From Deferribacterales bacterium Deferri_01 (GTDB lineage Bacteria; Chrysiogenota; Deferribacteres; Deferribacterales; Geovibrionaceae): a stretch of 64,000 bases of DNA. This document shows positions 1 through 64,000 of the stretch, one piece after another. Location of the stretch: the NCBI GenBank assembly GCA_001603805.1, contig LUZY01000006.1, forward strand, positions 1 to 64,000. Direction: 5' to 3'. A program made the position numbers and the translations under genes. The first letter of the stretch is position 1. Every line of letters starts with the position of its first letter. Under the pieces are notes generated by a model. The model was not told where the DNA came from and did not search any database. It worked only from the letters and a program-made list of their open reading frames with translations.

Positions 1-58
1 GACCAATTGTTCCTACGTTGACGTGGGGCTTCGTTCTAGCAAACTTAGCTTTAGCCAT
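1..58 (-). CDS. tuf: Elongation factor Tu, N-terminal fragment
   Basis: This is the first 19 codons of elongation factor Tu, running off the left edge of the window. The minus-strand translation begins MAKAKFARTKPHVNVGTIG, the standard bacterial EF-Tu amino terminus just before the GTP-binding P-loop. A good ribosome binding site (AGGAGG) lies a few bases upstream of the ATG at 58. The gene is the last member of a tRNA-tuf operon, with four tRNA genes directly upstream on the same strand. EF-Tu delivers aminoacyl-tRNA to the ribosome. Identity is secure although most of the gene lies outside the window. Confidence 0.96.
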   Translation of the reverse strand, partial: MAKAKFARTKPHVNVGTIG

Positions 59-80
59 CTGGTCTCCTCCTGAATTTAAA

Positions 81-154
<74 letters not shown>

Positions 155-216
155 GTCAAAACGCAAAAAAGGGGCGAACTGGTACGGTGTCGCCGCCTTT
201 GAAAGCACTAGAAAAA

Positions 217-290
217 AGCGGGTAACGGGACTTGAACCCGTGACCCTCAGCTTGGAAGGCTGATGCTCTAGCCAACTGAGCTACACCCGC
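217..290 (-). tRNA. tRNA-Gly (anticodon TCC)
   Basis: The minus strand shows the acceptor stem GCGGGTG-type pairing, a D arm with TAGCTCAGTTGG, the anticodon loop CTTCCAA and the T arm GGGTTCAAGTCCC. It is the third tRNA of the tRNA-tuf operon. Confidence 0.95.
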
Positions 291-337
291 ATATTGGCAT
301 ATATACCCACGGAACAACCCGTAGGAAAAAAAAGAAG

Positions 338-420
338 TGGGGAGAGGAGGATTCGAACCTCCGAAGTCTTACGACAACAGGTTTACAGCCTGCCCCCTTT
401 GGCCGCTTGGGTATCTCCCC
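338..420 (-). tRNA. tRNA-Tyr (anticodon GTA)
   Basis: The minus strand starts GGGGAGATACCCAAGCGG and ends in the matching CTCCCC acceptor strand. The anticodon loop is CTGTAAA and there is a long variable arm, as expected for a bacterial class II tRNA-Tyr. It is second in the operon. Confidence 0.95.
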
Positions 421-542
421 TTCTTATATTTTAAAATTTATGCCGCCCCGATAGAAGCGGCTTAAATCGACCGTCTTACTCAGACAACCGATTACTAAAG
501 CCTTGTTTATAAGAGCCGGGCGTAACCCGGCTCTTCAAGTGA

Positions 543-615
543 AGCTGGTGATAGGAATTGAACCCACAACCTACTGATTACAAGTCAGTTGCTCTACCGA
601 TTGAGCTACACCAGC
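543..615 (-). tRNA. tRNA-Thr (anticodon TGT)
   Basis: The minus strand shows acceptor GCTGGTG paired with CACCAGC, D arm TAGCTCAATCGG, anticodon loop CTTGTAA and T arm GGGTTCAATTCC. It is the first gene of the operon, giving the order Thr(TGT)-Tyr-Gly-Thr(GGT)-tuf, the same as thrU-tyrU-glyT-thrT-tufB of Escherichia coli. Confidence 0.95.
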
Positions 616-632
616 GTCTTTAGCGAAGTGAG

Positions 633-661
633 AGCATATATAAGAGAGCGTTTATTGTCAA
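633..661 (-). promoter_or_regulatory. Sigma-70 promoter of the tRNA-tuf operon
   Basis: On the minus strand a perfect TTGACA (656-661) is followed after exactly 17 bases by TATGCT (633-638), about 18 bases before the first tRNA. Position, spacing and strength fit a stable-RNA promoter. No start site has been measured. Confidence 0.8.
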
Positions 662-841
662 GTATTTTTTTGACATTTTTACAGCTCTTTTTCTTACGAA
701 CTTCCAAGCCGAAACAAGTGATGCCGCTTGAGAAATCCCCCTGACCGCTCTTAGGTTTCGGGAAGGAAAATATTGCATATACTTTTATCTTTGTCAATCT
801 ACTATTTTATGCTTTTTAAGAAAAAATTCAGGCAGCGCTTT

Positions 842-1684
842 TTACTGTTTTTTTTCGGCAAAACCACTGGTGGAATACACTCTTCCTTTTTCATTGATGA
901 AATACTCCCCACCGTAAGGATCAACAGGCACAACGGTTATCACACCTTTAGCCTTTAGCTCATCAACTCCTGAAGGTACGGTGAAATATTTTTCTTTGTA
1001 AATTCTCACTGCCTTTTCCAACTCTATTGCTCTCTGTAAGGCAATAAGTCTTTTTTCATACATTGCACGGACATTTTCATTGCCTGTGTGATTAAGCATA
1101 TCCAACAAGAAAGCTGCTGCGGTTTCATGTCTGCCGGAGTCATATGCAAGCCTTGCGGCAAGGTTGGCATAAAAAGGCGGCGCACCTTTAATTTTGGCTG
1201 CCTGCCCTATGTACTCCGATGCTTTTGCACTGTCTTTAAGGAAATAATAATAGATAAAACCAAGATTAAAAAGAAGCCTGTGGCTTTCCGGTCTCTTTTC
1301 TATACCTTTCTCAAGAATCTTCACGGCCGCCTCAGGACGGTTTGCGCTCCACGCAAGAGTTAACGAGGCAAAGTAATATGTGTCATAGAAATAAGGGTCA
1401 AGCTCTGAGGATGCCTTCACATTAGCCTCAAACCAGTCCCAATCCTGTCCTTTGATAATACCTCTGTCCTGAAGCATCTTCCCTACATAAAATATTGCGG
1501 AAAGCAGGCGGCTGTCTGCGGCAAGTCCTTTAAATTCAAGAGAGGTAAAACGTAAAAGCCTGCCTGAAACAGCTATATCACGCTCAAACTTTGAGTCGAA
1601 ATCGGCTTTATTGGTAATAAAAGCTCCGCTTAACCATATATGCAGGGGAATAAGAAGGCAGAGAAGCCCCAATGAGATTCTCAC
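842..1684 (-). CDS. TPR-repeat protein of the pilin/ABC operon
   Basis: This 280-residue protein starts with a single hydrophobic segment (about residues 3-22) that is a membrane anchor or signal peptide. A helical region follows with TPR-like repeats (about residues 85-180). The last 50 residues look like the C-terminal part of a type II secretion/type IV pseudopilin: a PVDPYGGEYFI stretch followed by a short strand-turn-strand. The start overlaps the stop of the ABC permease by 4 bases (ATGA), so the two are translationally coupled in an operon that begins with pilA. The family's function is unknown to me. By position I infer a role in pilin handling or in the ABC transporter's work. As I recall, a comparable ABC/TPR set lies beside pilA in Geobacter, which should be verified. 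Confidence 0.75.
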   Translation of the reverse strand: MRISLGLLCLLIPLHIWLSGAFITNKADFDSKFERDIAVSGRLLRFTSLEFKGLAADSRLLSAIFYVGKMLQDRGIIKGQDWDWFEANVKASSELDPYFYDTYYFASLTLAWSANRPEAAVKILEKGIEKRPESHRLLFNLGFIYYYFLKDSAKASEYIGQAAKIKGAPPFYANLAARLAYDSGRHETAAAFLLDMLNHTGNENVRAMYEKRLIALQRAIELEKAVRIYKEKYFTVPSGVDELKAKGVITVVPVDPYGGEYFINEKGRVYSTSGFAEKKQ

Positions 1685-2469
1685 GGGAACTCCTTACGCT
1701 CAAAAATTATCCCTGCCAGAAGAAGCAGAACAGCGGAATACACCAAAGCATATGCAATTGACCCGAAATATATTCCCGCAGGAGGCATTATTCCGTTTGC
1801 GGCAACCGTTTTGAAATCCAGAGATGAGAAATCCGGCACAATATACTTAACAATATTAAGAAAACCGGCAATAGCCGAGTAGGTTTCCGATGATGAAACA
1901 TAGCTCAGCACCTCCCCCAGACTCTGTCCTGCTATATATATAAGGATAGAGAACACCAGAGTCGTAAACGAAGCTGTGACGAATGAGCTGAAAAAGATAA
2001 TGACGGTATTGAGAAAGATACACTTAATCAGATCTGCAAAAGCTGCAAGAGCATATGCGCCCCACGAAAAGTTTTTAAAATATGCAGGGATTGACGCCTT
2101 CATAAGCAGTATAGGGATATGGGTAAGCAGAAAAATAATGATATAAGCACATATTATAAGGAGTGCAAGCCCTGCAAACTTACCGAATATATAGCCTCTG
2201 CGGGAGATATTGCGCCCAAGAACAAAATATATTGTGCGCCTGTCCAGATCCTTGGCGATCAAACCCACAGAGACGGAAAAGCTTATCAGAAGCCCGGCTA
2301 GAGACATTGCGCTCAGATTAAAATCCGCTACAACCTTGCCCAGATCCTGCATAAAAAACTGTGAGAAAATGGTGCTTAAAAACATGATAATAATGGCAAA
2401 AACAAAAATCGCATAAAGAACTCTGTTCCGTACGCCCTCAAGAAAAGTTATAAAGCATACCTGTCTCAT
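1681..2469 (-). CDS. ABC-2 type transporter permease beside pilA
   Basis: This 262-residue integral membrane protein has about six hydrophobic segments: near residues 13-40, 55-72, 95-120, 140-165, 170-190 and 235-258. It fits the ABC-2 permease family. It overlaps the upstream ATPase gene by 4 bases and the downstream TPR gene by 4 bases, so the three are one translation-coupled unit. Myxococcus xanthus type IV pili need an ABC transporter (PilH/PilI), and the location just after pilA suggests a similar role here. The substrate is not known. No frameshift or truncation is visible. Confidence 0.85.
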   Translation of the reverse strand: MRQVCFITFLEGVRNRVLYAIFVFAIIIMFLSTIFSQFFMQDLGKVVADFNLSAMSLAGLLISFSVSVGLIAKDLDRRTIYFVLGRNISRRGYIFGKFAGLALLIICAYIIIFLLTHIPILLMKASIPAYFKNFSWGAYALAAFADLIKCIFLNTVIIFFSSFVTASFTTLVFSILIYIAGQSLGEVLSYVSSSETYSAIAGFLNIVKYIVPDFSSLDFKTVAANGIMPPAGIYFGSIAYALVYSAVLLLLAGIIFERKEFP

Positions 2470-3314
2470 CGCACAGCCTCTTCAAATATACGCTCCAATG
2501 CGTTGTCAGCAGACTTCACAGTCACAGCGTTAAATCCTTTCAATTTCATGCTTTCAATAAAACTGACGATATCCGCTGAATCAACAAATACACCAACTGT
2601 CTGATCATATTCCGCAATTTGCATTTCCCTGACAGCCTCTTTCAGGCTTTCAGATTTTTCAAAGAATACTTCAGTCTGTTTGGAAGCCAGCAGAAGTTCT
2701 TCCCTTGTAAACATGCGGACTATTTTTCCTTTATTCATTATCGCAGCCGTATCACAAAGCCTCTCCACATCGCTTAATATATGAGAGCAGAAAAGCACGG
2801 TAGCCCCTTTCTCTTTCAGTTCAGTGAGGAGGTCAAAAACCATGCGTCGACCAAGGGGGTCAAGCCCGCTCATTGGTTCATCGAGAATCACAAGCTCCGG
2901 CTCATGGATTAGAGCGGCGGCAATGCCCGAACGCTGAACCATGCCCTTTGAAAAAGTGCGGAGCTGCTTATCAAGATTTTCAGCCATCCCTACCCTTTCC
3001 GCCATGTGATTAATACGCTCTTTGACACGGTCTTTAATGCCTGATGATGAAAGAGAAAAAGCGAGAAGTTCTTTCAAAGTAAGATAATCATAGTAGTATG
3101 GATTTTCCGGCAGATAACCAATATTGGTGCTGTCTACAATGACATTGCCGGATGTGGGGCGTATAAAGCCAAGAATGGTTTTGATCGTGGTGGATTTACC
3201 CGCACCATTGAGACCGAGAAGAGCAAAAACCTTGCCCTTTTTCACTTCAAAACTGATGCCGTCCACAGCGGTTTTCTTCTTAATACGTTTTACAAGGGAA
3301 TCTATCTTTATCAT
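2466..3314 (-). CDS. ABC transporter ATP-binding protein beside pilA
   Basis: This ABC ATPase of about 282 residues energises the adjacent permease. It shows a Walker A GLNGAGKST near residues 34-42, a divergent signature SKGMVQR (serine-lysine instead of serine-glycine), and a Walker B LVILDEP followed by the D-loop GLDP. The last 60-70 residues are a family-specific tail typical of ABC-2 export ATPases. I chose the ATG at 3314 (MIKIDSL); an in-frame ATG at 3329 is a possible alternative, and neither has a strong ribosome binding site. The gene follows pilA after a hairpin terminator, so it may be made at a lower level than the pilin. PilH-like function is inferred from position only. Confidence 0.87.
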   Translation of the reverse strand: MIKIDSLVKRIKKKTAVDGISFEVKKGKVFALLGLNGAGKSTTIKTILGFIRPTSGNVIVDSTNIGYLPENPYYYDYLTLKELLAFSLSSSGIKDRVKERINHMAERVGMAENLDKQLRTFSKGMVQRSGIAAALIHEPELVILDEPMSGLDPLGRRMVFDLLTELKEKGATVLFCSHILSDVERLCDTAAIMNKGKIVRMFTREELLLASKQTEVFFEKSESLKEAVREMQIAEYDQTVGVFVDSADIVSFIESMKLKGFNAVTVKSADNALERIFEEAVR

Positions 3315-3353
3315 AAGCGGATTATACATCAAACTTATGACGGCAGAAACAAA

Positions 3354-3384
3354 AAAAGCCGACCGGATAAACCAGTCGGCTTTT
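3354..3384 (-). terminator. Hairpin terminator after pilA
   Basis: AAAAGCCGAC pairs with GTCGGCTTTT around an 11-base loop, with a U-run on the minus strand. It sits between the pilA stop and the ABC ATPase gene. It could let pilin transcripts greatly outnumber transcripts that read into the ABC/TPR genes. Confidence 0.85.
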
Positions 3385-3406
3385 GGGAATTTAAACTAAG
3401 TAAGTG

Positions 3407-3865
3407 TTAAGGAGCAGCAGGGGCATCGCAGTCGGATACGGTATCGCCTCTGGACACGTTGTCATCAACATTAATAGTAGAGCTGTCTGAATCAGAAGAA
3501 TAGCAGTTATCTCCCTGAGTATGCTTTGTAACAGCAGCGTAGCTAATATTATTAGTACCTGCAGCAGTAACAATACCAACACCGGAAGAAAGCGTCATAT
3601 TATCTTCCTCACCATTTGTGCTGTTAAGAGTTATTTCACCAACAGCTGCAGCTATTGCATCAGGGTATTCCTGATAGTCGGCAAAGTAACCTTCAAAAGC
3701 CGTCTGAACATTTCTCAAGTCAGACTGAGCAGCAGAGTTATAAGCTCTTGTACGGTATTTGGAGAACTGGGGAATTGCGATAGCAGCAAGAATACCAATG
3801 ATTGCAACAACAACCAGAAGCTCGATAAGTGTAAAACCTTTTTTGTTCTTTTCGATCCTCATCAT
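3407..3865 (-). CDS. pilA: Type IV pilin, Geobacter-like
   Basis: This is a 152-residue prepilin. A 10-residue leader (MMRIEKNKKG) is followed by the prepilin peptidase site G/F and the hydrophobic helix FTLIELLVVVAIIGILAAIA with the conserved Glu5. The start at 3865 is fixed by AGGAGGTA five bases upstream. Counting from the mature Phe1, aromatic residues fall at 1, 24, 27, 32, 47, 50, 51, 54 and 57. This includes the six aromatic positions of the short Geobacter sulfurreducens PilA plus three more. Unlike that 61-residue pilin, this one has a C-terminal domain of about 80 residues rich in Ser, Thr and Asp, with two Cys (a likely disulfide loop). Assembly motor genes are not adjacent; an ATPase/platform pair lies at 43423-46274. 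Confidence 0.93.
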   Translation of the reverse strand: MMRIEKNKKGFTLIELLVVVAIIGILAAIAIPQFSKYRTRAYNSAAQSDLRNVQTAFEGYFADYQEYPDAIAAAVGEITLNSTNGEEDNMTLSSGVGIVTAAGTNNISYAAVTKHTQGDNCYSSDSDSSTINVDDNVSRGDTVSDCDAPAAP

Positions 3866-4122
3866 AAGGATACCTCCTGAAGTAGAAAAAATGTCTTTTG
3901 GACACATAATTTCGCTTTTAAAAAGCAACTTCTAAAAACAGTCTACCACAAAATTATCCATAGAACAGGTTTTATGCAAGTTAATTTTCACACCATTAGC
4001 TTTTAACACACTAAGTTCCTCTGTCAGCAATACTCTGAGGCTGAAAAAAAATTGTAAAACATTCATAGAAAAATAATATTTCAGAAAAAATATAATTTAT
4101 TAAATATGTAATTATCAAAACC
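3866..4122. other. Gene-free AT-rich region between pilA and tRNA-Leu
   Basis: No credible gene is present. The part nearest 3865 is the leader of pilA (minus strand) with its ribosome binding site at 3871-3878. I looked for a sigma-54 promoter ahead of pilA, as pilA has in several bacteria, and found GG and GC elements only at wrong spacing. The remainder is very AT-rich and leads into the tRNA-Leu promoter. Confidence 0.6.
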
Positions 4123-4151
4123 TTGACAGTTTTTTAAGAGAAACATAGAAT
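4123..4151 (+). promoter_or_regulatory. Sigma-70 promoter of tRNA-Leu
   Basis: TTGACA (4123-4128), a 17-base spacer and TAGAAT (4146-4151) end 18 bases before the tRNA-Leu gene. The match to consensus is strong. Confidence 0.85.
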
Positions 4152-4169
4152 ACGCATCCTTCATATAAA

Positions 4170-4253
4170 GCCGAAATGGTGGAATAGGTAGACGCAGCGG
4201 ACTCAAAATCCGCAGTCCGCAAGGGCGTGGGGGTTCGAGTCCCCCTTTCGGCA
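4170..4253 (+). tRNA. tRNA-Leu (anticodon CAA), island insertion site
   Basis: The acceptor stem GCCGAAA pairs with TTTCGGC. The D arm is GGTGGAATAGGTAGAC, the anticodon loop CTCAAAA gives CAA, there is a long variable arm, and the T arm is GGGGTTCGAGTCCCC. The last 19 bases plus 4 flanking bases recur at 24333-24355, so this gene's 3' end is the attachment site of the following island. The tRNA itself is intact. Confidence 0.96.
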
Positions 4254-4257
4254 CTCT
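4235..4257 (+). repeat. Left attachment repeat (attL) of the island
   Basis: This 23-bp sequence begins TCGAGTCCCC and ends CGGCACTCT. It covers the 3' end of tRNA-Leu, and an exact copy lies at 24333-24355. Integration into tRNA 3' ends by tyrosine recombinases creates this pattern, and an integrase remnant lies directly inside. Confidence 0.9.
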
Positions 4258-4302
4258 TTTTATATTCCTAGAAGATTTTAATATTTCCAAAATTACTAAT
4301 AA

Positions 4303-4655
4303 TTACTTATATATCTAACATTTATATTTCCTAGCGGTTTTAAATACTTTCGTATGGACTACCGCTTTGCTAGTAAAAGAAAGACACTGTCACTTGGTGT
4401 ATACCCTGAAATATCTCTCAAAGAAGCCCGTATAAAAAGAGATGAAGCAAGAAGGATGATTTCAGAAGGTGCAGACCCATTAATGTTGAAAAAAATCAAT
4501 AAGATTACTCTTCAGACAAGACAACCAAGAAACTTTTAGTATCTTTTCAAAGAAATGGTTCGATAATTATAAAGATTGATGAACGATAAAACATGGAGAA
4601 CGGAAATGTAGAAGACTAGAGATTCATACCCTGCCCTATATAAGCAATATGCAAT
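4303..4655 (+). pseudogene. Remnant of a P4-type tyrosine integrase
   Basis: Reading across several frames gives pieces of one integrase. An opening FPSGFKYFRMDYRF piece runs into KRKTLSLGVYPEISLKEAR, the hallmark of the N-terminal DUF4102 domain. After stops and frame changes come KKWFDNYKD and then RRLEIHTLPYISN, the start of the core-binding domain. The first 35-40 residues and the whole catalytic domain (the R-H-R-Y residues) are missing; intact relatives have about 400 residues. Its place right beside the tRNA attachment site is where the island's integrase should be. It cannot be functional. Confidence 0.82.
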
Positions 4656-4666
4656 AAAAATAATCA

Positions 4667-5082
4667 CTCCGCCAGTTTATTACAGAAAAACTCGTTTACG
4701 GGTAAACCTTCAAATCTAGGGCTGAATGGTTTGACTATGTGAGTACTTAGTGAGTTACCAAGCGGTAGGTATAATTTTCATTTTGATAGACGTCTCCGCC
4801 TGAGCACCTGTCAGACAAAGGCGGTACATGTCGTTTTCTGCCGATGTCTGTTCAAGCTTTACTATCAGCTGAAGAATATCTTTATCATTCAGGGAGAAAG
4901 CTTTCAAAGAATATTCTGGATTCAGTCACTTCGAACAATTTTTCTTTTATGGTCAGAATGAGCGACAGACCAGTAAGGCTGTACGCTTCGTCATATTCAA
5001 ATAGCATATCAACGCCTGTATTGATAAGGTTTCCAGCTTTTGCATACTCCCCTTTTACCTCGATGTAAATGTTAATGGTCCA
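4667..5082 (-). pseudogene. Decayed hipA-like kinase toxin gene
   Basis: Directly after the hipB-like gene, minus-strand frames encode hipA fragments in the correct order. These are INIYIEVKGEYAKAG, then FEYDEAYSLTGLSL and ESRIFFESFLPE, then RLCLTGAQAETS, and finally STHIVKPFSPRFEGLPVNEF. These match the N-terminal half of HipA kinases (the FEY, FFEGLLPE, LAGAQ and THIxKPxxxRFxG regions). Stops interrupt the frame, the start codon is lost to a frameshift, and the C-terminal half with the kinase active site is absent. The remnant ends within a few bases of the integrase remnant, so one deletion may have removed the ends of both genes. Confidence 0.78.
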
Positions 5083-5292
5083 TTATTCATCACCAACGTA
5101 ATTGGAGATCCCTACGTACCTGAGTAGCTTGATTACTTTGCCAATCTGCGCAGTAGGTTTCCCACGCTCCACTGAGGAAACTGTGCGGTTTACCCCTGCG
5201 CCCTCAGCAAATTCCTTCTGATTAAGCCCCTGCCCTTCCCTCTTTTGTTTGAGCAGTTGTCCTGTCTCTTCAATATCTGATATTTTCTCCAT
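5083..5292 (-). CDS. HipB-like XRE-family antitoxin/regulator
   Basis: This 69-residue DNA-binding protein is a single Cro/C1-type helix-turn-helix. The core is LLKQKREGQGLNQKEFAEGAGVNRTVSSVERGKP, written here only as its role: helix 2 and the recognition helix fall at about residues 23-45. I chose the ATG at 5292 (MEKISD), which gives the usual HipB length; longer in-frame starts exist but lack a better ribosome binding site. In intact hipBA operons HipB represses the operon and neutralises HipA. Here the hipA that follows is destroyed, so this is an orphan antitoxin or stand-alone repressor. The reading frame itself is intact. Confidence 0.75.
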   Translation of the reverse strand: MEKISDIEETGQLLKQKREGQGLNQKEFAEGAGVNRTVSSVERGKPTAQIGKVIKLLRYVGISNYVGDE

Positions 5293-5402
5293 ATTAATTA
5301 CTGTTAGAGAACTAAACATAACCTCAAGTATTTCTTTTTTTTCATATGTTACCAATTTGGCAGAGTTATCATTTGAATTAGATTAAATAAAAGGAGAATG
5401 GT

Positions 5403-5660
5403 ATGGTTAAAATTAAAATTATTAATGATGTTCCGAAAAGGATAATTGATAAAGCTCGAATGCTTATACATTTATCAAAAAATATGAACACTAATTGGCG
5501 AAAAATTTCAGGATTGACGCAAGCAAAATCCTACAAACTAAACAATAACTACAGAATGCTTGTTTTTAACGAAACTGTTTTTATTGGATCTCATGACAGT
5601 TATATTCGCATAATAAACTCATTAAAAAAACGTAATCTTGGGTGTAATTATGGAAAATAG
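5403..5660 (+). CDS. Small RelE/ParE-like protein (tentative)
   Basis: This 85-residue basic protein has a good ribosome binding site (AAAGGAG) before the ATG at 5403. The order of features resembles RelE/ParE-superfamily toxins: an N-terminal helix with VPKRIIDKARML, a WRKISGL turn, then strands in SYKLNNNYRMLVF and VFIGSHDSYIRII. The pattern 'xYRMLV...xHDxY' is common in such folds. The similarity is weak and judged by eye. Its last 11 bases overlap the start of the large TPR-containing gene downstream, which indicates translational coupling. No classical antitoxin lies beside it; the downstream gene is far too large for one. Base composition is strongly AT-rich. Confidence 0.55.
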   Translation: MVKIKIINDVPKRIIDKARMLIHLSKNMNTNWRKISGLTQAKSYKLNNNYRMLVFNETVFIGSHDSYIRIINSLKKRNLGCNYGK

Positions 5661-7689
5661 AAAAAAATATGCATTAACAAGCTACATCAAAGAAAAAGGT
5701 TATGGTAGCTCCATAGGCTTAAGCAACTGGATTGCTGGTATATTAAAAAATAAAGAAGACTTTAGAAAATATATTGTTGAACATGAGCATTATGGAAGAC
5801 GTGAAAAAATAGAAATTTATAAAGACGCTGAAATACTAATAGATAATTTATGCTTACTGAAACCTTACCTGTCAATTTTTGGAAAAGGAGAGAATAAAGA
5901 ATTTCCAGCATATAGAGGCTTAAAAAACCAGTCTAATTCTAAACAATATATTGATAAACTTAAAGAGAGAAAATCATTTCTAAAAGATGAAATTGAATCC
6001 AGAAATCAAGCACTAGAAAACTATGAATTTTTATATGAAATTCTCGAAAAGCACCTTCCCATTGATTTGGAAGGCCAAAGCCTCCTGGATTTGATTAACG
6101 ATATTAAAGCTCAGACTCCTGAAGGGAAGACAATCAAATTCGATAATAACAATATTAATTCTTTTTCAGTCCTAGACGAACTATTAGAACTTAAAGAGAA
6201 ACTTGAAAACGAAGATAAATCTAAAGCAAGCAGCATATATCGCAAGATGGCACTGTGCTATATAAAATTGTCTGAAGTTGATGATGCATTAGAGGTCCTT
6301 GACACAGCATTAAACATGAATCCAAAAGATAGTGACGCATGGGCACTAAAAGCAAAAATAATATTTGAATTATTAACCAGCGCAAACAAGGAACTCTCTT
6401 CAACTATAGCAAGAACAGAGTATTCTGGTCCGGAGGAATTTCCTATTACTTCAGAAGAACAAAATATAAGCGACCTATTTTATACTCAAATTACCGAGTT
6501 TGAACAATTAGGAATTATTTTTATTGAAACTTGCATAAACGCTTTATTAAACAGGTATAGCCACAATGGATCAATTCCACTAGTTTCAAATGAAGATATA
6601 AAATTTGAGTGGCTTATTATTAACCTTATAAGTACGCTGACTCAAACGACAACTGAAAAGTATCAAAAAGAGATTCAAATAATTTTTTCTAGATATTTGA
6701 AAAATTCTAATATCTATTTAAGACCACCATTTTTTGATAAAAATCAAAAAATTATATATGAAGTCAACCTAGTTAGAGTATTGTCCTGGCTATCGAAAAA
6801 TGAACTTCAAGAATATATTCACCACCTTACAGGTAAGCCTGAAGACTTTAACTTCCATCATGGGTATACATATAACTTTATAACTCACCCAAAAATTAAA
6901 AAATATTTCATAGAACATCTTGGTATACAAGAATATAAAAAATTATATAAAGAGCTATGGGGTGTAGAAAATGCAAAAAGAACTGCTGAACATATCAGAG
7001 AATTGATTATTCTTGAAACTCAGGATTTTAAGAATTTCAATAACTCACAAAATGATATTAAATCATTCATCGATCAAATGTCTCTGAAATATAATAACTT
7101 TGATGAATTCACTAAAAACGAAGCGTGGCACATATTCCCTTTTTCAGAGTATTTTCATACAGATGTTTATCTTTTTTTATTTACTGCGTCTCTATTGGCA
7201 CTAATTAGTGGAAACGCAACAGCGTCAGCCATAAAAATGGTCGAAGACTTTTCGCAACACAAAGATATTTTAAAAGATATCGCATCAAATGCGAATTCTA
7301 TCGCAGCTTATGAAATAACCAAAATTCTCGTTTACCATCTTGATCCAAACGGCAGATCAGAACGAAATATTTCTTACTCAGAACCTATTATTGATACTGA
7401 ATTTGAATTCACTGAAGGTAAAGGCAAACCGATACCATATGATGAACCTAATTACTTTAAGCAATTTGTACACACTATACCAGATATTTATGAAGCAAAT
7501 TTTGACAACGATATAAGCGAAGAGTACGAGTCAATAATCAATAATTATAAAACACAAATTTCACTTTATAGCCGCAAAAAAGCATGTCACTGTGACACAA
7601 TAAAAATAATAGAAACATTAAACACATTCCTGAAAATGAAAATAGAAGCAGACCAAATCAAGTATGGTGACTATTTAGATTGCTACTGA
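5650..7689 (+). CDS. Large protein with TPR segment, unknown function
   Basis: This is a 679-residue, mostly helical, soluble protein that I do not recognise. I placed the start at ATG 5650 (MENRKKYALT); an in-frame TTG at 5638 is an alternative. Residues about 85-115 form a charged helix. Residues about 190-240 hold a TPR pair (YRKMALCYIKLSEVDDALEVL, then NMNPKDSDAWALKAK). The middle and C-terminal parts are long helices without an enzyme motif I can name. There is no signal peptide or clear membrane span. The gene overlaps the preceding RelE-like gene by 11 bases and ends before a hairpin terminator, so the two form a closed two-gene operon in the island. Codon use is very AT-rich, which suggests foreign origin. 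A defence or stress-response role is possible but unproven. Confidence 0.72.
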   Translation: MENRKKYALTSYIKEKGYGSSIGLSNWIAGILKNKEDFRKYIVEHEHYGRREKIEIYKDAEILIDNLCLLKPYLSIFGKGENKEFPAYRGLKNQSNSKQYIDKLKERKSFLKDEIESRNQALENYEFLYEILEKHLPIDLEGQSLLDLINDIKAQTPEGKTIKFDNNNINSFSVLDELLELKEKLENEDKSKASSIYRKMALCYIKLSEVDDALEVLDTALNMNPKDSDAWALKAKIIFELLTSANKELSSTIARTEYSGPEEFPITSEEQNISDLFYTQITEFEQLGIIFIETCINALLNRYSHNGSIPLVSNEDIKFEWLIINLISTLTQTTTEKYQKEIQIIFSRYLKNSNIYLRPPFFDKNQKIIYEVNLVRVLSWLSKNELQEYIHHLTGKPEDFNFHHGYTYNFITHPKIKKYFIEHLGIQEYKKLYKELWGVENAKRTAEHIRELIILETQDFKNFNNSQNDIKSFIDQMSLKYNNFDEFTKNEAWHIFPFSEYFHTDVYLFLFTASLLALISGNATASAIKMVEDFSQHKDILKDIASNANSIAAYEITKILVYHLDPNGRSERNISYSEPIIDTEFEFTEGKGKPIPYDEPNYFKQFVHTIPDIYEANFDNDISEEYESIINNYKTQISLYSRKKACHCDTIKIIETLNTFLKMKIEADQIKYGDYLDCY

Positions 7690-7740
7690 AGTCATTAATG
7701 ACTGTAATTATGATGAGTATCATCAGACGTGTAAACATTT

Positions 7741-7767
7741 AAAGCCTCTGCGTTTTGCTGAGGCTTT
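7741..7767 (+). terminator. Hairpin terminator after the RelE-like/TPR operon
   Basis: AAAGCCTC pairs with GAGGCTTT around an 11-base loop, about 50 bases after the stop codon of the TPR gene. Confidence 0.75.
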
Positions 7768-7875
7768 ATCTTGCCAAAGATTAGCCTTAATCAACTCCAC
7801 AGTGTATTTGTAAACATTCCTAAAAATACAGTTCAGAATTAGAGTTTCCCTGTAGATTAATAACAGGAGGACTTA

Positions 7876-8096
7876 ATGAAACGCAGTCGATTTTCAGAAA
7901 CTCAGATCGTAAAAATACTCAAAGAAGCCGAGTCCGGCAGACAGGTAAAAGACATCTGCCGTGAGTACGGAGTAACGCCACAGACTACAACAGGAAGTCC
8001 AAATATGGAGGCATGGAAGCCTCAGACATCAAGAGATTAAAAGAACTAGAAGAAGAGAATACAGCTCTGAAAGATATTCTCTCAAAAAAGCTTTAA
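7876..8096 (+). pseudogene. IS3-family transposase orfA, frameshifted
   Basis: After a good ribosome binding site (AGGAGG), the frame reads MKRSRFSETQIVKILKEAE and CREYGVTPQT, the helix-turn-helix start of IS3-family (IS407-like) OrfA. About 35 codons in, a small deletion (four bases fit best) shifts the frame. The correct continuation SKYGGMEASDIKRLKELEEEN, a leucine-zipper-like helix, is found in the next frame and ends at 8096. The gene cannot make full OrfA. Confidence 0.85.
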
Positions 8097-8856
8097 AGCC
8101 GTCGGAGAAACGTAGTTTAGCAGATTACTGTAGGGCCGCTTACGGCATGAGCGTAAATCATACCTGCCGTACTGCAAGCATAAGCCGCCCGGTTTATTAC
8201 TATCAGCTGGATGTACATGTTATAGCTGTTCTGCTCGAACTGTGTGAGAAATATCCGGGATATAGCTTAGGGTTTATTGCCTACTGAAGCTCAACATGTT
8301 CCGTAAGGCGAAAAGAAGGCCTCCAAACAGGAATCCTCTCCCTATCAGTGTGCCTGAATCTATCAACCAGTCCTTGTCTATAGATTTCATGAGTGACAGC
8401 TTATACTGTGGGAGGAAATACAGAACATTTAGTGTCGTTGATGATTTTAATCGGGAAGCTCTTACCATAGAGGTTGATCTCAATCTTCCGGCAGCAAGAA
8501 TTATCAGAGTTCTTGCCAGGATTGCTTCTTGGAGAGGTTATCCGGTTAAGCTCAGAATGGACAACGGCTCTGAGTTTATCTCGGTAAAGCTGGCTGACTG
8601 GGCGGAATACCATGATGTTGAGCTTGAATTTATACAGCCTGGCAAGCCATTTCAGAATTCATATGTGGAAAAGTTTAATCGTAAATTCAGGAACGAGGTG
8701 CTGGACAGGCATTTGTTTTTCTCTTTAAGCGAAGTTCGGGAAGAAGCTGACCGATGGATGGTTGAATACAATACAGAAAGACCGCATGATTCTCTGAGGA
8801 AAATGACTCCGGAGGAGTATGCTGAAAGAGCGGAAAACTCTAAATATCTGCTGTAA
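8093..8856 (+). pseudogene. IS3-family transposase orfB, internally deleted
   Basis: The frame from 8093 gives the OrfB N-terminus (SLADYCRAAYGMSVN, then SISRPVYYY, then EKYPGYSLGF) and stops at 8285. It then resumes as KLNMFRKAKRRPPNR and an open DDE catalytic core from 8296: SIDFMSDSL with the first Asp, LRMDNGSEF with the second, and VEKFNRKFRNEVLD containing the Glu. About 20-30 residues between the two parts, normally the NHKRVYR region, are missing. Transposase activity is therefore unlikely. I could not define clean terminal inverted repeats; the element's ends should lie near 7820 and 8880. Confidence 0.85.
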
Positions 8857-9007
8857 GAAAAGAGGGACGCTTACAACAGTCATGTCACAATGATGTTAAA
8901 TCGTGGGCTTTAAAGTAATAACCATCACAAAAAAAAACGGTATTTTTGGCGGTATTTCCAAAATCATACAACCAACTAACTATTTATTATAAACGATATG
9001 CAAGAAC

Positions 9008-10333
9008 TTATCGATTCCCGCCTTCTTGAATAATGCCTAATTCAGCTAATCGACCTGATGCTGTTAAAAGACCATAATAACTAAGTATGTAATTCAATTT
9101 AGTCTGATAATAATCTTTTCTTATTTTGTAATATTGCTCTTTTGCGTCCAGCAAATCCACATTTGTTCTTGTTCCTATTGCAAAGCCTTTTTCATTGGCA
9201 ATAACAGCCAGCTTTGCAGATTCGATAGCCATTTGAAATGCATTAATCCTTGCGTGAGTACTAAGGAGATTTGAGTAAATATTCGAGATTGTTGATGTCA
9301 CATCAAGGCTGACTTGTTGTAATTCATATATTGTCTTAAATTTTAACTCGGCTTTTTCTCTGACTCCGGCAACCGTTCCGCCTCCCTGTATTAGAGGTAA
9401 CCTGAAATTCAAGCCAAAAGATGTGACTTCAGAGTCTTCTGCAACCCCATTTGTATCTCCGTTGCTGTCCGAATTAGTGTACGATGCGGTAAAATCAACA
9501 GTTGGCAAGTTTTTAGATTTTTCTTTGCGCAAAATGATTTCTGATATTGCCAGCTCAGCTTTTTTATACACTATATCAACGTTCTCTTTCTTAGCTTTGT
9601 TAATCCAATAATCTTGTGAATTAAGTTTGATATCGGTAAAAAAACCTGTTGCAAAATCATCTGCATCAATTTCGCTTTCCGGCAGATTAGCAGTAATTGC
9701 TAAAAGTTTTTTTGATAAGACATAAGCGTTGTTTACGGCTATTTCCTCAGCTAAAACAAGATCGTATCTTGCTTTAGCTTCTGTCAGATCGGTCACGGTT
9801 GCGTCACCAAGCTCAAAGCGTTTCTCCAAATCGTTCATTTGCTCAACAATCGAATTCTTTTTGGAAATTGTCACATTCAGATACTCTTTATTAAAAAGCA
9901 CGTTAACAAACGCTTCCAGAACTGCACCGAAAAGTTCCTCATATGTTTTCCTTAGCAATATTTTGCCTATTTTGGGATATTTCTTTGCTTCCTCGTAAGC
10001 AAGAAGAGATTCTGCCCTGAAAACAGGCTGGATAAACTTTAATGTATATACGGATGAATCATAGTTTTCAGAATACTTTGTTTCAACCGCACTCTTATTA
10101 GTAAAAACCGCATTTGAACTATTTTTCATCATTGATGCATCAAATGTAATTGACGGCAGTAATCCGGCTCTTGCCTGTTTCGTCTGTTCAAGCTGCGCTT
10201 TATAGGAATGTATAGCAGCCTGAATGCCTGGATTATCCTTTGAGGCCAGTTTCCACACCTCATCAAATGTCATAGCATACGTATCAGCAAGTAAAAACAA
10301 ACTAAAGATAAATATAAAAGTAGATTTCAGCAT
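9008..10333 (-). CDS. TolC-family outer-membrane channel of the type I system
   Basis: This 441-residue protein begins with a signal peptide (MLKSTFIFIFSLFLLADTYA). Two copies of the outer-membrane efflux domain follow, with long heptad-rich helices and the typical AKARYDLVLAE and ANEKGFAIGTRTNVDLLDA segments before the second beta section. I chose the ATG at 10333, which has GAAAGGTG upstream and an immediate signal peptide. It is the last gene of the secretion operon and lies 13 bases after the membrane-fusion protein. Known members form trimeric channels that dock onto a type I ABC exporter. It should carry the giant adhesin across the outer membrane. Confidence 0.92.
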   Translation of the reverse strand: MLKSTFIFIFSLFLLADTYAMTFDEVWKLASKDNPGIQAAIHSYKAQLEQTKQARAGLLPSITFDASMMKNSSNAVFTNKSAVETKYSENYDSSVYTLKFIQPVFRAESLLAYEEAKKYPKIGKILLRKTYEELFGAVLEAFVNVLFNKEYLNVTISKKNSIVEQMNDLEKRFELGDATVTDLTEAKARYDLVLAEEIAVNNAYVLSKKLLAITANLPESEIDADDFATGFFTDIKLNSQDYWINKAKKENVDIVYKKAELAISEIILRKEKSKNLPTVDFTASYTNSDSNGDTNGVAEDSEVTSFGLNFRLPLIQGGGTVAGVREKAELKFKTIYELQQVSLDVTSTISNIYSNLLSTHARINAFQMAIESAKLAVIANEKGFAIGTRTNVDLLDAKEQYYKIRKDYYQTKLNYILSYYGLLTASGRLAELGIIQEGGNR

Positions 10334-10346
10334 CACCTTTCTCTCT

Positions 10347-11627
10347 TTACTGTTCTTTAAAAGCTTTGCGAAAACTGTCAATAATAGGATCAAGGAGGTA
10401 ACGCATTACAGTTCTTTCACCGAATACGATATCAACAGTTGCAATCATTCCGGGAAAAAGCTTAACATCATTAAATTGTTTCTTTTGCAATTCCTCACTA
10501 TTTATGCGTACTATCGCTTTATAATAAGTGTCTCCCGTTCGTTCATCTTTGAATGTTCCCGCAGAAACTCTTGCGACTTCTCCCTGAAGAGCGAAATGTT
10601 CTCTGGCTTTGAATGCTGTCAATCTGACATAACTGGTTAAACCAGGATAAACAACATCAATATCATCAGGAAATACCCTTGCTTCGATGAGAAGCTCTTT
10701 ATCTAAAGGAACAATCTCCATAACTAAGCCGTTTGGAGGTATAACTCCGCCAATTGTTTTAAATCTGAGATCCTGAACAACTCCTTCAACAGGAGATAGA
10801 ATAATACTCCTTTCGGTTACATCCTGTGCGGCAGTTAGTCTTTCTGAAACAGTCGCCAAATCATCATACGCTTTCCTTAGCTGTTCAAGGAGGTCATTAC
10901 GCCACTCAGACTGAATCTTGAGAATCTGGAACTTTGTTTCGATTATTTTTTGTTCAGCACTGGCAATTTCAGCATTTATCTTTCCGAGTTCTCCTTCGGT
11001 TTCGGCGACTTTATTTTGGTTTTCCAACAGAATACGTTTTTCGATATATCTGTGTTCATAAAGCTCAGTATTCATCTTCAATGCTTCACCGGATGTAGAA
11101 AGAATTTTTTCTAAAGCGGTTCGGCTAAATTTCATTGCTGTTATTTCAGCTTCTGTCTGAGCAATTCTCTGACTTAAAATTTCTATATCCTGAAAAAGCG
11201 ATTCTTTTCTGACTCGGAATAGTTCAATTTGCGTAAATATTGATCCTGAAACATTTGATTGTATTTCTGCTTTGTATTGCTTGCCGTCTCTTTCTGCCTC
11301 AAGTCTTTTAACAATGGCTTCCAAGGCTGCTTTCTCATTTTCCAGCACAGCAAGCTGTGCCACTGCAGTTGAAATACTTAATTTTAGCAGTGGTTGTCCT
11401 TCACTTACTCTGTCGCCTTCTTTTACCATAATTTCTGAGACAACTCCGCCTTCCAGGTGCTCTATTTTAACAGTGTCTTCCGCCGGAATAATTTCTCCGT
11501 AAGCTACTGCTCCTGCATTAATTTTATATACTGATGCCCAAAACAAAATACCGATTACACCAAAGAAGATGATAAATAATCCTGTTGTTATGTACTTTTT
11601 AGTTGAAGAAGGAATGTTATCTTTCAT
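10347..11627 (-). CDS. Type I secretion membrane-fusion protein (HlyD/PrtE family)
   Basis: This 426-residue protein has a short cytoplasmic N-terminus, one membrane span (about residues 12-31), a first half-lipoyl domain (GEIIPAEDTVKIEHLEGGVV), a long coiled coil (about 85-265), the second half-lipoyl (ILSPVEGVVQDL) and a beta-barrel domain. This is the canonical HlyD/PrtE architecture. It bridges the inner-membrane ABC exporter to the TolC-type channel. It overlaps the ABC gene by 4 bases (ATGA). The IEHLEGGVVxEIxVKEGDxV motif is typical of the PrtE/LapC branch. Confidence 0.94.
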   Translation of the reverse strand: MKDNIPSSTKKYITTGLFIIFFGVIGILFWASVYKINAGAVAYGEIIPAEDTVKIEHLEGGVVSEIMVKEGDRVSEGQPLLKLSISTAVAQLAVLENEKAALEAIVKRLEAERDGKQYKAEIQSNVSGSIFTQIELFRVRKESLFQDIEILSQRIAQTEAEITAMKFSRTALEKILSTSGEALKMNTELYEHRYIEKRILLENQNKVAETEGELGKINAEIASAEQKIIETKFQILKIQSEWRNDLLEQLRKAYDDLATVSERLTAAQDVTERSIILSPVEGVVQDLRFKTIGGVIPPNGLVMEIVPLDKELLIEARVFPDDIDVVYPGLTSYVRLTAFKAREHFALQGEVARVSAGTFKDERTGDTYYKAIVRINSEELQKKQFNDVKLFPGMIATVDIVFGERTVMRYLLDPIIDSFRKAFKEQ

Positions 11628-13354
11628 GCAGTCATCCCTTCTTTAAACTGCATTTGCTGTTTTTTAAGACTGCCCGCAGTGAGCTGCTTTATAACTTCAT
11701 AATGTGGTCCATACATCTGAAGTAGACCGTCAGAAATCACTCCAAGAATATCTGCATCTGTTACCAACGAAAGCTTGTGAGTAATGACCACCACAGTCGC
11801 TTTCCTGCTTTTGGCTTTTTTGATAGCGCTGATCAAAGCTAGTTCTCCTTCGGAGTCCAAAAAAGCGTTAGGCTCATCCAGCACGATAAGTTTGGGATTG
11901 GCAAAAAATGCTCTTGCAAGCCCAATCCGCTGTTTCTGCCCTCCTGAAAGAGCAACTCCCTGAGAACCTATAATTGTGTCATAGCCATGTGGTAGTTGAA
12001 GGATCATTTTATGTGCATCAGTTTCGATAGCCGCAGCGATCACCTCATCATCAGTTGCATCGGAAAACCTTGCGATGTTGTCTCTGACTGTTCCTGAAAA
12101 AAGCATAATTTCTTGCGGTAGATAACCGACATATCTGCCAAAATTATCTCTGCTCCAGACATTTAAAACATCTGCATTATCAAGTTTGATACTTCCTGAA
12201 CGCAGCTTATAGATTCCGGTCATAACTTTGGCTAGTGTACTTTTCCCGGCGCCGCTTGCCCCCAGAAAGGCCACTGTTTTCCCTGCTGGAATTTCAAAAC
12301 TGATACCTTTCAGAATGGGAAAAACCCCTCCTGCCGGCACATAAACAGCTTTCTCAACACTAATCTTACCTACAGGTACCGGCAGCTCTGTTTTATTTTC
12401 CTCTAAATAAAACTCCTCAAACATTTCATTCAGCCTGTCTGCTGCAGCTTTAGTATTAATATAATTTTTCCAACTGTTTATAAGTCCTTCAAGAGGTGCA
12501 GTACCTTTAGAAGATAAAATATTTGCAGCAATCATTGAGCCCACAGTTATTTCATTATTAATAGCTAAATAAGCACCAACACCTGTCATGGCAATATTCT
12601 GACAGAATCTCGTAAATTTGCCTGCTGAAGCAAGATAGCCAGCCTTATCACTTGTTTCTGAAAGAATTCTTGTACTTTCACCATACTTAGAAAACCAATG
12701 CCTAAGGACATGATTTTTCATACCCATTGCCCTGACTGCATCTGAATTTCTCATTATTTCATCTGCAATATGCTGGGCTTCAAGAGATATTTCTCCTGCT
12801 TCTTTTAGTTTGCTACCAGTCAAAAACTCATTTACTACATTGATCATAAGGAGCAGCACCATACTCATGAACATAACAACCACAAGCAAAGGATGAATGA
12901 GCCACACAACAAAAAAGAATACAGGTATCCATGGTGCATCGAGTAGAGTTATTAATCCATGGCTCCCTGACATAAAATTTTTAAAACTGATAACATCCTT
13001 AATCGCCTGAGAGCTTACTTTACCAGTCATTGATGCCATATTGATGCTTGCATCCATCATTTTAGGATTGAGGTTCAGATCAATACTGTTTGCTATTCTT
13101 ATAAGAGAATGTGCCCGTATAAGATCAATTAGTGCTGATAAAAACAATGCAATTACTGCCCCTGTAATAAGCGCTATCAATGTATTTACACTACGGCTTG
13201 TGAGCACTCTGTCAAAAACCTGCAGAGAAAATATAGGAATGGCCAGTGTAAGAAGATTTATAAAAAAACTGAAAATTATAATAAAAGAAAAACTGCACCA
13301 ACTGACAAATTTAAAAACAGGTTTGTTTACAATATTATTAATTGCTTTAATCAT
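11624..13354 (-). CDS. Type I secretion ABC exporter (PrtD-like)
   Basis: This 576-residue half-transporter has about five to six membrane spans in its first 300 residues. The ATPase domain follows with Walker A GASGAGKST, signature LSGGQKQR and Walker B LIVLDEP followed by NAFLD. It starts directly with the membrane domain and has neither a C39 peptidase domain nor the longer N-terminal C39-like domain of HlyB/LapB. This fits PrtD-type exporters of proteases, lipases and S-layer proteins. It lies 171 bases after the adhesin gene with two hairpins between. Its expected substrate is that adhesin. Substrate pairing is inferred from gene order. Confidence 0.93.
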   Translation of the reverse strand: MIKAINNIVNKPVFKFVSWCSFSFIIIFSFFINLLTLAIPIFSLQVFDRVLTSRSVNTLIALITGAVIALFLSALIDLIRAHSLIRIANSIDLNLNPKMMDASINMASMTGKVSSQAIKDVISFKNFMSGSHGLITLLDAPWIPVFFFVVWLIHPLLVVVMFMSMVLLLMINVVNEFLTGSKLKEAGEISLEAQHIADEIMRNSDAVRAMGMKNHVLRHWFSKYGESTRILSETSDKAGYLASAGKFTRFCQNIAMTGVGAYLAINNEITVGSMIAANILSSKGTAPLEGLINSWKNYINTKAAADRLNEMFEEFYLEENKTELPVPVGKISVEKAVYVPAGGVFPILKGISFEIPAGKTVAFLGASGAGKSTLAKVMTGIYKLRSGSIKLDNADVLNVWSRDNFGRYVGYLPQEIMLFSGTVRDNIARFSDATDDEVIAAAIETDAHKMILQLPHGYDTIIGSQGVALSGGQKQRIGLARAFFANPKLIVLDEPNAFLDSEGELALISAIKKAKSRKATVVVITHKLSLVTDADILGVISDGLLQMYGPHYEVIKQLTAGSLKKQQMQFKEGMTA

Positions 13355-13380
13355 TTAAATAAACCTCTGGCTTAAGGGGA

Positions 13381-13466
13381 AGGCAGCTCCGAAGCATACG
13401 CTGCCGGAGCTGCCTTTAACCTTCAAAAGGAAAAACTGCCGGTATTCTTAGTTCAGGACACCGGCA
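13381..13466 (-). promoter_or_regulatory. Two intercistronic hairpins between adhesin and exporter genes
   Basis: AGGCAGCTCCG (13381-13391) pairs perfectly with CGGAGCTGCCT (13405-13415). TGCCGGT (13437-13443) pairs with ACCGGCA (13460-13466). Neither has a strong U-run on the minus strand. They could act as partial terminators or as barriers that stabilise the adhesin mRNA, so that much more adhesin than exporter is made. Confidence 0.6.
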
Positions 13467-13525
13467 AGATTGTAATCTTGTTCTTAGAGAGAGCCCGCCT
13501 TTAAAAAAGACGGGACTATTAATTG

Positions 13526-16500
13526 TTAATATGGATTAACCATGTTCATAATAGCATGAACATCGTAATCAGTTTCGGGCTGCCCTATGATTTGAAGAAT
13601 GTTCCCGTCAACTGAAGCAGAAAAGTCATGATCGTTTATTTCATCTGCTATTCCCTGGAGGAAGTCGCTTACTGACTGTCCTTCATTGTAAACAGCTTCA
13701 AACGAAAGATCTGCTACTCCGTTAAAATCTCCGTCATTATCTGTATCAAGAAGAACAAAAAGTGAATCTCCATTCACAAGATTCTCAAGAACAGTAACAT
13801 CAAATATTCCAGCAAGAGCATCACTCTCTTCCACATTCGGTGTGGGAGTAACAATAACTGCTCCGTTATCGTCAGTATCAGCTTCGGAACGGTTTAAAAC
13901 TTCACCCTCAATTGTAAAACCTGTTCCAACGTTATTTGCTGTAACTTTAATAACATCGTAAACACCGGAACCATTTTCAGATTCAGCTGCTTCAAAAGTA
14001 AAGTTATCACCTAAATCCCAAAGCTCAAGTTGGTCAAGAAGTGCAGAGACAATATCTCCAACAGTCTCATCGCCGCTGAGGACGTATGACTCAGTGTGCC
14101 CGTCAATTGTTACTGAGTAAGTATCACCTACTTCAATTGTTCCCGTGGAAACTGTCACTGTTTCAACCTGAGCAACGGCATCAACTTCTGTGACATTATC
14201 GTTTTCAACTGTTATATCAGTGTTTTGAGTATCATCTGCTCCTGCAGGACGGTTGATTACTTCACTTTCAAGAGTGAAATCCACACCAGGATTTACTGCT
14301 GTTATTTTGATGACGTCATAAACACCGGAGCCGCTTTCAGACTCTACAGCCTCGAAAACAAAGTCTTCTGTTGTATCCCAAGTTTCAAGCTGGTCGATAA
14401 GCGCAGATACTATATCGCCCACTTCCTCATCACCGCTGAGAACATATGATTCGGTATACCCATTAAGTGTCACAGAGTAAGTGTCACCTGCCTCAATAGT
14501 TCCGGCAGTTATTACAACCGTGGAAACCTGTGCAATCTCATCGTTGCTTGTTACCGAATCTTCACCTATGGTCACAACGTTTTCTGTAAGCTCAATATTT
14601 GACATTACAAGGCTGTAAGTAAAAGACGAACCGCTGATATTAGCCTGAAGTTTCAGTTTACCGCTGTCGTTGGAAGCGGTTACACCTGCATCATCAAGAA
14701 GACCAGCAACAGCGTCAATAATTTCATCCGTATCAGCTTCATTTCCGGTTACAGTGTAAGTGTATTCTGCACCGTTAACTGTAAGACTGAAAACATCTCC
14801 TGCGTCATATCTCTGTTCACCGAGGTCATATTCAACAGTCTGGGTTTCGGGAATGACTTCTTCAACATTTTCAGTGTCATTGCTGACTTCAGGCTGGGTA
14901 TTATCCTGACCTTCTGCACGATTAACGACAGACGGTTCAACGGTAAAAGGAATGCCCGCATTCTCTGAAGTGAGAACAAGCTTGTAACCGCCGTTTCCAT
15001 CATCTTCAACGCTGTAAGATATATCTCCGGAGGTCAGCAGTTGTATCTGATCCCCCAGACTATCAAGTATATCATAATGACTCTCGCTGTCTTCATAGGC
15101 GACAGTGATAGCCGCTTCTGCAATAGAGTTGTCATCTGCATCTTTGATGGTTATTGAGTACACATCACCGTATTCAGGACTGTTATCTCCATCAAATGAA
15201 ACTTCAGTAACCTGTTTAACATCATTTGCAACAGCTTCCTGAGTTGGGTCAATATCTGCATCGCCTGTGTTTGCAGTGCCGGAGTAGTCCTCACCGTTTA
15301 CAGTGGAGTCAAAAGATGTACCGTCTGCTTTACCGGTGAGAGTAAGTTTGTCTGCACCTGAATCATAAGAAGCTGTAACATCCGTTTCACCGTCATTAAT
15401 TGCAATTACAAGTGCAGCTGCAAGTTCATCAAGGCTGGAGATATCGTCACCGTTGATTGTAACGGTATATTCGTTCTCTCCTATCGTCACTGTTATGCTG
15501 TCGCCTATGTCGCTTGCTCCTGCCAGAGTGTAAACATCTACCTGAGGAGTTGCGGAAGATACTGCAGCCTGAGTAAGATCAACATTTATGTCGCCTGTAT
15601 TTGCAGTGCCGGAGTAATCCTCACCGTTTACAGTGGAGTCAAAAGATGTACCGTCTGCTTTACCGGTGAGGGTAAGTTTGTCTGCACCTGAATCATAAGA
15701 AGCTGTAACATCCTCTTCACCGTCATTAATTGCAATTACAAGTGCAGCTGCAAGTTCATCAAGGCTGGAGATATCATCACCGTTGATTGTAACGGTATAT
15801 TCGTTCTCTCCTATCGTCACTGTTATGCTGTCGCCTATGTCGCTTGCTCCTGCCAGAGTGTAAACATCCACCTGAGGAGTTGCGGCAGATACTGCAGCCT
15901 GAGTAGGATCAACATTTATGTCACCAGCGTTTGTGGTAGCTGAGTAGTCTTCAACACTAGCGGTAACATTAAGTTCATGCCCAATAGCAGTTCCTGAGAT
16001 TGTAAGGACACCGTCATTATTTATAAGCGTAAAGCCTGACTGTTCTCCGAAAGCTGTAACAACAAGATCTGCAAGATCCACGGGACTGGTGGTTTCAGTA
16101 ATTACTATTTCATGAGTTATGCCATTAATAGCAACCGTTACAGAATCTCCTGCATCGTAGCCTGCGACACCAAAGTCTATTGTCGTTTCCTCAACTTCTG
16201 CCGAAACACCTTCAACATTAGGTGTAGGTGTTTCTATAGATGAACCAACTGTGCCAGAAGTTATAGTAAACTCTTCTCCTGCTGTTTTTGAGCTTATAAT
16301 AAGCTGACTGCCCTGACGGATTGCACTTACTTCACTGTTTATATCAGGATTTGCGCTAATCGCAGTTTTAAGACCATTCAGAACTGTCGTCAGTGTTGCA
16401 CCGGGTTTTGCGGTGTAAGAAACCTCCGTACCGTTTATCGTTACGGTGTAGGTTCCGGGAGCAATCGCTTCAGTGAAGGTAAGAGTGCTTACCTGTGCAA

Positions 16501-19500
16501 CAGGTGAAACTTCGTAAGAGGCAGGAGTTTCAATCGTAACTAAAGCATCGTTATCTTCAAAGACCTCATCCGTTATGGTATTGGTTGAGATTGTAAAGCC
16601 ATCGTTGTCAACTCCGGTAAGAACAATTTCACCGTCAACTGCTTCGGCAGTGACTTTTGATGAAGTGCTGAAAAGTGCGGCAACTGTGGAGGCTACATCA
16701 GCCGCTGTTGCTCCGTTTTCTTCAACTGTGTAAGTGAAAGTGTCATCATCTTCTATTATAATTGTGATAACATCGCCTGCATCAAAAGGACCTTCACCAA
16801 TGCTTACCGTGCTGATCTGTGTCTGTACGGTTTCGCCTTCGTTGCTTTCACCTGCTTCAAGACTGCCGCTTGTTTCACCGTCAGTATAGGTTTCATCAGT
16901 TATGGTATTGGTTGAGATTGTAAAACCATCGTTGTCAACTCCGGTAAGAATAATTTCACCGTCAACTGCTTCGGCAGTGACTTTTGATGAAGTGCTGAAA
17001 AGTGCGGCAACTGCGGAGGCTACATCAGCGGCTGTTGCTCCGTTTTCTTCAACTGTGTAAGTGAAAGTGGCATCATCTTCTATTGTAATTGTGATAACAT
17101 CGCCCGCATCAAAAGGACCTTCACCAATGCTTACCGTGCTGATCTGTGTCTGTACAGTTTCGCCTTCGTTGCTTTCACCTACTTCAAGACTGCCGCTTGT
17201 CTCACCGTCAGTATAGGTTTCATCAGTTATGGTATTGGTTGAGATTGTAAAACCATCGTTGTCAACTCCGGTAAGAACAATTTCACCGTCAACTGCTTCG
17301 GCAGTGACTTTTGATGAAGTGCTGAAAAGTGCGGCAACTGCGGAGGCTATATCAGCGGCTGTTGCTCCGTTTTCTTCAACGGTGTAAGTGAAAGTGGCAT
17401 CATCGTCTATTGTAATTGTGATAACATCGCCTGCATCAAAAGGACCTTCACCAATGCTTACCGTGCTGATCTGTGCCTGCGCAGTCTGATTCTGAACTGT
17501 TGTGTTAACATCAAGACCATTATCATCAACACCGGCTGAAGCATTTTCAACAGCAGCTTCGGTTTCAAAAGAAGTACCTGCGACACGAGCTGTAAGTGTT
17601 ATCTCCAGACCATTAAGGCTTGCAACAGGGAACTGATCATTTGCATTAATGAGCGAAACAAGATTAGAAAGTACATCGTTGATTGTTGTATCGCCATCCT
17701 GAACATAGTAGGAAACAGATGCCCCGTCGATAGTGATTGTAAATTTATCACCAACATCAAGAGATTCATCAGTGAAGGAAATTACATCTTTCTGGGCAAC
17801 TGGTTCAACCGCTTCAACATTTGGTGTAACTACTGTTTCAGTTACTGCGTTTTCATGAAGACCGAAATTATCAACATCAAAGACGACGTCAAAGGATGAA
17901 CCGTCTGCATTACCTGTGACATAAACTACGGTTCCATCTACTGTTGCGCCACCTGCTGCAGCTAAAGCTGCAAGTTCTGATGCCACATTTTCCGGAGTGT
18001 CGCCAGCCTGAACAGTATAGCTGTATTCCGTACCGCTTATCGTCAAAGTGAGTATATCGCCTGCATCGTATGATGTCCCCGTCAGATCGATTGTGTGAAC
18101 CTCAGCTTCAGCATCAACTGCCTCAATTGTTGTGTCCGTTGTGCCGCTTTCAGATACTTCAGCATTTACGACTTCGGGTGTAACAGTAAATACTGAACCT
18201 CCGTTAGTTCCAGTAACTACAAGTACACCATCAGAATATTCAGCAAAATAGTCATCGTTTATAAACTCAAGAGCTGAACCAATAGCATCAGTGCTGTCAC
18301 CTGCCTGTACCGTGTAGGTTGCGACAATAACACCATCAATATTGATGTTTACTACATCTCCCTCATCGTAAGGTACTGCACCAAGATCAACAGAGGTTAT
18401 CTGCTCAGTCGGAGAAGTTGGATCTACATTTCCTGTAAGAACCCGCGCGTCACCAAGAATTGAGACTTCAAATTCATTTCCTGCTGCATCGGCTGTAATG
18501 AAAAGACTGCTGCCTGAACGAACAGCAGAAACATTGACACCAGCACTTGCATTAATGGCAGTAGCAAGCTTATTAAGAACTGTAACCAAAGAATTACCCG
18601 CAGCAGCTGTATAGCTGAATATTTCAGGAACACCGCCTTCATCGGTAATAGTTACAGAAAAGACTTCTCCGGGGGAAACTGTTGAGTCTTCAAATGTCGC
18701 ACTAACAACCTGTTTCACTCCAGCAGAACCTGAAGATGCGTCTTGGTCATTCTCTGATGTTGCCTCATTCTCTGAAAATGTGGTTTTGGCTACATCAGAA
18801 GTTATCACAACTGCATTGTCGGGAGTAATTGTTATTAAATTTGTGTCAACATTATAAGAGGCCGCCACTCCGTTTTCTAAATCCACTAAATCAGCAAGAG
18901 CAACGCCTATATCGTCAATGCTGTCTCCAGCTAGGACAGTATAAGAAACAAGCGTTGAGCCAATGTTTACCGTTATAACATCACCAGTGTTATATTCAAC
19001 CGAACCTAGTGCAACTTCAGTCTGTTGGGGAGCTGCAGCTACACCATTTGTAACATCAGTATCCACAGGTGCATCTTCATCATAGTTCACATTAGCCACA
19101 GATGCATCAAAATCAAAAGACTCTCCAGCTTCTTTTGCTGTAAAAAAAACTGTATTTGTATCTGCATCATATGAAACACTTACAGTAGAATCACCAGCAA
19201 ATTCAGTAGCAAGAGCCGCGCCTATTTCATCTACACTGTCTCCGGCTAACACAGTATATGACTTTGCAACTTCACCGATTGTAACTGTTATAATATCCCC
19301 GGGTTGGTATTCGGATTCACCAAGATTCAGAGTATTTACCTGATATGAAAGGGTTGAATCCTCTATTAAACTGTCATCTTCACCAATTTCAGCATTTGCT
19401 GCAGATGCAGCAAGTTCAAAACCTTCGCCGGGAGTGTCCGCTGTGATGGTGATAACATTACCGTCAAAAGAAGCAGTGAGTATATCTGCAGCACCGCTGG

Positions 19501-21793
19501 CGTTGATAAGCGAAGTAAGAGTTTGAGCAATTGTTTCAGGAGTATCACCAGATGAAGCAACGTAAACTATAGGTTCATACCCTGTCAGATTTATAGTGAA
19601 CGTATCACCCACATCAATAGAATTTCCGATTACAGTTACCGTTTCTACCTGAGCTTCGGCTTCACGATATTCAACATTTTCTGTAACTGTTTCTGTTACA
19701 ACTGTACTGTCGTCTATACCTTCAACACCGTTTGTTCCGGTTGCAAAAATATCAAAACCCGTTCCTGCAATATTCGCAGTAACAGTGATTTCACTGCCTA
19801 TGTATGTGGCTGCTAAATCTGCGCCAAGGAGGTCATTGATCTGAGACGAAAGTATAAATGCGATGTTCTCAAGAGTTTCTTCACCTGTGGCAGTGTAAGT
19901 GAAAACTTCCTCATTGATAATTATCGAGTAAGTATCGCCCGTTTCAGGTGTTCCGCTGAGAGTTACTGTACTGACTTGTGCCTGTGCAGAGGTTTCAGGC
20001 GCAGGTTCCTGCGTTTGCACAATTGTAATATCTGCATAGTCGTTAACAACTTCAAGCTCTGCTCTTGCTTCAGCTTCTTCATTACCATCTGTCACTTTAT
20101 AAGTAAAAGTCACTGCACCGTTAAAATCAGCAGCAGGAACAAAGGTCCAAGTACCGTCTTCGTTATCTGTAAGTGTCCCATGTGAGAGGTCTGCGAGAGC
20201 TACATCTGAAACTGAAAGCTCATCGCCATCAACATCGCTTGCGTTGACAAGAAGATCTGATGCACTGAAAGTTATACCACTGCTGTCTTCAGCTATGCTT
20301 TCAAGAACTACAGTAGCAGAAACCACAGGAACATCGTTTACCTCTGTAACTTCAAGCTCTGCACTTGCTATAGCTTCTTCATTACCATCTGTCACTTTAT
20401 AAGTAAAAGTCACTGCACCGTTAAAATCAGCAGCAGGAACAAAGGTCCAAGTACCGTCTTCGTTATCTGTAAGTGTCCCATGTGAGAGGTCTGCGAGAGC
20501 TACATCTGAAACTGAAAGTTCATCGCCATCAACATCGCTTGCGTTGACAAGAAGATCTGATGCGCTGAAAGTTATACCACTGCTGTCTTCAGCTATGCTT
20601 TCAAGAACTACAGTAGCAGAAACCACAGGAACATCGTTTACCTCTGTAACTTCAAGCTCTGCGCTTGCTTCAGCTTCTTCATTACCATCTGTCACTTTAT
20701 AAGTAAAAGTCACTGCACCGTTAAAATCAGCAGCAGGAACAAAGGTCCAAGTACCGTCTTCGTTATCTGTAAGTGTCCCATGTGAGAGGTCTGAAAGAGC
20801 TACATCAGAAACTGAAAGTTCATCGCCATCAACATCGCTTGCGTTGACAAGAAGATCTGATGCACTGAAAGTTATGCCACTGCTGTCTTCAGCTATGCTT
20901 TCAAGAACTACAGGAGCAGAAACCATAGGAACATCGTTTACCTCCGCAACATTAATATTAACAGTGTAAGTATTTGAACCGCCATTACCATCTGAAACCA
21001 CAAATGCAAAACTGTCGGCTCCGTTGTAATCAGCAGCAGGAGTATAGCTGTAAGTACCGTTAGCATTTACTACAACTATTCCGTGTGCAGCTTGAGTAGC
21101 AAGAGCGTAAGTTACTGTATCACCATCAACATCAGTTGCCGAAGGAAGAGTACCAGAAAGAACTGTGTCTTCAGTTGCATTTACTGTCGTGTTGGTTGAT
21201 GTAGGAGCATCGTTCACCCCTACAACATTAATATTAACAGTGTAAGTATTTGAACCGCCATTACCATCTGAAACCACAAATGTAAAACTGTCGGCTCCGT
21301 TGTAATCAGCAGCAGGAGTATAGCTGTAGGTACCGTTAGCATTCACTACAACTATTCCGTGTGCAGCTTGAGTAGCAAGAGCGTAAGTTACTGAATCATC
21401 GTCAACATCTGTTGCCGCAGGAAGAGTACCTGAAAGAACTGTGTCTTCAGTTGTATTTACTGTCGTATTGGTTGATGTAGGCGCATCGTTTACGGGAAGC
21501 ACTGTCAGAACAAATGTATCACTTGCAGACAACCCGCCAGTATCTGTTGCAGTTACAGTAATTGTAGCATTCCCGTTATAATTAAGAGGCGGAGTTCCTG
21601 AAAAAGTCCTTGTAGCTGCGTTAAATGTCAGCCATGAAGGAAGACCTGATACAGAATAAGTTAGTGCGTTTCCATCCGGATCATTGAACACATTTGAATT
21701 AAATGTGAAACTATAAGGAGTGTCCTCATTAAAAGACTGATCAGCAATAGGATTGGCAACAATAGGTACTCTGTTAGATATTATAACCGGCAT
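13526..21793 (-). CDS. Giant repetitive type I-secreted adhesin (2755 residues)
   Basis: There is no N-terminal signal peptide. Domains in order: a putative-Ig (He_PIG-like) domain (about residues 10-100), two VCBS/cadherin-like repeats of 92 residues (about 100-285) and three near-identical cadherin-like repeats of 100 residues (about 285-585). About 20 copies of one other domain of 85-125 residues follow, to the end. That unit has the pattern TVxxGxxxxGDxYTVTIxGxxxxYTVxAGDTxxxIAxAL, then an Asn/Gly turn and ITLTAxxAGTxF. I see no RTX nonapeptides and no cysteine. The last copy contains a DTDNDGDFNG calcium-type loop and ends the protein at MNMVNPY, so the C-terminal secretion signal must lie in or after it. 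The start has GAGGTAATTAAT upstream, overlapping the stop of the previous gene. Low cysteine, acidity and repeats fit biofilm adhesins. There is no LapA-type retention module, and no LapD/LapG genes are nearby. Confidence 0.9.
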   Translation of the reverse strand: MPVIISNRVPIVANPIADQSFNEDTPYSFTFNSNVFNDPDGNALTYSVSGLPSWLTFNAATRTFSGTPPLNYNGNATITVTATDTGGLSASDTFVLTVLPVNDAPTSTNTTVNTTEDTVLSGTLPAATDVDDDSVTYALATQAAHGIVVVNANGTYSYTPAADYNGADSFTFVVSDGNGGSNTYTVNINVVGVNDAPTSTNTTVNATEDTVLSGTLPSATDVDGDTVTYALATQAAHGIVVVNANGTYSYTPAADYNGADSFAFVVSDGNGGSNTYTVNINVAEVNDVPMVSAPVVLESIAEDSSGITFSASDLLVNASDVDGDELSVSDVALSDLSHGTLTDNEDGTWTFVPAADFNGAVTFTYKVTDGNEEAEASAELEVTEVNDVPVVSATVVLESIAEDSSGITFSASDLLVNASDVDGDELSVSDVALADLSHGTLTDNEDGTWTFVPAADFNGAVTFTYKVTDGNEEAIASAELEVTEVNDVPVVSATVVLESIAEDSSGITFSASDLLVNASDVDGDELSVSDVALADLSHGTLTDNEDGTWTFVPAADFNGAVTFTYKVTDGNEEAEARAELEVVNDYADITIVQTQEPAPETSAQAQVSTVTLSGTPETGDTYSIIINEEVFTYTATGEETLENIAFILSSQINDLLGADLAATYIGSEITVTANIAGTGFDIFATGTNGVEGIDDSTVVTETVTENVEYREAEAQVETVTVIGNSIDVGDTFTINLTGYEPIVYVASSGDTPETIAQTLTSLINASGAADILTASFDGNVITITADTPGEGFELAASAANAEIGEDDSLIEDSTLSYQVNTLNLGESEYQPGDIITVTIGEVAKSYTVLAGDSVDEIGAALATEFAGDSTVSVSYDADTNTVFFTAKEAGESFDFDASVANVNYDEDAPVDTDVTNGVAAAPQQTEVALGSVEYNTGDVITVNIGSTLVSYTVLAGDSIDDIGVALADLVDLENGVAASYNVDTNLITITPDNAVVITSDVAKTTFSENEATSENDQDASSGSAGVKQVVSATFEDSTVSPGEVFSVTITDEGGVPEIFSYTAAAGNSLVTVLNKLATAINASAGVNVSAVRSGSSLFITADAAGNEFEVSILGDARVLTGNVDPTSPTEQITSVDLGAVPYDEGDVVNINIDGVIVATYTVQAGDSTDAIGSALEFINDDYFAEYSDGVLVVTGTNGGSVFTVTPEVVNAEVSESGTTDTTIEAVDAEAEVHTIDLTGTSYDAGDILTLTISGTEYSYTVQAGDTPENVASELAALAAAGGATVDGTVVYVTGNADGSSFDVVFDVDNFGLHENAVTETVVTPNVEAVEPVAQKDVISFTDESLDVGDKFTITIDGASVSYYVQDGDTTINDVLSNLVSLINANDQFPVASLNGLEITLTARVAGTSFETEAAVENASAGVDDNGLDVNTTVQNQTAQAQISTVSIGEGPFDAGDVITITIDDDATFTYTVEENGATAADIASAVAALFSTSSKVTAEAVDGEIVLTGVDNDGFTISTNTITDETYTDGETSGSLEVGESNEGETVQTQISTVSIGEGPFDAGDVITITIEDDATFTYTVEENGATAADVASAVAALFSTSSKVTAEAVDGEIILTGVDNDGFTISTNTITDETYTDGETSGSLEAGESNEGETVQTQISTVSIGEGPFDAGDVITIIIEDDDTFTYTVEENGATAADVASTVAALFSTSSKVTAEAVDGEIVLTGVDNDGFTISTNTITDEVFEDNDALVTIETPASYEVSPVAQVSTLTFTEAIAPGTYTVTINGTEVSYTAKPGATLTTVLNGLKTAISANPDINSEVSAIRQGSQLIISSKTAGEEFTITSGTVGSSIETPTPNVEGVSAEVEETTIDFGVAGYDAGDSVTVAINGITHEIVITETTSPVDLADLVVTAFGEQSGFTLINNDGVLTISGTAIGHELNVTASVEDYSATTNAGDINVDPTQAAVSAATPQVDVYTLAGASDIGDSITVTIGENEYTVTINGDDISSLDELAAALVIAINDGEEDVTASYDSGADKLTLTGKADGTSFDSTVNGEDYSGTANTGDINVDLTQAAVSSATPQVDVYTLAGASDIGDSITVTIGENEYTVTINGDDISSLDELAAALVIAINDGETDVTASYDSGADKLTLTGKADGTSFDSTVNGEDYSGTANTGDADIDPTQEAVANDVKQVTEVSFDGDNSPEYGDVYSITIKDADDNSIAEAAITVAYEDSESHYDILDSLGDQIQLLTSGDISYSVEDDGNGGYKLVLTSENAGIPFTVEPSVVNRAEGQDNTQPEVSNDTENVEEVIPETQTVEYDLGEQRYDAGDVFSLTVNGAEYTYTVTGNEADTDEIIDAVAGLLDDAGVTASNDSGKLKLQANISGSSFTYSLVMSNIELTENVVTIGEDSVTSNDEIAQVSTVVITAGTIEAGDTYSVTLNGYTESYVLSGDEEVGDIVSALIDQLETWDTTEDFVFEAVESESGSGVYDVIKITAVNPGVDFTLESEVINRPAGADDTQNTDITVENDNVTEVDAVAQVETVTVSTGTIEVGDTYSVTIDGHTESYVLSGDETVGDIVSALLDQLELWDLGDNFTFEAAESENGSGVYDVIKVTANNVGTGFTIEGEVLNRSEADTDDNGAVIVTPTPNVEESDALAGIFDVTVLENLVNGDSLFVLLDTDNDGDFNGVADLSFEAVYNEGQSVSDFLQGIADEINDHDFSASVDGNILQIIGQPETDYDVHAIMNMVNPY
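15271..15930 (-). repeat. Two tandem 330-bp repeats inside the adhesin gene
   Basis: The sequence starting TTGCAGTGCCGGAGTA at 15271 recurs at 15601 with only scattered differences through the whole unit. The period of 330 bp equals 110 codons, one domain copy (TPQVDVYTLAGASDIGDS units). The near-identity points to recent duplication. Confidence 0.85.
16560..17470 (-). repeat. Three tandem 327-bp repeats inside the adhesin gene
   Basis: The segment TGCTTACCGTGCTGATCTGT occurs at 16801, 17128 and 17455, an exact period of 327 bp (109 codons). The units encode near-identical domain copies that begin QISTVSIGEGPFDAGDVI. Only a few positions differ between copies. Confidence 0.87.
20041..20940 (-). 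repeat. Three tandem 300-bp repeats (cadherin-like) in the adhesin gene
   Basis: Three units of exactly 300 bp are almost identical base for base; compare the 60 bases from 20281, 20581 and 20881. Each encodes a 100-residue cadherin-like domain with SDVDGDELSVSDVAL and FTYKVTDGNEEA. This is the most homogeneous part of the gene. Confidence 0.93.
20949..21500 (-). repeat. Two tandem 276-bp repeats (VCBS-like) in the adhesin gene
   Basis: ACATTAATATTAACAGTGTA occurs at 20949 and 21225, a period of 276 bp (92 codons). Each unit encodes a VCBS/cadherin-like domain with NGTYSYTPAADYNGADSF and VVSDGNGGSNTYTVNI. Confidence 0.88.
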
Positions 21794-21798
21794 ATTAA

Positions 21799-22191
21799 TT
21801 ACCTCGCTAAGTTTTTATTTTGATTAGAATTGCGGCTGAATATTTTAGCCATTTGTGAAATTTTTTCAGAAATCCATTTTTCCAGATTCATATGCAGCAA
21901 CAACACAAAAGGAACATTTTCAGGCTCTATCAAGCGCATTATGAATGTTTCTTTAATCAGAGTGCCGCTGTCGTTTAAGCCTTCAACAGTAATATTGATT
22001 TCTTTCTCATCATTCTCGTGAATTACCCCATTGAATGAGTATGAGGCTGAATCAAAATAAACCCCGATAGGAAGTCCTGATACTGTATAGGTCAAACCTG
22101 ACATTGATTGGCTTGTAAGAATATTTGATTCCAGATACAGCAAGAAAGCTGAGATAGGCTTCCCAGCTTTTTTCTGTTTATCTAAAGCCAT
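21799..22191 (-). CDS. Small Ig-like accessory protein upstream of the adhesin
   Basis: This 130-residue protein has no signal peptide. Residues about 28-95 resemble the first domain of the adhesin: LTYTVSGLPIGVYFDSASYSFNG here, compared with YSVSGLPSWLTF and TFSGTP there (an He_PIG-like fold). An amphipathic, basic tail (LEKWISEKISQMAKIF) follows. I chose ATG 22191 with GGGAG upstream. Its stop codon overlaps the ribosome binding site of the adhesin gene, so the two are coupled. I do not know this arrangement from other type I systems. It could be a cytoplasmic chaperone that keeps the adhesin unfolded, an N-terminal cap, or a secreted subunit. This is inference from position and fold likeness. 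Confidence 0.65.
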   Translation of the reverse strand: MALDKQKKAGKPISAFLLYLESNILTSQSMSGLTYTVSGLPIGVYFDSASYSFNGVIHENDEKEINITVEGLNDSGTLIKETFIMRLIEPENVPFVLLLHMNLEKWISEKISQMAKIFSRNSNQNKNLAR

Positions 22192-22206
22192 AACCAAGCT
22201 CCCTAA

Positions 22207-22911
22207 CTAAAATACGTATCTTAAACCGAGTACAGCTTCCTGAACTCTCAGATCACCTTTGATCCCTTCGAGATCAACTTTACCAAGACCAAACTCGGTA
22301 AGGTCGTTTTCACCTTTCCCCACAGAAATTTCACCAAGATCTGCGTATCTGTATTCAAAATCCAGAAACAATTTTTCTGTTAATTTGAATCCAATACCTG
22401 CAGCAACCTGCCATGCGAAACCTGATTCATCGTTTCCAGGACCTTTTCCTTTCAAACCGCCTGAAGTATAGGAAAATGAATCAATTTCATTTTTTGAATA
22501 TCCAAGACCGACACCAATATAGGGAACAAATCTTCCAAGCTCTTTCTGGGCATATAGATTCACAAGGATTGCTTTAGAATCTATATCACCTGAAAATTTC
22601 TGAGCGCCGTTAAAACTGCTGTCGTCGATCTCATAACCCGATCTAACATAGCCTGTGATATCTGCTCTGAGGTATTGATTAAAAACATAACCAAAACCAA
22701 GGCCAAAAGATGTTCCGTTACCGATATCATCGAGCTTTGAGCCCGCTGCAAGCTGATCATCATTAGCAGTCGCTGTTGTTCTTTCATTGTCTAAGCCTGC
22801 ATCAAAGGCGCTACTGTAAGCAAGTTCACCTTTAACATAGATTCCGCTTTCAGCCTGAACCGCTGCCGCTGAAAGAACTACAAGTGCTAAAATAATTACA
22901 ATCCTCTTCAT
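22207..22911 (-). CDS. Outer-membrane beta-barrel protein (OmpA/Opa-like barrel)
   Basis: This 234-residue protein has a signal peptide (MKRIVIILALVVLSAAAVQA) and a barrel with about eight amphipathic strands, such as TSFGLGFGYVFNQYLRADI, FVPYIGVGLGYS, WQVAAGIGF and LFLDFEYRYADLG. It ends in the C-terminal signature LGLRYVF, a terminal Phe for assembly by the BAM complex. There is no OmpA-like peptidoglycan-binding domain. It lies 15 bases before the small Ig-like gene in the adhesin operon. An outer-membrane anchor or receptor for the secreted adhesin is a reasonable guess, since the adhesin has no visible retention module. Confidence 0.85.
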   Translation of the reverse strand: MKRIVIILALVVLSAAAVQAESGIYVKGELAYSSAFDAGLDNERTTATANDDQLAAGSKLDDIGNGTSFGLGFGYVFNQYLRADITGYVRSGYEIDDSSFNGAQKFSGDIDSKAILVNLYAQKELGRFVPYIGVGLGYSKNEIDSFSYTSGGLKGKGPGNDESGFAWQVAAGIGFKLTEKLFLDFEYRYADLGEISVGKGENDLTEFGLGKVDLEGIKGDLRVQEAVLGLRYVF

Positions 22912-22960
22912 TTAGAACTCCTTACATTTATTTTTGTCTCACATACGGGAAACATTAATG

Positions 22961-23617
22961 TCAGCTTAAAACTGTTGCTGTTTCGGTAACCTCAAGCATA
23001 TATCCGAACCCCTTCACAGTACGGATGGAGTTTTCAGGCAATTTTTTACGAATATTCTTAATGAGTGTACGCAAAGAATCAGAGGACATAAAATCACCTT
23101 GCCACACGTAAGCCTCTATTTCTTCATAGCTAGTTATCTTATTTATATTCCTAGATAATACTTCTAAAAGAAGCCTTTCTTTATTTGAAAGAACATGCTG
23201 CTCTTGTTCACTCACTATTAAACACTTTGTTCTTAAAAAGCTGTAGCCATTGCTAAGATAAATCGTATCTTTATGCTGTTCTGACAGATGTTTAAAAACA
23301 ATTTGCTTTAAAAGAATGAGATCAACAGGTTTTTCCAGCACATCAGCAGCTCCTATTTTGACAGCATGCACAAGTCCTTGGATGCTGTACTTATCATATG
23401 AAATAATTATTTTTGCCTTCATATCTGAAAACGTCTCAAGAAGAGAAGGCTCAATAACATCATAATTTATAACCAATAAGTCATATTGATATTCATCATA
23501 AATACGATTCATTAATTCACTTGCAGTCGCTACAAGTTCAAATGTAAAAAGGTGGGACGATTTCCCGCTCCCAAACAACTTAAAAATATCATCATCATAA
23601 ATAAGCAACCGATACAT
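22961..23617 (-). CDS. Atypical OmpR-type response regulator of the adhesin locus
   Basis: This 218-residue protein has a receiver-like domain (about 1-115) and a winged-helix DNA-binding domain (about 130-212), ending with the typical IRTVKGFGYMLE wing. In the receiver the acidic pocket is DDD (8-10), and the conserved Ser and Lys are at about 73 and 96. The residue at the phosphoacceptor position is Asn51 (sequence DLLVINYD), with Asp53 two residues later. Phosphorylation is therefore doubtful. I chose ATG 23617 (MYRLLIYDDD). No histidine kinase is adjacent. It is the first gene of the minus-strand adhesin region, 49 bases before the barrel gene, and is the likely regulator of the locus. 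Confidence 0.83.
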   Translation of the reverse strand: MYRLLIYDDDIFKLFGSGKSSHLFTFELVATASELMNRIYDEYQYDLLVINYDVIEPSLLETFSDMKAKIIISYDKYSIQGLVHAVKIGAADVLEKPVDLILLKQIVFKHLSEQHKDTIYLSNGYSFLRTKCLIVSEQEQHVLSNKERLLLEVLSRNINKITSYEEIEAYVWQGDFMSSDSLRTLIKNIRKKLPENSIRTVKGFGYMLEVTETATVLS

Positions 23618-24332
23618 CGCTCCCCACCAGTCAGTTAGTAATACCATAAGCAGAATGTGTAGAACGTGAATTCCACATGTCGGAAATCTAAATTTTTCGT
23701 TTATGGCTTAAATTAAACAAAAAGAATATTTGCCTTATAAGCTAATTCACGTTTAGCTAGACTGTTTGCGTTTAAAGTCCAGCACTAGCTCATAATTAAT
23801 TATCATTTATTCATTTTTTCTAAATTTGTGAATAAAGAAGGCAGATATAATTTTGTTTTAAGATTTGAATAAAGTAACACTTTCATGTTCCATAATATGG
23901 AACAAACTTCGCTTTTCTGTGATTTAATATTTCTGCTGAAAAATAAATAGGTTGCTTATGGACTCAACTTAATAATCATGACTAGGGGGAAGGTTTTGTA
24001 TTGTGATATTAACATTTGATACGAGCCAGCTCCCTTATTTTTTGTATTCATCTATTTAAAATAAAGGGAAGGAATAAATAAACAGGTATTACTGAGAGGG
24101 ATTAAACGCCTTCTTCTGCTGTGTCAAATATAGCTTTTTAAAGCTTATGTAAAGAAAAGGAAAATTGTCGAAAATATAGTTTTAAAGAGAAGAAACGCAT
24201 TCTTTCTAACCTGAAAATAATAGACTAAGCCCTTCTGAGTATTTCATATAAACTGAAGTTAAAAAAAATAAAATGCAGAAAATCTTTATAATAATCTTCT
24301 TTATTTCTCGTTGTCTCTTGTATGTTTTCAAA
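23618..24332. other. Gene-free AT-rich right end of the island
   Basis: I see no credible gene in this 715-bp stretch. It should hold the promoter of the adhesin locus. Visible signals are a 10-bp inverted repeat (AACGTGAATT at 23663-23672 and AATTCACGTT at 23744-23753) just upstream of the regulator gene, and an isolated near-perfect palindrome, GTTCCATAATATGGAAC, at 23887-23903. The remainder is low in G+C and looks like decayed sequence. Confidence 0.6.
23663..23753. promoter_or_regulatory. Inverted repeat upstream of the adhesin regulator
   Basis: AACGTGAATT and its reverse complement AATTCACGTT are separated by 71 bp, starting 46 bp upstream of the regulator's start codon. Paired half-sites flanking a promoter could be a binding site, possibly for the regulator itself. 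Evidence is the repeat alone. Confidence 0.35.
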
Positions 24333-24355
24333 TCGAGTCCCCCTTTCGGCACTCT
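24333..24355 (+). repeat. Right attachment repeat (attR) of the island
   Basis: This is an exact 23-bp copy of the tRNA-Leu 3' end and its four flanking bases (4235-4257), here without the rest of a tRNA. It marks the junction back to the chromosome. Six bases later comes the terminator of the resident operon. Confidence 0.9.
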
Positions 24356-24360
24356 AAAAG

Positions 24361-24397
24361 AAAATGGTTTCAGCGCATATGCTGCTGAAACCATTTT
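24361..24397 (-). terminator. Terminator of the DMSO-reductase-type operon
   Basis: A perfect 14-bp stem, AAAATGGTTTCAGC with GCTGAAACCATTTT, sits just after the stop of the lectin-like gene and ends in a U-run. It may work in both directions and would also insulate the island from the operon. Confidence 0.88.
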
Positions 24398-24400
24398 TGT

Positions 24401-25198
24401 CTATTTCATGCTGTTTCTTTCTTTCAAACAAACAAGGCTATCAACATCTTCAACATTTTTACCACCTGTGCCGTGTATGTTACCGTCAGAAAGACGCACA
24501 TGGCTGGCTCTTGATGGCATTAAAGCTCGCCCCGTCCAGTACGTGCCTTCTTTCCAGCCAGCAGACACAGAAGCCCCGAACGCATGTTTAACAGGATTTT
24601 TTGCACTAGGCATTGCCACAGCCTGAAGTTCTTCCACAGAGGGCATCCTTTTTCCTCCCTCATGCCCCTGTAGTACAATCCATCTTAGCGGATTACCTGT
24701 GTATTCATAGCCGTTACAAATATTAAATCCTTCCGTCCAGTCAACCCTCTTTTCATAAGGGTACTCAAACAGAGACAACGGTCCTTTTCCGAATTCCGCT
24801 ATTACTTCAACAACTTTCTTTTTTTCACCAGCTACTGCCTTTATTATCAAAGTAACCGTCCGTTCTCCTATAATATCAGTGAGAATAATTTGTGCCCCGC
24901 CATGAGAATCGGTTTTGAGTGTTAACGGTTTCGGCTGCTTGAGGATACCCGGCACGGGGTAATTCCATGAGAGTCCGGTCAACTTGTTTCTGGCATTTTT
25001 ATCCATTGCATCTGCTCTGTTGTCTGCTGTTTTTAAATTAACCTCCAGCTGAACCTGTGGGGCAGAGCTGATGGAGATTGTTGCAACTCCAAAACCTGCT
25101 TGAACAAAGTCATAGGGTTCAGAAACTTTTGTTTTCAAATCGAATCCGGAAGATACTCCGCATGCAAAAACTATCATAAGGACATAGAAAAGCCTCAC
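24401..25198 (-). CDS. Lipoprotein-like protein with C-terminal DUF1566/lectin-like domain
   Basis: This 265-residue exported protein has a hydrophobic start (MRLFYVLMIVFACGVSSG); a Cys at residue 13 in a VFAC context could be lipidated. Residues about 40-135 look like a beta-sandwich, possibly Ig-like (Big_1 type). The C-terminal part has EGFNICNGYEY, MPSVEELQAV, YWTGRAL and HVRLSDGNIHGTG followed by SLVCLK. This is the layout of the DUF1566/Lcl C-type fold (conserved W, final Cys). It is the last gene of a molybdoenzyme operon and overlaps the TorD chaperone gene by 4 bases. Its function is unknown; a periplasmic partner of the oxidoreductase is possible. Confidence 0.68.
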   Translation of the reverse strand: MRLFYVLMIVFACGVSSGFDLKTKVSEPYDFVQAGFGVATISISSAPQVQLEVNLKTADNRADAMDKNARNKLTGLSWNYPVPGILKQPKPLTLKTDSHGGAQIILTDIIGERTVTLIIKAVAGEKKKVVEVIAEFGKGPLSLFEYPYEKRVDWTEGFNICNGYEYTGNPLRWIVLQGHEGGKRMPSVEELQAVAMPSAKNPVKHAFGASVSAGWKEGTYWTGRALMPSRASHVRLSDGNIHGTGGKNVEDVDSLVCLKERNSMK

Positions 25199-25884
25199 TC
25201 CGCATACTCCTGAATAAAATCACTAAGCAGATTGATATCATAGAGAAGAAATGAATAGAGGATGCTTGCCAGAGTTTTAAATATATCAACATGGGTATAC
25301 GAGGAGCTTGTAATATCTTTATACAAAGCAGGAACCCAGCGCATAATATGTTTTTTAAGAAAATCAAGCTGTTCACCTGCTAAATATGATACCCCTTTGT
25401 CATCACTGTTCTCTATTCGTTCTGATATTTTCTTAGCCATAAAAGCCATAAATAGTAACTCAGCTGATAAATGCTCCTCGCTTATCCCCATACTTTCCGG
25501 AATGCCGAAACCATGCCTGCTGTAAACTCGGAGCAGATCTTCCCATGGCTCCTGTTTCACAAGACCACTAGGGGATAAATAAACAGACTCCTCAATTGCG
25601 ATACCTTGATCACCTATCAGAAAGAGCGAGGTGTAGGCTCTGTTGATTTCATCTAAAGCATCAAGTTCATCAGTGATTTTTTCAGCATACAAAATGAGCT
25701 CATCAGCACTTTTCATAAATGCGGATATATTACTGTCCGCAGCGATCCTTTTAAAATGCACTGCAAACTTCTTTGTTATTCCGAGGAAGTTATCCGCAGA
25801 TGGATTATGAAAACATAATGTAAAGTATTCATAAACTGCTGCTCTTCCATTTAGCATCATTATTAAGTCTGTTTCAGTCTGCAT
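25195..25884 (-). CDS. TorD/DmsD-family chaperone for the molybdoenzyme
   Basis: This 229-residue all-helical protein fits the TorD/DmsD family: a YEYFTLCFHNPS segment near residue 17, NRAYTSLFLIGDQG near 85, and a YLSPSGLVKQEPWEDLLRVY region, where a Y-x-S/P motif usually sits. Such proteins bind the Tat signal peptide and apoenzyme of molybdenum oxidoreductases until the cofactor is inserted. It lies in the same operon as a Tat-exported catalytic subunit (27884-30892). It overlaps the radical SAM gene by 11 bases and the lectin-like gene by 4. Confidence 0.87.
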   Translation of the reverse strand: MQTETDLIMMLNGRAAVYEYFTLCFHNPSADNFLGITKKFAVHFKRIAADSNISAFMKSADELILYAEKITDELDALDEINRAYTSLFLIGDQGIAIEESVYLSPSGLVKQEPWEDLLRVYSRHGFGIPESMGISEEHLSAELLFMAFMAKKISERIENSDDKGVSYLAGEQLDFLKKHIMRWVPALYKDITSSSYTHVDIFKTLASILYSFLLYDINLLSDFIQEYAE

Positions 25885-27199
25885 AATTAACTCCTAATAT
25901 ATCTTCAGTGGAAAATCTTTTACTATCTGTTCCATCAATGGCAACTTCCCTTAATAGCCATCCGTTCTCACCTTTCTCAACGATTGCTGAACTTATGCCA
26001 AGTTCGATTTTAGTTTTATCCAGTAAGCGTATATCCGACACAGAGAACTCTGTCATACGGCTTTCAGGCACATAGTGGAAGTTTTTTAGTCCTGCTTTTT
26101 CCAGAATATTCATAACTTTCACTGCATCCTTGCCGTAAGCTTTTGCAGTTTTAATAAAGAAATCATTGTGAGAAAAAAGCTCATTGTCAGCTAGCCTCAC
26201 TCTGCTGTTACGCTGCCAGACCTGCGCTGTAAGCTTGTTTTCCAGCGAACAGTAGTGGACACCTGTTTTAAAGTTATTTTCAGCAGCATATTTCAAAAGC
26301 CTAAGGCATTCCTTTTCGCTTCCATCAACAGGAAGCCCGCCCGCATAATCGTATCCATAAAGCACACGGTATGGTTTCCTTTTTATCTTAAAGCCTTTTT
26401 GGCTGTAACTCTCTTTGTTATTCCACGGGAACAGAAACTCCAAAAGGTTGAAAGAGAACACGCCTGTTACTTCTGCTCTGTCCATAACTATTTTCATTTC
26501 ATCATAGCTGCCAGGCATAACGGGCATTTCGATCATTGTTCTATTAATATGTTTCACAGCAGCCTTGAGATTATCATAAAGGTTCTCAGGTATAGTTCCA
26601 TTCTCATCAAATTTCAGTCCGAACCGTATTTCATCCAGACCGGCATCAGAGAGTTTACTCAGTGCCGCTTCATCTGCCAGATCACCGTTAGTATAAAGAC
26701 GAATCTGGGTTGATGGATCTGTTAGTTTCACATGCTCAATAAAATTTATACATTCATCGATAAAAAGCAGAGGTTCGCCTCCGGTTATACCCACGGAAAG
26801 GAGAGAACCAAGCCTAGCCCTCACAGTATCAAACTCTGCTTTTATATTTCTTACATCCGAAACAGGCTCACTGTAATCCTGCTGGTTTTTATTTGCGCAA
26901 AAGTAACAGTCACGGTTGCATTTCAGAGAGATTATAAATGTTTCGGACTTTTCCCCTGTCCGGCAATGCAGGCAAGATGGAGAGATCCCGCCCCACACAA
27001 AACTTTTGCCGTCATTCCGCACCTTGACATGAAGAGAAGCCAGCTCACTTTTCAGCTCACTTGTATCCGAGCATGTATCCGCAACATTTATTCCCTGTTT
27101 TCTGAGTTCGCTGTACAAGGTGTCAAACGTTCGGAGGTAGCGTCTGATATCCTTTCTCAAGTCTTTATTTTTTATTTCTTCATACGGCACTTTCAACAT
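25874..27199 (-). CDS. Radical SAM protein of the molybdoenzyme operon
   Basis: This 441-residue protein has a CNRDCYFC (CxxxCxxC) motif near residue 93, the ligands of the radical SAM 4Fe-4S cluster. The GGEP motif (VGITGGEPLLF) and a LYTNGDL strand follow. A further cysteine pair, CLHC, occurs about 20 residues before the cluster motif. The last 150 residues do not match a domain I recognise. It overlaps the TorD chaperone gene downstream by 11 bases, and a strong hairpin separates it from the ferredoxin gene upstream. The substrate is unknown. Maturation of the adjacent oxidoreductase, or a peptide or cofactor modification tied to it, is the natural guess. Confidence 0.85.
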   Translation of the reverse strand: MLKVPYEEIKNKDLRKDIRRYLRTFDTLYSELRKQGINVADTCSDTSELKSELASLHVKVRNDGKSFVWGGISPSCLHCRTGEKSETFIISLKCNRDCYFCANKNQQDYSEPVSDVRNIKAEFDTVRARLGSLLSVGITGGEPLLFIDECINFIEHVKLTDPSTQIRLYTNGDLADEAALSKLSDAGLDEIRFGLKFDENGTIPENLYDNLKAAVKHINRTMIEMPVMPGSYDEMKIVMDRAEVTGVFSFNLLEFLFPWNNKESYSQKGFKIKRKPYRVLYGYDYAGGLPVDGSEKECLRLLKYAAENNFKTGVHYCSLENKLTAQVWQRNSRVRLADNELFSHNDFFIKTAKAYGKDAVKVMNILEKAGLKNFHYVPESRMTEFSVSDIRLLDKTKIELGISSAIVEKGENGWLLREVAIDGTDSKRFSTEDILGVNYAD

Positions 27200-27230
27200 A
27201 ACTGCCTCTTAAATTTTAAATAAACAGGAA

Positions 27231-27254
27231 ACTTCCGCCCCTGGGGGCGGAAGT
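27231..27254 (-). promoter_or_regulatory. Strong GC hairpin between ferredoxin and radical SAM genes
   Basis: ACTTCCGCCCC pairs perfectly with GGGGCGGAAGT. No U-run follows on the minus strand, so it is more likely an mRNA-stabilising or processing element than a full terminator. It would leave the structural subunits more abundant than the chaperone genes. Confidence 0.7.
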
Positions 27255-27264
27255 GGCTGTATCA

Positions 27265-27879
27265 TCAGCGTGAAGAAGGTCGAAAAACAATAGAAGGATT
27301 TGTCGGTTTATCCAGCTTTGTTTTTCCGTCAGCCTGATATTTGTCAGAAGGAAAGCCTTTCACCTTGTCCACACTGGCGGGATATTTTTTCTTTAGTTCA
27401 TCCATAGTGCCGAAATCAAGCGCCCTGACAAGACACGAACTGACACAGACAGGAGGTTTTCCGTCATCAATCCGGTCTGCGCAGAAAGTACATTTCTGCA
27501 TCGGATGCTCTGTATTCCACTCTTTTTTTGACTCAGGCTCAGTCACATCATCTCCGTACTTCGGCGCACCAAAGGGGCATGCCTCTGCACAGGAACCGCA
27601 GCCTATACATTTATCTCTGTCTACAAGCACTATACCGTCGCTTCTTTTTGATATTGCCTCAACAGGGCATACACTCAGACACGCAGGTTTTTCACAATGG
27701 TTGCAGGAGAAAACAGTGTTACTAACTTTTATAGCCGGATATCTTTCACCTTCTTCAATAGTTATAATCTTTCTGTACTGAAGATTTCCGGGCTTAAGTC
27801 CATTCCAGTCCTTACAAGCCACAAGACATGTCGTGCAGCCTGTACAGCGGGACTGATCAAAATAAAATCCGTATTGCAT
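27265..27879 (-). CDS. Four-cluster ferredoxin subunit (DmsB-like)
   Basis: This 204-residue electron-transfer subunit has four cysteine motifs: CTGCTTCLVAC near residue 12, CNHCEKPACLSVCP near 57, CIGCGSCAEACPFG near 90, and CTFCADRIDDGKPPVCVSSC near 130. This is the standard layout for four 4Fe-4S clusters in DmsB/PsrB proteins. I chose ATG 27879 (MQYGFYFDQ) because GAGGGTGAT lies upstream; the start lies 4 bases after the catalytic subunit's stop. It passes electrons to the catalytic subunit. No membrane anchor gene (DmsC or PsrC type) follows in the operon. Confidence 0.92.
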   Translation of the reverse strand: MQYGFYFDQSRCTGCTTCLVACKDWNGLKPGNLQYRKIITIEEGERYPAIKVSNTVFSCNHCEKPACLSVCPVEAISKRSDGIVLVDRDKCIGCGSCAEACPFGAPKYGDDVTEPESKKEWNTEHPMQKCTFCADRIDDGKPPVCVSSCLVRALDFGTMDELKKKYPASVDKVKGFPSDKYQADGKTKLDKPTNPSIVFRPSSR

Positions 27880-27883
27880 CTTA

Positions 27884-30800
27884 TCACCCTCTGAATTTTT
27901 CAACTTTGACCCTGTTGTCAGTTGCCAGTGCCATCCCTTTAGCTATTCTCGAAGGGCGGGCAGAAGTTGTGGTATTGACGTTTCCGCCGAGATCCACAGC
28001 ATCTTTATGTTTGAGAGGATCTTTATCAAAAATTGTGATTCCGCCCTGACTGATCATAATATTCCCGCGGTTTACTCTCTTCGATGAACGGAGCGATGCT
28101 CTTATTCTTCCTCTGTCGTTAGAAATGAGTACCACATCACCCTCTTGGAGATTAATTGCCCTTATATCTTCAGGGTTCATGATAACAGGCATAATGATGT
28201 CTTTTGAATGGTCATAGATTCCATTGCCCAGAGCTTTTTTGGGGAACATATCCTCATTGGTGAGTTTTCCTTTCTCATCACGCATATACATATCCTGAAG
28301 CAGCACACTGTTAAAAAGTGTGGAGTGAGACCTGTACATCATGTGATATGAGTGAAGGGTGAAGTTGTACCCTTTTTTGCCCCTTCCAGTAACGTCAGGA
28401 TGTTTGGTATAGCCTGCAACTTTCTTGCCCTGAACATACGAAGGTGCATTTTTTTCCTGATCACAGGCGTGACGCCCTTCAATGAGAGGAATATACATAG
28501 GTATGGGATAAACGAAGCGGGCTTTGGAAGAAGCACCGTGTTTTTTGGTGTATATTTCTGCTTTTACTGTGTTGCCTTTGCCGTCTTTTCCGTTAACAAG
28601 TTCAAGATCACCATCTATATTTTCATGGAATCTTGCTTCATAGTCTTCGGCAAGAGCCTGACTGTATGCTTCGATTCTGCCTGAAGGAGTAAGAAGCATA
28701 TTGTTTTTTGAAGTTGGATTATTCCGGTATTCCCTGAGTGCGACTTTATCTCTGAGGTCGCCTTCAGCAAGGGGAAGAATGCCCGATTCCTTAAGTTCTT
28801 CATATGATGCACGGGAGTAAATGCTCGGATTTTCCGCCCATGTATCCTTGACAATCTGCCCCTCGGTCTTGTAATTGCTGTACTGTTTCTCTTTGCCCAT
28901 GATTTTTGCTATCTTTCTGAAAACTTCAAAGTCGCTCATAACTTCACCGGGTTTTTTGATTGCTTCCGGCATATACAGAACCTCATCACCAAAGTTCCAT
29001 GGAGTATGTATAGCTTCTTTTTCAAATGTCATCGCAACAGGAAGAATCACATCCGAATGCTTGGCAGCATGAGTCATAAAAAAGTCCAGAGCAACAATAA
29101 GCTCTATTTTGCTTTTATCTGTAACTGTCTTCATAAACCATGCCGGATCACCGGTCTGATTACCGAATTTATTACATGCGCCGTTTATGATCATTTTAGG
29201 TTCGGGAAGGTGCTTGACCTGCCCGTCATTATATCTTGATTTACCTGTTCCGCCGTTTTCAAAATAGTCTCCGCAGCTGCAAATCATGAAGCTTTTGCGG
29301 GTGTCGTTTACTGTGTACTTGGGAGCAGTAAGAACATCTTCGTCATATACATCATAGCCTTCGGAGTTTTTAATATTGACTTTGGAAAGTAGCGGGTTGC
29401 TCACAGTGTAGTCTTTTGGCGATTTAACCCCTGCCGTTGTTTGGTTAAAGTTTAAAGGCCATCCAGTTCCCTGCCCTGGTCTGCCGAAGTTACCGGTAGC
29501 AAGACCAAGAATAAGGCTTAACATAAGCGCTTGCTCGCCTTCGTGATTACGCTGCCATCCTCCGCCCTGAAGCAGAATTGTCTTTTTAGATGCAATCGAT
29601 TCGGCAAGTTCCTTAATCACTTTTGCCGGAACACCGCATATTTTTTCAGCCCATTCCGGTGTTTTTGGAACCTGACCGTAAACAGGTGTTTTCTTCCCGT
29701 AAAGAGGGTCTACACCGCCGGGGTCATCGGCATTCCCGTTAACGTTATAGCCTATTACATCGGGGTAGATTGATGTGGCTTTGTTCAGCCCTTTTTTTAC
29801 AAGGAAGTCATCATTCCCAAAAATATACGCTGAAAGTGATGCACCTGCCGGACAGTAATACTCATCAGCGCTTACTCCCTCTGCTCTGAAGCCTTCTCCT
29901 TTGGTTTCATCAAAGAAACCGAATAGCTTTGTTTTCAGAAACTCATAGTTATTTTCAGAAACTTCTTTTGAAAACTTGCCGCTTTTCAGCAGGTGGTAAA
30001 GCATAGCCAGCATCATGGCAACATCTGTTCCGGGCACAGGAGAGATAAACTGGTCGGAAACTGCTGCTGTTTTGGAAAGGTATGAGTCGACTGTAACCAG
30101 TTTTGCACCCATATCCCTGGCCTGCATTATGTACCACATAGTATTTGAGCCATAGACGGTTTCCATAGGGTTGAAAGACCAGCATACTATTTGTTCTGCC
30201 TGAGTGAAGCTTTGTCTTGATGCAGAAAAAGCTCGCTTAAATGCCGCAGAACCCTGTTTGTTGGGTCCAAGAACAAACCATGAAGCATGTTCAATGATCG
30301 GAAAGCTGTATGTGCTTCGGTATGCTACCCTTCCACCGAGAAGTTCAAGGAATCTGTCCGCAGGGTTCTGGTTTTTAAAGTGGTTGGGATCGCCTGTACT
30401 ATTGTGTGAAAAGAAATTTCTGGGACCATAGCCTCTTTTCTGGAGATCATCGATTTTGTCGACTATGTAGGCAATTGCTGTTTCCCAGCTTACTCTTTTG
30501 AAGCCGGAAAGATCTCCGCGCTCCCCAGTTTGTATCATGGGGTATTTTAATCTTTCCGGGCGGTAGTACCAAAGTGATTTGCTTCTGCATCTCACACAGG
30601 AACGTCTCTGGGGGTTATCTTCGTTGCCGTCGATGAGGTTTTTTTCAGGTCTTTCATCGGTCAAATGTCTTTTGATCACTCCGTTTTTCACAACAATCCT
30701 TGTTACACAGCAACCGCCACAATTTGAGGGCGATGTACCGGGAAAAATTGTTTCAGTGTCAGTGATACTTGCAGGGGCTGCATGTCCCAGTTCATTAAAA

Positions 30801-30892
30801 ACGCCTGTAGCGTTTGAAAGGGATGCAGCGGCGGCAAGTGCAAGTGAACCTTTGAGGAATCCTCTTCGGCTTGTGCCAATAAAATTCTTCAT
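27884..30892 (-). CDS. Tat-exported molybdopterin oxidoreductase, DmsA-like catalytic subunit
   Basis: This 1002-residue protein starts with a Tat signal (SRRGFLKG at 8-15, then a hydrophobic stretch and AAP), so it acts in the periplasm. The N-terminal Fe-S region has Cys 58, 61, 62 and Cys 99 (plus 102): a CGGCC cluster instead of the usual spaced three-Cys motif. By position, TYSFP near residue 200 aligns with the molybdenum-ligand segment, which suggests a Ser ligand as in the DMSO/TMAO reductase branch. The C-terminal molydopterin-binding domain includes NPEDIRAINLQEGDVV. The operon supplies a ferredoxin subunit, a TorD chaperone and a radical SAM protein. The substrate (sulfoxide, N-oxide, Se or S oxyanion) cannot be read from sequence. 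A divergent LuxR-type regulator lies upstream. Confidence 0.9.
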   Translation of the reverse strand: MKNFIGTSRRGFLKGSLALAAAASLSNATGVFNELGHAAPASITDTETIFPGTSPSNCGGCCVTRIVVKNGVIKRHLTDERPEKNLIDGNEDNPQRRSCVRCRSKSLWYYRPERLKYPMIQTGERGDLSGFKRVSWETAIAYIVDKIDDLQKRGYGPRNFFSHNSTGDPNHFKNQNPADRFLELLGGRVAYRSTYSFPIIEHASWFVLGPNKQGSAAFKRAFSASRQSFTQAEQIVCWSFNPMETVYGSNTMWYIMQARDMGAKLVTVDSYLSKTAAVSDQFISPVPGTDVAMMLAMLYHLLKSGKFSKEVSENNYEFLKTKLFGFFDETKGEGFRAEGVSADEYYCPAGASLSAYIFGNDDFLVKKGLNKATSIYPDVIGYNVNGNADDPGGVDPLYGKKTPVYGQVPKTPEWAEKICGVPAKVIKELAESIASKKTILLQGGGWQRNHEGEQALMLSLILGLATGNFGRPGQGTGWPLNFNQTTAGVKSPKDYTVSNPLLSKVNIKNSEGYDVYDEDVLTAPKYTVNDTRKSFMICSCGDYFENGGTGKSRYNDGQVKHLPEPKMIINGACNKFGNQTGDPAWFMKTVTDKSKIELIVALDFFMTHAAKHSDVILPVAMTFEKEAIHTPWNFGDEVLYMPEAIKKPGEVMSDFEVFRKIAKIMGKEKQYSNYKTEGQIVKDTWAENPSIYSRASYEELKESGILPLAEGDLRDKVALREYRNNPTSKNNMLLTPSGRIEAYSQALAEDYEARFHENIDGDLELVNGKDGKGNTVKAEIYTKKHGASSKARFVYPIPMYIPLIEGRHACDQEKNAPSYVQGKKVAGYTKHPDVTGRGKKGYNFTLHSYHMMYRSHSTLFNSVLLQDMYMRDEKGKLTNEDMFPKKALGNGIYDHSKDIIMPVIMNPEDIRAINLQEGDVVLISNDRGRIRASLRSSKRVNRGNIMISQGGITIFDKDPLKHKDAVDLGGNVNTTTSARPSRIAKGMALATDNRVKVEKFRG

Positions 30893-31051
30893 ATTTGCCT
30901 CCTAAGCAGATATGAGAAAAATAGCACCACGAACCATATATAGGGATTGTGAAAGATTGGTGAAAAAACGGTACAAAAGATCACCATTTACAGACTATAT
31001 GGGTAGAAATTGTCAGCTTGCTCACTAACCGCTTTTTAGGTATAATAAGTT

Positions 31052-31747
31052 ATGGAAAAAAATCTCTTTATCCATATTTATGACCACAGTGTTTTTCTTA
31101 AAAAATGGCTCCGTTATACAAAAGATACCCCGATAATGGCTTTTACGTCAGAATTTGAGAAATCCCGTGTGTCATTTACCTATTTTTTGAGGCTTATTGA
31201 ATCAGCCATTACTGATAACCCTGAAAATATGACTGTTATGTCTATTCAGGCTGACAGTAAATTTATCAGTGAATTAAGAACCCTGATTACTGCCCACATC
31301 GTAAGGACAGATATCGACAGCTTCCTTTTATCGGTTAAGCTTTATAAACAATGCCTGCTGGAAATGATTGCAGAATCCGCTGTGAAGGAACAAACAAAGA
31401 TAATGATGGCGGTCAGCAAAGTTTTTGATGTTATTGAAATCAACATTGTTGAAGTTTTTCACGTTTCAGACCTGCAAAAGCTTAAAGAAATCATCTACCG
31501 CATGTGTAATGAAAACGAAAAGGATAAAGTCACATCTATCCCGATAACGATGGAGAAACTAAGCAAACTCAGCCAATCTGAGTACGCCGTATGCGAACTC
31601 GTAGTTGCGAACCTCTCCACCAAAGAAATTTCCGAAAAACTGAATGTAAGTGTCGAAACAATCCACACTCACAGAAAACGTATCAGAAAAAAACTCAACA
31701 TTCCAAGTGAGCAAAATCTCTATAGCTACCTTAAACATATTATCTGA
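31052..31747 (+). CDS. LuxR-type transcriptional regulator
   Basis: This 231-residue protein has a C-terminal GerE/LuxR helix-turn-helix (about residues 168-228): LSQSEYAVCELVVANLSTKEI, then LNVSVETIHTHRKRIRKKLNI. The N-terminal 160 residues are helical with no receiver aspartate pocket that I can see, so it may sense through an unfamiliar domain. It is divergently transcribed from the DmsA-like gene, sharing a 160-bp intergenic region. It is therefore the most likely regulator of that operon. The weak similarity of TACCCAT on the minus strand near 31003 to a NarL heptamer is not enough to call a site. Confidence 0.83.
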   Translation: MEKNLFIHIYDHSVFLKKWLRYTKDTPIMAFTSEFEKSRVSFTYFLRLIESAITDNPENMTVMSIQADSKFISELRTLITAHIVRTDIDSFLLSVKLYKQCLLEMIAESAVKEQTKIMMAVSKVFDVIEINIVEVFHVSDLQKLKEIIYRMCNENEKDKVTSIPITMEKLSKLSQSEYAVCELVVANLSTKEISEKLNVSVETIHTHRKRIRKKLNIPSEQNLYSYLKHII

Positions 31748-31807
31748 TCAAGGGCAGTATCCATAAAGATCTGATGGAGTTATTTTTATCAATTTTATGA
31801 GTGAACT

Positions 31808-31829
31808 CCAGCCCGAATTAACGGGCTGG
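31808..31829. terminator. Bidirectional hairpin between convergent genes
   Basis: CCAGCCCG pairs with CGGGCTGG around a 6-base AT loop between the LuxR-type gene and the converging metallophosphoesterase gene. Confidence 0.7.
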
Positions 31830-31865
31830 AAGTATTACACCGTAAGGCATGAATTGATATAAAAA

Positions 31866-33188
31866 CTACACATCTTTGGAAACGGCTTCAGTTATATCAT
31901 TAACAGAACCATTAGCATCAAAGCTGTACACAGCACTCGCATTATTATCACTGGTTGTTATAACTGTAAAAGTGCGGGGAGCAATGTTTTTATCAGTATG
32001 ATGATCTACCCATGTTCCTGAGTTGAGATAGAGCTTACCTCCGCCTATATTTCTGTAGGCCGGAACGTGAGTATGACCAAATACAACAATATCAACATTT
32101 TCAGCAGGATTTTCCAGATACTGTGCTCTTGCCTGTCTGAAAAAGTATTCGGATTCAATAGCACCGGGCGCTGCCTCAACAAAGCTGTTTGCAACATTAA
32201 CATTATTCAGCACCTGCCGTTCAGCCCATGTACGCTGAATATTCTTGAAAAGAACAGGTGCGGTGATAGTTCCGTCCAGTTGCTGTGCAGGATAAAAGTC
32301 CAGATAGCTGTATGAATCGTTAAATCCAGAGATACGCATATCAAATATTTTTTCCTCAAGGCTCTCATAAGGCGTCATACGCATTGAAATATCTCTGAGG
32401 ATTGAATAATATACATAAGCTCCATACTGGTCAGTATCACTCTGATCAGGTATATCAGTCACCCCAGGAAGATTCTTTGGAACTGTTGGATACCCTTCCA
32501 GTACCCATGTTGCGGCGTAGCGGGCGTAAAAATAGCCTGCCGGGAGGATAGTGTCGTCATTTCCGCATAATTCGGCATTTGTTACTGTATCCGGTGCGGA
32601 GAAAATATCATAACGATGACCATGTTCAATTACGATCTCGTTGCGATCTCCTGTATAGTAAGCTCCAAGCCCTTCGACATCTCTCGCCTGAACAAGGAGA
32701 GGAATTGCTTCCTGTAAAATGTCTGCTTCTAGCGTCAAGTCGTGGTTTCCGGGCACATAAACCAGTTTTATTCCACTGTCGATTACGTTGTTAAGCTCCT
32801 CAAATACAATCTCGTTGTTTGCGATAACATCTCTGTAAAACTGAGCCTGATCAGTGTAGGCAGGAAAATAAACAGGCAGATACCACTCATCCAGAAAATC
32901 ACCGGCAATAACAAGTTCCCGCACATCTGTGGTTTTTTGAATCCTTTGCAGAAAATTAATGAGCATCGGACGATTTTTCAAGGTTTCAGTATATCTGTCA
33001 TCAATACCCAGATGAAGATCACTTATGACAACAATTTTGCTCCTTGTACCATCGCTCTTCCACAGGGGAGCGTCACTTAAGCCTGAACCGGAGCTGCCTG
33101 AAGAACATCCTATGTTATTCAGTGCCATAAAGCACGCACCCGCACCCACACCAAGGGTTTTAATAAAACCTCTCCGAGAAAAAAACAT
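31866..33188 (-). CDS. Tat-exported calcineurin-like metallophosphoesterase
   Basis: This 440-residue protein begins with a Tat signal (SRRGFIKTLG) that runs into NNIGCSSGSSGSG; the Cys followed by a Ser/Gly linker suggests a lipoprotein. The metallophosphoesterase motifs are in order: SDLHLG near residue 57, GDFLDEW near 96, PGNHD near 147, HGHRYD near 190 and FGHTHVP near 377. Together these supply the dinuclear metal centre. The start is fixed by GGAGGTTCAGT. No membership in a larger operon is evident. The substrate is unknown; relatives act on nucleotides, lipids or phosphodiesters in the envelope. Confidence 0.88.
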   Translation of the reverse strand: MFFSRRGFIKTLGVGAGACFMALNNIGCSSGSSGSGLSDAPLWKSDGTRSKIVVISDLHLGIDDRYTETLKNRPMLINFLQRIQKTTDVRELVIAGDFLDEWYLPVYFPAYTDQAQFYRDVIANNEIVFEELNNVIDSGIKLVYVPGNHDLTLEADILQEAIPLLVQARDVEGLGAYYTGDRNEIVIEHGHRYDIFSAPDTVTNAELCGNDDTILPAGYFYARYAATWVLEGYPTVPKNLPGVTDIPDQSDTDQYGAYVYYSILRDISMRMTPYESLEEKIFDMRISGFNDSYSYLDFYPAQQLDGTITAPVLFKNIQRTWAERQVLNNVNVANSFVEAAPGAIESEYFFRQARAQYLENPAENVDIVVFGHTHVPAYRNIGGGKLYLNSGTWVDHHTDKNIAPRTFTVITTSDNNASAVYSFDANGSVNDITEAVSKDV

Positions 33189-33343
33189 ACTGAACCTCCG
33201 ATAACCTGACGTTATTCCTTCTAGTCCACAGAATACTCCGAAAAAAAGAAGAAATGAGTTTATGCACTTAAAAGACTCATTATTACACTTAAAAATCTAT
33301 ATTACTTTAAACTCATTTTTAATAAACTGAAACTTCCCTATTG

Positions 33344-34630
33344 TCACACAAGTAGGCGAACCTGAAAAACTCCATTTTCAACTTTATACAAAAGCTCTCC
33401 ATCATATTTTTTTGCGAATGCTGCGACACTCTTACTGCCGATACCATTACCGTCACCTTCTGCCATAGGATAGCCGTTTTTATCAAATGAGATATTGTCT
33501 CCACAGGGGTTTTCTATCTCAAGAAGAAGCCGCCCTGCACTCCGGCAGATAAAACGGATATAGAGGTCTTTATTTCCCGGTTGTTTTCTACATTCATTAA
33601 TGGCGTTTTCCAGAAGATTGGAAACAACCATAGACAGTTCCAGGGCGCTCACTGTCAGGTTATTTGGAATATCGAGGTTAATTTCCATTTGGATACCTGA
33701 TTGTTCAGCAATACCTGCATAGTGGGATACAGCAGCATTGACTGCATGGTTCTCACAGTAAACTTTGCTGATTTTCGGTGAATCCTGATTCTGGCTTCGG
33801 AGTAGATCGGCGGCCTCATCTGCCTGCCCCTGTTCCAGAAGTTCCAGAAGAACTCTGTTAAAGTGGCGCCGGTCATGTGCTGTCCGGCCATCCTGCTCTG
33901 CGACCTCCTGCATCAGCTTAATCCTTTCCACCATACCGTCTGCCGCCAGTTGGAGATACTCCCGTTCTGCCTGTATTGTCTGATTTTCTTCCCGCATTGC
34001 GTATTGTTTTGTTATGGTCCAAAGGGAATGAATAATTGCGATATATACTGACAGACCAAGCAATGTGAGCAGAATAAGCTGAATGAAGTTATCGGTCAGC
34101 ATTGTTTTAATATCACCACCGAAAAAATACCCTAAAAAACAGGCAAAAAGAACTGCGATTGGCATTATGTAGATATGCCAGTAGTCGAGCACATTGCGGT
34201 AAAGCTTTGAGACCCATATGCGGAAAATAAGAATGACCGCCGTAAATAATATAAAGCGTATGTAGACAGTGCCGTAATAAGGATTAGAAAAAATATTTCT
34301 GAAAGCATAGCTCAAAAACACAATAGCAGCATAGATATTAAGCATAGTGATATAGCTGAAGCACCATTGCATTATCCTGTCGCTGAAAAGAGGCTTTAGG
34401 ACAATGCCTATTACTGCCAGCATAGCAAGATCAACGTAAAATACCGCAGTGTAGTTCTCGGAGAGATAAAAATAGTAGTTTGCACTGAGATTCCCAAGAA
34501 GTATCACAGCCGTTGCGAGGAAATACACAAGCTTATTTTTGTATTTCGGCATCGCCATAGTCCAAAGCAGAAGAATCAGCATAATATCAGTGGTTACAGC
34601 CCTTAACAGGTCCGGAAAATGTTCAATCAT
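33344..34630 (-). CDS. AgrC-like sensor histidine kinase (GHKL type)
   Basis: This 428-residue protein has about six to seven membrane spans in its first 210 residues. A short linker with AHDRRHF (about residue 250, the likely phosphorylated His) follows, then a GHKL-type ATPase domain with NLLENAINEC (N box) and GNGIGSKSV (G box). This is the architecture of peptide-sensing kinases such as AgrC/ComD, common in Firmicutes and less usual in a Gram-negative. It overlaps the regulator gene upstream by 4 bases (ATGA). I found no adjacent gene that looks like a peptide signal or its processing enzyme. Confidence 0.88.
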   Translation of the reverse strand: MIEHFPDLLRAVTTDIMLILLLWTMAMPKYKNKLVYFLATAVILLGNLSANYYFYLSENYTAVFYVDLAMLAVIGIVLKPLFSDRIMQWCFSYITMLNIYAAIVFLSYAFRNIFSNPYYGTVYIRFILFTAVILIFRIWVSKLYRNVLDYWHIYIMPIAVLFACFLGYFFGGDIKTMLTDNFIQLILLTLLGLSVYIAIIHSLWTITKQYAMREENQTIQAEREYLQLAADGMVERIKLMQEVAEQDGRTAHDRRHFNRVLLELLEQGQADEAADLLRSQNQDSPKISKVYCENHAVNAAVSHYAGIAEQSGIQMEINLDIPNNLTVSALELSMVVSNLLENAINECRKQPGNKDLYIRFICRSAGRLLLEIENPCGDNISFDKNGYPMAEGDGNGIGSKSVAAFAKKYDGELLYKVENGVFQVRLLV

Positions 34631-35364
34631 CTGCGCTTCCCTTTTGCTGCCAAATAATCCATATATGCATCACGCACGGCGGAATACCGCTTTGCTGCAA
34701 TAGGAACAGTTTGACCGCCGAAGAGTGTAAAACTGTCCTTGCTGAAACGCTCAATCTGCTTCATGTTGATGATAAAAGATGTATGGGACTGCAGAAAATG
34801 CCTGTCTTTAAGCAAAAGCCCGCAGTATTCAGAAAAATTTTCTCTGAAAGTACGGCTGAGTACCTTATCTCCATTGGTAAGGCTTAAGATAACCGCATGG
34901 TTTCTGTATTCACAGCAAATTATGTTAGACAGCTTGATTATACGCAGACTGCCTGCGGTTTTGACTGTAAAGGTTTGTTCATCAGTGAGATCTGATTTGG
35001 AAACGGCAAAAGCCAGAGCATCAAATAACTGCTCTCTTTTAATTGGCTTAATCAGGTAGCTAATCGGATTTGCAGCGTAGGCCTGCAAGGCAAACTGTGG
35101 CTCAGTAGTGGCATAAATGATCTGTGCTTCCCAGTCAAGACGGCGAATCTCTTTACCCAATTCCAAACCGCTGACCATCGGCATTACTATGTCTAATATG
35201 TAAATATGAAAACTGTCAGTCTCAATAGCTGCCAGCAGATAATCAGGGTGAGAGAATTCAGCCACTTCTGCTTCAAGATTATTAATTGACATATACTGGT
35301 TAATAAGGGCAGCAAGACCTTGCAAATCATCCGGCATGTCATCGCAAATCGCAATACGAATCAT
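34627..35364 (-). CDS. LytTR-family response regulator (AgrA-like)
   Basis: This 245-residue protein has an N-terminal receiver (acidic pair DD at 8-9, phosphoacceptor Asp58 in YILDIVMP, Lys in YLIKPIK) and a C-terminal LytTR DNA-binding domain (about 140-240) with the SHTSFIINMKQIERF segment. It is the first gene of the pair and is coupled to the kinase. Such pairs control surface, competence or virulence genes in other bacteria; the targets here are unknown. Confidence 0.9.
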   Translation of the reverse strand: MIRIAICDDMPDDLQGLAALINQYMSINNLEAEVAEFSHPDYLLAAIETDSFHIYILDIVMPMVSGLELGKEIRRLDWEAQIIYATTEPQFALQAYAANPISYLIKPIKREQLFDALAFAVSKSDLTDEQTFTVKTAGSLRIIKLSNIICCEYRNHAVILSLTNGDKVLSRTFRENFSEYCGLLLKDRHFLQSHTSFIINMKQIERFSKDSFTLFGGQTVPIAAKRYSAVRDAYMDYLAAKGKRR

Positions 35365-35697
35365 TAGTCCGTTCCACCCTGCACTAAGAAAGAGTTAATC
35401 TAAATAATGCGCAATATTGCTACACCCTAACTAAAAAAATCTTCAATTACAATATGTAATAAATCAAACAACCCATAACGTTTTTCTGAACTCATTGAAT
35501 TTTTAAACTTAGCTTTTATATTGACACTTAACTTATTATGTTAAAAATATATTGTAATATCTGTTTGTCCGATATCTGACATTGAAAAAAATAAAACATA
35601 TCTGCTTAAGTTAATGATGTACCAAAAGAAAAATTTAAGTTGAAATTCGCCAAATAATATAACAAAGTTAAAATGAAAAATATAACGAGGGAAGCTG
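35365..35697. other. AT-rich divergent intergenic region
   Basis: No gene is visible in this 333-bp stretch between the LytTR regulator gene (minus) and nfnA (plus). A TTGACA at 35521 is followed by poor -10 candidates at normal spacing, so I do not call a promoter. The ribosome binding site of nfnA (ACGAGGGAAG) ends the region. Confidence 0.55.
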
Positions 35698-36546
35698 ATG
35701 AGTAAAGTTTTGGATAAAAAAATGCTTTCAAGGGATGTGGTGCAGATGAAGCTTCTCGCACCTGAAATCGCATCTGAAAGGCAGGCGGGACAGTTTATCA
35801 TAGTTCAGGTCGATTCAGATTTCAGCGAGCGTATTCCGCTAACCATAGCTGATGCGGATGAAAAAGCTGGAAGTATAACCATCATCTTCCAGATTGTAGG
35901 CAAATCGACCCTGAAACTGGCTCAGAAGAAAACAGGCGAAAGCGTGGAAAATCTTCTTGGTCCCCTCGGAAAACCAACTCATATAGAAAAATTCGGCACA
36001 GTTGTCTGTGTGGGCGGAGGCATAGGCGTTGCACCGCTGCACCCGATTGCCCAAGCAATGAAAAATGCAGGCAACAGGGTAATAACTATAATAGGTGCAA
36101 GAACAAAGGATCTTCTTATCCTTGAAGATGAGATGCGTTCTATAGCTGATGAATTAATAATCTGCACGGATGACGGCTCATATGGTCGAAAATGCCTTGT
36201 TACTGAGCCTCTTAAAGAAATATGCGAAAAAGGCGGAGCAGACCTCGCTGTTACAATAGGTCCGGCAATTATGATGAAGTTCTGTGCGGAAACCACCCGC
36301 CCGTTCGGCGTAAAGACATATGCATCTCTCAACACTATAATGGTTGACGGAACAGGCATGTGCGGCGGTTGCAGAGTAACAGTGGGCAATGAAACAAAAT
36401 TTGTTTGCGTTGACGGACCGGAATTCGACGCTCACTTAGTGGACTTTGACAATATGATGCTGCGCCTGCGTTCGTACAAGCCGCAGGAGCAGGACGCCAA
36501 CCACGCCTGCCACCTTCAGGCAGCAATTGATCAGCTTCAGAGGTAG
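35698..36546 (+). CDS. nfnA: NADH-dependent ferredoxin:NADP+ oxidoreductase, small subunit
   Basis: This 282-residue protein is a ferredoxin-NADP reductase-type module. It has an FAD domain with the ERIPLTIAD motif, an NAD-binding domain (GTVVCVGGGIGVAPLHPI), and a C-terminal cysteine cluster for a 2Fe-2S centre (MCGGC, then VCVDGPEFD). This is the SudB/NfnA layout. It is followed 4 bases later by the NfnB/GltD-like subunit. Known NfnAB complexes bifurcate electrons between NADH, NADPH and ferredoxin in anaerobes. An older annotation is sulfide dehydrogenase subunit beta. Confidence 0.92.
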   Translation: MSKVLDKKMLSRDVVQMKLLAPEIASERQAGQFIIVQVDSDFSERIPLTIADADEKAGSITIIFQIVGKSTLKLAQKKTGESVENLLGPLGKPTHIEKFGTVVCVGGGIGVAPLHPIAQAMKNAGNRVITIIGARTKDLLILEDEMRSIADELIICTDDGSYGRKCLVTEPLKEICEKGGADLAVTIGPAIMMKFCAETTRPFGVKTYASLNTIMVDGTGMCGGCRVTVGNETKFVCVDGPEFDAHLVDFDNMMLRLRSYKPQEQDANHACHLQAAIDQLQR

Positions 36547-36550
36547 TGAA

Positions 36551-38041
36551 ATGTCATATATTCCCGCAGATAAACTAAAAGAAGAAGCTCAAACTATTAT
36601 CAAAGAGATAGATTTTTCAAACCTAAAGCCAAAGGACAGACTCAGAATACCTATGCAGGAAATGCCTGCTCAGGAACCGAAAGCCCGTGCGAAAAATATT
36701 CAGGAAGTCGCTCTGGGATATTTTGAAGAGCAGGTGAAACTTGAAGCCGAACGCTGCCTTCAATGCAAAAACGCACCCTGCATCAAGGGGTGTCCTGTTG
36801 AGATAAATATTCCCGGTTTCATCAAAGCCGCAGCAGAAGGCGATTACCAGAAATCGGTAAATATCATAAAAGAATCAAGTATGCTGCCTGCCATATGCGG
36901 AAGAGTCTGCCCGCAGGAAACACAGTGCATGGCAGAATGCACCGTGGGTAAATCCCTGAAAGATATGGATAAGTCTGTAGCTATAGGGCGCATTGAACGT
37001 TTTGTAGCGGACTGGGAAAGGGCAAAGGGCAAAATGTCTGTTCCTGAAATAGCACCATCTACAGGTAAAAAAGTTGGTATCGTAGGCTCAGGTCCCGCAG
37101 GGCTCACAGCGGCTGCAGACGTACGCAAAGCCGGTCATGAGGTTGTTCTTTTTGAAGCTTTTCATAAGCTTGGCGGCGTTATGATTTACGGTATACCGGA
37201 ATTCCGTCTTCCCAAGGAAATACTTGATAAAGAAATCGATAACCTTCTGTCCATGGGGGTGAAAATCAAAAGAAACTTCCTTGTGGGCAGAACAAGAAAA
37301 GTTAAAGACTTAATAGAAAAAGATGGTTTTGACGCCCTGTTCATAGGAACAGGAGCAGGTCTGCCAAATTTCATGAATATAGAAGGTGAGAACCTTGTGG
37401 GAGTTTCCTCTGCAAACGAATTTCTCACAAGGGCAAACCTCATGAAGGCGTACACTCCAGACAAAGCAGATACACCAATTTTTACCGGAAAACGAACCGC
37501 AGTCATAGGCGGCGGAAATGTTGCTATGGATGCTGCGAGAATGGCTCTGCGTGTGGGAGCAGAAAAGGTTTATGTCATTTACAGACGTACTGAAAACGAA
37601 ATGCCGGCACGCCGGGAAGAAGTGGCTCACGCTAAAGAGGAAGGAATAATATTCAGCTTCCTCTCAAGCCCTGTTCGCATCCTCGGCGATGAAACTGGCA
37701 AGGTAAAAGGAATTGAATGCCTTAAATACGTTCTTGGAGAGCCGGATGATTCAGGCAGAAGGAAACCCGTTGCTGTTAAAGGGAGTGAGTTCACACTTGA
37801 GATGGACTCTGTGATAATGGCTCTCGGCAACTCTTCCAATCCGCTGATAAGCCAGACTGCACCGGAAATAGGAGTAAACAAATGGGGCAATATCACCGTT
37901 GATGAAGACGGCAAAACCTCCATGGATAAAGTATATGCAGGGGGAGATATTGTTCTCGGAGCAGCGACGGTAATTCTTGCCATGGGTGAAGGAAGGCGTG
38001 CTGCCGCTTCCATTAATAAGCTCCTCGCAGATAATAAATAA
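36551..38041 (+). CDS. nfnB: NADH-dependent ferredoxin:NADP+ oxidoreductase, large subunit (GltD-like)
   Basis: This 496-residue flavoprotein has an N-terminal pair of 4Fe-4S motifs (CLQCKNAPCIKGCP and CGRVCPQETQCMAECTVG), an FAD-binding site GIVGSGPAGLTAAADV near residue 180, and an NADPH-binding site AVIGGGNVAMDAARMAL near 320. I chose ATG 36551 (MSYIPADKL), with AGAGGTAGTG upstream; a longer in-frame start lies inside nfnA and is unlikely. Stand-alone glutamate synthase small subunits look alike, but the adjacent nfnA and the absence of gltB favour NfnB. It supplies NADPH or reduced ferredoxin. Confidence 0.9.
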   Translation: MSYIPADKLKEEAQTIIKEIDFSNLKPKDRLRIPMQEMPAQEPKARAKNIQEVALGYFEEQVKLEAERCLQCKNAPCIKGCPVEINIPGFIKAAAEGDYQKSVNIIKESSMLPAICGRVCPQETQCMAECTVGKSLKDMDKSVAIGRIERFVADWERAKGKMSVPEIAPSTGKKVGIVGSGPAGLTAAADVRKAGHEVVLFEAFHKLGGVMIYGIPEFRLPKEILDKEIDNLLSMGVKIKRNFLVGRTRKVKDLIEKDGFDALFIGTGAGLPNFMNIEGENLVGVSSANEFLTRANLMKAYTPDKADTPIFTGKRTAVIGGGNVAMDAARMALRVGAEKVYVIYRRTENEMPARREEVAHAKEEGIIFSFLSSPVRILGDETGKVKGIECLKYVLGEPDDSGRRKPVAVKGSEFTLEMDSVIMALGNSSNPLISQTAPEIGVNKWGNITVDEDGKTSMDKVYAGGDIVLGAATVILAMGEGRRAAASINKLLADNK

Positions 38042-38046
38042 TTGCT

Positions 38047-38081
38047 ACATCCCTCTGTCTGGTCAAACAGCAGGGGGATGT
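38047..38081 (+). terminator. Terminator after nfnAB
   Basis: ACATCCCTCTG pairs with CAGGGGGATGT (one G-U pair) around a 13-base loop, six bases after the nfnB stop, and is followed by a T-rich stretch. Confidence 0.8.
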
Positions 38082-38176
38082 CTTTGTCTGATGAAATACA
38101 ATTAGTTACAATTTGTTTCTCATTTTAAATCCGTTTTTTGTGTTTATATTTATACTGGGGTTCAAGGAGGACTTCC

Positions 38177-38263
38177 ATGAAGCCCGGAGATATTCTGTTA
38201 TTTGCAGTCACGGTAGGATTTATAATAGCCTTAACTGCTGCCTTGATATCTGCATTTTTTTGA
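38177..38263 (+). CDS. 28-residue single-span membrane peptide
   Basis: A strong ribosome binding site (AAGGAGG, 38164-38170) precedes an ATG at optimal distance. The frame reads MKPGDILLFAVTVGFIIALT and then AALISAFF before a TGA: a short charged head and one hydrophobic helix. The stop is 11 bases before the start codon of the response regulator gene, so they are probably co-transcribed. It resembles in size and shape small regulatory or stabilising membrane peptides such as KdpF or CydX. I know no homologue. It could be a regulator of the sensor kinase encoded two genes downstream. Confidence 0.62.
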   Translation: MKPGDILLFAVTVGFIIALTAALISAFF

Positions 38264-38274
38264 GGTATTGCACT

Positions 38275-38979
38275 ATGCAGACAAAAGTAATGATCATAGA
38301 CGATGATCTTAAGCTGATCAAAATGCTCAGAAAGTACCTTTCAGAATATTCATTTCTGATTGATGCTTTTGATGAACCCCTTACTGCACTTGAGAAATTT
38401 GGTGAGTGCAGCCCCGATCTTGTTGTTCTTGATATAATGATGCCTGGAATGAACGGCTTTGAAGTATGCAAGAGAATAAGAAAATTTTCTGAAGTGCCTA
38501 TAATAATGCTCAGTGCCAGAGGGGATGTTGAAGACAGAATAGTCGGGCTTGAAATAGGCGCAGATGACTACTTGCCCAAACCTTTTGAGCCCAGAGAGCT
38601 TGTAGCAAGAATTCAGGCAGTAACAAAAAGGCGCGATCCGGCATCAGCAGGAGACAAAAAAAGCCTTTCATATGACTTCGGAAGACTGCTTGTTGAACCT
38701 TCAAAGTTTACAGCGATACTCGACAATGAAAAGCTGGAACTTACCACCAGTGAATTCGATGTTCTGCATCTTTTTGTGAGAAATCCTTTTACGACACTGG
38801 ACAGAGATAAAATACTCAATGAACTCAAAGGCATAGACTGTGATCCATTTAACAGAATAGTAGATGTAACAGTGAGTCGCCTTAGAAACAAGCTGAAAGA
38901 TGATCCGAAAAATCCGCAGTTTATCAAAACAATGTGGGGAAGCGGCTACATGTTTATCGGTGAAAGGTTAAATGATTAA
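38275..38979 (+). CDS. OmpR-family response regulator
   Basis: This 234-residue protein has a receiver with the acidic pocket at DDD (9-11), phosphoacceptor Asp53 (VVLDIMMPG) and conserved Lys in YLPKPFEP. The C-terminal winged helix has TTSEFDVLHLFVRNP and ends with FIKTMWGSGYMFI. The start at 38275 follows TGAGG. Its 3' end overlaps the sensor kinase gene by 8 bases. The pair resembles CpxR/CpxA and RstA/RstB-like envelope-stress systems, but the signal is unknown. Confidence 0.93.
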   Translation: MQTKVMIIDDDLKLIKMLRKYLSEYSFLIDAFDEPLTALEKFGECSPDLVVLDIMMPGMNGFEVCKRIRKFSEVPIIMLSARGDVEDRIVGLEIGADDYLPKPFEPRELVARIQAVTKRRDPASAGDKKSLSYDFGRLLVEPSKFTAILDNEKLELTTSEFDVLHLFVRNPFTTLDRDKILNELKGIDCDPFNRIVDVTVSRLRNKLKDDPKNPQFIKTMWGSGYMFIGERLND

Positions 38980-40267
38980 AAAAATTCTGGGGTCTCTTTT
39001 TACAAAGCTGCTTTTAGTTGTTGTGTGTTCAGCAGTAATGCTGAATCTGATTTTTTACTGCACTTTCTCTCACTATGCTGAAAGGGCACAGATAGATGTA
39101 AACAAACACAAGGTTCTTTACCTGAACTATCTCCATAGCGAAATAGGTCACCCTCCAGATAGAAAGAAAGCGGAATACCTCTCGCAGAGAGTCGGGCTTA
39201 CTATAGAATATATATCCCCTGATATCTCATGGATCACCGGAGCAAGAAAAGCGCCGTTTCCGGATAATCAGCTTCATTACCAGAAAATTGCCGACGACAT
39301 GTTTATAGGTTCGGAAGATGAATACATGGCTGCCAAGCTTGTAGACGGCGACTCAATGCTCCTCCTCAAGTTTTGGCCGGGAACAGAGGAACAAAAAAGA
39401 TTAAGATCATATGGATTGTTTATTATTCTGCTTGTTTCTCTGCTTATGGGCTGTGTTTTTATGATCATCAGACACTTCCTCAAACCTGTCAGCCTTCTTT
39501 CCTCTGCTATAGAAGAAGTTAAAAAAGAAAACTTTGACCATAAGATAAACAAACAAGGGCATGATGAGCTTGCTGATCTATGCAAGATGTTTGATTCGCT
39601 CACATCACAAATTGCCCATTCCATAAAGCATAAAGAAAGACTTCTGACTGCAATAAGCCATGAACTCCGCACACCTCTTGCAAGCCTTAGGATAGCAGCG
39701 GAAATGGTAAACGATGAAAGCCTAAGGGTTGATATGGCTGATGATATAAAACAGATGAATATGCTGATTGATTATCTGCTTGAGAGTGCAAGGCTGAATA
39801 ACGATGTACTCTGCCTTGAGTCTGTCGATCTGAACAGTGTCGTTGCCGACATTTGCCGTTCTTACAAATCCAGAAGCGTCCGCATCAATCTGATTCCTTA
39901 CCCTTCACCTGTTGAAATGGAGATAGATGTACCGGCCATAGAGCATGCGCTGAAAAATCTCATTGATAATGCATTGAAATATTCAGATGAATCAGACGAA
40001 CCGGTGAAAGTTGAGTTAAGACTTGATGAGGAATATGCAGTAATCAAAGTAACTGATAAGGGCATAGGGATTCCGGAAGATGAGCTGGAATTTATTACAG
40101 AGCCTTTTTACAGAACGGATATATCAAGAAGTAAAAAAACAGGGGGATACGGTCTGGGGCTGGATATCTGTAAGCAGATTGCAGAAGCACACGGAGGAAA
40201 ATTGGTATTCAAAAGCATTCTTCATGAAGGCACCGAAGCGAACCTTTATATTCCTCTTCAGTCTTAA
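38972..40267 (+). CDS. Sensor histidine kinase
   Basis: This 431-residue inner-membrane kinase has a first membrane span (about residues 8-30), a periplasmic domain of about 110 residues, and a second span (about 145-168). It continues with a HAMP linker, HisKA with the phosphorylated His in ISHELRTPLASL (about 230), and an HATPase domain with NLIDNALKYS, DKGIGIP and GGYGLGLDI. It is the partner of the overlapping regulator gene. The periplasmic domain does not match a sensor fold I can name. Confidence 0.93.
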   Translation: MIKKILGSLFTKLLLVVVCSAVMLNLIFYCTFSHYAERAQIDVNKHKVLYLNYLHSEIGHPPDRKKAEYLSQRVGLTIEYISPDISWITGARKAPFPDNQLHYQKIADDMFIGSEDEYMAAKLVDGDSMLLLKFWPGTEEQKRLRSYGLFIILLVSLLMGCVFMIIRHFLKPVSLLSSAIEEVKKENFDHKINKQGHDELADLCKMFDSLTSQIAHSIKHKERLLTAISHELRTPLASLRIAAEMVNDESLRVDMADDIKQMNMLIDYLLESARLNNDVLCLESVDLNSVVADICRSYKSRSVRINLIPYPSPVEMEIDVPAIEHALKNLIDNALKYSDESDEPVKVELRLDEEYAVIKVTDKGIGIPEDELEFITEPFYRTDISRSKKTGGYGLGLDICKQIAEAHGGKLVFKSILHEGTEANLYIPLQS

Positions 40268-40284
40268 CAAGTTTTCTCAAAGAA

Positions 40285-40316
40285 AAAGCCGCTCCGTAGT
40301 AAACCGAAGCGGCTTT
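40285..40316 (+). terminator. Hairpin terminator after the two-component genes
   Basis: AAAGCCGCT pairs with AGCGGCTTT. A second GC-rich inverted repeat (GCGGCGGC at about 40331 with GCCGCCGC at about 40381) follows within 70 bases. Confidence 0.75.
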
Positions 40317-40501
40317 ATGTATTCTTTAAGCGGCGGCTACCTGTGCCGATCTTTTTTTTAAGTTTAATTGTCTGAACGGCGCCGCCGCTTATAACCGTAC
40401 TTATAATTAAATTATAAGTCAGATCCCGGTTTACGCAACTAAAAGTGAATAATCAAGCTAAAAAATATTAATTGAAACAAGGGTTCACTGATATTTAATA
40501 C

Positions 40502-40532
40502 AAAAAAGCCCGCCTTTTCAAGGAGCGGGCTT
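40502..40532 (-). terminator. Terminator of the M23 peptidase gene
   Basis: AAGCCCGC pairs with GCGGGCTT, and the A-run at 40502-40507 gives a U-run on the minus strand. It lies 20 bases after the peptidase stop codon. Confidence 0.83.
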
Positions 40533-40553
40533 AGTATTTTTTAACAGTTTTTA

Positions 40554-41492
40554 CTATTGAATTGTCGCAGCAAGATCAGTTTCGCCTATGATAAACTTCA
40601 TAGGGTTAACCTGAACACCGTTTACCAGAACCTCGTAATGGAGGTGAGGTCCGGTGCTTCGTCCGGTGTTGCCCACTTCGGCAATCACCTGCCCCTTATC
40701 CACGTTGTCGCCCTCTTTCATATAAAGTTTATTACAGTGGGCGTAGCGTGTGACATAGCCAAAGCCGTGGTCAACAGTGATCACATTCCCATAGCCTGCT
40801 TTTCTGCCGGAGAATATAACCACACCTTTTGCTGCGGCCTTTATGGGTGTTCCCATTTTGTTGGCAATATCAAGACCTTCATGGAAAACACGTCTTCCAG
40901 TGAAAGGGGACATTCGGTAGCCGAAACTGCTCGATATCCAGCCTTTGGTCGGCCAGATTGAAGGTGTTGAACTCATGATGAGCCTGTGTTCCTCAAGAAA
41001 GTCTGAAAGCTCTGAAAGGCTTGCAGCCCTCTTTTCAAGCTCCAGCCCGAGGGTAACAAGGTTTTCGTTAAGTTCTTCAAAAAATTCTTTTTCCTTCCTT
41101 TCGCTGACCGCAGAAAGATCCTGTATGATGTCGACTTCTTTACCGCCTATAGCAAGCTGTTTCTGTGGAACAGGTCCGTTGGCATAGGTGGCAAGATTTC
41201 GAACTTTGTACTCAAGCTCGTCAACGCTTGCGATCTTTTTCTCGATCTCCTCAAGCTGCATGGCGTAGCCTTCTATTTTTTCCTTAAGTTTTTCATTCTC
41301 TTTTTTAAACACCAGCATATCGTGACGCTCGGAGTAGAGGCTGGTTAAAAAGAAAAAGCCTGTGAAAGAAATAACGGCGTAGAATGCCACCAGCATCATG
41401 ACGAACTTGATCGCAGAGAGACTAAGCTTCTTGGTCTTCACCTCTTCCAGACGGGATTCGTCAAATATCATAATGGTATAGCGTTTCTTCAT
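40554..41492 (-). CDS. M23-family envelope peptidase (LytM domain)
   Basis: This 312-residue protein has one N-terminal membrane span (about residues 28-50), a coiled-coil region (about 58-100 and 125-170), and a C-terminal M23/LytM domain. The zinc ligands are visible: HEGLD (His and Asp), YAHC and HLHYEV. Such proteins cut peptidoglycan cross-links or, when inactive, activate amidases; here the catalytic residues are present. It has its own terminator and is next to proS. A role in cell-wall remodelling during growth or division is likely. Confidence 0.92.
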   Translation of the reverse strand: MKKRYTIMIFDESRLEEVKTKKLSLSAIKFVMMLVAFYAVISFTGFFFLTSLYSERHDMLVFKKENEKLKEKIEGYAMQLEEIEKKIASVDELEYKVRNLATYANGPVPQKQLAIGGKEVDIIQDLSAVSERKEKEFFEELNENLVTLGLELEKRAASLSELSDFLEEHRLIMSSTPSIWPTKGWISSSFGYRMSPFTGRRVFHEGLDIANKMGTPIKAAAKGVVIFSGRKAGYGNVITVDHGFGYVTRYAHCNKLYMKEGDNVDKGQVIAEVGNTGRSTGPHLHYEVLVNGVQVNPMKFIIGETDLAATIQ

Positions 41493-41573
41493 CTTACCTC
41501 CGAACGCTTAAGAGAGAATAAATATATAAATGTTTTACATAATAAATTTCTCTTTAGCAAGAATAACCTTTGT

Positions 41574-43283
41574 TCAGCGCAGCTTTTCCAGCATTTCCAT
41601 AACCGCCGAAATGCAGTCTTCCTTCTTCACTGCCGCTGTTTCGCCTGTTTTACGGATAGTGACTTCCACTTTTCCTTCCGCAAGAGACTTTTTGCCGATT
41701 GCCACACGCACAGGGTATCCCACCAGTTCTGCATCGGTAAACTTCACCCCGGCTCTTTCGTCCCTGTCGTCATACATAACATCCAGACCAAGCCCTGAAA
41801 GCTCTTTGTAGATTGTTTCGGAAAGATCTGCAACTGCCTGCTCATTAGGGTTGAGGGAAACGATAACAACCTGAAAGGGTGCAAGCTGAACGGGCCAGAT
41901 AATGCCTTTTTCATCATGGTTCTGCTCAATGGCCGCAGCGACAACCCTTGTCACCCCTATTCCATAGCAACCCATTATCATAGGATTCCTTTTCCCTTCT
42001 TTATCAAGGTAAACAGCGTTCATGCTTTCGGAATATTTTGTTCCGAGCTTGAAAATATGCCCGACCTCTATCCCTCTTGTGAGAATATACTTACCGCCGT
42101 CAACGGGGCAGGTGTCGCCTTCAATAGCGTTTCTGAAATCGCCGAAGGTTTTAACATCAAAGTCCCTGCCGAAATTAGCGTTTATTATATGAAGATCCTT
42201 TACATTAGCACCCATGACAACATTTTTCATGGCACGGACAGCATAATCGGCATAAATTTCAAGCTTCAGTCCTGCAGGTCCGATGAATCCGGCGGGAGCG
42301 CCTTCAGCATGTACAGCTATATCATCATATGAAGCGAGTTCGGCTGAGGGAGCGCCGAAAAAGTTTTTAACCTTGGCAAGATTAAGCTCGTGGTCGCCTC
42401 TCACAAGGAAACAGTAAAAACTGCCGTCCACATTCACAATCATAGCTTTAAGAATTTTCATTACCGGAACATCAAGAAAAGCCGCAAGCTCTTCAACTGT
42501 TCTGGTATTTGGAGTTTCCTTTTTTTCAGCGGGAAGTATCTCTTCTTTCCACTCGTCCCAGTTATCACCGCACACGGCTTTTTCAAGGTTTGCAGAATAA
42601 CCGCCTTTGTCGCTGCTGATCACTGTGTCCTCACCGGTATCTGCGAGAACCATGAATTCATGGGAGTATGAACCGCCGATCGCTCCGGAGTCAGCCTCAA
42701 CCATAGTATATTTAAGACCGCAGTCATCGAATATACGGCAGTAAGCATCACGCATTTTGCCATAGCTCACGTTTGCGCCTGCATCATCCACATCGAATGA
42801 GTAAGCATCTTTCATGATAAATTCCCTGCCTCTCATCAGCCCGAATCTGGGACGGACTTCGTCACGGAACTTGGTCTGTATCTGATAAAGGTTTATGGGA
42901 AGCTGTTTGTATGAGGTTATGAAGCTTCTGACTATGTCTGTGGTCACTTCCTCATGGGTGGGACCGAAGCAGAAGTTTCTGTCGTGCCTGTCTTTAATAC
43001 GGAGAAGTTCCTTGCCGTAGTAGCTCCAGCGTCCTGATTCCTCCCACATCTCAGCAGGCTGAACAGAAGGCATAAGAAGCTCTATTGCGCCGGAAAGATC
43101 CATATTTTTTCTTATTATATTTTCCGCTTTGCGTATAGCCTTAAGTCCCAGAGGGAGATAATCGTATATACCTGAAGCGAGTTTTTTAATCATCCCCGCT
43201 CTGAGCATCGCTTTGTGGCTCACAACTTCCGCTTCAGCCGGAACTTCTCTCAGTGTTGGGATAAAATATTTGCTTAGTCTCAT
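41574..43283 (-). CDS. proS: Prolyl-tRNA synthetase
   Basis: This 569-residue bacterial-type ProRS charges tRNA-Pro. Class II motifs are visible: the motif 2 region with FRDEVRPRFGLMRGREF and motif 3 with GCYGIGVTR. The editing (INS/YbaK) domain lies between them (about residues 235-380, with ILKAMIVNV and GFIGPAGLK). An anticodon-binding domain is at the C-terminus. I chose ATG 43283 (MRLSKYFIPTL) because GGAGG lies just upstream. Confidence 0.96.
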   Translation of the reverse strand: MRLSKYFIPTLREVPAEAEVVSHKAMLRAGMIKKLASGIYDYLPLGLKAIRKAENIIRKNMDLSGAIELLMPSVQPAEMWEESGRWSYYGKELLRIKDRHDRNFCFGPTHEEVTTDIVRSFITSYKQLPINLYQIQTKFRDEVRPRFGLMRGREFIMKDAYSFDVDDAGANVSYGKMRDAYCRIFDDCGLKYTMVEADSGAIGGSYSHEFMVLADTGEDTVISSDKGGYSANLEKAVCGDNWDEWKEEILPAEKKETPNTRTVEELAAFLDVPVMKILKAMIVNVDGSFYCFLVRGDHELNLAKVKNFFGAPSAELASYDDIAVHAEGAPAGFIGPAGLKLEIYADYAVRAMKNVVMGANVKDLHIINANFGRDFDVKTFGDFRNAIEGDTCPVDGGKYILTRGIEVGHIFKLGTKYSESMNAVYLDKEGKRNPMIMGCYGIGVTRVVAAAIEQNHDEKGIIWPVQLAPFQVVIVSLNPNEQAVADLSETIYKELSGLGLDVMYDDRDERAGVKFTDAELVGYPVRVAIGKKSLAEGKVEVTIRKTGETAAVKKEDCISAVMEMLEKLR

Positions 43284-43422
43284 GCCGCCTCCGAAATGGT
43301 GGTTGAATATCAGCAAAAAGGTTACAATTATTCGGTACATAAATCAACGGGTACTTTTATCGTAATTGTTTGATCTGCCCCGTTCAATGGGCTATAGTGA
43401 GTGGCTGAAGCGGGGGATTTTT

Positions 43423-45075
43423 ATGCACGAAAAACAGCTCGGACAACTGCTGATAGAAATGGGGTATCTGACACAGGAGCAGCTGAAAGTTGCCCTGGAT
43501 GTTCAGCGGGTGCATTCCGGCATGCTGGGTGATATCCTTATTTCCCTTGCGTTTGTTTCTGCTGCAGAAACCTCCAAGGCTGTCGCGAAGCAGGCAAAGC
43601 GGGAATTTATTGACATTACCGGAATAAAACCGGACACCGAACTTTTAAGGCTTTTTGATATAAATACCCTTAAATGCATGTGTTTTATTCCCATTGATAA
43701 AACGGGTGATACAATCAGAATTGCAGCCGCAGATCCTTTTGATGTCGGCATTGCAGATACTGTACGCAGAAAAACGGGGCTCAAGGCTGAAATCCTTGTG
43801 GCAGATAAAGAAAGTATCCTCCGTAGCGTAGAGATAAGCTTTTACCTGATTGAAAAACCGGTAAAAGATGAAATAGTCCGTATGGTTTCCTCTGTTCAGA
43901 CGGATACGCCCGAGCTTCTGGATAAAATAATAAAATACGCTGTCACCGAACGGGCGACTGACATTCACATTTCCCCCGAATCCATCGGCGCACACATATT
44001 CCTTCGCACAGACGGCATAATGCGCCACTGTTTTGCAGTCCCGTCGCCTGTTCATGCTTCCCTCATTTCACGCATTAAGATACTGTCACAGTTGGATATA
44101 GCAGAACAGCGCCTCCCGCAGGACGGCTCAATGTCCGTTGAACTTTTCGATGAGGAGTACGATATCAGAATCTCCACCATCCCCACAGCATACGGCGAAA
44201 ATGCAGTGCTGAGACTCCTTTCCAAAAATCTTTCGATGTTCAGCCTTGAGAATCTGGGATTTGATGAAACTGTAAGGCAAAAGCTTGAAAAGTGCTTCGC
44301 AAAACCACACGGAATATTCCTTGTAACCGGTCCGACCGGATCAGGCAAAACCACAACCTTATATTCGGCACTACGGAGAATAAACGCCCTTGAGCGGCGG
44401 GTTCTCACAGTGGAAGACCCCATTGAATACAGATTTCCCTTTATTAAACAGACACAGGTTAATGAAAAATCAGGCTATAAATTTTCCTCCGCCATGCGTG
44501 CTTTTCTGCGGCAGGATCCGGACGTGATTCTTCTTGGTGAGATGCGTGACGAGGAAACGGCGGAAATAGCCATGAGAGCAGCCATCACCGGACACCTTGT
44601 GCTTTCGACCATGCACACTAACGATGCAGTAACAGCCATACCCCGCCTTTTGGATCTGAAAATCAAAGACTATCTTATCGCATCAGGTGTTTCGGGAATA
44701 ATGGCACAGAGGCTTGTGCGCAAAGTCTGCCGCTTCTGCGCCGGACAGCACAAAACGGATGCGAAAATGCTTGCCTCATACGGCATAGATCCAAAAACGC
44801 CGGCGAGGCACGGCATGAACAGTGAAATGCTGCTTCCCAAAGCCAATGGATGCCATCACTGCGGCGGCACAGGATATGCAGGCAGAACTGTGATTTCCGA
44901 ATTCCTCGAAACCGATGAGGAAATTCAGGATATGATCATAAAAAATGCAACCCCCAACGAAATACACGCAAATGCCGTCAGCAAAGGGATGCTTACCATG
45001 GTTGATGACGGCTTCCTCAAAGCTGCAAGGGGAATCACAACCCTTGATGAAATACGCAGAGTAGCAGTCAAATGA
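43423..45075 (+). CDS. GspE/PilB-type secretion or pilus ATPase
   Basis: This 550-residue hexameric ATPase family member has an N-terminal MshEN-type domain (LGQLLIEMGYLTQEQL, a fold that in some relatives binds cyclic di-GMP). It continues with a linker domain, Walker A GPTGSGKTTTLYS (about 303), an Asp box (TVEDPIEYR), Walker B ILLGEMRD (about 368) and a His box. The tetracysteine zinc site (VCRFC and CHHCGG) follows at about 435 and 476. The start at 43423 is preceded by GGGGG. It is coupled by a 4-base overlap to the platform gene. It powers pilus or type II pseudopilus assembly. No secretin or pseudopilin gene is adjacent, so it may serve the pilin at 3407. Confidence 0.9.
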   Translation: MHEKQLGQLLIEMGYLTQEQLKVALDVQRVHSGMLGDILISLAFVSAAETSKAVAKQAKREFIDITGIKPDTELLRLFDINTLKCMCFIPIDKTGDTIRIAAADPFDVGIADTVRRKTGLKAEILVADKESILRSVEISFYLIEKPVKDEIVRMVSSVQTDTPELLDKIIKYAVTERATDIHISPESIGAHIFLRTDGIMRHCFAVPSPVHASLISRIKILSQLDIAEQRLPQDGSMSVELFDEEYDIRISTIPTAYGENAVLRLLSKNLSMFSLENLGFDETVRQKLEKCFAKPHGIFLVTGPTGSGKTTTLYSALRRINALERRVLTVEDPIEYRFPFIKQTQVNEKSGYKFSSAMRAFLRQDPDVILLGEMRDEETAEIAMRAAITGHLVLSTMHTNDAVTAIPRLLDLKIKDYLIASGVSGIMAQRLVRKVCRFCAGQHKTDAKMLASYGIDPKTPARHGMNSEMLLPKANGCHHCGGTGYAGRTVISEFLETDEEIQDMIIKNATPNEIHANAVSKGMLTMVDDGFLKAARGITTLDEIRRVAVK

Positions 45076-46274
45076 TTTTCTCTGTGCGGGCATTTGATTC
45101 ATACGGCAAAAAAATAAGGCTGACAGTCAACGCCCGTGATCCGCAGGAACTTACAGCATATCTCTCCCACTGCCGTCTTGAGCCCCTTGCAATAAAAGAG
45201 ACCTCCTTTCCGGAAACTTTTTTTCTAAGAAAGGATAAATTGTCCCCTTCCGAGCTGGTTGAAATTCTGGAGAGCCTTTATCTTGTAATAAAATCAGGCA
45301 TTCCGCTTTCGTCAGGGTTGCAGGAACTCACAGAAGATACAGACAGCCCCGCAGTCAGAAATATCCTGAACAGAATTTCATTCAGGATCTCATCAGGAGA
45401 TTCATTTTCATCCGCCTGCGAATCCTGCGGAGGTGCATTTGGTGAAACTGTTTTAAGCCTTATCCGAATAGGTGAGGAGACAGGCAGGCTCGACAGCACT
45501 CTGAAAGACGCTTCAAACCATGTTCAGCGGATGACAGATCTTAAATCTGGAATACGCCAGGCTCTTGTTTATCCTGCTTTTGCATTTTTTTCACTGCTTG
45601 CTGCGCTGATTTTCTGGCTGGTTTACGTAATGCCGCAGATGGCGGACACTTTTCGTGTTTTTGAGGCAGAGCTTCCCCCTGTAACTATTGCTGTTCTGCG
45701 TATTTCAGGTTTTCTCGGCGTGTACGGGATACCTCTGCTCACGGTGCTTGCTGCAGCTGCAGTTCTTGTGGTTTACATCCGTAAAATTGATTCATCCTTC
45801 CGACTGAAGACGGATAGCGCAATGCTGAAACTTCCCGTAGCCGGAAACATTGTGTTTATGTTCAATCTCGCTTTTTTCGCAGAATATATCAGGCTCATGA
45901 CCGGAGCGGGGCTTCCGCTGTACCGTGCGCTTTCAGTTATGGAGAACAGCTTCGGAAATACAGTTTTCAGCAAAGCGGTAAAAGGAATAATGGAATCTGT
46001 AAGCTGCGGTGCTTCTTTTTCTGCTTCAATGGCAAAGGAAAAACTTTTCCCGCCTCTTCTGGTACGCATGGTGAATATAGGCGAACAGACGGGACATCTC
46101 ACCGAACAGCTTGAAACCGCCGCAGAACATTATCTGGAAAGAGCTGAACGCACTGCAAAAAATATATCAAAAGTGCTCGAGCCAGCGGTGATAGGCTTTG
46201 TGGGGCTCTTCATGCTTATTATATTCATAGCACTTCTAAGTCCGGTATTCAGCCTGATCAGCGGCATAAAGTAA
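45072..46274 (+). CDS. GspF/PilC-type inner-membrane platform protein
   Basis: This 400-residue protein has two GspF domains (about 65-190 and 265-390), each rich in helices: LESLYLVIKSGIPLSSGLQEL in the first and AEYIRLMTGAGLPLYRALSVM in the second. Three membrane spans follow the usual pattern (about 165-190, 215-240 and 370-395). It forms the platform on which the GspE/PilB ATPase acts. It converges with chrA without any spacer: the two stop codons are adjacent. Confidence 0.91.
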   Translation: MIFSVRAFDSYGKKIRLTVNARDPQELTAYLSHCRLEPLAIKETSFPETFFLRKDKLSPSELVEILESLYLVIKSGIPLSSGLQELTEDTDSPAVRNILNRISFRISSGDSFSSACESCGGAFGETVLSLIRIGEETGRLDSTLKDASNHVQRMTDLKSGIRQALVYPAFAFFSLLAALIFWLVYVMPQMADTFRVFEAELPPVTIAVLRISGFLGVYGIPLLTVLAAAAVLVVYIRKIDSSFRLKTDSAMLKLPVAGNIVFMFNLAFFAEYIRLMTGAGLPLYRALSVMENSFGNTVFSKAVKGIMESVSCGASFSASMAKEKLFPPLLVRMVNIGEQTGHLTEQLETAAEHYLERAERTAKNISKVLEPAVIGFVGLFMLIIFIALLSPVFSLISGIK

Positions 46275-47453
46275 TCAAAGCAGAATCACTCCCGAAACAG
46301 CAGAAAAAATAACTACGGACCACGAAGGTGCTTTCATGAACTGAAGAAGCCCGAACCCCATGAGCCCTATTACCATCTCTCTGTGTCCTGTTATGCCTTC
46401 AGCAAAAACAGGGTCATAAAACGCTGCAAGCAAAAGCCCCACCACTGCGGCATTTGTTCCCGCAAGAACCTTCTGCGCAGAAGGAAGAGCCCTGAGACTT
46501 TCCCAGAAAGGCAAAACACCCATCACAAGCAGCACCGAAGGCAGAAATATAAAGACAAGAGCCAGCATTCCTCCTGAAAATCCGTTAGGCTGAACACCGG
46601 AGGCGGTGCCAAGATAAGCGGCAAACGTGAAGAGTGGACCCGGCACAGCCTGAACCGCTCCGTAACCTGCCATAAACTTATCGGCGGTAATCCAGTTTCC
46701 CGATGTGACTTCAGCCTGAAGCAAAGGAAGCACAACATGCCCTCCTCCGAATACAAGAGAGCCCGCCCTGTAGAAGCTGTCGGCAAGCTTAACGGACTGA
46801 AGTTCCGTAACTGACGCTGCTATGGGCAGTGCAGCAAGGAGAGCAAAAAACAACGCCAGATAAACCGCCCCTTCTCTGACACGGGATTTTCTTTTAACAC
46901 CGCTGCTGCCGGAATCTGTATTTATAAAAAAATAGCCCGCCAGCCCTCCAGCAATTATTACACCTATCTGCATCAAGCCGGATGACACGGATAGGACAGC
47001 ACATGCGGCAAGCACGGCAACTACCGCCCGCATCCTGTCGGGACAAAGCTTCACAGCCATACTCCACACAGCATGCGCCACCACTGCCGCAGCAGCAACC
47101 TTAAGCCCTTTCAGCCAACCTGAATCGAGTGAACCTCCGAAGAAATCAAGACCGTAAGCAAAGGCAATCATAATAAGTGCAGAAGGCATAGTAAAACCGA
47201 GCCATGCGGCAAAACCGCCCAATTTACCGCCACGCATTAACCCCACCGCAAAGCCTACCTGACTGCTTGCCGGACCGGGTAGAAACTGACACAATGCAAC
47301 AAGATCAGCATACTCCTGTTCACTCATCCATTTTCTTCTGCTAACAAACTCATCATGAAAATAACCGAGATGTGCCACAGGTCCGCCGAATGAAGTAAAA
47401 CCCAGCCGAAGAAAAACACTAAGAATTTCAAGTATGTTTTTTATTCTGTTCAT
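46275..47453 (-). CDS. chrA: Chromate transporter family protein (two-domain)
   Basis: This 392-residue membrane protein has two homologous CHR domains, about 190 residues each. The first carries the signature FTSFGGPVAHLGYFHDEFV followed by FLPGPASSQVG; the second carries VFGGGHVVLPLLQ followed by AVPGPLFTFAAYLG. This is the long-chain ChrA type, known to export chromate in some bacteria; sulfate or other anions are possible physiological substrates. I chose ATG 47453 (MNRIKNILEIL), preceded by GGAAGG. No chrB-like regulator is nearby. Confidence 0.9.
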   Translation of the reverse strand: MNRIKNILEILSVFLRLGFTSFGGPVAHLGYFHDEFVSRRKWMSEQEYADLVALCQFLPGPASSQVGFAVGLMRGGKLGGFAAWLGFTMPSALIMIAFAYGLDFFGGSLDSGWLKGLKVAAAAVVAHAVWSMAVKLCPDRMRAVVAVLAACAVLSVSSGLMQIGVIIAGGLAGYFFINTDSGSSGVKRKSRVREGAVYLALFFALLAALPIAASVTELQSVKLADSFYRAGSLVFGGGHVVLPLLQAEVTSGNWITADKFMAGYGAVQAVPGPLFTFAAYLGTASGVQPNGFSGGMLALVFIFLPSVLLVMGVLPFWESLRALPSAQKVLAGTNAAVVGLLLAAFYDPVFAEGITGHREMVIGLMGFGLLQFMKAPSWSVVIFSAVSGVILL

Positions 47454-47529
47454 TGAACCTTCCATAATAATATTATAATGGAAAAAATGCGCTGTCTGCA
47501 AAGGTTTGAGAATAAGATTCGTTTCCCTG

Positions 47530-47820
47530 TCAGGGATGGGATAATTCAGATATGCGTTCTTTCAGTGTGTGGGCATGTTCCGCTGCACGGCGTTTTATAT
47601 GATCTTTATCACCCGCCAGAAAAGGAACAAAGAGATAACCGCCGCTTACCACAGGCTTGGCAAAAACCATTCCGGTGTACCAAAGCCGTCAGTAAATACG
47701 ACTGTCATTCAGGCAGCACACGGTCACCCCTGCCGTTTTCTCAAGCTCACAGGCAATAATTTTATTAACTGTAGAACTCTCAGGGCTGGGATGACCGGAC
47801 ACCAGAAGAATTTTATTCAT
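47530..47820 (-). pseudogene. Deleted flavodoxin-fold NAD(P)H oxidoreductase gene
   Basis: The minus strand starts MNKILLVSGHPSPESSTVNK, the flavin-binding N-terminus of NAD(P)H oxidoreductases of the YwrO/KefF type. After 43 codons it meets a TGA. In the same frame it continues with GMVFAKPVVSGGYLFVPF and RRAAEHAHTLKERI, which look like the family's C-terminal end. The middle 80-100 residues are missing. The remnant lies 9 bases after upp, so it was probably once part of that transcript. Confidence 0.68.
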
Positions 47821-47829
47821 TTATATTTA

Positions 47830-48468
47830 TTATTTCGTTCCGAAAAGCCTGTCACCTGCATCACCGAGACCGGGAACTATGTAACCCAGCTCATTAAGCT
47901 TTTCATCAAGTGCTGCGGTGTAAACCTTAATATCAGGATGAGCGTTGCAGAACGCCTCCACACCTTCAGGAGCAGCTATAAGGCTCATGAATTTAATGGA
48001 TTCCGCACCCTTATCCTTAAGCATCTGCGCTGCTGCGATAGCTGAACCGCCTGTGGCAAGCATCGGGTCAATGAGTATAAACTCTCTCTTCTCACAGTTC
48101 TGCGGCACTTTGAAGTAATACTGAACAGGCTGAAGAGTTTCATGATCCCTGTAAAGCCCTATGTGCCCCACACGGGCAGAAGGCATAAGCTTCAGTACGC
48201 CTTCAACCATGCCCAGTCCGGCACGGAGTATAGGCACAAGAACAACTTTCTTGCCGGAAACCTCATGAGCCTCCATTTCGCAGATAGGTGTCTTGATCCT
48301 GACCTTTCTCAGGGGAAAATCCTTTGTTATCTCATAAGCCATGAGCATTGCAACTTCGTCCACAAGTTCCTTAAAATCACGCTTTGAGGTCTTCTTGTCC
48401 CTGATATAACGAAGCTTATGCTGAATCAGCGGGTGGCTGATTACCGTAAGGTTTTTAAATTTGCTCAT
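47830..48468 (-). CDS. upp: Uracil phosphoribosyltransferase
   Basis: This 212-residue enzyme converts uracil and PRPP to UMP. Visible are the N-terminal [13 protein letters not shown] motif, the PRPP-binding loop [12 protein letters not shown] (about 128-139) and the uracil-binding C-terminal [17 protein letters not shown]. Its start overlaps the stop region of the uracil permease gene, so the two form a pyrimidine salvage operon. Confidence 0.97.
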
Positions 48469-49697
48469 TAGTTATCCTCAGGAAGAATAAGGTTAAGAAC
48501 AACGCCGATTATACCTGCGAGACCTATACCGCCGAGAGTTACTTTCCACATGGAAAGATTGACTCCGCCTATTCCGCACACAAGAATAACAGAAGAGATA
48601 ATCAGGTTTCTGGGTTTCGACATGTCTACTCTGCTCTTAACAAGAGAGTTGATGCCTATTCCGGCTATCATTCCGAAAAGCAGGAACATAATACCGCCCA
48701 TTACGGGAACGGGAATTGTTTTAAGAACAGCGCCGAGCTTGCCGAAGAAAGCAAGGCATATAGCAAAAACAGCTGCAATACGCATATACATGGGGTCAAA
48801 CGCCTTGGTAAGGGCAACTGCGCCTGTAACTTCGGAGTATGTGGTGTTTGGTGGACCGCCGAGAACGCTTGCGAAGCTTGTGGCAAGACCGTCACCGAGG
48901 AGGGTTCTGTGGAGTCCGGGGTCTTTGAGATAATCTTTTCCGGTGGTTGAGCTTATCGCCAGAACATCGCCGACATGCTCAATAGCCGGAGCAATGGCAA
49001 CGGGGAGAATGAATATAATCGCTTCCAGATCAAACTGGGGAAAAGCAAAGGAACCGTTTCTTGAAGCTTCAATCCACGGAATAGAAAGCCATGCCGCCTG
49101 CCTTATGGGTTCAAAGCTTACATGTCCCATAATAAGAGCAGCAATATAGCCCACACAGATTGCAGTGAGAATTGGAATAAGGCTGAAAATCTTTTTGCCG
49201 AATGTAACAACTATTATTGCAGTAAGGAGGGTTATACCGGAGAGAATAACAGCCTGAACATTGTACTGACCATCGCCGAAGTGTTTTGTCATACCCACGG
49301 CAACGGGAGCAAGGTTAAGACCGATAACCATAATAACGGGACCTGTCACGATGGGGGGAAGGTATCTTTCTATCGCCTTGATTCCGCCCTGCTTTACAAG
49401 AAAGCTGAACAGAATGTACGAAAACCCCGCACATGTGAGACCGCCCAAAGTTTTGGCAACACCGAAATTCTGCATTCCATATTGTATAGGTGCGATGAAT
49501 GCGAATGAACTTGCAAGAAAAACAGGTACTTTACCCTTAGTAATAACCTGAAAAAGCAGAGTTCCGGCTCCTGCGGTAAACAGCGCAATCGATGGATCAA
49601 GCCCCGTAAGCAGCGGAACAAGAACCAGTGCCCCGAATGCCACGAAAAGCATCTGAAGACCGAGAATCGTCTTCTTTACTCCCGAAAAATTCTCCAT
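48468..49697 (-). CDS. uraA: Uracil permease
   Basis: This 409-residue NCS2-family transporter has about 12-14 membrane segments and the family motifs [13 protein letters not shown]-like in the middle and [16 protein letters not shown] before the last third. It imports uracil by proton symport and feeds the coupled upp enzyme. The start has AAGGAGG upstream. A leader with duplicated sequence and hairpins (49709-49860) precedes it. Confidence 0.95.
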
Positions 49698-49708
49698 AAA
49701 ACCTCCTT

Positions 49709-49860
49709 AATTTATAATAAAAAAAACTACATCCTGTGTTTTTTTTATACACGCTCGCGGTCTGTAAAACAGACCTTCGCTACGCACGGCGTCGGCACTT
49801 CCCTGTGCCTCCCGAATTTATAATAAAAAAAACTACATCCTGAGTTTTTTTATCTACACA
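49709..49860 (-). repeat. Duplicated leader element with hairpins upstream of uraA
   Basis: A direct repeat of about 37 bp, with a shared core ending in ACTACATCCTG, starts at 49709 and again at 49815, a period of 106 bp. Each copy can form an A8/T7-8 hairpin on the transcript. Between the copies are two perfect GC-containing hairpins: GGTCTGT with ACAGACC (49759-49775) and GGCAC with GTGCC (49794-49809). It could be an attenuator-like leader for the pyrimidine salvage operon, or a small inserted repeat element flanked by a duplication. Confidence 0.6.
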
Positions 49861-50091
49861 CACTCTCTTTCAGAACACCCGGTTTGGCATCAATCGGCAG
49901 ACCTTGACCCGCTCTGATTCGGACGTTTTTCGTCCGTCTTACTAAAACCTTCACCAATACAAAAAACAATAATTATTAAAGATTTACCCGACACTTAAGT
50001 GTGTGTTTCATACCGATTTACAGAAACGCACAACAAAACATTTTATATTAAATTAATATCTTTCTCAGATCAAGATATGAATAAAATACCT
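49861..50091. other. Intergenic region between uraA and a chemoreceptor gene
   Basis: No gene is visible. It holds a short hairpin, CGGACG with CGTCCG (49920-49936), then AT-rich sequence leading to the chemoreceptor's terminator. It should contain the uraA promoter. Confidence 0.5.
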
Positions 50092-50130
50092 AAAAAAAAG
50101 CCGCTGTTCCTTTAAAGGAAAGCGGCTTTT
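50092..50130 (-). terminator. Terminator of the membrane chemoreceptor gene
   Basis: AAAAGCCGCT pairs with AGCGGCTTTT around a self-complementary TTCCTTTAAAGGAA loop region, with an A-run at 50092-50099 that gives the U-run on the minus strand. Confidence 0.9.
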
Positions 50131-50135
50131 GACTT

Positions 50136-52088
50136 TTATTCGGTTTTAAACTTTCGCACTAGGCTATCAAGAGCTTCGGCAAGCTTCTGCAAATCAGAAA
50201 CAGTACGGCTTACTTCGACCATTCCTGAAGAGCTTTCCTCTACACCGGCTGAAATAACCTGAATATTATCGTTTGTTCCTTCAATTGCCCTGACCTGTTC
50301 TTCCACGGCAGTTTTTATTATTGCCATCGCAGATCTTATATCATTAACGGCTTCCACAACATGATCAAAATATCCGTCAACTTCTTTTATGGATTCAACG
50401 CCGTCATCTACGGTTTTTTCTGCGCTGCCCATGTGTTCCGAAGCATTTTTTGTTTCTAACTGAAGTCCTGATATAAGGCTGCCCACCTCTTTTGTGGCAT
50501 TCTGTGTTCTTTCCGCAAGCTTACGCACCTCATCGGCAACAACGGCAAATCCTCTGCCCGCTTCCCCTGCCCTTGCCGCTTCTATTGCAGCGTTAAGAGC
50601 CAAAAGGTTTGTCTGGTCTGCTATGTCATTAATCACGCTGATAATATCGCCTATCTTTGAGGATGCTTCGCTGAGTTTTTCTATGGAGCCGGCAAGATCG
50701 GCTGTCTCCCTGCGGATGCCTTCGATCCTTTCAACTGCACCGGTAAGCTGTCTGCGTCCGTTTTCCACAGTTTTTGAAGCTGTCTCGGAAAAGCCTATGC
50801 CGTCTGTGAGGCTTGAGCTTATTTCTCCAGCGGAAGCGCTCATCTCCTCAACAGCGGCAGCAACGTTTGTAACCTGTGCCGCCTGCTCCTGAAATGTATT
50901 TGTAAACTGTTCCGTTGTAGAGGCAAGCTCTGCATTGCCCGAAGCCACACCGGCGGCGTTCATTTTTATCTCAATAATAATTCCGTTGAGCTTCACCAGA
51001 AAAGCATCAAAATGATCACAGAGGATTCCAAGTTCATCGTGGGGTCTGCCGTTTACTCTTCGGGTGAGATCCCCTTCTCCTTTTGATATTTCCTCAAATA
51101 CTCCTGAAAGAATCTTCACACGACTGAAAACAAGAATATTAAGAACTGCAAACATAACAGAAAGAATTGTTACAACGAGTATAAGAGCCCCGATCATAAA
51201 CACTCTTATCATTTTATTTGCCTCGTTGATTTCACCCATGACAGCGTCTGCTTTTTCAGCAAGGAGAAAATAGCCTATCTCCATGCCGTTCAAACCAACT
51301 GAGGGAACAGCGGTAATAAAGAAACCGCTTACATTTGCATAGGCTCCGTTGATTAAAGAAGCAGGATCAATATCTTTCACAGCTTCGGCAAGTTCTTTAT
51401 TATACGTTTTCTGAGCCACAACATACTGTCCGATTTTAGCATTGTCCCGTGCCTCTTCTGCTATACCAAGATACTTCTGATCCATCAGCATAAGCAGATC
51501 AATCTCTCTGGAGGCAAGCTCTTCAACAACGTCATTGACCCCCTGAATAAACTCCATGGATCCTATAAATTCGCCATCATTAAAGATAGGAACTATTGCC
51601 CGATGCGAAAGCCCTGCAACCCCTATCTCAAAAACCACAAGAGGTTTCTGTGTTTTCTTGATTTCAAGGAGCGAGTATCGGAAAGAACTTAAATCATCTC
51701 CGTATTTTTTGGGATTCCATGCCCGCAAAAAAGATTTAGTATCAGCAGTATGTATATGAATCTGAACTCTTTTCAGTTTCGTGTTTTCTTTAAAGCTTTC
51801 TGCCAGCTTCTGAAGCTGGTTTACAGCCAAATCCCTGTTTCCGGTAAGGAGAGACTCTTTCACAGCTTCATCATTAACGACTGCCAAGGCATTGGTAAGC
51901 CCGACATTATCCTTTGCGTCCAGTTTTTGCTTAAGTGAATAAGCGAGGTCATCAGCAGTCTTGGCGAAAACAGACACAGAAATATCCTTTGTAAGGTTTT
52001 TCGTGTACAGAAAAAGTCCGAAGAAAACAACAAGAGACGCACCGAGAATAAAAATACCGAGTTTCTTTTTTATTGATATTTCGACCAT
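50136..52088 (-). CDS. Methyl-accepting chemotaxis protein with periplasmic Cache-type sensor
   Basis: This 650-residue transmembrane chemoreceptor has a first span (about residues 9-28), a large periplasmic sensor (about 30-285, Cache-like, with [21 protein letters not shown]) and a second span (about 290-315). A HAMP domain and a long coiled-coil signalling domain follow. The kinase-contact tip is [19 protein letters not shown] and continues [19 protein letters not shown] chose ATG 52088 ([11 protein letters not shown]) with GGAG upstream. It signals to CheA/CheW; the ligand is unknown. The gene is monocistronic with its own terminator. Confidence 0.93.
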
Positions 52089-52210
52089 GCAATCAACTCC
52101 GGCAAATATATTGAATATGTTTATACTCAATATTACCTTTAACGGTGCCCATGTTCAAGAAGAAAGTTTAATACTGATTTAGTCTTATATCATATTTAGA
52201 CACTAGTAAT

Positions 52211-52237
52211 AAAAGAAAAGGCGATCATATGACCGCC
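52211..52237 (-). terminator. Terminator of the PepSY cluster
   Basis: The near-palindrome GGCGATCATATGACCGCC (one mismatch) is followed on the minus strand by a T-rich run, five bases after the DUF3325 gene's stop. Confidence 0.8.
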
Positions 52238-52242
52238 TAGGA

Positions 52243-52512
52243 TTACTTGATAAGCTTATTTTCAGGCAGGTAAGACAAAACCATGACAAAAATACTGCCT
52301 GTCAGGCTCATTATGCCGAACCAGGCCGCTATGCCAATTGCCGTGTTCCATTCCTTTATACAAGGGAACAGAGCAATAAACAGAATTATCCAGCCAAGGA
52401 TTCTGAAAAGGTATTTATTGGTCATAGAAAAACCTTTGGAATGCCTTTCCATGGTTATTGAAACAAGGAAAAAACCAATGAGAACCATTAGAACCGAAAG
52501 GAGAATATTCAT
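52243..52512 (-). CDS. Small membrane protein, DUF3325-like
   Basis: This 89-residue protein has three hydrophobic segments (about 2-20, 35-50 and 58-80) and an SITMERHSKGF motif after the first, as in DUF3325 proteins. That family is typically encoded beside PepSY-TM and DUF3649 proteins in iron and siderophore loci, exactly the arrangement seen here. It lies 2 bases after the PepSY gene. Its biochemical function is unknown. Confidence 0.72.
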   Translation of the reverse strand: MNILLSVLMVLIGFFLVSITMERHSKGFSMTNKYLFRILGWIILFIALFPCIKEWNTAIGIAAWFGIMSLTGSIFVMVLSYLPENKLIK

Positions 52513-52514
52513 AA

Positions 52515-54110
52515 TTAATTACCCCTTCCTGCTGCTGCGGTGGAAAAAGCATTTTCGAGCATATTTTGTTTTTCGTGCAGTTTCCATCCGGCATATCCGA
52601 AAATAATTCCCAAGCCGAACACAGTGAGATCAAAAGCCATAATAATCGAATTTCCCCCAGCAAGCGCACTGAAAAAGTTTACATCAGACGTGAAAGCGTT
52701 CAATACAGGCATAAGGCAGTAAAGTCCACCGGCAAGAAAAAGCTGTTCCTTCCATGCGTTTTTCGGAATGCGGATCAAAGGGTGCAGGAAGAAAACGAGC
52801 CATGCGGCAAAGAATATATAAATTTCCCACTGTGCCCTTGCCGCAATCTCCACAGGGAGAAGCCTGTTAACCCAGAAATGAACCCCTGTGGCGGCAACAA
52901 GCCCTGTTATTCCACCCACATTAAGGATCTCCACAAGCTTTCTGCCGAAGGATTTATTAATTACGGATGATTTCTTGTTCACCCATATTATAAGCCCTGT
53001 TCCTATCATAACTGTCCCAAGTGCGCCGGAAACAAAGAACAGCCAACGGAGAAAAGTATCAGCGAAACGTGCCAGATGAAGTGACGTAAGCACACCGGAG
53101 ATTTTAGCTGCGCTGTCCGATGCCTGCATATTCATCATCCCCATAAATCTGCCTTTCGGACCTTTATAAGTCAGCCTCTGAGAACTTCCTGTTCCTTTGA
53201 ATCCGTTGACAATATCCATCCCTGTTCCGGGGCTGACTGTAACAAGAGTATTTTTTGAATACGGATTGCTTATGCTTATACTTCCCGCCTCTCTGCCGAG
53301 CCTCTGTTCAGCATCTGCGAGTATTGCTTTTATATCAGGCAGGGGGACCTTCTCCGCAGGCAGAGGTATCTGCTCCTGACGCATGTGCATTGCTATGTGA
53401 TCATCAAAAGCTTTAGCCGATTTCTGGGCTGTAAAGGGAAGAATATAGATCATGACCAGCACCAGTCCGGAGTAAGTGATCATCAGGTGATAAGGGAGAG
53501 CCAGAACGGATGTGAAAATGTGAGCATCAAGCCATGATCTGAGCCCTTTTTTGCGCCGGAATGTAAAGAAATCAGCAAAGATGCGCTTGTGAATAATCAC
53601 ACCGCTTATTATGGCAATAAACATAAACATCGTTGCAATGCCTACTATTGCCCTGCCTGTTGCTCTGTCAAGTCCGTAAAGCTCAATATGAAAACGGTAG
53701 AGAAAGTTTCCGCCCTCTGTATCTCTCGGATTAAAATGCTCACCTGTCACAGGGTCAAGATATGTCATAGGCATAGCAGTGCGGACATAATCCTGCACTT
53801 TCATATCCATAGGCAGTCTTTCCCTGTGCCCCACCTGTAAAACAGGGGTGCGTTCATTTGCGAAAGTGATGCCCCACTCCGCCGCATCGAGCAGGCTGGA
53901 TTCAAGATACCTTATAGCCATTTCAGCCTGAACTGCCCTGTCAGCGGCTTCCGGCGCTGCTTTATGGGTTTCAGGGTTCATCCAATAGGTGATTTCATCT
54001 TTAAAATATGAATAAGTACCGGTAAAGAATATCGCAAACAGCAGCCATCCGGCAAGAAGTCCGCTCCATGTATGAAGGCTGCTTATGGATTTACGAAAAG
54101 TATCCTTCAT
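52515..54110 (-). CDS. PepSY-TM membrane protein (PiuB/FoxB-like reductase)
   Basis: This protein of about 531 residues has an N-terminal LHTWSGLLAGWLLFAIFFTGT span, further spans near residues 150-175, 200-225, 350-375, and several at the C-terminus (about 400-500). PepSY-type domains lie in the periplasmic loops. The His in the first span and further conserved His in later spans (YHLMITYSG, LHLARFADTFLRW) could bind haem, as in the PepSY-TM reductases that release iron from siderophores. The start at 54110 follows GGAGGTGC and touches the stop codon of the DUF3649 gene. Function in periplasmic or inner-membrane iron reduction is inferred from the family. Confidence 0.85.
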   Translation of the reverse strand: MKDTFRKSISSLHTWSGLLAGWLLFAIFFTGTYSYFKDEITYWMNPETHKAAPEAADRAVQAEMAIRYLESSLLDAAEWGITFANERTPVLQVGHRERLPMDMKVQDYVRTAMPMTYLDPVTGEHFNPRDTEGGNFLYRFHIELYGLDRATGRAIVGIATMFMFIAIISGVIIHKRIFADFFTFRRKKGLRSWLDAHIFTSVLALPYHLMITYSGLVLVMIYILPFTAQKSAKAFDDHIAMHMRQEQIPLPAEKVPLPDIKAILADAEQRLGREAGSISISNPYSKNTLVTVSPGTGMDIVNGFKGTGSSQRLTYKGPKGRFMGMMNMQASDSAAKISGVLTSLHLARFADTFLRWLFFVSGALGTVMIGTGLIIWVNKKSSVINKSFGRKLVEILNVGGITGLVAATGVHFWVNRLLPVEIAARAQWEIYIFFAAWLVFFLHPLIRIPKNAWKEQLFLAGGLYCLMPVLNAFTSDVNFFSALAGGNSIIMAFDLTVFGLGIIFGYAGWKLHEKQNMLENAFSTAAAGRGN

Positions 54111-54397
54111 CATGCACCTCCCAATAACAGCATTGCCGCCGTGAGAGCAAGCATAACAGACATCACAATCCACACTGTTTTTGTTTTCGCATTTGAAAAA
54201 ACCCAGATCAGCGCACAAGCGTAAATGATAAAGAAAACCATATTTGCTGCCTTTTCCGCCTGAACAGGGGCAAAAGGCATAACACGGATCAGCAGTGCGG
54301 TAATCATTGCCGATAAAGCATAACCGCCGACAATACCCAGAATGATGCGGGAGGCGGTTTCAAATCCGCCGGATTTTTCCCTTATACTTTTAGTCAT
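54110..54397 (-). CDS. Small membrane protein, DUF3649-like
   Basis: This 95-residue protein has three hydrophobic segments (about 13-36, 47-62 and 68-92). Its ASRIILGIVGGYALSAM start followed by KAANMVFFIIYACALIWVF fits DUF3649. I chose ATG 54397 (MTKSIREKSG) with AGAGGAAC upstream. It is first in a three-gene cluster with the PepSY-TM and DUF3325 genes. No TonB receptor or siderophore gene is next to it. Confidence 0.75.
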   Translation of the reverse strand: MTKSIREKSGGFETASRIILGIVGGYALSAMITALLIRVMPFAPVQAEKAANMVFFIIYACALIWVFSNAKTKTVWIVMSVMLALTAAMLLLGGA

Positions 54398-54797
54398 ATT
54401 GTTCCTCTTGTAATAAAGATACATGCTTACAAACTTCAAAACATGCTGACTGATTAAAAACGAATCTCTGAAAGGATTTCTATATCTAAGCCAATGTTAA
54501 AAACTGGATAGCAATAATATTAGTCAGTGTCAATAAATTTAATAATAACTAACTAAGTTCATTATAATTTAATATCTTTAGAAATATAAGGATAAACGAA
54601 GCCTCTTTATTGTAATCAACACCATTTTTGTCTGCTCACAAATTAAACAGTAATAGATTCATTTTTAACCACAGAGACTTACTTATTTTCTCAGCATATG
54701 CAGGGAACAGGTGTTTTTCCTCTGTCCAGAGTACCTGCATAATATTTATAAAACTGGTACGCATCTTGCGAAGAGAATTGTTAAAGAGGTGATTATT
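54398..54797. other. Divergent AT-rich region between the PepSY cluster and a chemoreceptor
   Basis: No gene is visible in this 400-bp stretch. It should hold promoters for both divergent units. I searched by eye for a Fur box (GATAATGATAATCATTATC-like) and found only AT-rich sequence around 54520-54590 without a convincing match. The chemoreceptor's ribosome binding site (AGAGGTG) is at 54785-54791. Confidence 0.55.
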
Positions 54798-56204
54798 ATG
54801 TTTAATTTTTCGTCAGGGCTGAATAATAAACTGCTGAAACCGCTGGAAAGAATGGCTTCAGGCAAATGGGATCTAAACGGCAGGTTTGAGTCCTTAAAAG
54901 GCGGGTTAGCAGTAAGTATAGGGAACGTTTTAAATAAGGTATTCGACTCACTCAAGAAAACAATCGAATCCATATCCAAATCATCTGTCACTCTTTCACA
55001 GATAGCTCCGGAACTTGATCAGGCAGCGAAATCCCTTGAGGAGCAGTCTAAAATTCAGGCTGAAAAAGCTGTGCAGATCGCAGCAGCGGGCAAACAGATG
55101 GCTGTTTCCGTTGAACACGTAACGGGAAGCACCCTTGAGGCAACACAGTTTTCATCACAGATAACAAAATCTGCCGGAATAGCCATGGAGAAAAGCAGGC
55201 TTTCCGAATCCTCCATGCTTGAGGTGAGGGAGATGGTTACAGGTTTGAAAAACCAGATGGAGGCTCTTTCTGAGCAGTCCGGAAAAATAGGCTCAATCAT
55301 GGAGATGATAAAAAAGATAGCAGACCAGACAAACCTTCTCTCACTGAATGCATCCATAGAAGCCGCCAGAGCAGGTGAGGCGGGAAGAGGCTTCGCAGTG
55401 GTCGCCACCGAAGTGAGAAAGCTTGCAGAACAGTCGATGGAAGCAACAAGCGGAGTTGAAAATATTCTCTACAGCATAAAAAGCAGCATAGAGACATCTA
55501 TGGGTTCCGTGGGCAAAGTCCTCTCTTCCGTGGAAAAATCCGCAGAAATAAGCGAAGAGGCTGTTGAGGTTCTTGCTGAGGTTGCAAACCACATGGACGA
55601 GCTTGATAAGCACCTCAACACTATAGCCGCCGCAGGACAGGAACAGGATGTTACCGTTAAATCTGTCGTAGGTGAAATAGACGGCATAGCGTCTGCCGCT
55701 GAAGAGCAGTCTGCCCTTGCAAGCCAGCTCAACGGCATTGTGGATAAAATAAACGGCGGATGTGACGATCTTCTCATATCCATAGGAGTCTTCCGCACAG
55801 GTTCCCACGAAAAGGCTGAAAAAGCAGCTCTGGAAGCTGCAAAAAGCAAAGAAGTGACTTCGATGAACTCATCAAGCATAGAAAGCTACATGAACCAGTT
55901 TATAAAGCGCAACAGCTACATAGAACTTGCCTACATGACAGATGCGAGGGGCAGGCAGATAACACCCAACATATGGAACAGAAACGTCAGAGGCTCAAAC
56001 GACAGTCTTTCCGTGGGCTCCGACTGGTCAACAAGAGACTGGTTCAGAAAGCCCAAGGAAACAGGGGATGTTTATGTAACCGATATATACAGGTCAGTTG
56101 CAACAGACAACTTCTGCTTCACAGTTGCAGCCCCGGTTAAAGACAATTCAGGGAACGTAACGGGGGTGCTGGCGGTGGATATAAGTTTTGCTGATATGAT
56201 GTAA
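54798..56204 (+). CDS. Soluble chemoreceptor with C-terminal PDC/Cache-like sensor
   Basis: This 468-residue chemoreceptor has no transmembrane segment. The first 330 residues are the methyl-accepting coiled coil. The tip sequence [19 protein letters not shown], followed by [18 protein letters not shown], lies near residues 175-215. A Cache/PDC-like domain sits at the C-terminus (about 360-468): [15 protein letters not shown], a DWSTRDWF motif, [21 protein letters not shown] and a final [12 protein letters not shown] strand. PDC domains are usually periplasmic and N-terminal, so this order is inverted and would place the sensor in the cytoplasm. I chose ATG 54798 with GAGGTG upstream. Confidence 0.88.
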
Positions 56205-56209
56205 CCGGT

Positions 56210-57079
56210 TCATTTTTTCTGAGCAAGGAATACTCCTGCGGCGATGACAGCGGAACCGGCAAGCTGAGACACTCCGAGAGACTCGCCCAGTATTCCCCAC
56301 CCCATGAAGACAGCAAAAACAGGCACAAGGTTTATAAACACAGCCGCACGGGTTGCGGGTATCTTGCTTATTCCCCAGTTATACAGCCCAAATGCACCAA
56401 CCGTAACAAACACGCCGAGGTAAATAACAGCCGCTGTTACTTTTGGGCTCCATTCTGTGCTGAAAGCATCTGCCGCTCCGCCTGAAAAAAATATAAGCCC
56501 TGCTCCGACCTGAATAAAAGTCAGCACCCACGGATTGAACCGTGCTGACAGGCTGCGGGTAAGCACCATGTATCCCGCTGCGCAGACCATAGCGCCCAGT
56601 TCCATAATATTGCCCAATGCAGGATTTGAGGCTTTGTCATCCGCTCCGCTGCCGAAAGTAAGCCAAGCCACCCCCAAAACAGAAACAGCAAGCCCGAACA
56701 TGGCTGTTCTGCCTGTTTTTTCACCAAGAAACACCGCTGAAAGAACAGCAACAAACATGGGAACAGTGGAAGAAATCACCCCCGCCTGCGAAGCTGTGGT
56801 AAAGCGCAGTGCGTTTGCTTCCAGAAGAAAATAAAGGCACGGCTGGAAAAGAGCCATGATACCCAGAAGAAAAATCTCCCTCTGTGTAATATTTTTAGGA
56901 AAAAGTCTGAAGCAAAAAGGCAAAAGCAGGATGAATCCCGAAGCCATCCTTATCCAGACTATTGTTGAGGGCGAAAGCTCTGTCAAAGCGATACGAGTGG
57001 CAGTAAATGAGCCTGCCCAGAAAACAACCGCAAATACAACCGCCATGAAAGGCAGAAGTGCGGAGTGACGTTCGGTCAT
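56210..57079 (-). CDS. EamA-family (DMT) transporter
   Basis: This 289-residue membrane protein has ten predicted spans in two EamA repeats (about 1-140 and 150-288). The typical VFWAGSFTATRIAL and GEKTGRTAMFG segments fall in the first, and FINLVPVFAVFMGWGILGE in the second. Members export metabolites or amino acids. It is followed upstream on the same strand by an AraC-type regulator gene 39 bases away, which may control it. Confidence 0.9.
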   Translation of the reverse strand: MTERHSALLPFMAVVFAVVFWAGSFTATRIALTELSPSTIVWIRMASGFILLLPFCFRLFPKNITQREIFLLGIMALFQPCLYFLLEANALRFTTASQAGVISSTVPMFVAVLSAVFLGEKTGRTAMFGLAVSVLGVAWLTFGSGADDKASNPALGNIMELGAMVCAAGYMVLTRSLSARFNPWVLTFIQVGAGLIFFSGGAADAFSTEWSPKVTAAVIYLGVFVTVGAFGLYNWGISKIPATRAAVFINLVPVFAVFMGWGILGESLGVSQLAGSAVIAAGVFLAQKK

Positions 57080-57118
57080 AATTATTCCTCCGGTTGATAG
57101 ACAGACTATAGAATATTT

Positions 57119-57961
57119 TCAGGTAGGAGTATTGAAAGAAATTGACCCGGAGCAGGAGTCAGCATACTGTGCTGGGGTCGAACCTGTAAACTGCCTGAAT
57201 TTATTGGAAAAATGGCTCTGGTCGGCAAAGCCTGTCTCCAGCGCCGCATCAGCAAAAGGCATCCCCTGCCTGAGAAGTATTTTAGCCAGCTCAATGCGCT
57301 TGCCTGTGCGGTAAACATGGGGAGGAACCCCAACCTCCTTACGGAACGTGCGCAGAAGGTAATATCTGCTGACACCGAGTTCTTCAGCCATATCCTCCAG
57401 AGTCACCTTGCAGGAGAGATCACCGCTTAGAAATTCCTTTGCCCTGCGGACAAGCTTACGGTCGGTGCCTTTGCACATTTTACCGCATCCGTTCAGCACG
57501 CCGGAAAGACCCTCCGTAACCGCTGCTTCAAGCTCCATGCTCTCTTCCGAATAAATCAGAGCGTTATAAAGATTCATAAAAGTTTTATGTACACTTTCTG
57601 AATCAACAACCATTTCAGCAAATTCGGGATAAAAAGGTTCACGCTCAAGGATATCTCCGGCAAGCTTTGCCATGATGTCATTTTTGAAATAAAGCATGGT
57701 GTATGTTGCGTGTCCTCTCCGGACGGGAATACCGGAATGAACCTGCGAGGGATTTATAAAAAAAGTTTGATCAGGCATTACAACAGTGTCGGAGTCAGAA
57801 TTGCTCACGCAGTAGCACCCGCCTTTGTGCATAAGCCCGATGGAATACATATCATCATGCACATGTTTGGGAAAAGCATGCATGCTCTCCGTAACCCGGC
57901 ATGCTTCAAACCCTCTCATAAAGTCTTTATGCCAGTAAACTGCGTTCACTCCTGCTTTCAT
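57119..57961 (-). CDS. AraC-family transcriptional regulator
   Basis: This protein of about 280 residues has an N-terminal cupin sensor domain (PKHVHDDMYSIGLMHKG with metal-like His, then FFINPSQVHSG) and a C-terminal double helix-turn-helix (about 175-275): LEDMAEELGVSRYYLLRTFRK and then FADAALETGFADQSHFSNKFR. I chose ATG 57961 (MKAGVNAVYW); an upstream TTG is possible. It lies directly before the EamA transporter gene, the usual pairing for a regulator of an exporter. Confidence 0.9.
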   Translation of the reverse strand: MKAGVNAVYWHKDFMRGFEACRVTESMHAFPKHVHDDMYSIGLMHKGGCYCVSNSDSDTVVMPDQTFFINPSQVHSGIPVRRGHATYTMLYFKNDIMAKLAGDILEREPFYPEFAEMVVDSESVHKTFMNLYNALIYSEESMELEAAVTEGLSGVLNGCGKMCKGTDRKLVRRAKEFLSGDLSCKVTLEDMAEELGVSRYYLLRTFRKEVGVPPHVYRTGKRIELAKILLRQGMPFADAALETGFADQSHFSNKFRQFTGSTPAQYADSCSGSISFNTPT

Positions 57962-58021
57962 GAACTGAATTATACTCTCAAAAAACAAAAAATGATTGAA
58001 AAAAATTGCCCCTGAACAATT

Positions 58022-58717
58022 TCAGAAAAGCCTGCCGAGGATATAGGGCACTGCTGTTTCCACATTAAGCACTCTTTCACCCACGGAAAAAAAGCTGAAA
58101 CCGGAATCTTCCAGAGTATCAAGCTCTTTCTGGATAAAACCGCCTTCAGCACCTATGGCAAGAGTAACAGGCTCTGATGGTTTTACTGATAATCCGGAGC
58201 CCGTAGGGTGAGCAGCTATTCGCAGTGTATTTTTGCTGATTTCAGGTAAAATTTCTTTCACAAAAGGCGTAAAAAAACGATGAAAAGTTATTTGGGGAAG
58301 AATTGTATCTTTCGATTGTTCCAGAGCAGGAACAAGGTAGTCATCCAGTTCATTGAGCAGAGGGCTTGACCAGTAGCTTTTTTCCACACGCCACGAATTA
58401 AATATATGGATATTCTTAACACCCAGACATGTCACGGCGTAGAGAACTCTTCTTAAAACCTTCGGGCGGGGCAGAGCGAGGGCGAGGTTTACTTTCAGGG
58501 GAACCGGAGGATCAGTATCCGGTGTGAAGCGAAGAACAGCACACTCTTTGCCGATTCTTTCCACAAGTGCCGTTCCGAGTTTTCCACCCAGAACCCCTGC
58601 TTTAACTTCATCTCCGTCAGTTTTTTTGAGCGTTTCTTTCAGGTGTTTATGCTGTCTGCCCGAAACTTCCGCTCTGCCTTCTTTCAGCTCACTTTCTTTG
58701 AGAATGATAATGTTCAT
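58022..58717 (-). CDS. rsmE: 16S rRNA m3U1498 methyltransferase
   Basis: This 231-residue protein has an N-terminal PUA-like domain (about 1-70) and a C-terminal SPOUT knot. The conserved LAIGAEGGFIQKELD and VGERVLNVETAV segments form the S-adenosylmethionine site. The family normally has LRxETA; here it is LNVETA, a small deviation. It methylates U1498 in 16S rRNA. Confidence 0.93.
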   Translation of the reverse strand: MNIIILKESELKEGRAEVSGRQHKHLKETLKKTDGDEVKAGVLGGKLGTALVERIGKECAVLRFTPDTDPPVPLKVNLALALPRPKVLRRVLYAVTCLGVKNIHIFNSWRVEKSYWSSPLLNELDDYLVPALEQSKDTILPQITFHRFFTPFVKEILPEISKNTLRIAAHPTGSGLSVKPSEPVTLAIGAEGGFIQKELDTLEDSGFSFFSVGERVLNVETAVPYILGRLF

Positions 58718-58786
58718 AAAGTGGATGATACTGCCTTAAACATCGGCTGTCAAAGAGTTAAGCTGAAATCCGCCCGAAGGGTGAAA

Positions 58787-59038
58787 TTATCTTAATTCAC
58801 TCTCCGAAATTACTTTCCAGTATCTTGAGTTCTCAGTTTCATGCCCCTGAAGTCCGTATGCTATTGCCTGATAGAGATTGCTGTAATACAAACTGCTTTC
58901 AAAGCCTTTTTCCATAAGGATTTCAGTCATCTCCATACCGATTGCGGGGTCACCTTCATGGGGCATGGCAAAAAGACTCACGGTATTGCACATATTCTTA
59001 AGATATTCGGGACTGATGTTCGGAAATCTGCTTCCCAT
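58787..59038 (-). CDS. Small hypothetical protein
   Basis: This is an 83-residue protein of unknown function. An excellent ribosome binding site (GGAGGTGCATA) precedes the ATG at 59038, which supports it as a real gene. It is soluble and mixed-charge, with FAMPHEGDPAIGMEMTEILME and YYSNLYQAIAYGLQG segments. It resembles no family I can name. It lies alone between rsmE and the terminator of the next operon. Confidence 0.65.
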   Translation of the reverse strand: MGSRFPNISPEYLKNMCNTVSLFAMPHEGDPAIGMEMTEILMEKGFESSLYYSNLYQAIAYGLQGHETENSRYWKVISESELR

Positions 59039-59154
59039 TATGCACCTCCGCAGGAGAATAAAGCGGTGATACAGGTATACGTTAAACGTGACGGGTCGCC
59101 GTATGTTGATACTTATATTATAAGCACAACAATGAACATCCGCAAGTGGGATTC

Positions 59155-59189
59155 AAAAAAAAGACGGAGCCCACAGCAAAGGCTCCGTC
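59155..59189 (-). terminator. Terminator of the second molybdoenzyme operon
   Basis: GACGGAGCC pairs perfectly with GGCTCCGTC around a 9-base loop, followed by eight T residues on the minus strand. It lies 26 bases after the barrel protein's stop. Confidence 0.93.
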
Positions 59190-59214
59190 AGTTTAAGTTA
59201 ACAGGAGGAAATTT

Positions 59215-60123
59215 CTAAAATGCTTTTACCAGAGTAAACCACAAAGCATCACCTTCCTTGGTATCTTTAGCGCCGAACTCTTTATAATATTTCAGCCTGA
59301 GCTGGCTTTTTATCTGAGGCACGGCCAGATTCACTTCAGGTCCGGCAGCATAAACACGGTCGAGATCATCAGAGGTTCTGTCACTGCCTTCATCCTCAGT
59401 GATCTGCCAGTGTGCATAACCTGACACACCAACATCAAAAAGCCCTATGCTCCTTCCGAATCCCCACTCAACAAGGACATCATCGCCATAGGTAACATCA
59501 AGCACTCTGTTCTCGAAGTGCTTTTCATATCTCGCAAGAAGAGACAGGCTCCAGAGCCTTTCTGCATCAAAAAACAGGGTTGTACCTGCAGTTGCGGTAA
59601 TATTGTAATGGTCGCCGCCTATGGAGACTGCATCTTTTTCATCATACTCACCGCTGGGGATAAGCATAGAAAGGCTTATTGTTATGTCCTGCTGGGGCTT
59701 GTGCCAAGCAAGCACGAGTGGCTCAAGGGTTATATCGCCTATCCCTGTGCTGTCGCCGTCGATATTAGCAGCATCGATCTCAAGATTAACATTAACCACG
59801 GGAATGATTACGTTCATGCCGTAATCTGCACCGAATATTTTCTTATTTGTCACATAAACAAAACGGTGAGCCATGGCATATGATTTAACATCAAAACCGT
59901 TATTAACCTTATCACCGTCTTTATCCCTCATTGTATCTGCGGTGTAGTAGTTGTTATACATAACATAATAGAAACCAGGTCCGGGGAAGGATGCCGCCTT
60001 AATGCCTTCTGAACCGAGAGGGTAATCCACCGCTAAGGCATCAAAAGCAGCCCCGGTAGTGAGAATAGTTATAAGAGCAGCGATCAGTATAAACTTCTTT
60101 TTTATGTCAGAATAAAAATTCAT
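59215..60123 (-). CDS. Outer-membrane barrel protein, phenol/meta-pathway family-like
   Basis: This 302-residue protein has an N-terminal signal (ILIAALITILTTGAAFDALA) and then alternating amphipathic strands such as YGMNVIIPVVNVNL, GDITLEPLVLAWH, ISLSMLIPSGEYD and LWSLSLLARYEKHF. It ends in a terminal Phe (LWFTLVKAF). This fits the Phenol_MetA_deg/SphA-like family of outer-membrane proteins, which take up hydrophobic or aromatic compounds. It overlaps the TorD-type chaperone gene by 17 bases and is the last gene of the molybdoenzyme operon. A barrel here suggests that the operon's enzyme acts on an imported substrate. Confidence 0.8.
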   Translation of the reverse strand: MNFYSDIKKKFILIAALITILTTGAAFDALAVDYPLGSEGIKAASFPGPGFYYVMYNNYYTADTMRDKDGDKVNNGFDVKSYAMAHRFVYVTNKKIFGADYGMNVIIPVVNVNLEIDAANIDGDSTGIGDITLEPLVLAWHKPQQDITISLSMLIPSGEYDEKDAVSIGGDHYNITATAGTTLFFDAERLWSLSLLARYEKHFENRVLDVTYGDDVLVEWGFGRSIGLFDVGVSGYAHWQITEDEGSDRTSDDLDRVYAAGPEVNLAVPQIKSQLRLKYYKEFGAKDTKEGDALWFTLVKAF

Positions 60124-60778
60124 CAGAAACTCCTTCTGTAGTTATAGTAAGGGCTGTAAATTTAAGTACCCCTTTATAAAAATCTGTTGTGGCGTATTTT
60201 TCGGCATCCTTACAGAATATTTCCGCCCAGCCGGACAAATGCTTTCTGACGAAAACGTCAAACATCTCCTGATATTTTACGTATTCTTCAAAATTACCGG
60301 TTTCCAGAGCAGTTATACGGAGAGATGCCAGATGTGCTGCATAAGACAGCTCGGTGCCAAGATAATCATGTCTGTTGTTGATCTCCATATACTCCGCAAA
60401 ACCGTTGCATATATACTCCTGAGCCAGTTCGCTTATAAGCTCAAGACTGGCTGACTTCATAAAAAGCTGCTCATAAGGCGGCTTGGCGCCGTAATCCGGT
60501 GAAACACCGCGGAAAAGCCTTGTCCAGTCACGCTTAAGCTCTGTTATCATCTCCTCACTGTCCACAGCTTTGCGGGCGTATTCGGATATGGATTTCAGGG
60601 CATCGGCTATTTTCTCTTCAGCCACATCCTCCGCAGAAAGATTCAGCAAGGCTTCAAGAAAATTTTTGTCAGGATTGTAGTTATAAAAAGCAGCAAGCAG
60701 TCTGTACACCGCACGGTCTATTTCCGCATCAGAGACCGCTTCATCTTTTTTGAATAAAATATTTTCGTTTCCGGTCAT
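60107..60778 (-). CDS. TorD-family chaperone of the second molybdoenzyme
   Basis: This 223-residue helical protein fits the TorD/NarJ-like chaperones: AVYRLLAAFYNYNPDKNFLEAL near residue 24, RDWTRLFRGVSPDYGAKPPYEQLF near 90 (the conserved region with the P-P-Y motif), and a SELAQEY helix. I chose ATG 60778 (MTGNENILFKK) with GGGGTG upstream. It follows the ferredoxin gene after a strong hairpin. It should hold the catalytic subunit until molybdenum cofactor is loaded. Confidence 0.85.
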   Translation of the reverse strand: MTGNENILFKKDEAVSDAEIDRAVYRLLAAFYNYNPDKNFLEALLNLSAEDVAEEKIADALKSISEYARKAVDSEEMITELKRDWTRLFRGVSPDYGAKPPYEQLFMKSASLELISELAQEYICNGFAEYMEINNRHDYLGTELSYAAHLASLRITALETGNFEEYVKYQEMFDVFVRKHLSGWAEIFCKDAEKYATTDFYKGVLKFTALTITTEGVSDEFLF

Positions 60779-60795
60779 TTTTGCACCCCAGTTAA

Positions 60796-60821
60796 GTCCG
60801 CCCTGAACTGGCAGGGCGGAC
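60796..60821 (-). promoter_or_regulatory. Strong GC hairpin between ferredoxin and TorD genes
   Basis: GTCCGCCCTG pairs perfectly with CAGGGCGGAC around a 6-base loop, with no U-run. It has the same relative position as the hairpin at 27231-27254 in the other molybdoenzyme operon. Confidence 0.72.
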
Positions 60822-60833
60822 ACGGATTAGGTT

Positions 60834-61439
60834 TTATTCTATGTAGAACACGCTGGGCTTTGTACCTTCTTCTGGCAGATAAGGTTTCGGTTTGTATTGT
60901 TTAAACAGTTTTGAAACCTCACTCTTCGGATCATCCAGATCCCCGAAGAATCTTGCGATAGCAGGGCAGGTTTCCACACATGCCGGCGGAAGGTTTCTTT
61001 CTCTTCTGGAGGCGCAGAAGGTGCATTTGTCAACAGTTCCGCTGACATGCTCTTTGCTTCTCAGTTTTTCGTAAGCATCCTGTCCTTTGCTGCCCCAGTA
61101 AGTCGGAACATCTTCAGAGTTAAAGTATCTGGCGTCATACGGACACGCTTCCATACAAAGCTGACAGCCCACACATTCAGACGCTGTTACCTGAACAGTT
61201 CCGTCTTTAAGTTTTTTTGAAGCTCCTGTGGGGCACACCTCCACACAGGGAGCATTATCGCAGTGGTTACAGATAAGAGGCATGTACTCAACTTTGCTGT
61301 TGGGAAACTTACCCTTCTCCTGTGTGAGTGTTTTTGTGTAAAAAGTGCCGGGAGGCGTAGCATTCGCCTGTTTGCAGGCAACAGTACAGCCGTTGCACCC
61401 ATAACATCTTCTTTTATCAATTATCATCACAAGTTTCAT
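60834..61439 (-). CDS. Four-cluster ferredoxin subunit of the second molybdoenzyme
   Basis: This 201-residue protein has four cysteine sets: CYGCNGCTVACK near residue 12, CNHCDNAPCVEVCPTG near 57, CVGCQLCMEACPYD near 89, and CTFCASRRERNLPPACVETCP near 138. This is the DmsB/PsrB/TtrB layout for four 4Fe-4S clusters. It lies 10 bases after the catalytic subunit gene. It relays electrons between the quinone side and the molybdenum subunit. Confidence 0.93.
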   Translation of the reverse strand: MKLVMIIDKRRCYGCNGCTVACKQANATPPGTFYTKTLTQEKGKFPNSKVEYMPLICNHCDNAPCVEVCPTGASKKLKDGTVQVTASECVGCQLCMEACPYDARYFNSEDVPTYWGSKGQDAYEKLRSKEHVSGTVDKCTFCASRRERNLPPACVETCPAIARFFGDLDDPKSEVSKLFKQYKPKPYLPEEGTKPSVFYIE

Positions 61440-61449
61440 TGTCCGGCTC

Positions 61450-64000
61450 CTAGCTCTGTTTATAAATTCTTACGGGAACAGTATTTGTCACACCCATAGC
61501 CACAGGGTCGAAATCATTAATGTTGTTCCCCGTAAGCTTGTTATAATGCAGGTATTTAGTGCCTTTGGGACCTGAAGCTTCATTAAGCCTGCCAAGTGCG
61601 CCGGCAACACCTACAACACCCGGCTGGAGCAGCTCTGTAACAAAAAGTTTGCCGTTCACCTTGCCATATTCAGACTCAATCACCACCGTATCACCGTTTA
61701 CGAGACTTTTCTCTTTAGCGGTTTCCGTGTTGAGTGAAACAGTTCCGTAGAACGGATCAAAAGTTTCTCCCACTTCGTTCAGGTAAGGGAGCTGGTCAAC
61801 AGCACCTATCCTCATAGGTGAATACTGAGTTTTGTATGTGATTGATACAAGGTCGTATTTGTCATCTTTTTTGACAGAGTTAACCTTGTTGGGACGCCAT
61901 GATATCGTCGGTTCGTAAAAGGAGAGATGCTCCTTAATATCCCAGCCCGGCATATAGATCTTATCTTTGTGCTTGTCAAAAAAGCTGCGAAGCTTATCGC
62001 CGCTGTCCTTCAGTCTGGCAAAATAGAACGGAAAGCGTGTTTCTCCTTTATCGTACCTTCCGGTGTTGTAACAGTCACCGGGGGCTTCCCGCTGAATAAT
62101 CAGCCCAGTCTTGTTCATACTGTCCATAGTATGTTCTTTGCCGAAATATTTTCTTACACCTCTGTCCCAGACTTCCCTTACGGTGTAACGTTTGTCGAGG
62201 TCGAAATAGTCCTCTTTGTCCAGAAATGCGATTGAGATCTCGCCGATCATTACGCCCATTTTATTCATGGCATCGTTAAAGTTTGATATGATGCCCATGC
62301 GCTCGGAAATATCCATGATAATATCCTGCGACTGACGAGAATCGTAAACAGAAGGAAAGGGGTCTCTGTACATAAGCATTTTGAGCCCCATAGTGTCTTT
62401 CTGATACACATCAAAGGCTGATTCGTAGCAGTTTACTGATTCCTTCTCAAGTATTGCGTGGGAAGGCAGAAGGATGTCTGACATGTGTGCCATTTCATCA
62501 TAATGATAGGCAAGAGTTGCCGAGAACGGTATACGTGACACAGATTCAGCTACCATATAAGGTTCTGTGCTGCTGCTGATAGGGTTCCCCCCAACTGTGA
62601 GCAGCGCATCTATCTCGTACTCCAGACCGTATTTATGAGGATCCATCGCAACCTGATAAGCAAGTGCGGGTATGGAGTGTTTATGGGGGAAAAATTCATA
62701 GAGGTCTATGTGCTGAGGCGGCCATGTGGGTTCTTTGAAAAGAGCCTCCATTTTGGGTTCAACAACGCCGTCCTTATCCGGTGACAGGAACGGTCCTCTC
62801 GCACAGGCAACGTTTCCTCCGGGCACATCGAGAGAGCCCACAAGCATATTGATCACCTTGCTCATCAGGTCTCCGCCTACACCGTCACGCTGACCCATTG
62901 TGCCCCTCTGGCAAATTATAGAAGATGTGCGGAGGGGGAATTTTCTTACTTTTCCACTGTTGTCTTTCAGCTCTACTGTTTTACCTATGCTGGCGTTTTC
63001 AACAAATTCCTCAGCAACTTTGCGTATTTTGCCCGCAGGAACAGTTGTTATTTTTTCTGCCCACTCAGGAGTGTTGCCTTTCAGGCTCTCTTTAACAAGC
63101 AGGAAGCTTGCTTTCAGCTTTTCTTTACCGACTTTAATTTCAGCTTCAATATCAGGTGTTTTAAGAGTTTTATCATCAAATGATTTTACTTTTTTATCTG
63201 ACAGGTCATAGATCTGAGGCTTGCCGTCCTTACCTCTGAAATAATCTCCGTTTGCATTTATAAGATATGGTGAATTAGTCCACCAGCGAAGGGATTCCAC
63301 ATCGTATTTCTTAACTTCATAAATTATCGAATGTGCAACGCCCATCAGAAAAGCAAGGTCTGTTCCCGGTTTAATCGGAACCCAGTCCCCTTTTCCTGCT
63401 TCCGCAGAACATCTGGGGTCTACTACAACAAATTTTGTTTTACCGCCGACAATAGCATCCACTGCCCCTCTGGCTCCCCCGTTGGCAGCTCCGATGGACA
63501 TTCCCGTGTGTCTGCCCATAGTGACCACATATTTTGCGTATGTAAGGTCAGAGACAGTAACGGGGAAAATACCCTGAACAAGGTCCGCAGCATAGTGAAG
63601 CGCACAGAGAGTACCATTACTCTTCAGATAATTAGGTGTTCCGTATGCTGCCGCAAAGTAGAAAAGATACGTACAGAAGTAGTTCATGTCACCAAAGCCG
63701 ACCTGAAAAATGAATCTTCTGGGGTCTTTATCCCTGACTTCTTTGAGCTTCTTTGCGGTTGTATTGAGCGCTTCATCCCATGAAATCTCAACCCACATAG
63801 GATCTTCATTCAATCCTTTTTTGGGGTTGGTTCTTTTCATTGGCGCTTTTACTCTGTAAGGATTATAAAGGTTCTGAATCAACGACTGCCCTCTGGCACA
63901 CATTGTTCCTTTTCCGTTTTCGGACTTAGGGTTCCCCTTAAGTTCGACAACTACCCCGTTTTCCACACGGTACATATTTGCACAGTCTCCACGCATGCAC
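61450..64000 (-). CDS. Molybdopterin oxidoreductase catalytic subunit (partial at the right edge)
   Basis: At least 849 residues of a DMSO-reductase-superfamily catalytic subunit are present; the N-terminus with its Tat signal and first Fe-S cysteines lies outside. The visible part begins inside the Fe-S motif (CMRGDC, then MCARG with the last ligand). NGTLCALHY near residue 130 aligns by position with the molybdenum-ligand segment and suggests a Cys ligand, as in polysulfide, thiosulfate, tetrathionate and arsenate reductases. Later cofactor-binding parts include VGGNPISSSTEPYM and a C-terminal VNGDTVVIESEYGKV domain. A ferredoxin subunit, TorD chaperone and outer-membrane barrel follow in the operon. 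The substrate is not decidable from sequence. Confidence 0.9.
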   Translation of the reverse strand, partial: CMRGDCANMYRVENGVVVELKGNPKSENGKGTMCARGQSLIQNLYNPYRVKAPMKRTNPKKGLNEDPMWVEISWDEALNTTAKKLKEVRDKDPRRFIFQVGFGDMNYFCTYLFYFAAAYGTPNYLKSNGTLCALHYAADLVQGIFPVTVSDLTYAKYVVTMGRHTGMSIGAANGGARGAVDAIVGGKTKFVVVDPRCSAEAGKGDWVPIKPGTDLAFLMGVAHSIIYEVKKYDVESLRWWTNSPYLINANGDYFRGKDGKPQIYDLSDKKVKSFDDKTLKTPDIEAEIKVGKEKLKASFLLVKESLKGNTPEWAEKITTVPAGKIRKVAEEFVENASIGKTVELKDNSGKVRKFPLRTSSIICQRGTMGQRDGVGGDLMSKVINMLVGSLDVPGGNVACARGPFLSPDKDGVVEPKMEALFKEPTWPPQHIDLYEFFPHKHSIPALAYQVAMDPHKYGLEYEIDALLTVGGNPISSSTEPYMVAESVSRIPFSATLAYHYDEMAHMSDILLPSHAILEKESVNCYESAFDVYQKDTMGLKMLMYRDPFPSVYDSRQSQDIIMDISERMGIISNFNDAMNKMGVMIGEISIAFLDKEDYFDLDKRYTVREVWDRGVRKYFGKEHTMDSMNKTGLIIQREAPGDCYNTGRYDKGETRFPFYFARLKDSGDKLRSFFDKHKDKIYMPGWDIKEHLSFYEPTISWRPNKVNSVKKDDKYDLVSITYKTQYSPMRIGAVDQLPYLNEVGETFDPFYGTVSLNTETAKEKSLVNGDTVVIESEYGKVNGKLFVTELLQPGVVGVAGALGRLNEASGPKGTKYLHYNKLTGNNINDFDPVAMGVTNTVPVRIYKQS

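Follow-up and report, generated by a model that had tools for sequence, protein, structure and literature searches.

The locus described here raises the question of what a small RelE/ParE-like protein does when its gene overlaps that of a far larger protein. We analyzed a stretch of 64,000 nucleotides of Deferribacterales bacterium Deferri_01 (contig LUZY01000006.1, positions 1 to 64,000), hereafter the window, in which a preliminary description made from the sequence had pointed out such a two-gene operon. We named the small and the large protein P0001 and P0002. Our preferred reading, to which we assign a probability of about 40%, is that P0001 is a defence-associated RNase of the RelE family, held or triggered by P0002 acting as a large, sensor-like partner.

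Two intact, overlapping genes in a decayed island

P0001 and P0002 are real, intact genes arranged as had been claimed (Table 1). They overlap by 11 bases, from the ATG at 5650 to the P0001 stop codon ending at 5660, and a ribosome-binding-like AGGAGA stands immediately 5' of P0001. A TTG at 5638 offers P0002 an alternative start, which would give 683 aa; the ATG agrees with how standalone proteins related to the N-terminal domain align. The long P0002 frame is not a chance frame, since base composition alone gives 679 open codons a probability of about 10^-25 and the other five frames across this stretch are open for at most 73 codons. Its GC content by codon position is 0.40/0.27/0.25. Of the hairpin terminator said to close the operon, the hairpin stood and is strong, but it has a poor T-run and is missing from the output of the terminator scan.

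Table 1 Features of the locus and of related loci. Positions are those of the window unless a locus is named.
Feature	Position	Strand	Remarks
tRNA-Leu(CAA)	4170..4254	+	likely island attachment gene
Integrase arm-type DNA-binding remnant	4354..4539	+	PF13356 E 1.1e-12
hipA N-terminal stub	about 4880-5080		just downstream of the hipB-like gene; by eye
HipB/Y4mF-like HTH gene	5083..5355	-	divergent from P0001; TIGR03070 E 2.9e-14, below its cut-off
P0001	5403..5660	+	85 aa; predicted RelE/ParE (BECR-fold) superfamily, PF24732-like
P0002	5650..7689	+	TPR protein, all-helical in the model; 679 aa from ATG 5650
P0002 N-terminal domain and long helix	5650..6087	+	residues 1-146; sole part with clear relatives besides the TPR
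TPR match	6238..6360	+	P0002 residues 197-237; TPR_19 29.5 bits, cut-off 25
P0002 residues 250-679	6397..7686	+	helical in a low-confidence model
Hairpin after the operon	7740..7768	+	fold z -2.81; terminator-like, weak T-run
Insertion-sequence transposase remnant	7877..8856	+	integrase core 8296-8856, rve_3 E 1.9e-25
G130 locus	L104:7390-11261 (G130:C24)		871-aa ankyrin protein, then viperin, then P0001-like gene
Rumen cassettes	L076, L080, L144, L145		P0001-like gene, B12 radical SAM, ~700-aa protein

The pair sits on a partly decayed island of low GC content (27.5% in P0001 and 30.6% in P0002, versus 42.4% in the window). The island setting was recovered as described earlier, with the tRNA-Leu gene, an integrase remnant and an insertion-sequence remnant flanking the pair; within the last of these, the part belonging to a first ORF and the IS3 label were read by eye. 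The hipBA remnant beside the pair was recovered as well. Its hipB-like HTH gene, whose product matches the PDB entry for HipB(Lp) at E 6.6e-4, is followed by a broken hipA-like stub, a short frame containing stops that we take, by eye, to be the N-terminus of HipA. P0001 and P0002 are the best preserved content of the island, the rest being mostly decayed mobile-element debris. On reading the ORFs of window 1-14000, we found no radical-SAM, viperin or other intact defence gene adjoining the pair.

A 12-base direct repeat (window 4282-4293 and 8953-8964) flanks the low-GC island and may be due to chance. The repeat TATTTCCAAAAT was considered as an attachment site and rejected, as it does not stand out in length among the two-copy repeats tabulated with it.

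An island so full of remnants invites the explanation that the pair is passive cargo, that is, two horizontally acquired genes left behind with no present joint function. This would agree with P0002 being largely an orphan, and with the absence of both P0001 and P0002 from every one of the 11 further genomes searched in this family. However, both frames are intact and overlap, and the N-terminal domain of P0002 is linked to a P0001-like gene in a second lineage (see below). We consider passive cargo quite unlikely.

A predicted RelE-type fold for P0001

The assignment of P0001 to RelE/ParE-like proteins, previously made by eye, was supported by a profile match just short of its cut-off, the predicted fold and conserved residues. 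P0001 matches PF24732 (ParE_like) at E 4e-5 and 24.0 bits, just below the cut-off of 24.4 bits; relatives described below score 21.9, 23.5 and 27.9 bits (rumen lineage) and 16.2 bits (genome G130). PADLOC returned no match for P0001. Fold prediction, suggested in the preliminary description, was run on both proteins. The AF2 model of P0001 (4 sequences; mean pLDDT 82.3, pTM 0.69) has the topology beta-alpha-beta-beta-beta-alpha, and in a Foldseek search with it RelE-superfamily toxins ranked high, with a best E of 0.022 and none at or below 0.001. The model was structurally re-aligned to 998 PDB chains ranked by Foldseek; RelE/ParE-superfamily toxins make up all of the first 19 entries listed, at Z up to 6.4, in a range (Z below 8) that may be chance according to the tool's own note. 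YoeB, RelE and YafQ top this re-alignment at Z 6.4 to 6.0, with YoeB 2a6r (Z 6.4, 64 residues, 2.3 A), RelE 3bpq (Z 6.3, 71 residues, 2.9 A) and YafQ 4mmg (Z 6.3, 69 residues, 2.6 A). The BECR-type fold calls for caution because the Foldseek E is only 0.022 at best; as modelled, P0001 is a RelE/ParE-superfamily (BECR-fold) protein. PDB profile searches with profiles A4 (the P0001 subfamily) and A2 gave no informative relative.

We next compared residues in an alignment of nine rows, comprising seven members of the P0001 subfamily, E. coli YafQ and E. coli RelE. Y50-R51 of P0001 aligns with the Tyr-Arg of both toxins, R51 falling on RelE Arg61, and G62-S63-H64 aligns with G85-T86-H87 of YafQ. 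R51 and H64 are kept in all seven subfamily rows. In the RNase branch, RelE R61 and YafQ H87 are catalytic-type residues; an H87Q mutant of YafQ appears in the PDB title of 4mmg. Pairwise profile runs of P0001 against YafQ and RelE gave the same pairings at probabilities of only 0.1 and 1.1, which are negligible, so we base the mapping on the motifs held in common and on the multiple alignment. This residue pattern would favour an mRNase over a gyrase inhibitor.

In its predicted fold, its YR and GSH motifs and its size, P0001 is like the PF24732 and RelE-ParE toxins (YoeB, YafQ, RelE, HigB). It is unlike them in that it falls just short of the PF24732 cut-off, has no small antitoxin upstream and has a 679-aa partner. 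Apart from the divergent HipB-like gene, six-frame reading of 5250-5720 revealed no ORF for a small partner, and the earlier view that this is no ordinary toxin-antitoxin pair stands.

P0002 is a TPR protein with few relatives

AF2 modelled P0002 as entirely helical, with low reliability (pLDDT 51.7). P0002 had been credited with a TPR pair and otherwise with no recognizable family. One TPR_19 match was found, which makes "pair" slightly generous. For residues 250-679, 384 genomes contained no convincing relative (three weak matches besides the own genome, the best at E 1.7e-4 in G108). Residues 1-146 do have clear relatives. Relatives of this N-domain occur in one of the 384 genomes (G280), in 11 of 28 genomes of a rumen lineage and at 11 loci in genome_contigs; all are standalone proteins of ~160 aa, apparently from one rumen lineage. 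Searching the 384 genomes with the whole of P0002 matched 18, namely the own genome, G280 as a real relative and 16 weak cases, 15 of which overlap the TPR region while that of G108 covers residues 349-421.

Neither P0001 nor P0002, nor any of their relatives, had a relative in the viral contigs or in the plasmids and phages searched. Full-length P0002 likewise had none there, nor by peptide patterns in genome_contigs, the latter being weak evidence of absence because single-sequence patterns find only close relatives. PADLOC gave only JetC for P0002 (E 0.026). Across Pfam, PADLOC and NCBIfam the pair received only RelE-like and TPR labels and chance-level matches, and it matches no named system, as first proposed. 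The pair is neither ordinary nor a named system.

Relatives of P0001 adjoin radical-SAM genes and genes for large proteins

A search of the 384 genomes with P0001 matched 14 at E up to 0.05, and besides the own genome only G130 was convincing (E 7.8e-9). A profile built from P0001 and the G130 protein, run over the 4,250 ORFs of 138 loci, added three strong members (E 2e-16 to 5e-15). Each of the three lies in a locus that had been taken solely for the N-terminal domain of P0002, a link not sought in advance. With a five-sequence profile, one P0001-like copy each was found in five of the 28 rumen-lineage genomes, while among 160 related genomes the strong matches were confined to the own genome and G130, next to two weak ordinary members. 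The subfamily was found in only three lineages.

Outside the rumen lineage, the protein most closely related to P0001 is that of G130 (40% identity). Its gene overlaps by 13 bases a viperin gene, whose product matches the PADLOC pVip profile at E 1.1e-50; a small zinc-ribbon-like frame follows the P0001-like gene, and an AbiEi-like gene (weak, E 7e-4) is near. Of the six viperin loci with E below 1e-45 in the 384 genomes, only that of G130 has a P0001-like gene. In the own genome the pVip profile matches just once, on a different contig (E 2e-24), and the window locus differs from the pVip defence system in having no viperin gene. The overlap in G130 resembles the relE genes that the accessible text of Gerdes 2024 (PMC10865869) reports beside pVip genes, with a proposal that the two cooperate.

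In the rumen lineage, a protein of 684-790 aa is encoded downstream of the P0001-like gene in all five loci, and in four a B12 radical-SAM gene lies between the two; L078 is without it. The radical-SAM proteins match PDC-M51A, PDC being PADLOC's label for candidate systems, in three of three scanned (E 1.1e-71 to 2.8e-76; the scan left out that of G400). Rumen relatives of P0001 lie directly upstream of PDC-M51A-type enzymes, whereas the window locus has neither a PDC-M51A gene nor an adjacent radical-SAM ORF. Our literature search found no paper on PDC-M51, and the rumen radical-SAM proteins matched nothing in the viral contigs. A radical-SAM match in Acetoanaerobium was set aside, as it had no strong P0001-like neighbour. 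At L080, the ~700-aa gene recurs upstream as a partial copy.

Across the subfamily, a radical-SAM gene adjoins the P0001-like gene in 5/7 loci (G130 and four rumen genomes). In other bacteria, relatives of P0001 neighbour known or suspected antiviral enzymes, which makes the pair a candidate for a defence module not yet described. A role in defence, earlier suggested by the island setting, draws in our analysis on these neighbours, viperin and PDC-M51A, and on nothing from the window itself, where the island is mostly debris.

The same company would suit another role, in which P0001 is a non-toxin accessory or RNA-binding subunit of RelE-like fold that serves the large protein or the radical-SAM enzymes, P0002 doing the main work. 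The recurring radical-SAM neighbour fits such a subunit, as does the fact that, by reading, a dedicated antitoxin was seen in none of the seven subfamily loci. A subunit of this kind is harder to reconcile with the conserved catalytic-type Arg and His, or with the window locus and L078 (one of the five rumen loci), which have no radical-SAM gene; we judge it unlikely.

The lack of a small antitoxin-like ORF directly upstream in these seven loci bears on a second alternative. Ordinary PF24732 members have an ORF of 67-77 aa just upstream in four loci (L011, L012, L015, L151), which suggests that the wider family behaves like toxin-antitoxin. One could then suppose an ordinary addiction or stress module in which a large TPR protein, fused to the antitoxin or standing in for it, serves as neutraliser or chaperone and does not sense phage. 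The fold and residues of P0001, the overlapping genes, the hipB/hipA remnant nearby and the upstream ORFs of the ordinary members all speak for such a module. But the seven loci of the subfamily itself are without that small partner and relatives accompany antiviral-type enzymes, which makes us think this module rather unlikely.

Finally, the HipB-like gene starts 47 bases from P0001, and the divergent HTH protein, not P0002, could act on P0001 as its antitoxin and repressor. In higBA, RelE-fold toxins are paired with HTH antitoxins, and a HigA-like HTH gene (by eye) lies ~2.7 kb from the G130 relative, at L104:4273-4740. However, the window's HTH protein resembles the HipB of a broken hipBA, and by reading an HTH gene is directly adjacent in none of the six other subfamily loci; we hold this to be very improbable.

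At L145:8540-9110 (-), beside the P0001-like cassette, a gene is followed by a second frame (by eye); we take them to be DinJ/RelB-like and YoeB-like. Pairing of the P0001-like gene of this genome, G398, with the upstream DinJ/RelB-like gene was rejected because the YoeB-like frame comes after that antitoxin (by eye).

P0001-like genes and the P0002 N-domain are linked in a second lineage

In all four rumen genomes that have both an N-domain gene and a P0001-like gene, the two share contig and strand and are separated by 2.7, 3.8, 4.2 and 11.2 kb; in the fifth genome, G398, the P0001-like cassette is present but nothing matches the N-domain. By a hand estimate, a random position would fall within 11.2 kb on the same strand of a ~2.4-Mb genome with a chance of ~0.5%. 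Since the linked genomes belong to one genus, this linkage counts as nearer one event than four. The ~700-aa gene is directly upstream of the N-domain gene in nine of the 11 genome_contigs loci and further upstream in L077 (seen in L144); it was not seen upstream in L083. Co-occurrence of the two families, a point raised with the first description of the pair, was thus found in four genomes of one other lineage, but there the two are encoded separately, and no other occurrence of full-length P0002 was seen.

We considered that P0002 might be a fusion of such neighbours, with its C-terminus homologous to the ~700-aa rumen proteins, and found no support for it (blastp E 0.084, profile probability 0.1). 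Nor did P0002 show detectable homology to the 871-aa ankyrin protein of G130, and the ~700-aa rumen protein and the ankyrin protein do not match each other.

A model for the P0001/P0002 pair

Our model suggests that P0001 is a ribonuclease effector of the RelE family, similar to YoeB and YafQ, and that P0002 is its dedicated large partner, translationally coupled to it and keeping it inactive. When the TPR and helical sensing part of P0002 meets a trigger, for example phage infection, P0001 would be released or activated; it would then cut mRNA on ribosomes and stop growth, in a defence resembling abortive infection. The RNase activity of P0001, its neutralisation by P0002, the sensing and the phage defence are steps that we infer. 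The observed support consists, in the window, of the intact overlap, the predicted BECR-type fold, the kept catalytic-type residues and the lack of an adjacent small antitoxin, and, elsewhere, of the large proteins and the antiviral or candidate antiviral radical-SAM enzymes that recur beside members of the subfamily, together with the N-domain linkage in a second lineage.

The accessible text of Gerdes 2025 (PMC11980606) describes toxins of the RelE superfamily that belong to multidomain or novel defence operons. The window pair is similar to these BECR toxins in placing a RelE-fold effector in an unusual, partly defence-like operon; the same text mentions no TPR partner (0 occurrences of 'tetratricopeptide'). 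Among open PMC papers, we found none on a RelE-type gene with a large TPR partner.

The usual partner of a RelE-type toxin is a small antitoxin; a subfamily accompanied instead by large repeat proteins, and by radical-SAM enzymes of the viperin or B12 type, would tie toxin RNases to sensor-driven antiviral immunity, and it bears on why relE genes adjoin viperin genes. One could speculate, although we doubt it, that this subfamily is a common RNase effector of modular antiviral systems with interchangeable large TPR, ankyrin or helical sensors, joined in some lineages by radical-SAM enzymes (viperin, PDC-M51A). The window pair would then be the minimal two-gene form, in which a domain encoded by a separate gene elsewhere is fused to the large protein. 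The two-gene form of the window would be a convenient minimal system for testing.

Other genes near the island

Just left of the island, window 3407-3928 (-) encodes a protein that by eye resembles type IV pilins, its N-terminus being of the prepilin type. A repeat-rich, adhesin-like protein of 2,755 aa is encoded at window 13526-21793 (-), and its gene is adjoined by ABC transporter, membrane-fusion-like and outer-membrane-efflux-like genes (9008-13354), in the style of type I secretion (by eye).

Follow-up and report, generated by a model that had tools for sequence, protein, structure and literature searches.

We found that the two genes lying upstream of a giant adhesin-like gene, one for a small outer-membrane β-barrel protein and the other for a 130-residue Ig-like protein, belong to an operon that is carried on an acquired, species-specific island of ~20 kb (positions 4170–24355 of the window, that is, of the whole 64,000-nucleotide stretch that was analyzed). 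The arrangement of these genes appears to be a one-off, confined to this one island in everything searched, and it is evidently so isolated because the operon sits on the island at tRNA-Leu(CAA). As for the role of the small gene, we tentatively favor the view that it is a local duplicate of the first domain of the adhesin and acts chiefly as a translationally coupled upstream cistron. The island location of the whole operon is new here and was missed in the original prediction, whose interpretation is partly supported overall; the new chaperone or anchoring and retention system that it proposed is possible but unsupported.

The operon comprises seven co-directional genes on the minus strand, in the order regulator, barrel, small Ig-like gene, adhesin, PrtD-type ABC gene, HlyD and TolC (Table 1). 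The barrel and small genes are therefore the second and third of the set, and the coordinates and strand confirm the prediction that both lie upstream of the adhesin in the same direction. The first three gaps between genes of the operon measure 49, 15 and 5 nt, and a scan for terminator-like sites, which was a consensus match only, detected none in them. Since a gap of 171 nt separates the adhesin gene from the ABC gene, a single transcript for all seven genes can only be inferred. The complete set of type I secretion genes (ABC, HlyD and TolC), each scoring over its NCBIfam cut-off, is adjacent to the gene for a giant repeat protein that lacks a Sec signal, and the locus is, on these features, identified as a Bap-type type I secretion adhesin operon. 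When the regulator was inspected by eye, its phospho-acceptor strand was found to read DLLVINYD, with Asn in place of the expected Asp, so that the regulator may be phosphorylation-independent.

Table 1. Features of the island and of the adhesin operon (positions in the window)
Feature	Position	Strand	Evidence
tRNA-Leu (CAA), island integration site	4170..4254	+	ARAGORN; attL repeat at 3' end, 4235-4257
P4-type integrase remnant, N-terminal arm DNA-binding domain only	4354..4539	+	PF13356 Arm-DNA-bind_3, E 1.1e-12, 61 aa
TolC-family outer-membrane channel of type I secretion system	9008..10393	-	TIGR01844, 249.6 bits, over cut-off
HlyD-type periplasmic adaptor	10347..11627	-	TIGR01843, 355 bits, over cut-off
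PrtD-type type I secretion permease/ATPase	11624..13354	-	TIGR01842, 600 bits, over cut-off
Giant tandem-95/cadherin-like surface protein, 2755 aa, putative adhesin	13526..21793	-	PF05345 2e-22, PF17892 1e-119, PF17963, NF012211
130-aa solo He_PIG (Ig-like) protein with basic amphipathic C-terminal helix	21799..22191	-	Pfam, BLASTP, HMMER, AF2, fold comparison
Small outer-membrane β-barrel protein, Sec-exported, OMP_b-brl/Opa/OmpW clan	22207..22911	-	PF13505 2.3e-21
OmpR-type regulator, first gene of the co-directional set	22961..23647	-	PF00486 7.9e-15; Response_reg only E 0.037
attR, island right boundary, 23-nt copy of tRNA-Leu 3' end	24333..24355	+	Exact repeat

The island is bounded by an exact 23-nt direct repeat, TCGAGTCCCCCTTTCGGCACTCT, at 4235 and 24333, which consists of the last 20 nt of the tRNA-Leu gene and the 3 nt downstream; the first 20 nt of this repeat occur in just two copies in the window, one in the tRNA and the other at 24333. 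GC3 is 0.25–0.33 in most island genes, compared with 0.35–0.49 in the genes to the right, and the exceptions within the island are the small Ig-like gene (0.37) and a transposase (0.44). In a sister species (G002), the left flank is conserved through the tRNA, and the tRNA end recurs ~25 kb further on. The interval between the two copies, which was read in part, contains an intact phage-type integrase, AbiEii, a SNF2 helicase, a KAP NTPase and a DNA methylase; in its copy of this tRNA, G002 carries an island of another, defence-related kind. Taken together, the tRNA repeats, the integrase remnant, the shifted GC3 and the swapped content of G002 indicate that the operon is the cargo of an island at an integration hotspot. 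Because the integrase is only a fragment, this island would no longer be mobile by itself. At positions 5083–5660, a small HTH_3 gene on the minus strand is divergent from an 85-aa uncharacterized ORF, and a 683-aa TPR-containing protein of very low GC content (31%) is encoded next; these three look like other island cargo. At positions 7876–8856 lies a broken IS3-type transposase gene (HTH_Tnp_1 and rve), copies of which, ~92% identical, are present in two other genomes (G001 and G005).

We searched for relatives of the accessory genes at several levels. No match to the small protein, the barrel or the C-terminal 824 residues of the adhesin was detected in 50 other genomes of the phylum, including those of the genus and the family. 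Outside the locus, nothing better than E = 0.002 was found for the small protein in 385 genomes (by HMMER), plasmids and viral contigs, and the match with this value (in G015) contains internal stops; a pattern scan of 84,980 species genomes yielded 78 stretches, none of which was confirmed. For the barrel, only distant matches were obtained in the 385 genomes, which are spread over the domain (best outside the locus, 2.4e-8), and only distant generic outer-membrane proteins were found in plasmids and viral contigs. A pattern scan of species-level genomes for the PrtD-type ABC protein gave at least 596 stretches. The best 80 PrtD loci among the matches listed were examined; the collection may contain closer ones, and the flanks of some are cut short by the end of the contig. 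These 80 were mostly from Proteobacteria, with 36–42% identity. Six-frame phmmer searches revealed no relative of the barrel or the small gene within 10 kb of these best 80 PrtD loci among the matches listed, and both were likewise absent from five further loci. Among the 80 loci and the five others, only two had cadherin or He_PIG neighbors. The PrtD neighbors in two family members (G004 and G006) were considered as counterparts and rejected, being glycosylation-linked RTX proteins and not the adhesin of the island. The original prediction had proposed a search for the same three-gene order in other genomes; as this order was found nowhere in the phylum, the 385 genomes, the plasmids or the best 80 PrtD loci among the matches listed, the outcome is negative at the search sensitivity used.

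The giant protein (284 kDa, pI 4.05, no cysteine) starts with a He_PIG domain, which is followed by tandem-95, cadherin-like and Big_9 repeats and then by a stretch of ~110-residue repeats. Its N-terminus, MPVIISNRVPIVANPIADQ, lacks a Sec signal, and its architecture suggests that it is an adhesin. It had been proposed that the barrel replaces a LapA-like retention module; such a module is indeed missing, in that the retention-module model gave no match at E ≤ 0.01 and the LapG-type site [TP]AA[GV] is absent from all 2755 residues. There are also no matches to the RTX pattern GG.G.D. The array of ~110-residue repeats (GDTYTVTINGxxYTYTVxxGDTxxxIAxxL...), which occupies positions 13526–19600, is not matched by any Pfam model and has hardly any relatives among plasmids or within the phylum, and neighboring copies share up to 98% DNA identity.

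The assignment of the upstream gene to a barrel protein, as originally predicted, is supported by PF13505, which covers the full length of the 234-residue product (residues 7–234; 77.2 bits against a cut-off of 28.7), and by the Opacity and OmpW models, both of which also score over their cut-offs. The gene has a Shine–Dalgarno sequence (AGGAG), and its product has a Sec signal peptide ending, as read from the sequence, at VQA/ES. An AF2 model built from the single sequence without an alignment reached a pLDDT of 32. The closest relatives of the barrel are generic small outer-membrane or porin-family proteins, with ~25–30% identity.

The small gene runs from the ATG at 22191, which is preceded by GGGAG, to a stop at 21799; this start is more likely than the TTG at 22197 given by the ORF tool. 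By codon statistics, its reading frame is the most coding-like of the six, and the ORF is intact, with host-like codon use. The possibility that its 3' end is a frameshift relic was rejected, since both other frames are interrupted by stops and encode no recognizable domain. The protein has neither a signal peptide nor a cysteine, and its only domain is a He_PIG domain (20.0 bits, below the Pfam cut-off of 24). BLASTP aligned it with the first domain of the adhesin at 28% identity over 76 residues (E = 7e-11, in one comparison), and this domain was its only significant match in the HMMER search of the 385 genomes (1.8e-6; the next was the match at 0.002). The He_PIG domain of the adhesin is, moreover, the sole one over the cut-off in the genome. 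An AF2 model based on a two-row alignment (the small protein and the adhesin domain) predicts a β-sandwich at residues 12–101, with pLDDT mostly 70–80, and a helix of 27 residues at 103–129. The nearest folds in the PDB were dystroglycan, cadherin EC1 and the SraP cadherin-like domains, all with E > 0.001, and comparison with SraP by sequence gave E = 8.5e-4. The sandwich has a pI of 4.3; the amphipathic tail has a pI of 10.5 and a hydrophobic moment of 0.575. At the 3' end of the gene (GCGAGGTAATTAATATG), the GAGG of the adhesin's ribosome binding site lies immediately 5' of the TAA, with 5 nt between the two genes, and from this spacing the adhesin is probably translationally coupled to the small gene. 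The prediction was therefore accurate in describing a 130-residue protein without a signal peptide, whose only domain resembles the first domain of the adhesin and whose stop overlaps the adhesin's ribosome binding site.

Most likely, the small gene would have arisen by local duplication of the first domain of the adhesin, and the coupled small cistron would deliver ribosomes to the adhesin start and persist mainly for that. Because the adhesin domain is both the only significant relative of the small protein and the only He_PIG domain over the cut-off, local duplication fits better than independent origin, although this falls short of proof. The small protein would remain in the cytosol, the adhesin would be exported C-terminus first through its own PrtD/HlyD/TolC channel, and the barrel, co-expressed with the adhesin, would reach the outer membrane separately via Sec and be an ordinary small protein of that membrane. 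This tentative reading is consistent with the lack of terminator-like sites at the head of the operon, the stop/Shine–Dalgarno overlap, the unique homology, the type I secretion set, the island evidence and the absence of the genes from relatives. However, the small gene has an unbroken reading frame and host-like codons, and it encodes a He_PIG core with an added amphipathic helix, none of which a mere relic need keep. The next most likely reading, which we nevertheless consider rather improbable, is that the small protein is a dedicated cytosolic escort or cap for the N-terminus of the adhesin. Its Ig domain would pair or compete with the like domain of the adhesin, its basic helix would bind to the inner membrane or to the exporter, and the N-terminus would thereby be kept unfolded, or export would stop at the final domain and leave the adhesin attached. 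The missing signal peptide, the homology to the adhesin's first domain, the difference in pI between sandwich and tail, and the adjacency and coupling of the genes, as expected for a stoichiometric partner, all agree with such a role. Moreover, PrtD-family exporters thread substrates C-terminus first, which must be unfolded, and secretion of HasA by the related HasDEF depends on the chaperone SecB (PMC8277102, PMC3034196). On the other hand, the gene pair is conserved nowhere in the searches above, and our literature search returned no type I secretion chaperone that is an Ig-like copy of part of the protein it serves.

The C-terminal helix could instead be a secretion signal, in which case the small protein would be a type I substrate that is co-secreted to become an extracellular binding partner or cap; we regard this as improbable. 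C-terminal, uncleaved signals typify type I secretion (PMC3034196), and the small protein combines such an amphipathic C-terminal helix with the lack of an N-terminal signal and of cysteine and with a gene in a type I secretion operon. Nevertheless, its tail is strongly basic and ends in KNLAR, and lysines account for 10 of its 130 residues, compared with 27 of 2755 in the adhesin. The tails of PrtD-family substrates are acidic and then hydrophobic, which is unlike this one. The function of the barrel is an independent question, and the original view that it is a dedicated outer-membrane anchor holding the adhesin in place of the LapA retention module has, in our estimation, only a small chance of being correct. 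The adhesin lacks a retention-module match and a LapG-type site, the barrel gene is co-directional and upstream, and biofilm formation in Shewanella involves the OmpA-like SO4321 of the bpf operon, which has been suggested to assist in localizing BpfA (PMC4523816). Yet no barrel relative accompanies the best 80 PrtD exporters among the matches listed, the closest relatives of the barrel are generic, Opa/OmpW-type barrels are commonly stand-alone outer-membrane proteins, and several type I secreted surface proteins are only loosely bound, or are shed, with no anchor of this kind (PMC12153261). A combination of both functions, in which the adhesin is controlled by a solo copy of its own first domain, with the coupled cytosolic Ig-like protein and its membrane-binding helix capping or holding the N-terminus at the last step of export and the small barrel serving as the outer-membrane dock, would differ from LapA/LapG and SiiAB retention; we consider it very improbable.

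We compared the operon with known systems. As in lapA of P. fluorescens, bpfA of S. oneidensis and bapA of S. enterica, a gene for a giant cadherin/Big-repeat protein without a Sec signal lies by ABC, HlyD and TolC genes, and the bpf locus further resembles the island in having an outer-membrane accessory gene, SO4321. Unlike these loci, the island (4.2–24.4 kb) has no LapG or LapD genes, its adhesin has no retention-module match and no LapG-type site, and its ABC protein is of the PrtD type, without an N-terminal extension, whereas theirs are of the ~715-aa LssB type; they also have no counterpart to the small Ig-like gene. SPI4 of Salmonella (siiABCDEF) is similar in being an island with a giant Big-domain adhesin, a type I secretion system, two accessory genes and no protease-based release. 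However, its accessory proteins SiiA and SiiB, which serve retention, are an inner-membrane proton-channel pair, by description unrelated to the barrel and the Ig-like protein (PMC6272769). Given SO4321 and siiA/siiB, the original statement that known type I adhesin loci do not normally have such parts was too strong. The exporter is of the same family as those of HasADEF and Prt (TIGR01842 over cut-off), although these systems secrete small Sec-independent substrates, of which HasA is chaperone-dependent, and the substrate here would be a 284-kDa cadherin-like repeat protein. The only domain of the small protein is of the He_PIG/CADG type, as in dystroglycan and the cadherin-like domains of SraP; such domains are usually modules of long surface proteins, whereas here the domain is solo, intracellular-looking and joined to a basic helix.

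Retention at the cell surface still calls for an explanation in those giant type I adhesins that have no LapA-type module, one example being BapP, which has no known retention module and is partly released (PMC12153261). An operon with a barrel and a domain mimic beside such an adhesin is therefore a testable candidate. As the arrangement is, in everything searched, limited to one species-specific island, it for now mainly illustrates the hotspot and the acquisition of a second adhesin: in this genus, tRNA-Leu(CAA) is a site at which surface-adhesin and defence cargo are swapped, and a second, Lap-independent adhesin can be gained by a genome that already has a Lap system in its core. The only LapG (PF06035) of the genome is encoded on another contig (C13), beside LapD and another type I secretion system, and because the core genome thus has a separate LapG/LapD system, the island would add a second export system that is independent of Lap. 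The core-genome Lap system on C13 (L179, 6865–19750) consists of a TolC–OmpA fusion, LapG, LapD, an LssB-type ABC protein, HlyD and a Bap-like adhesin, and the TolC–OmpA fusion is notable in itself.
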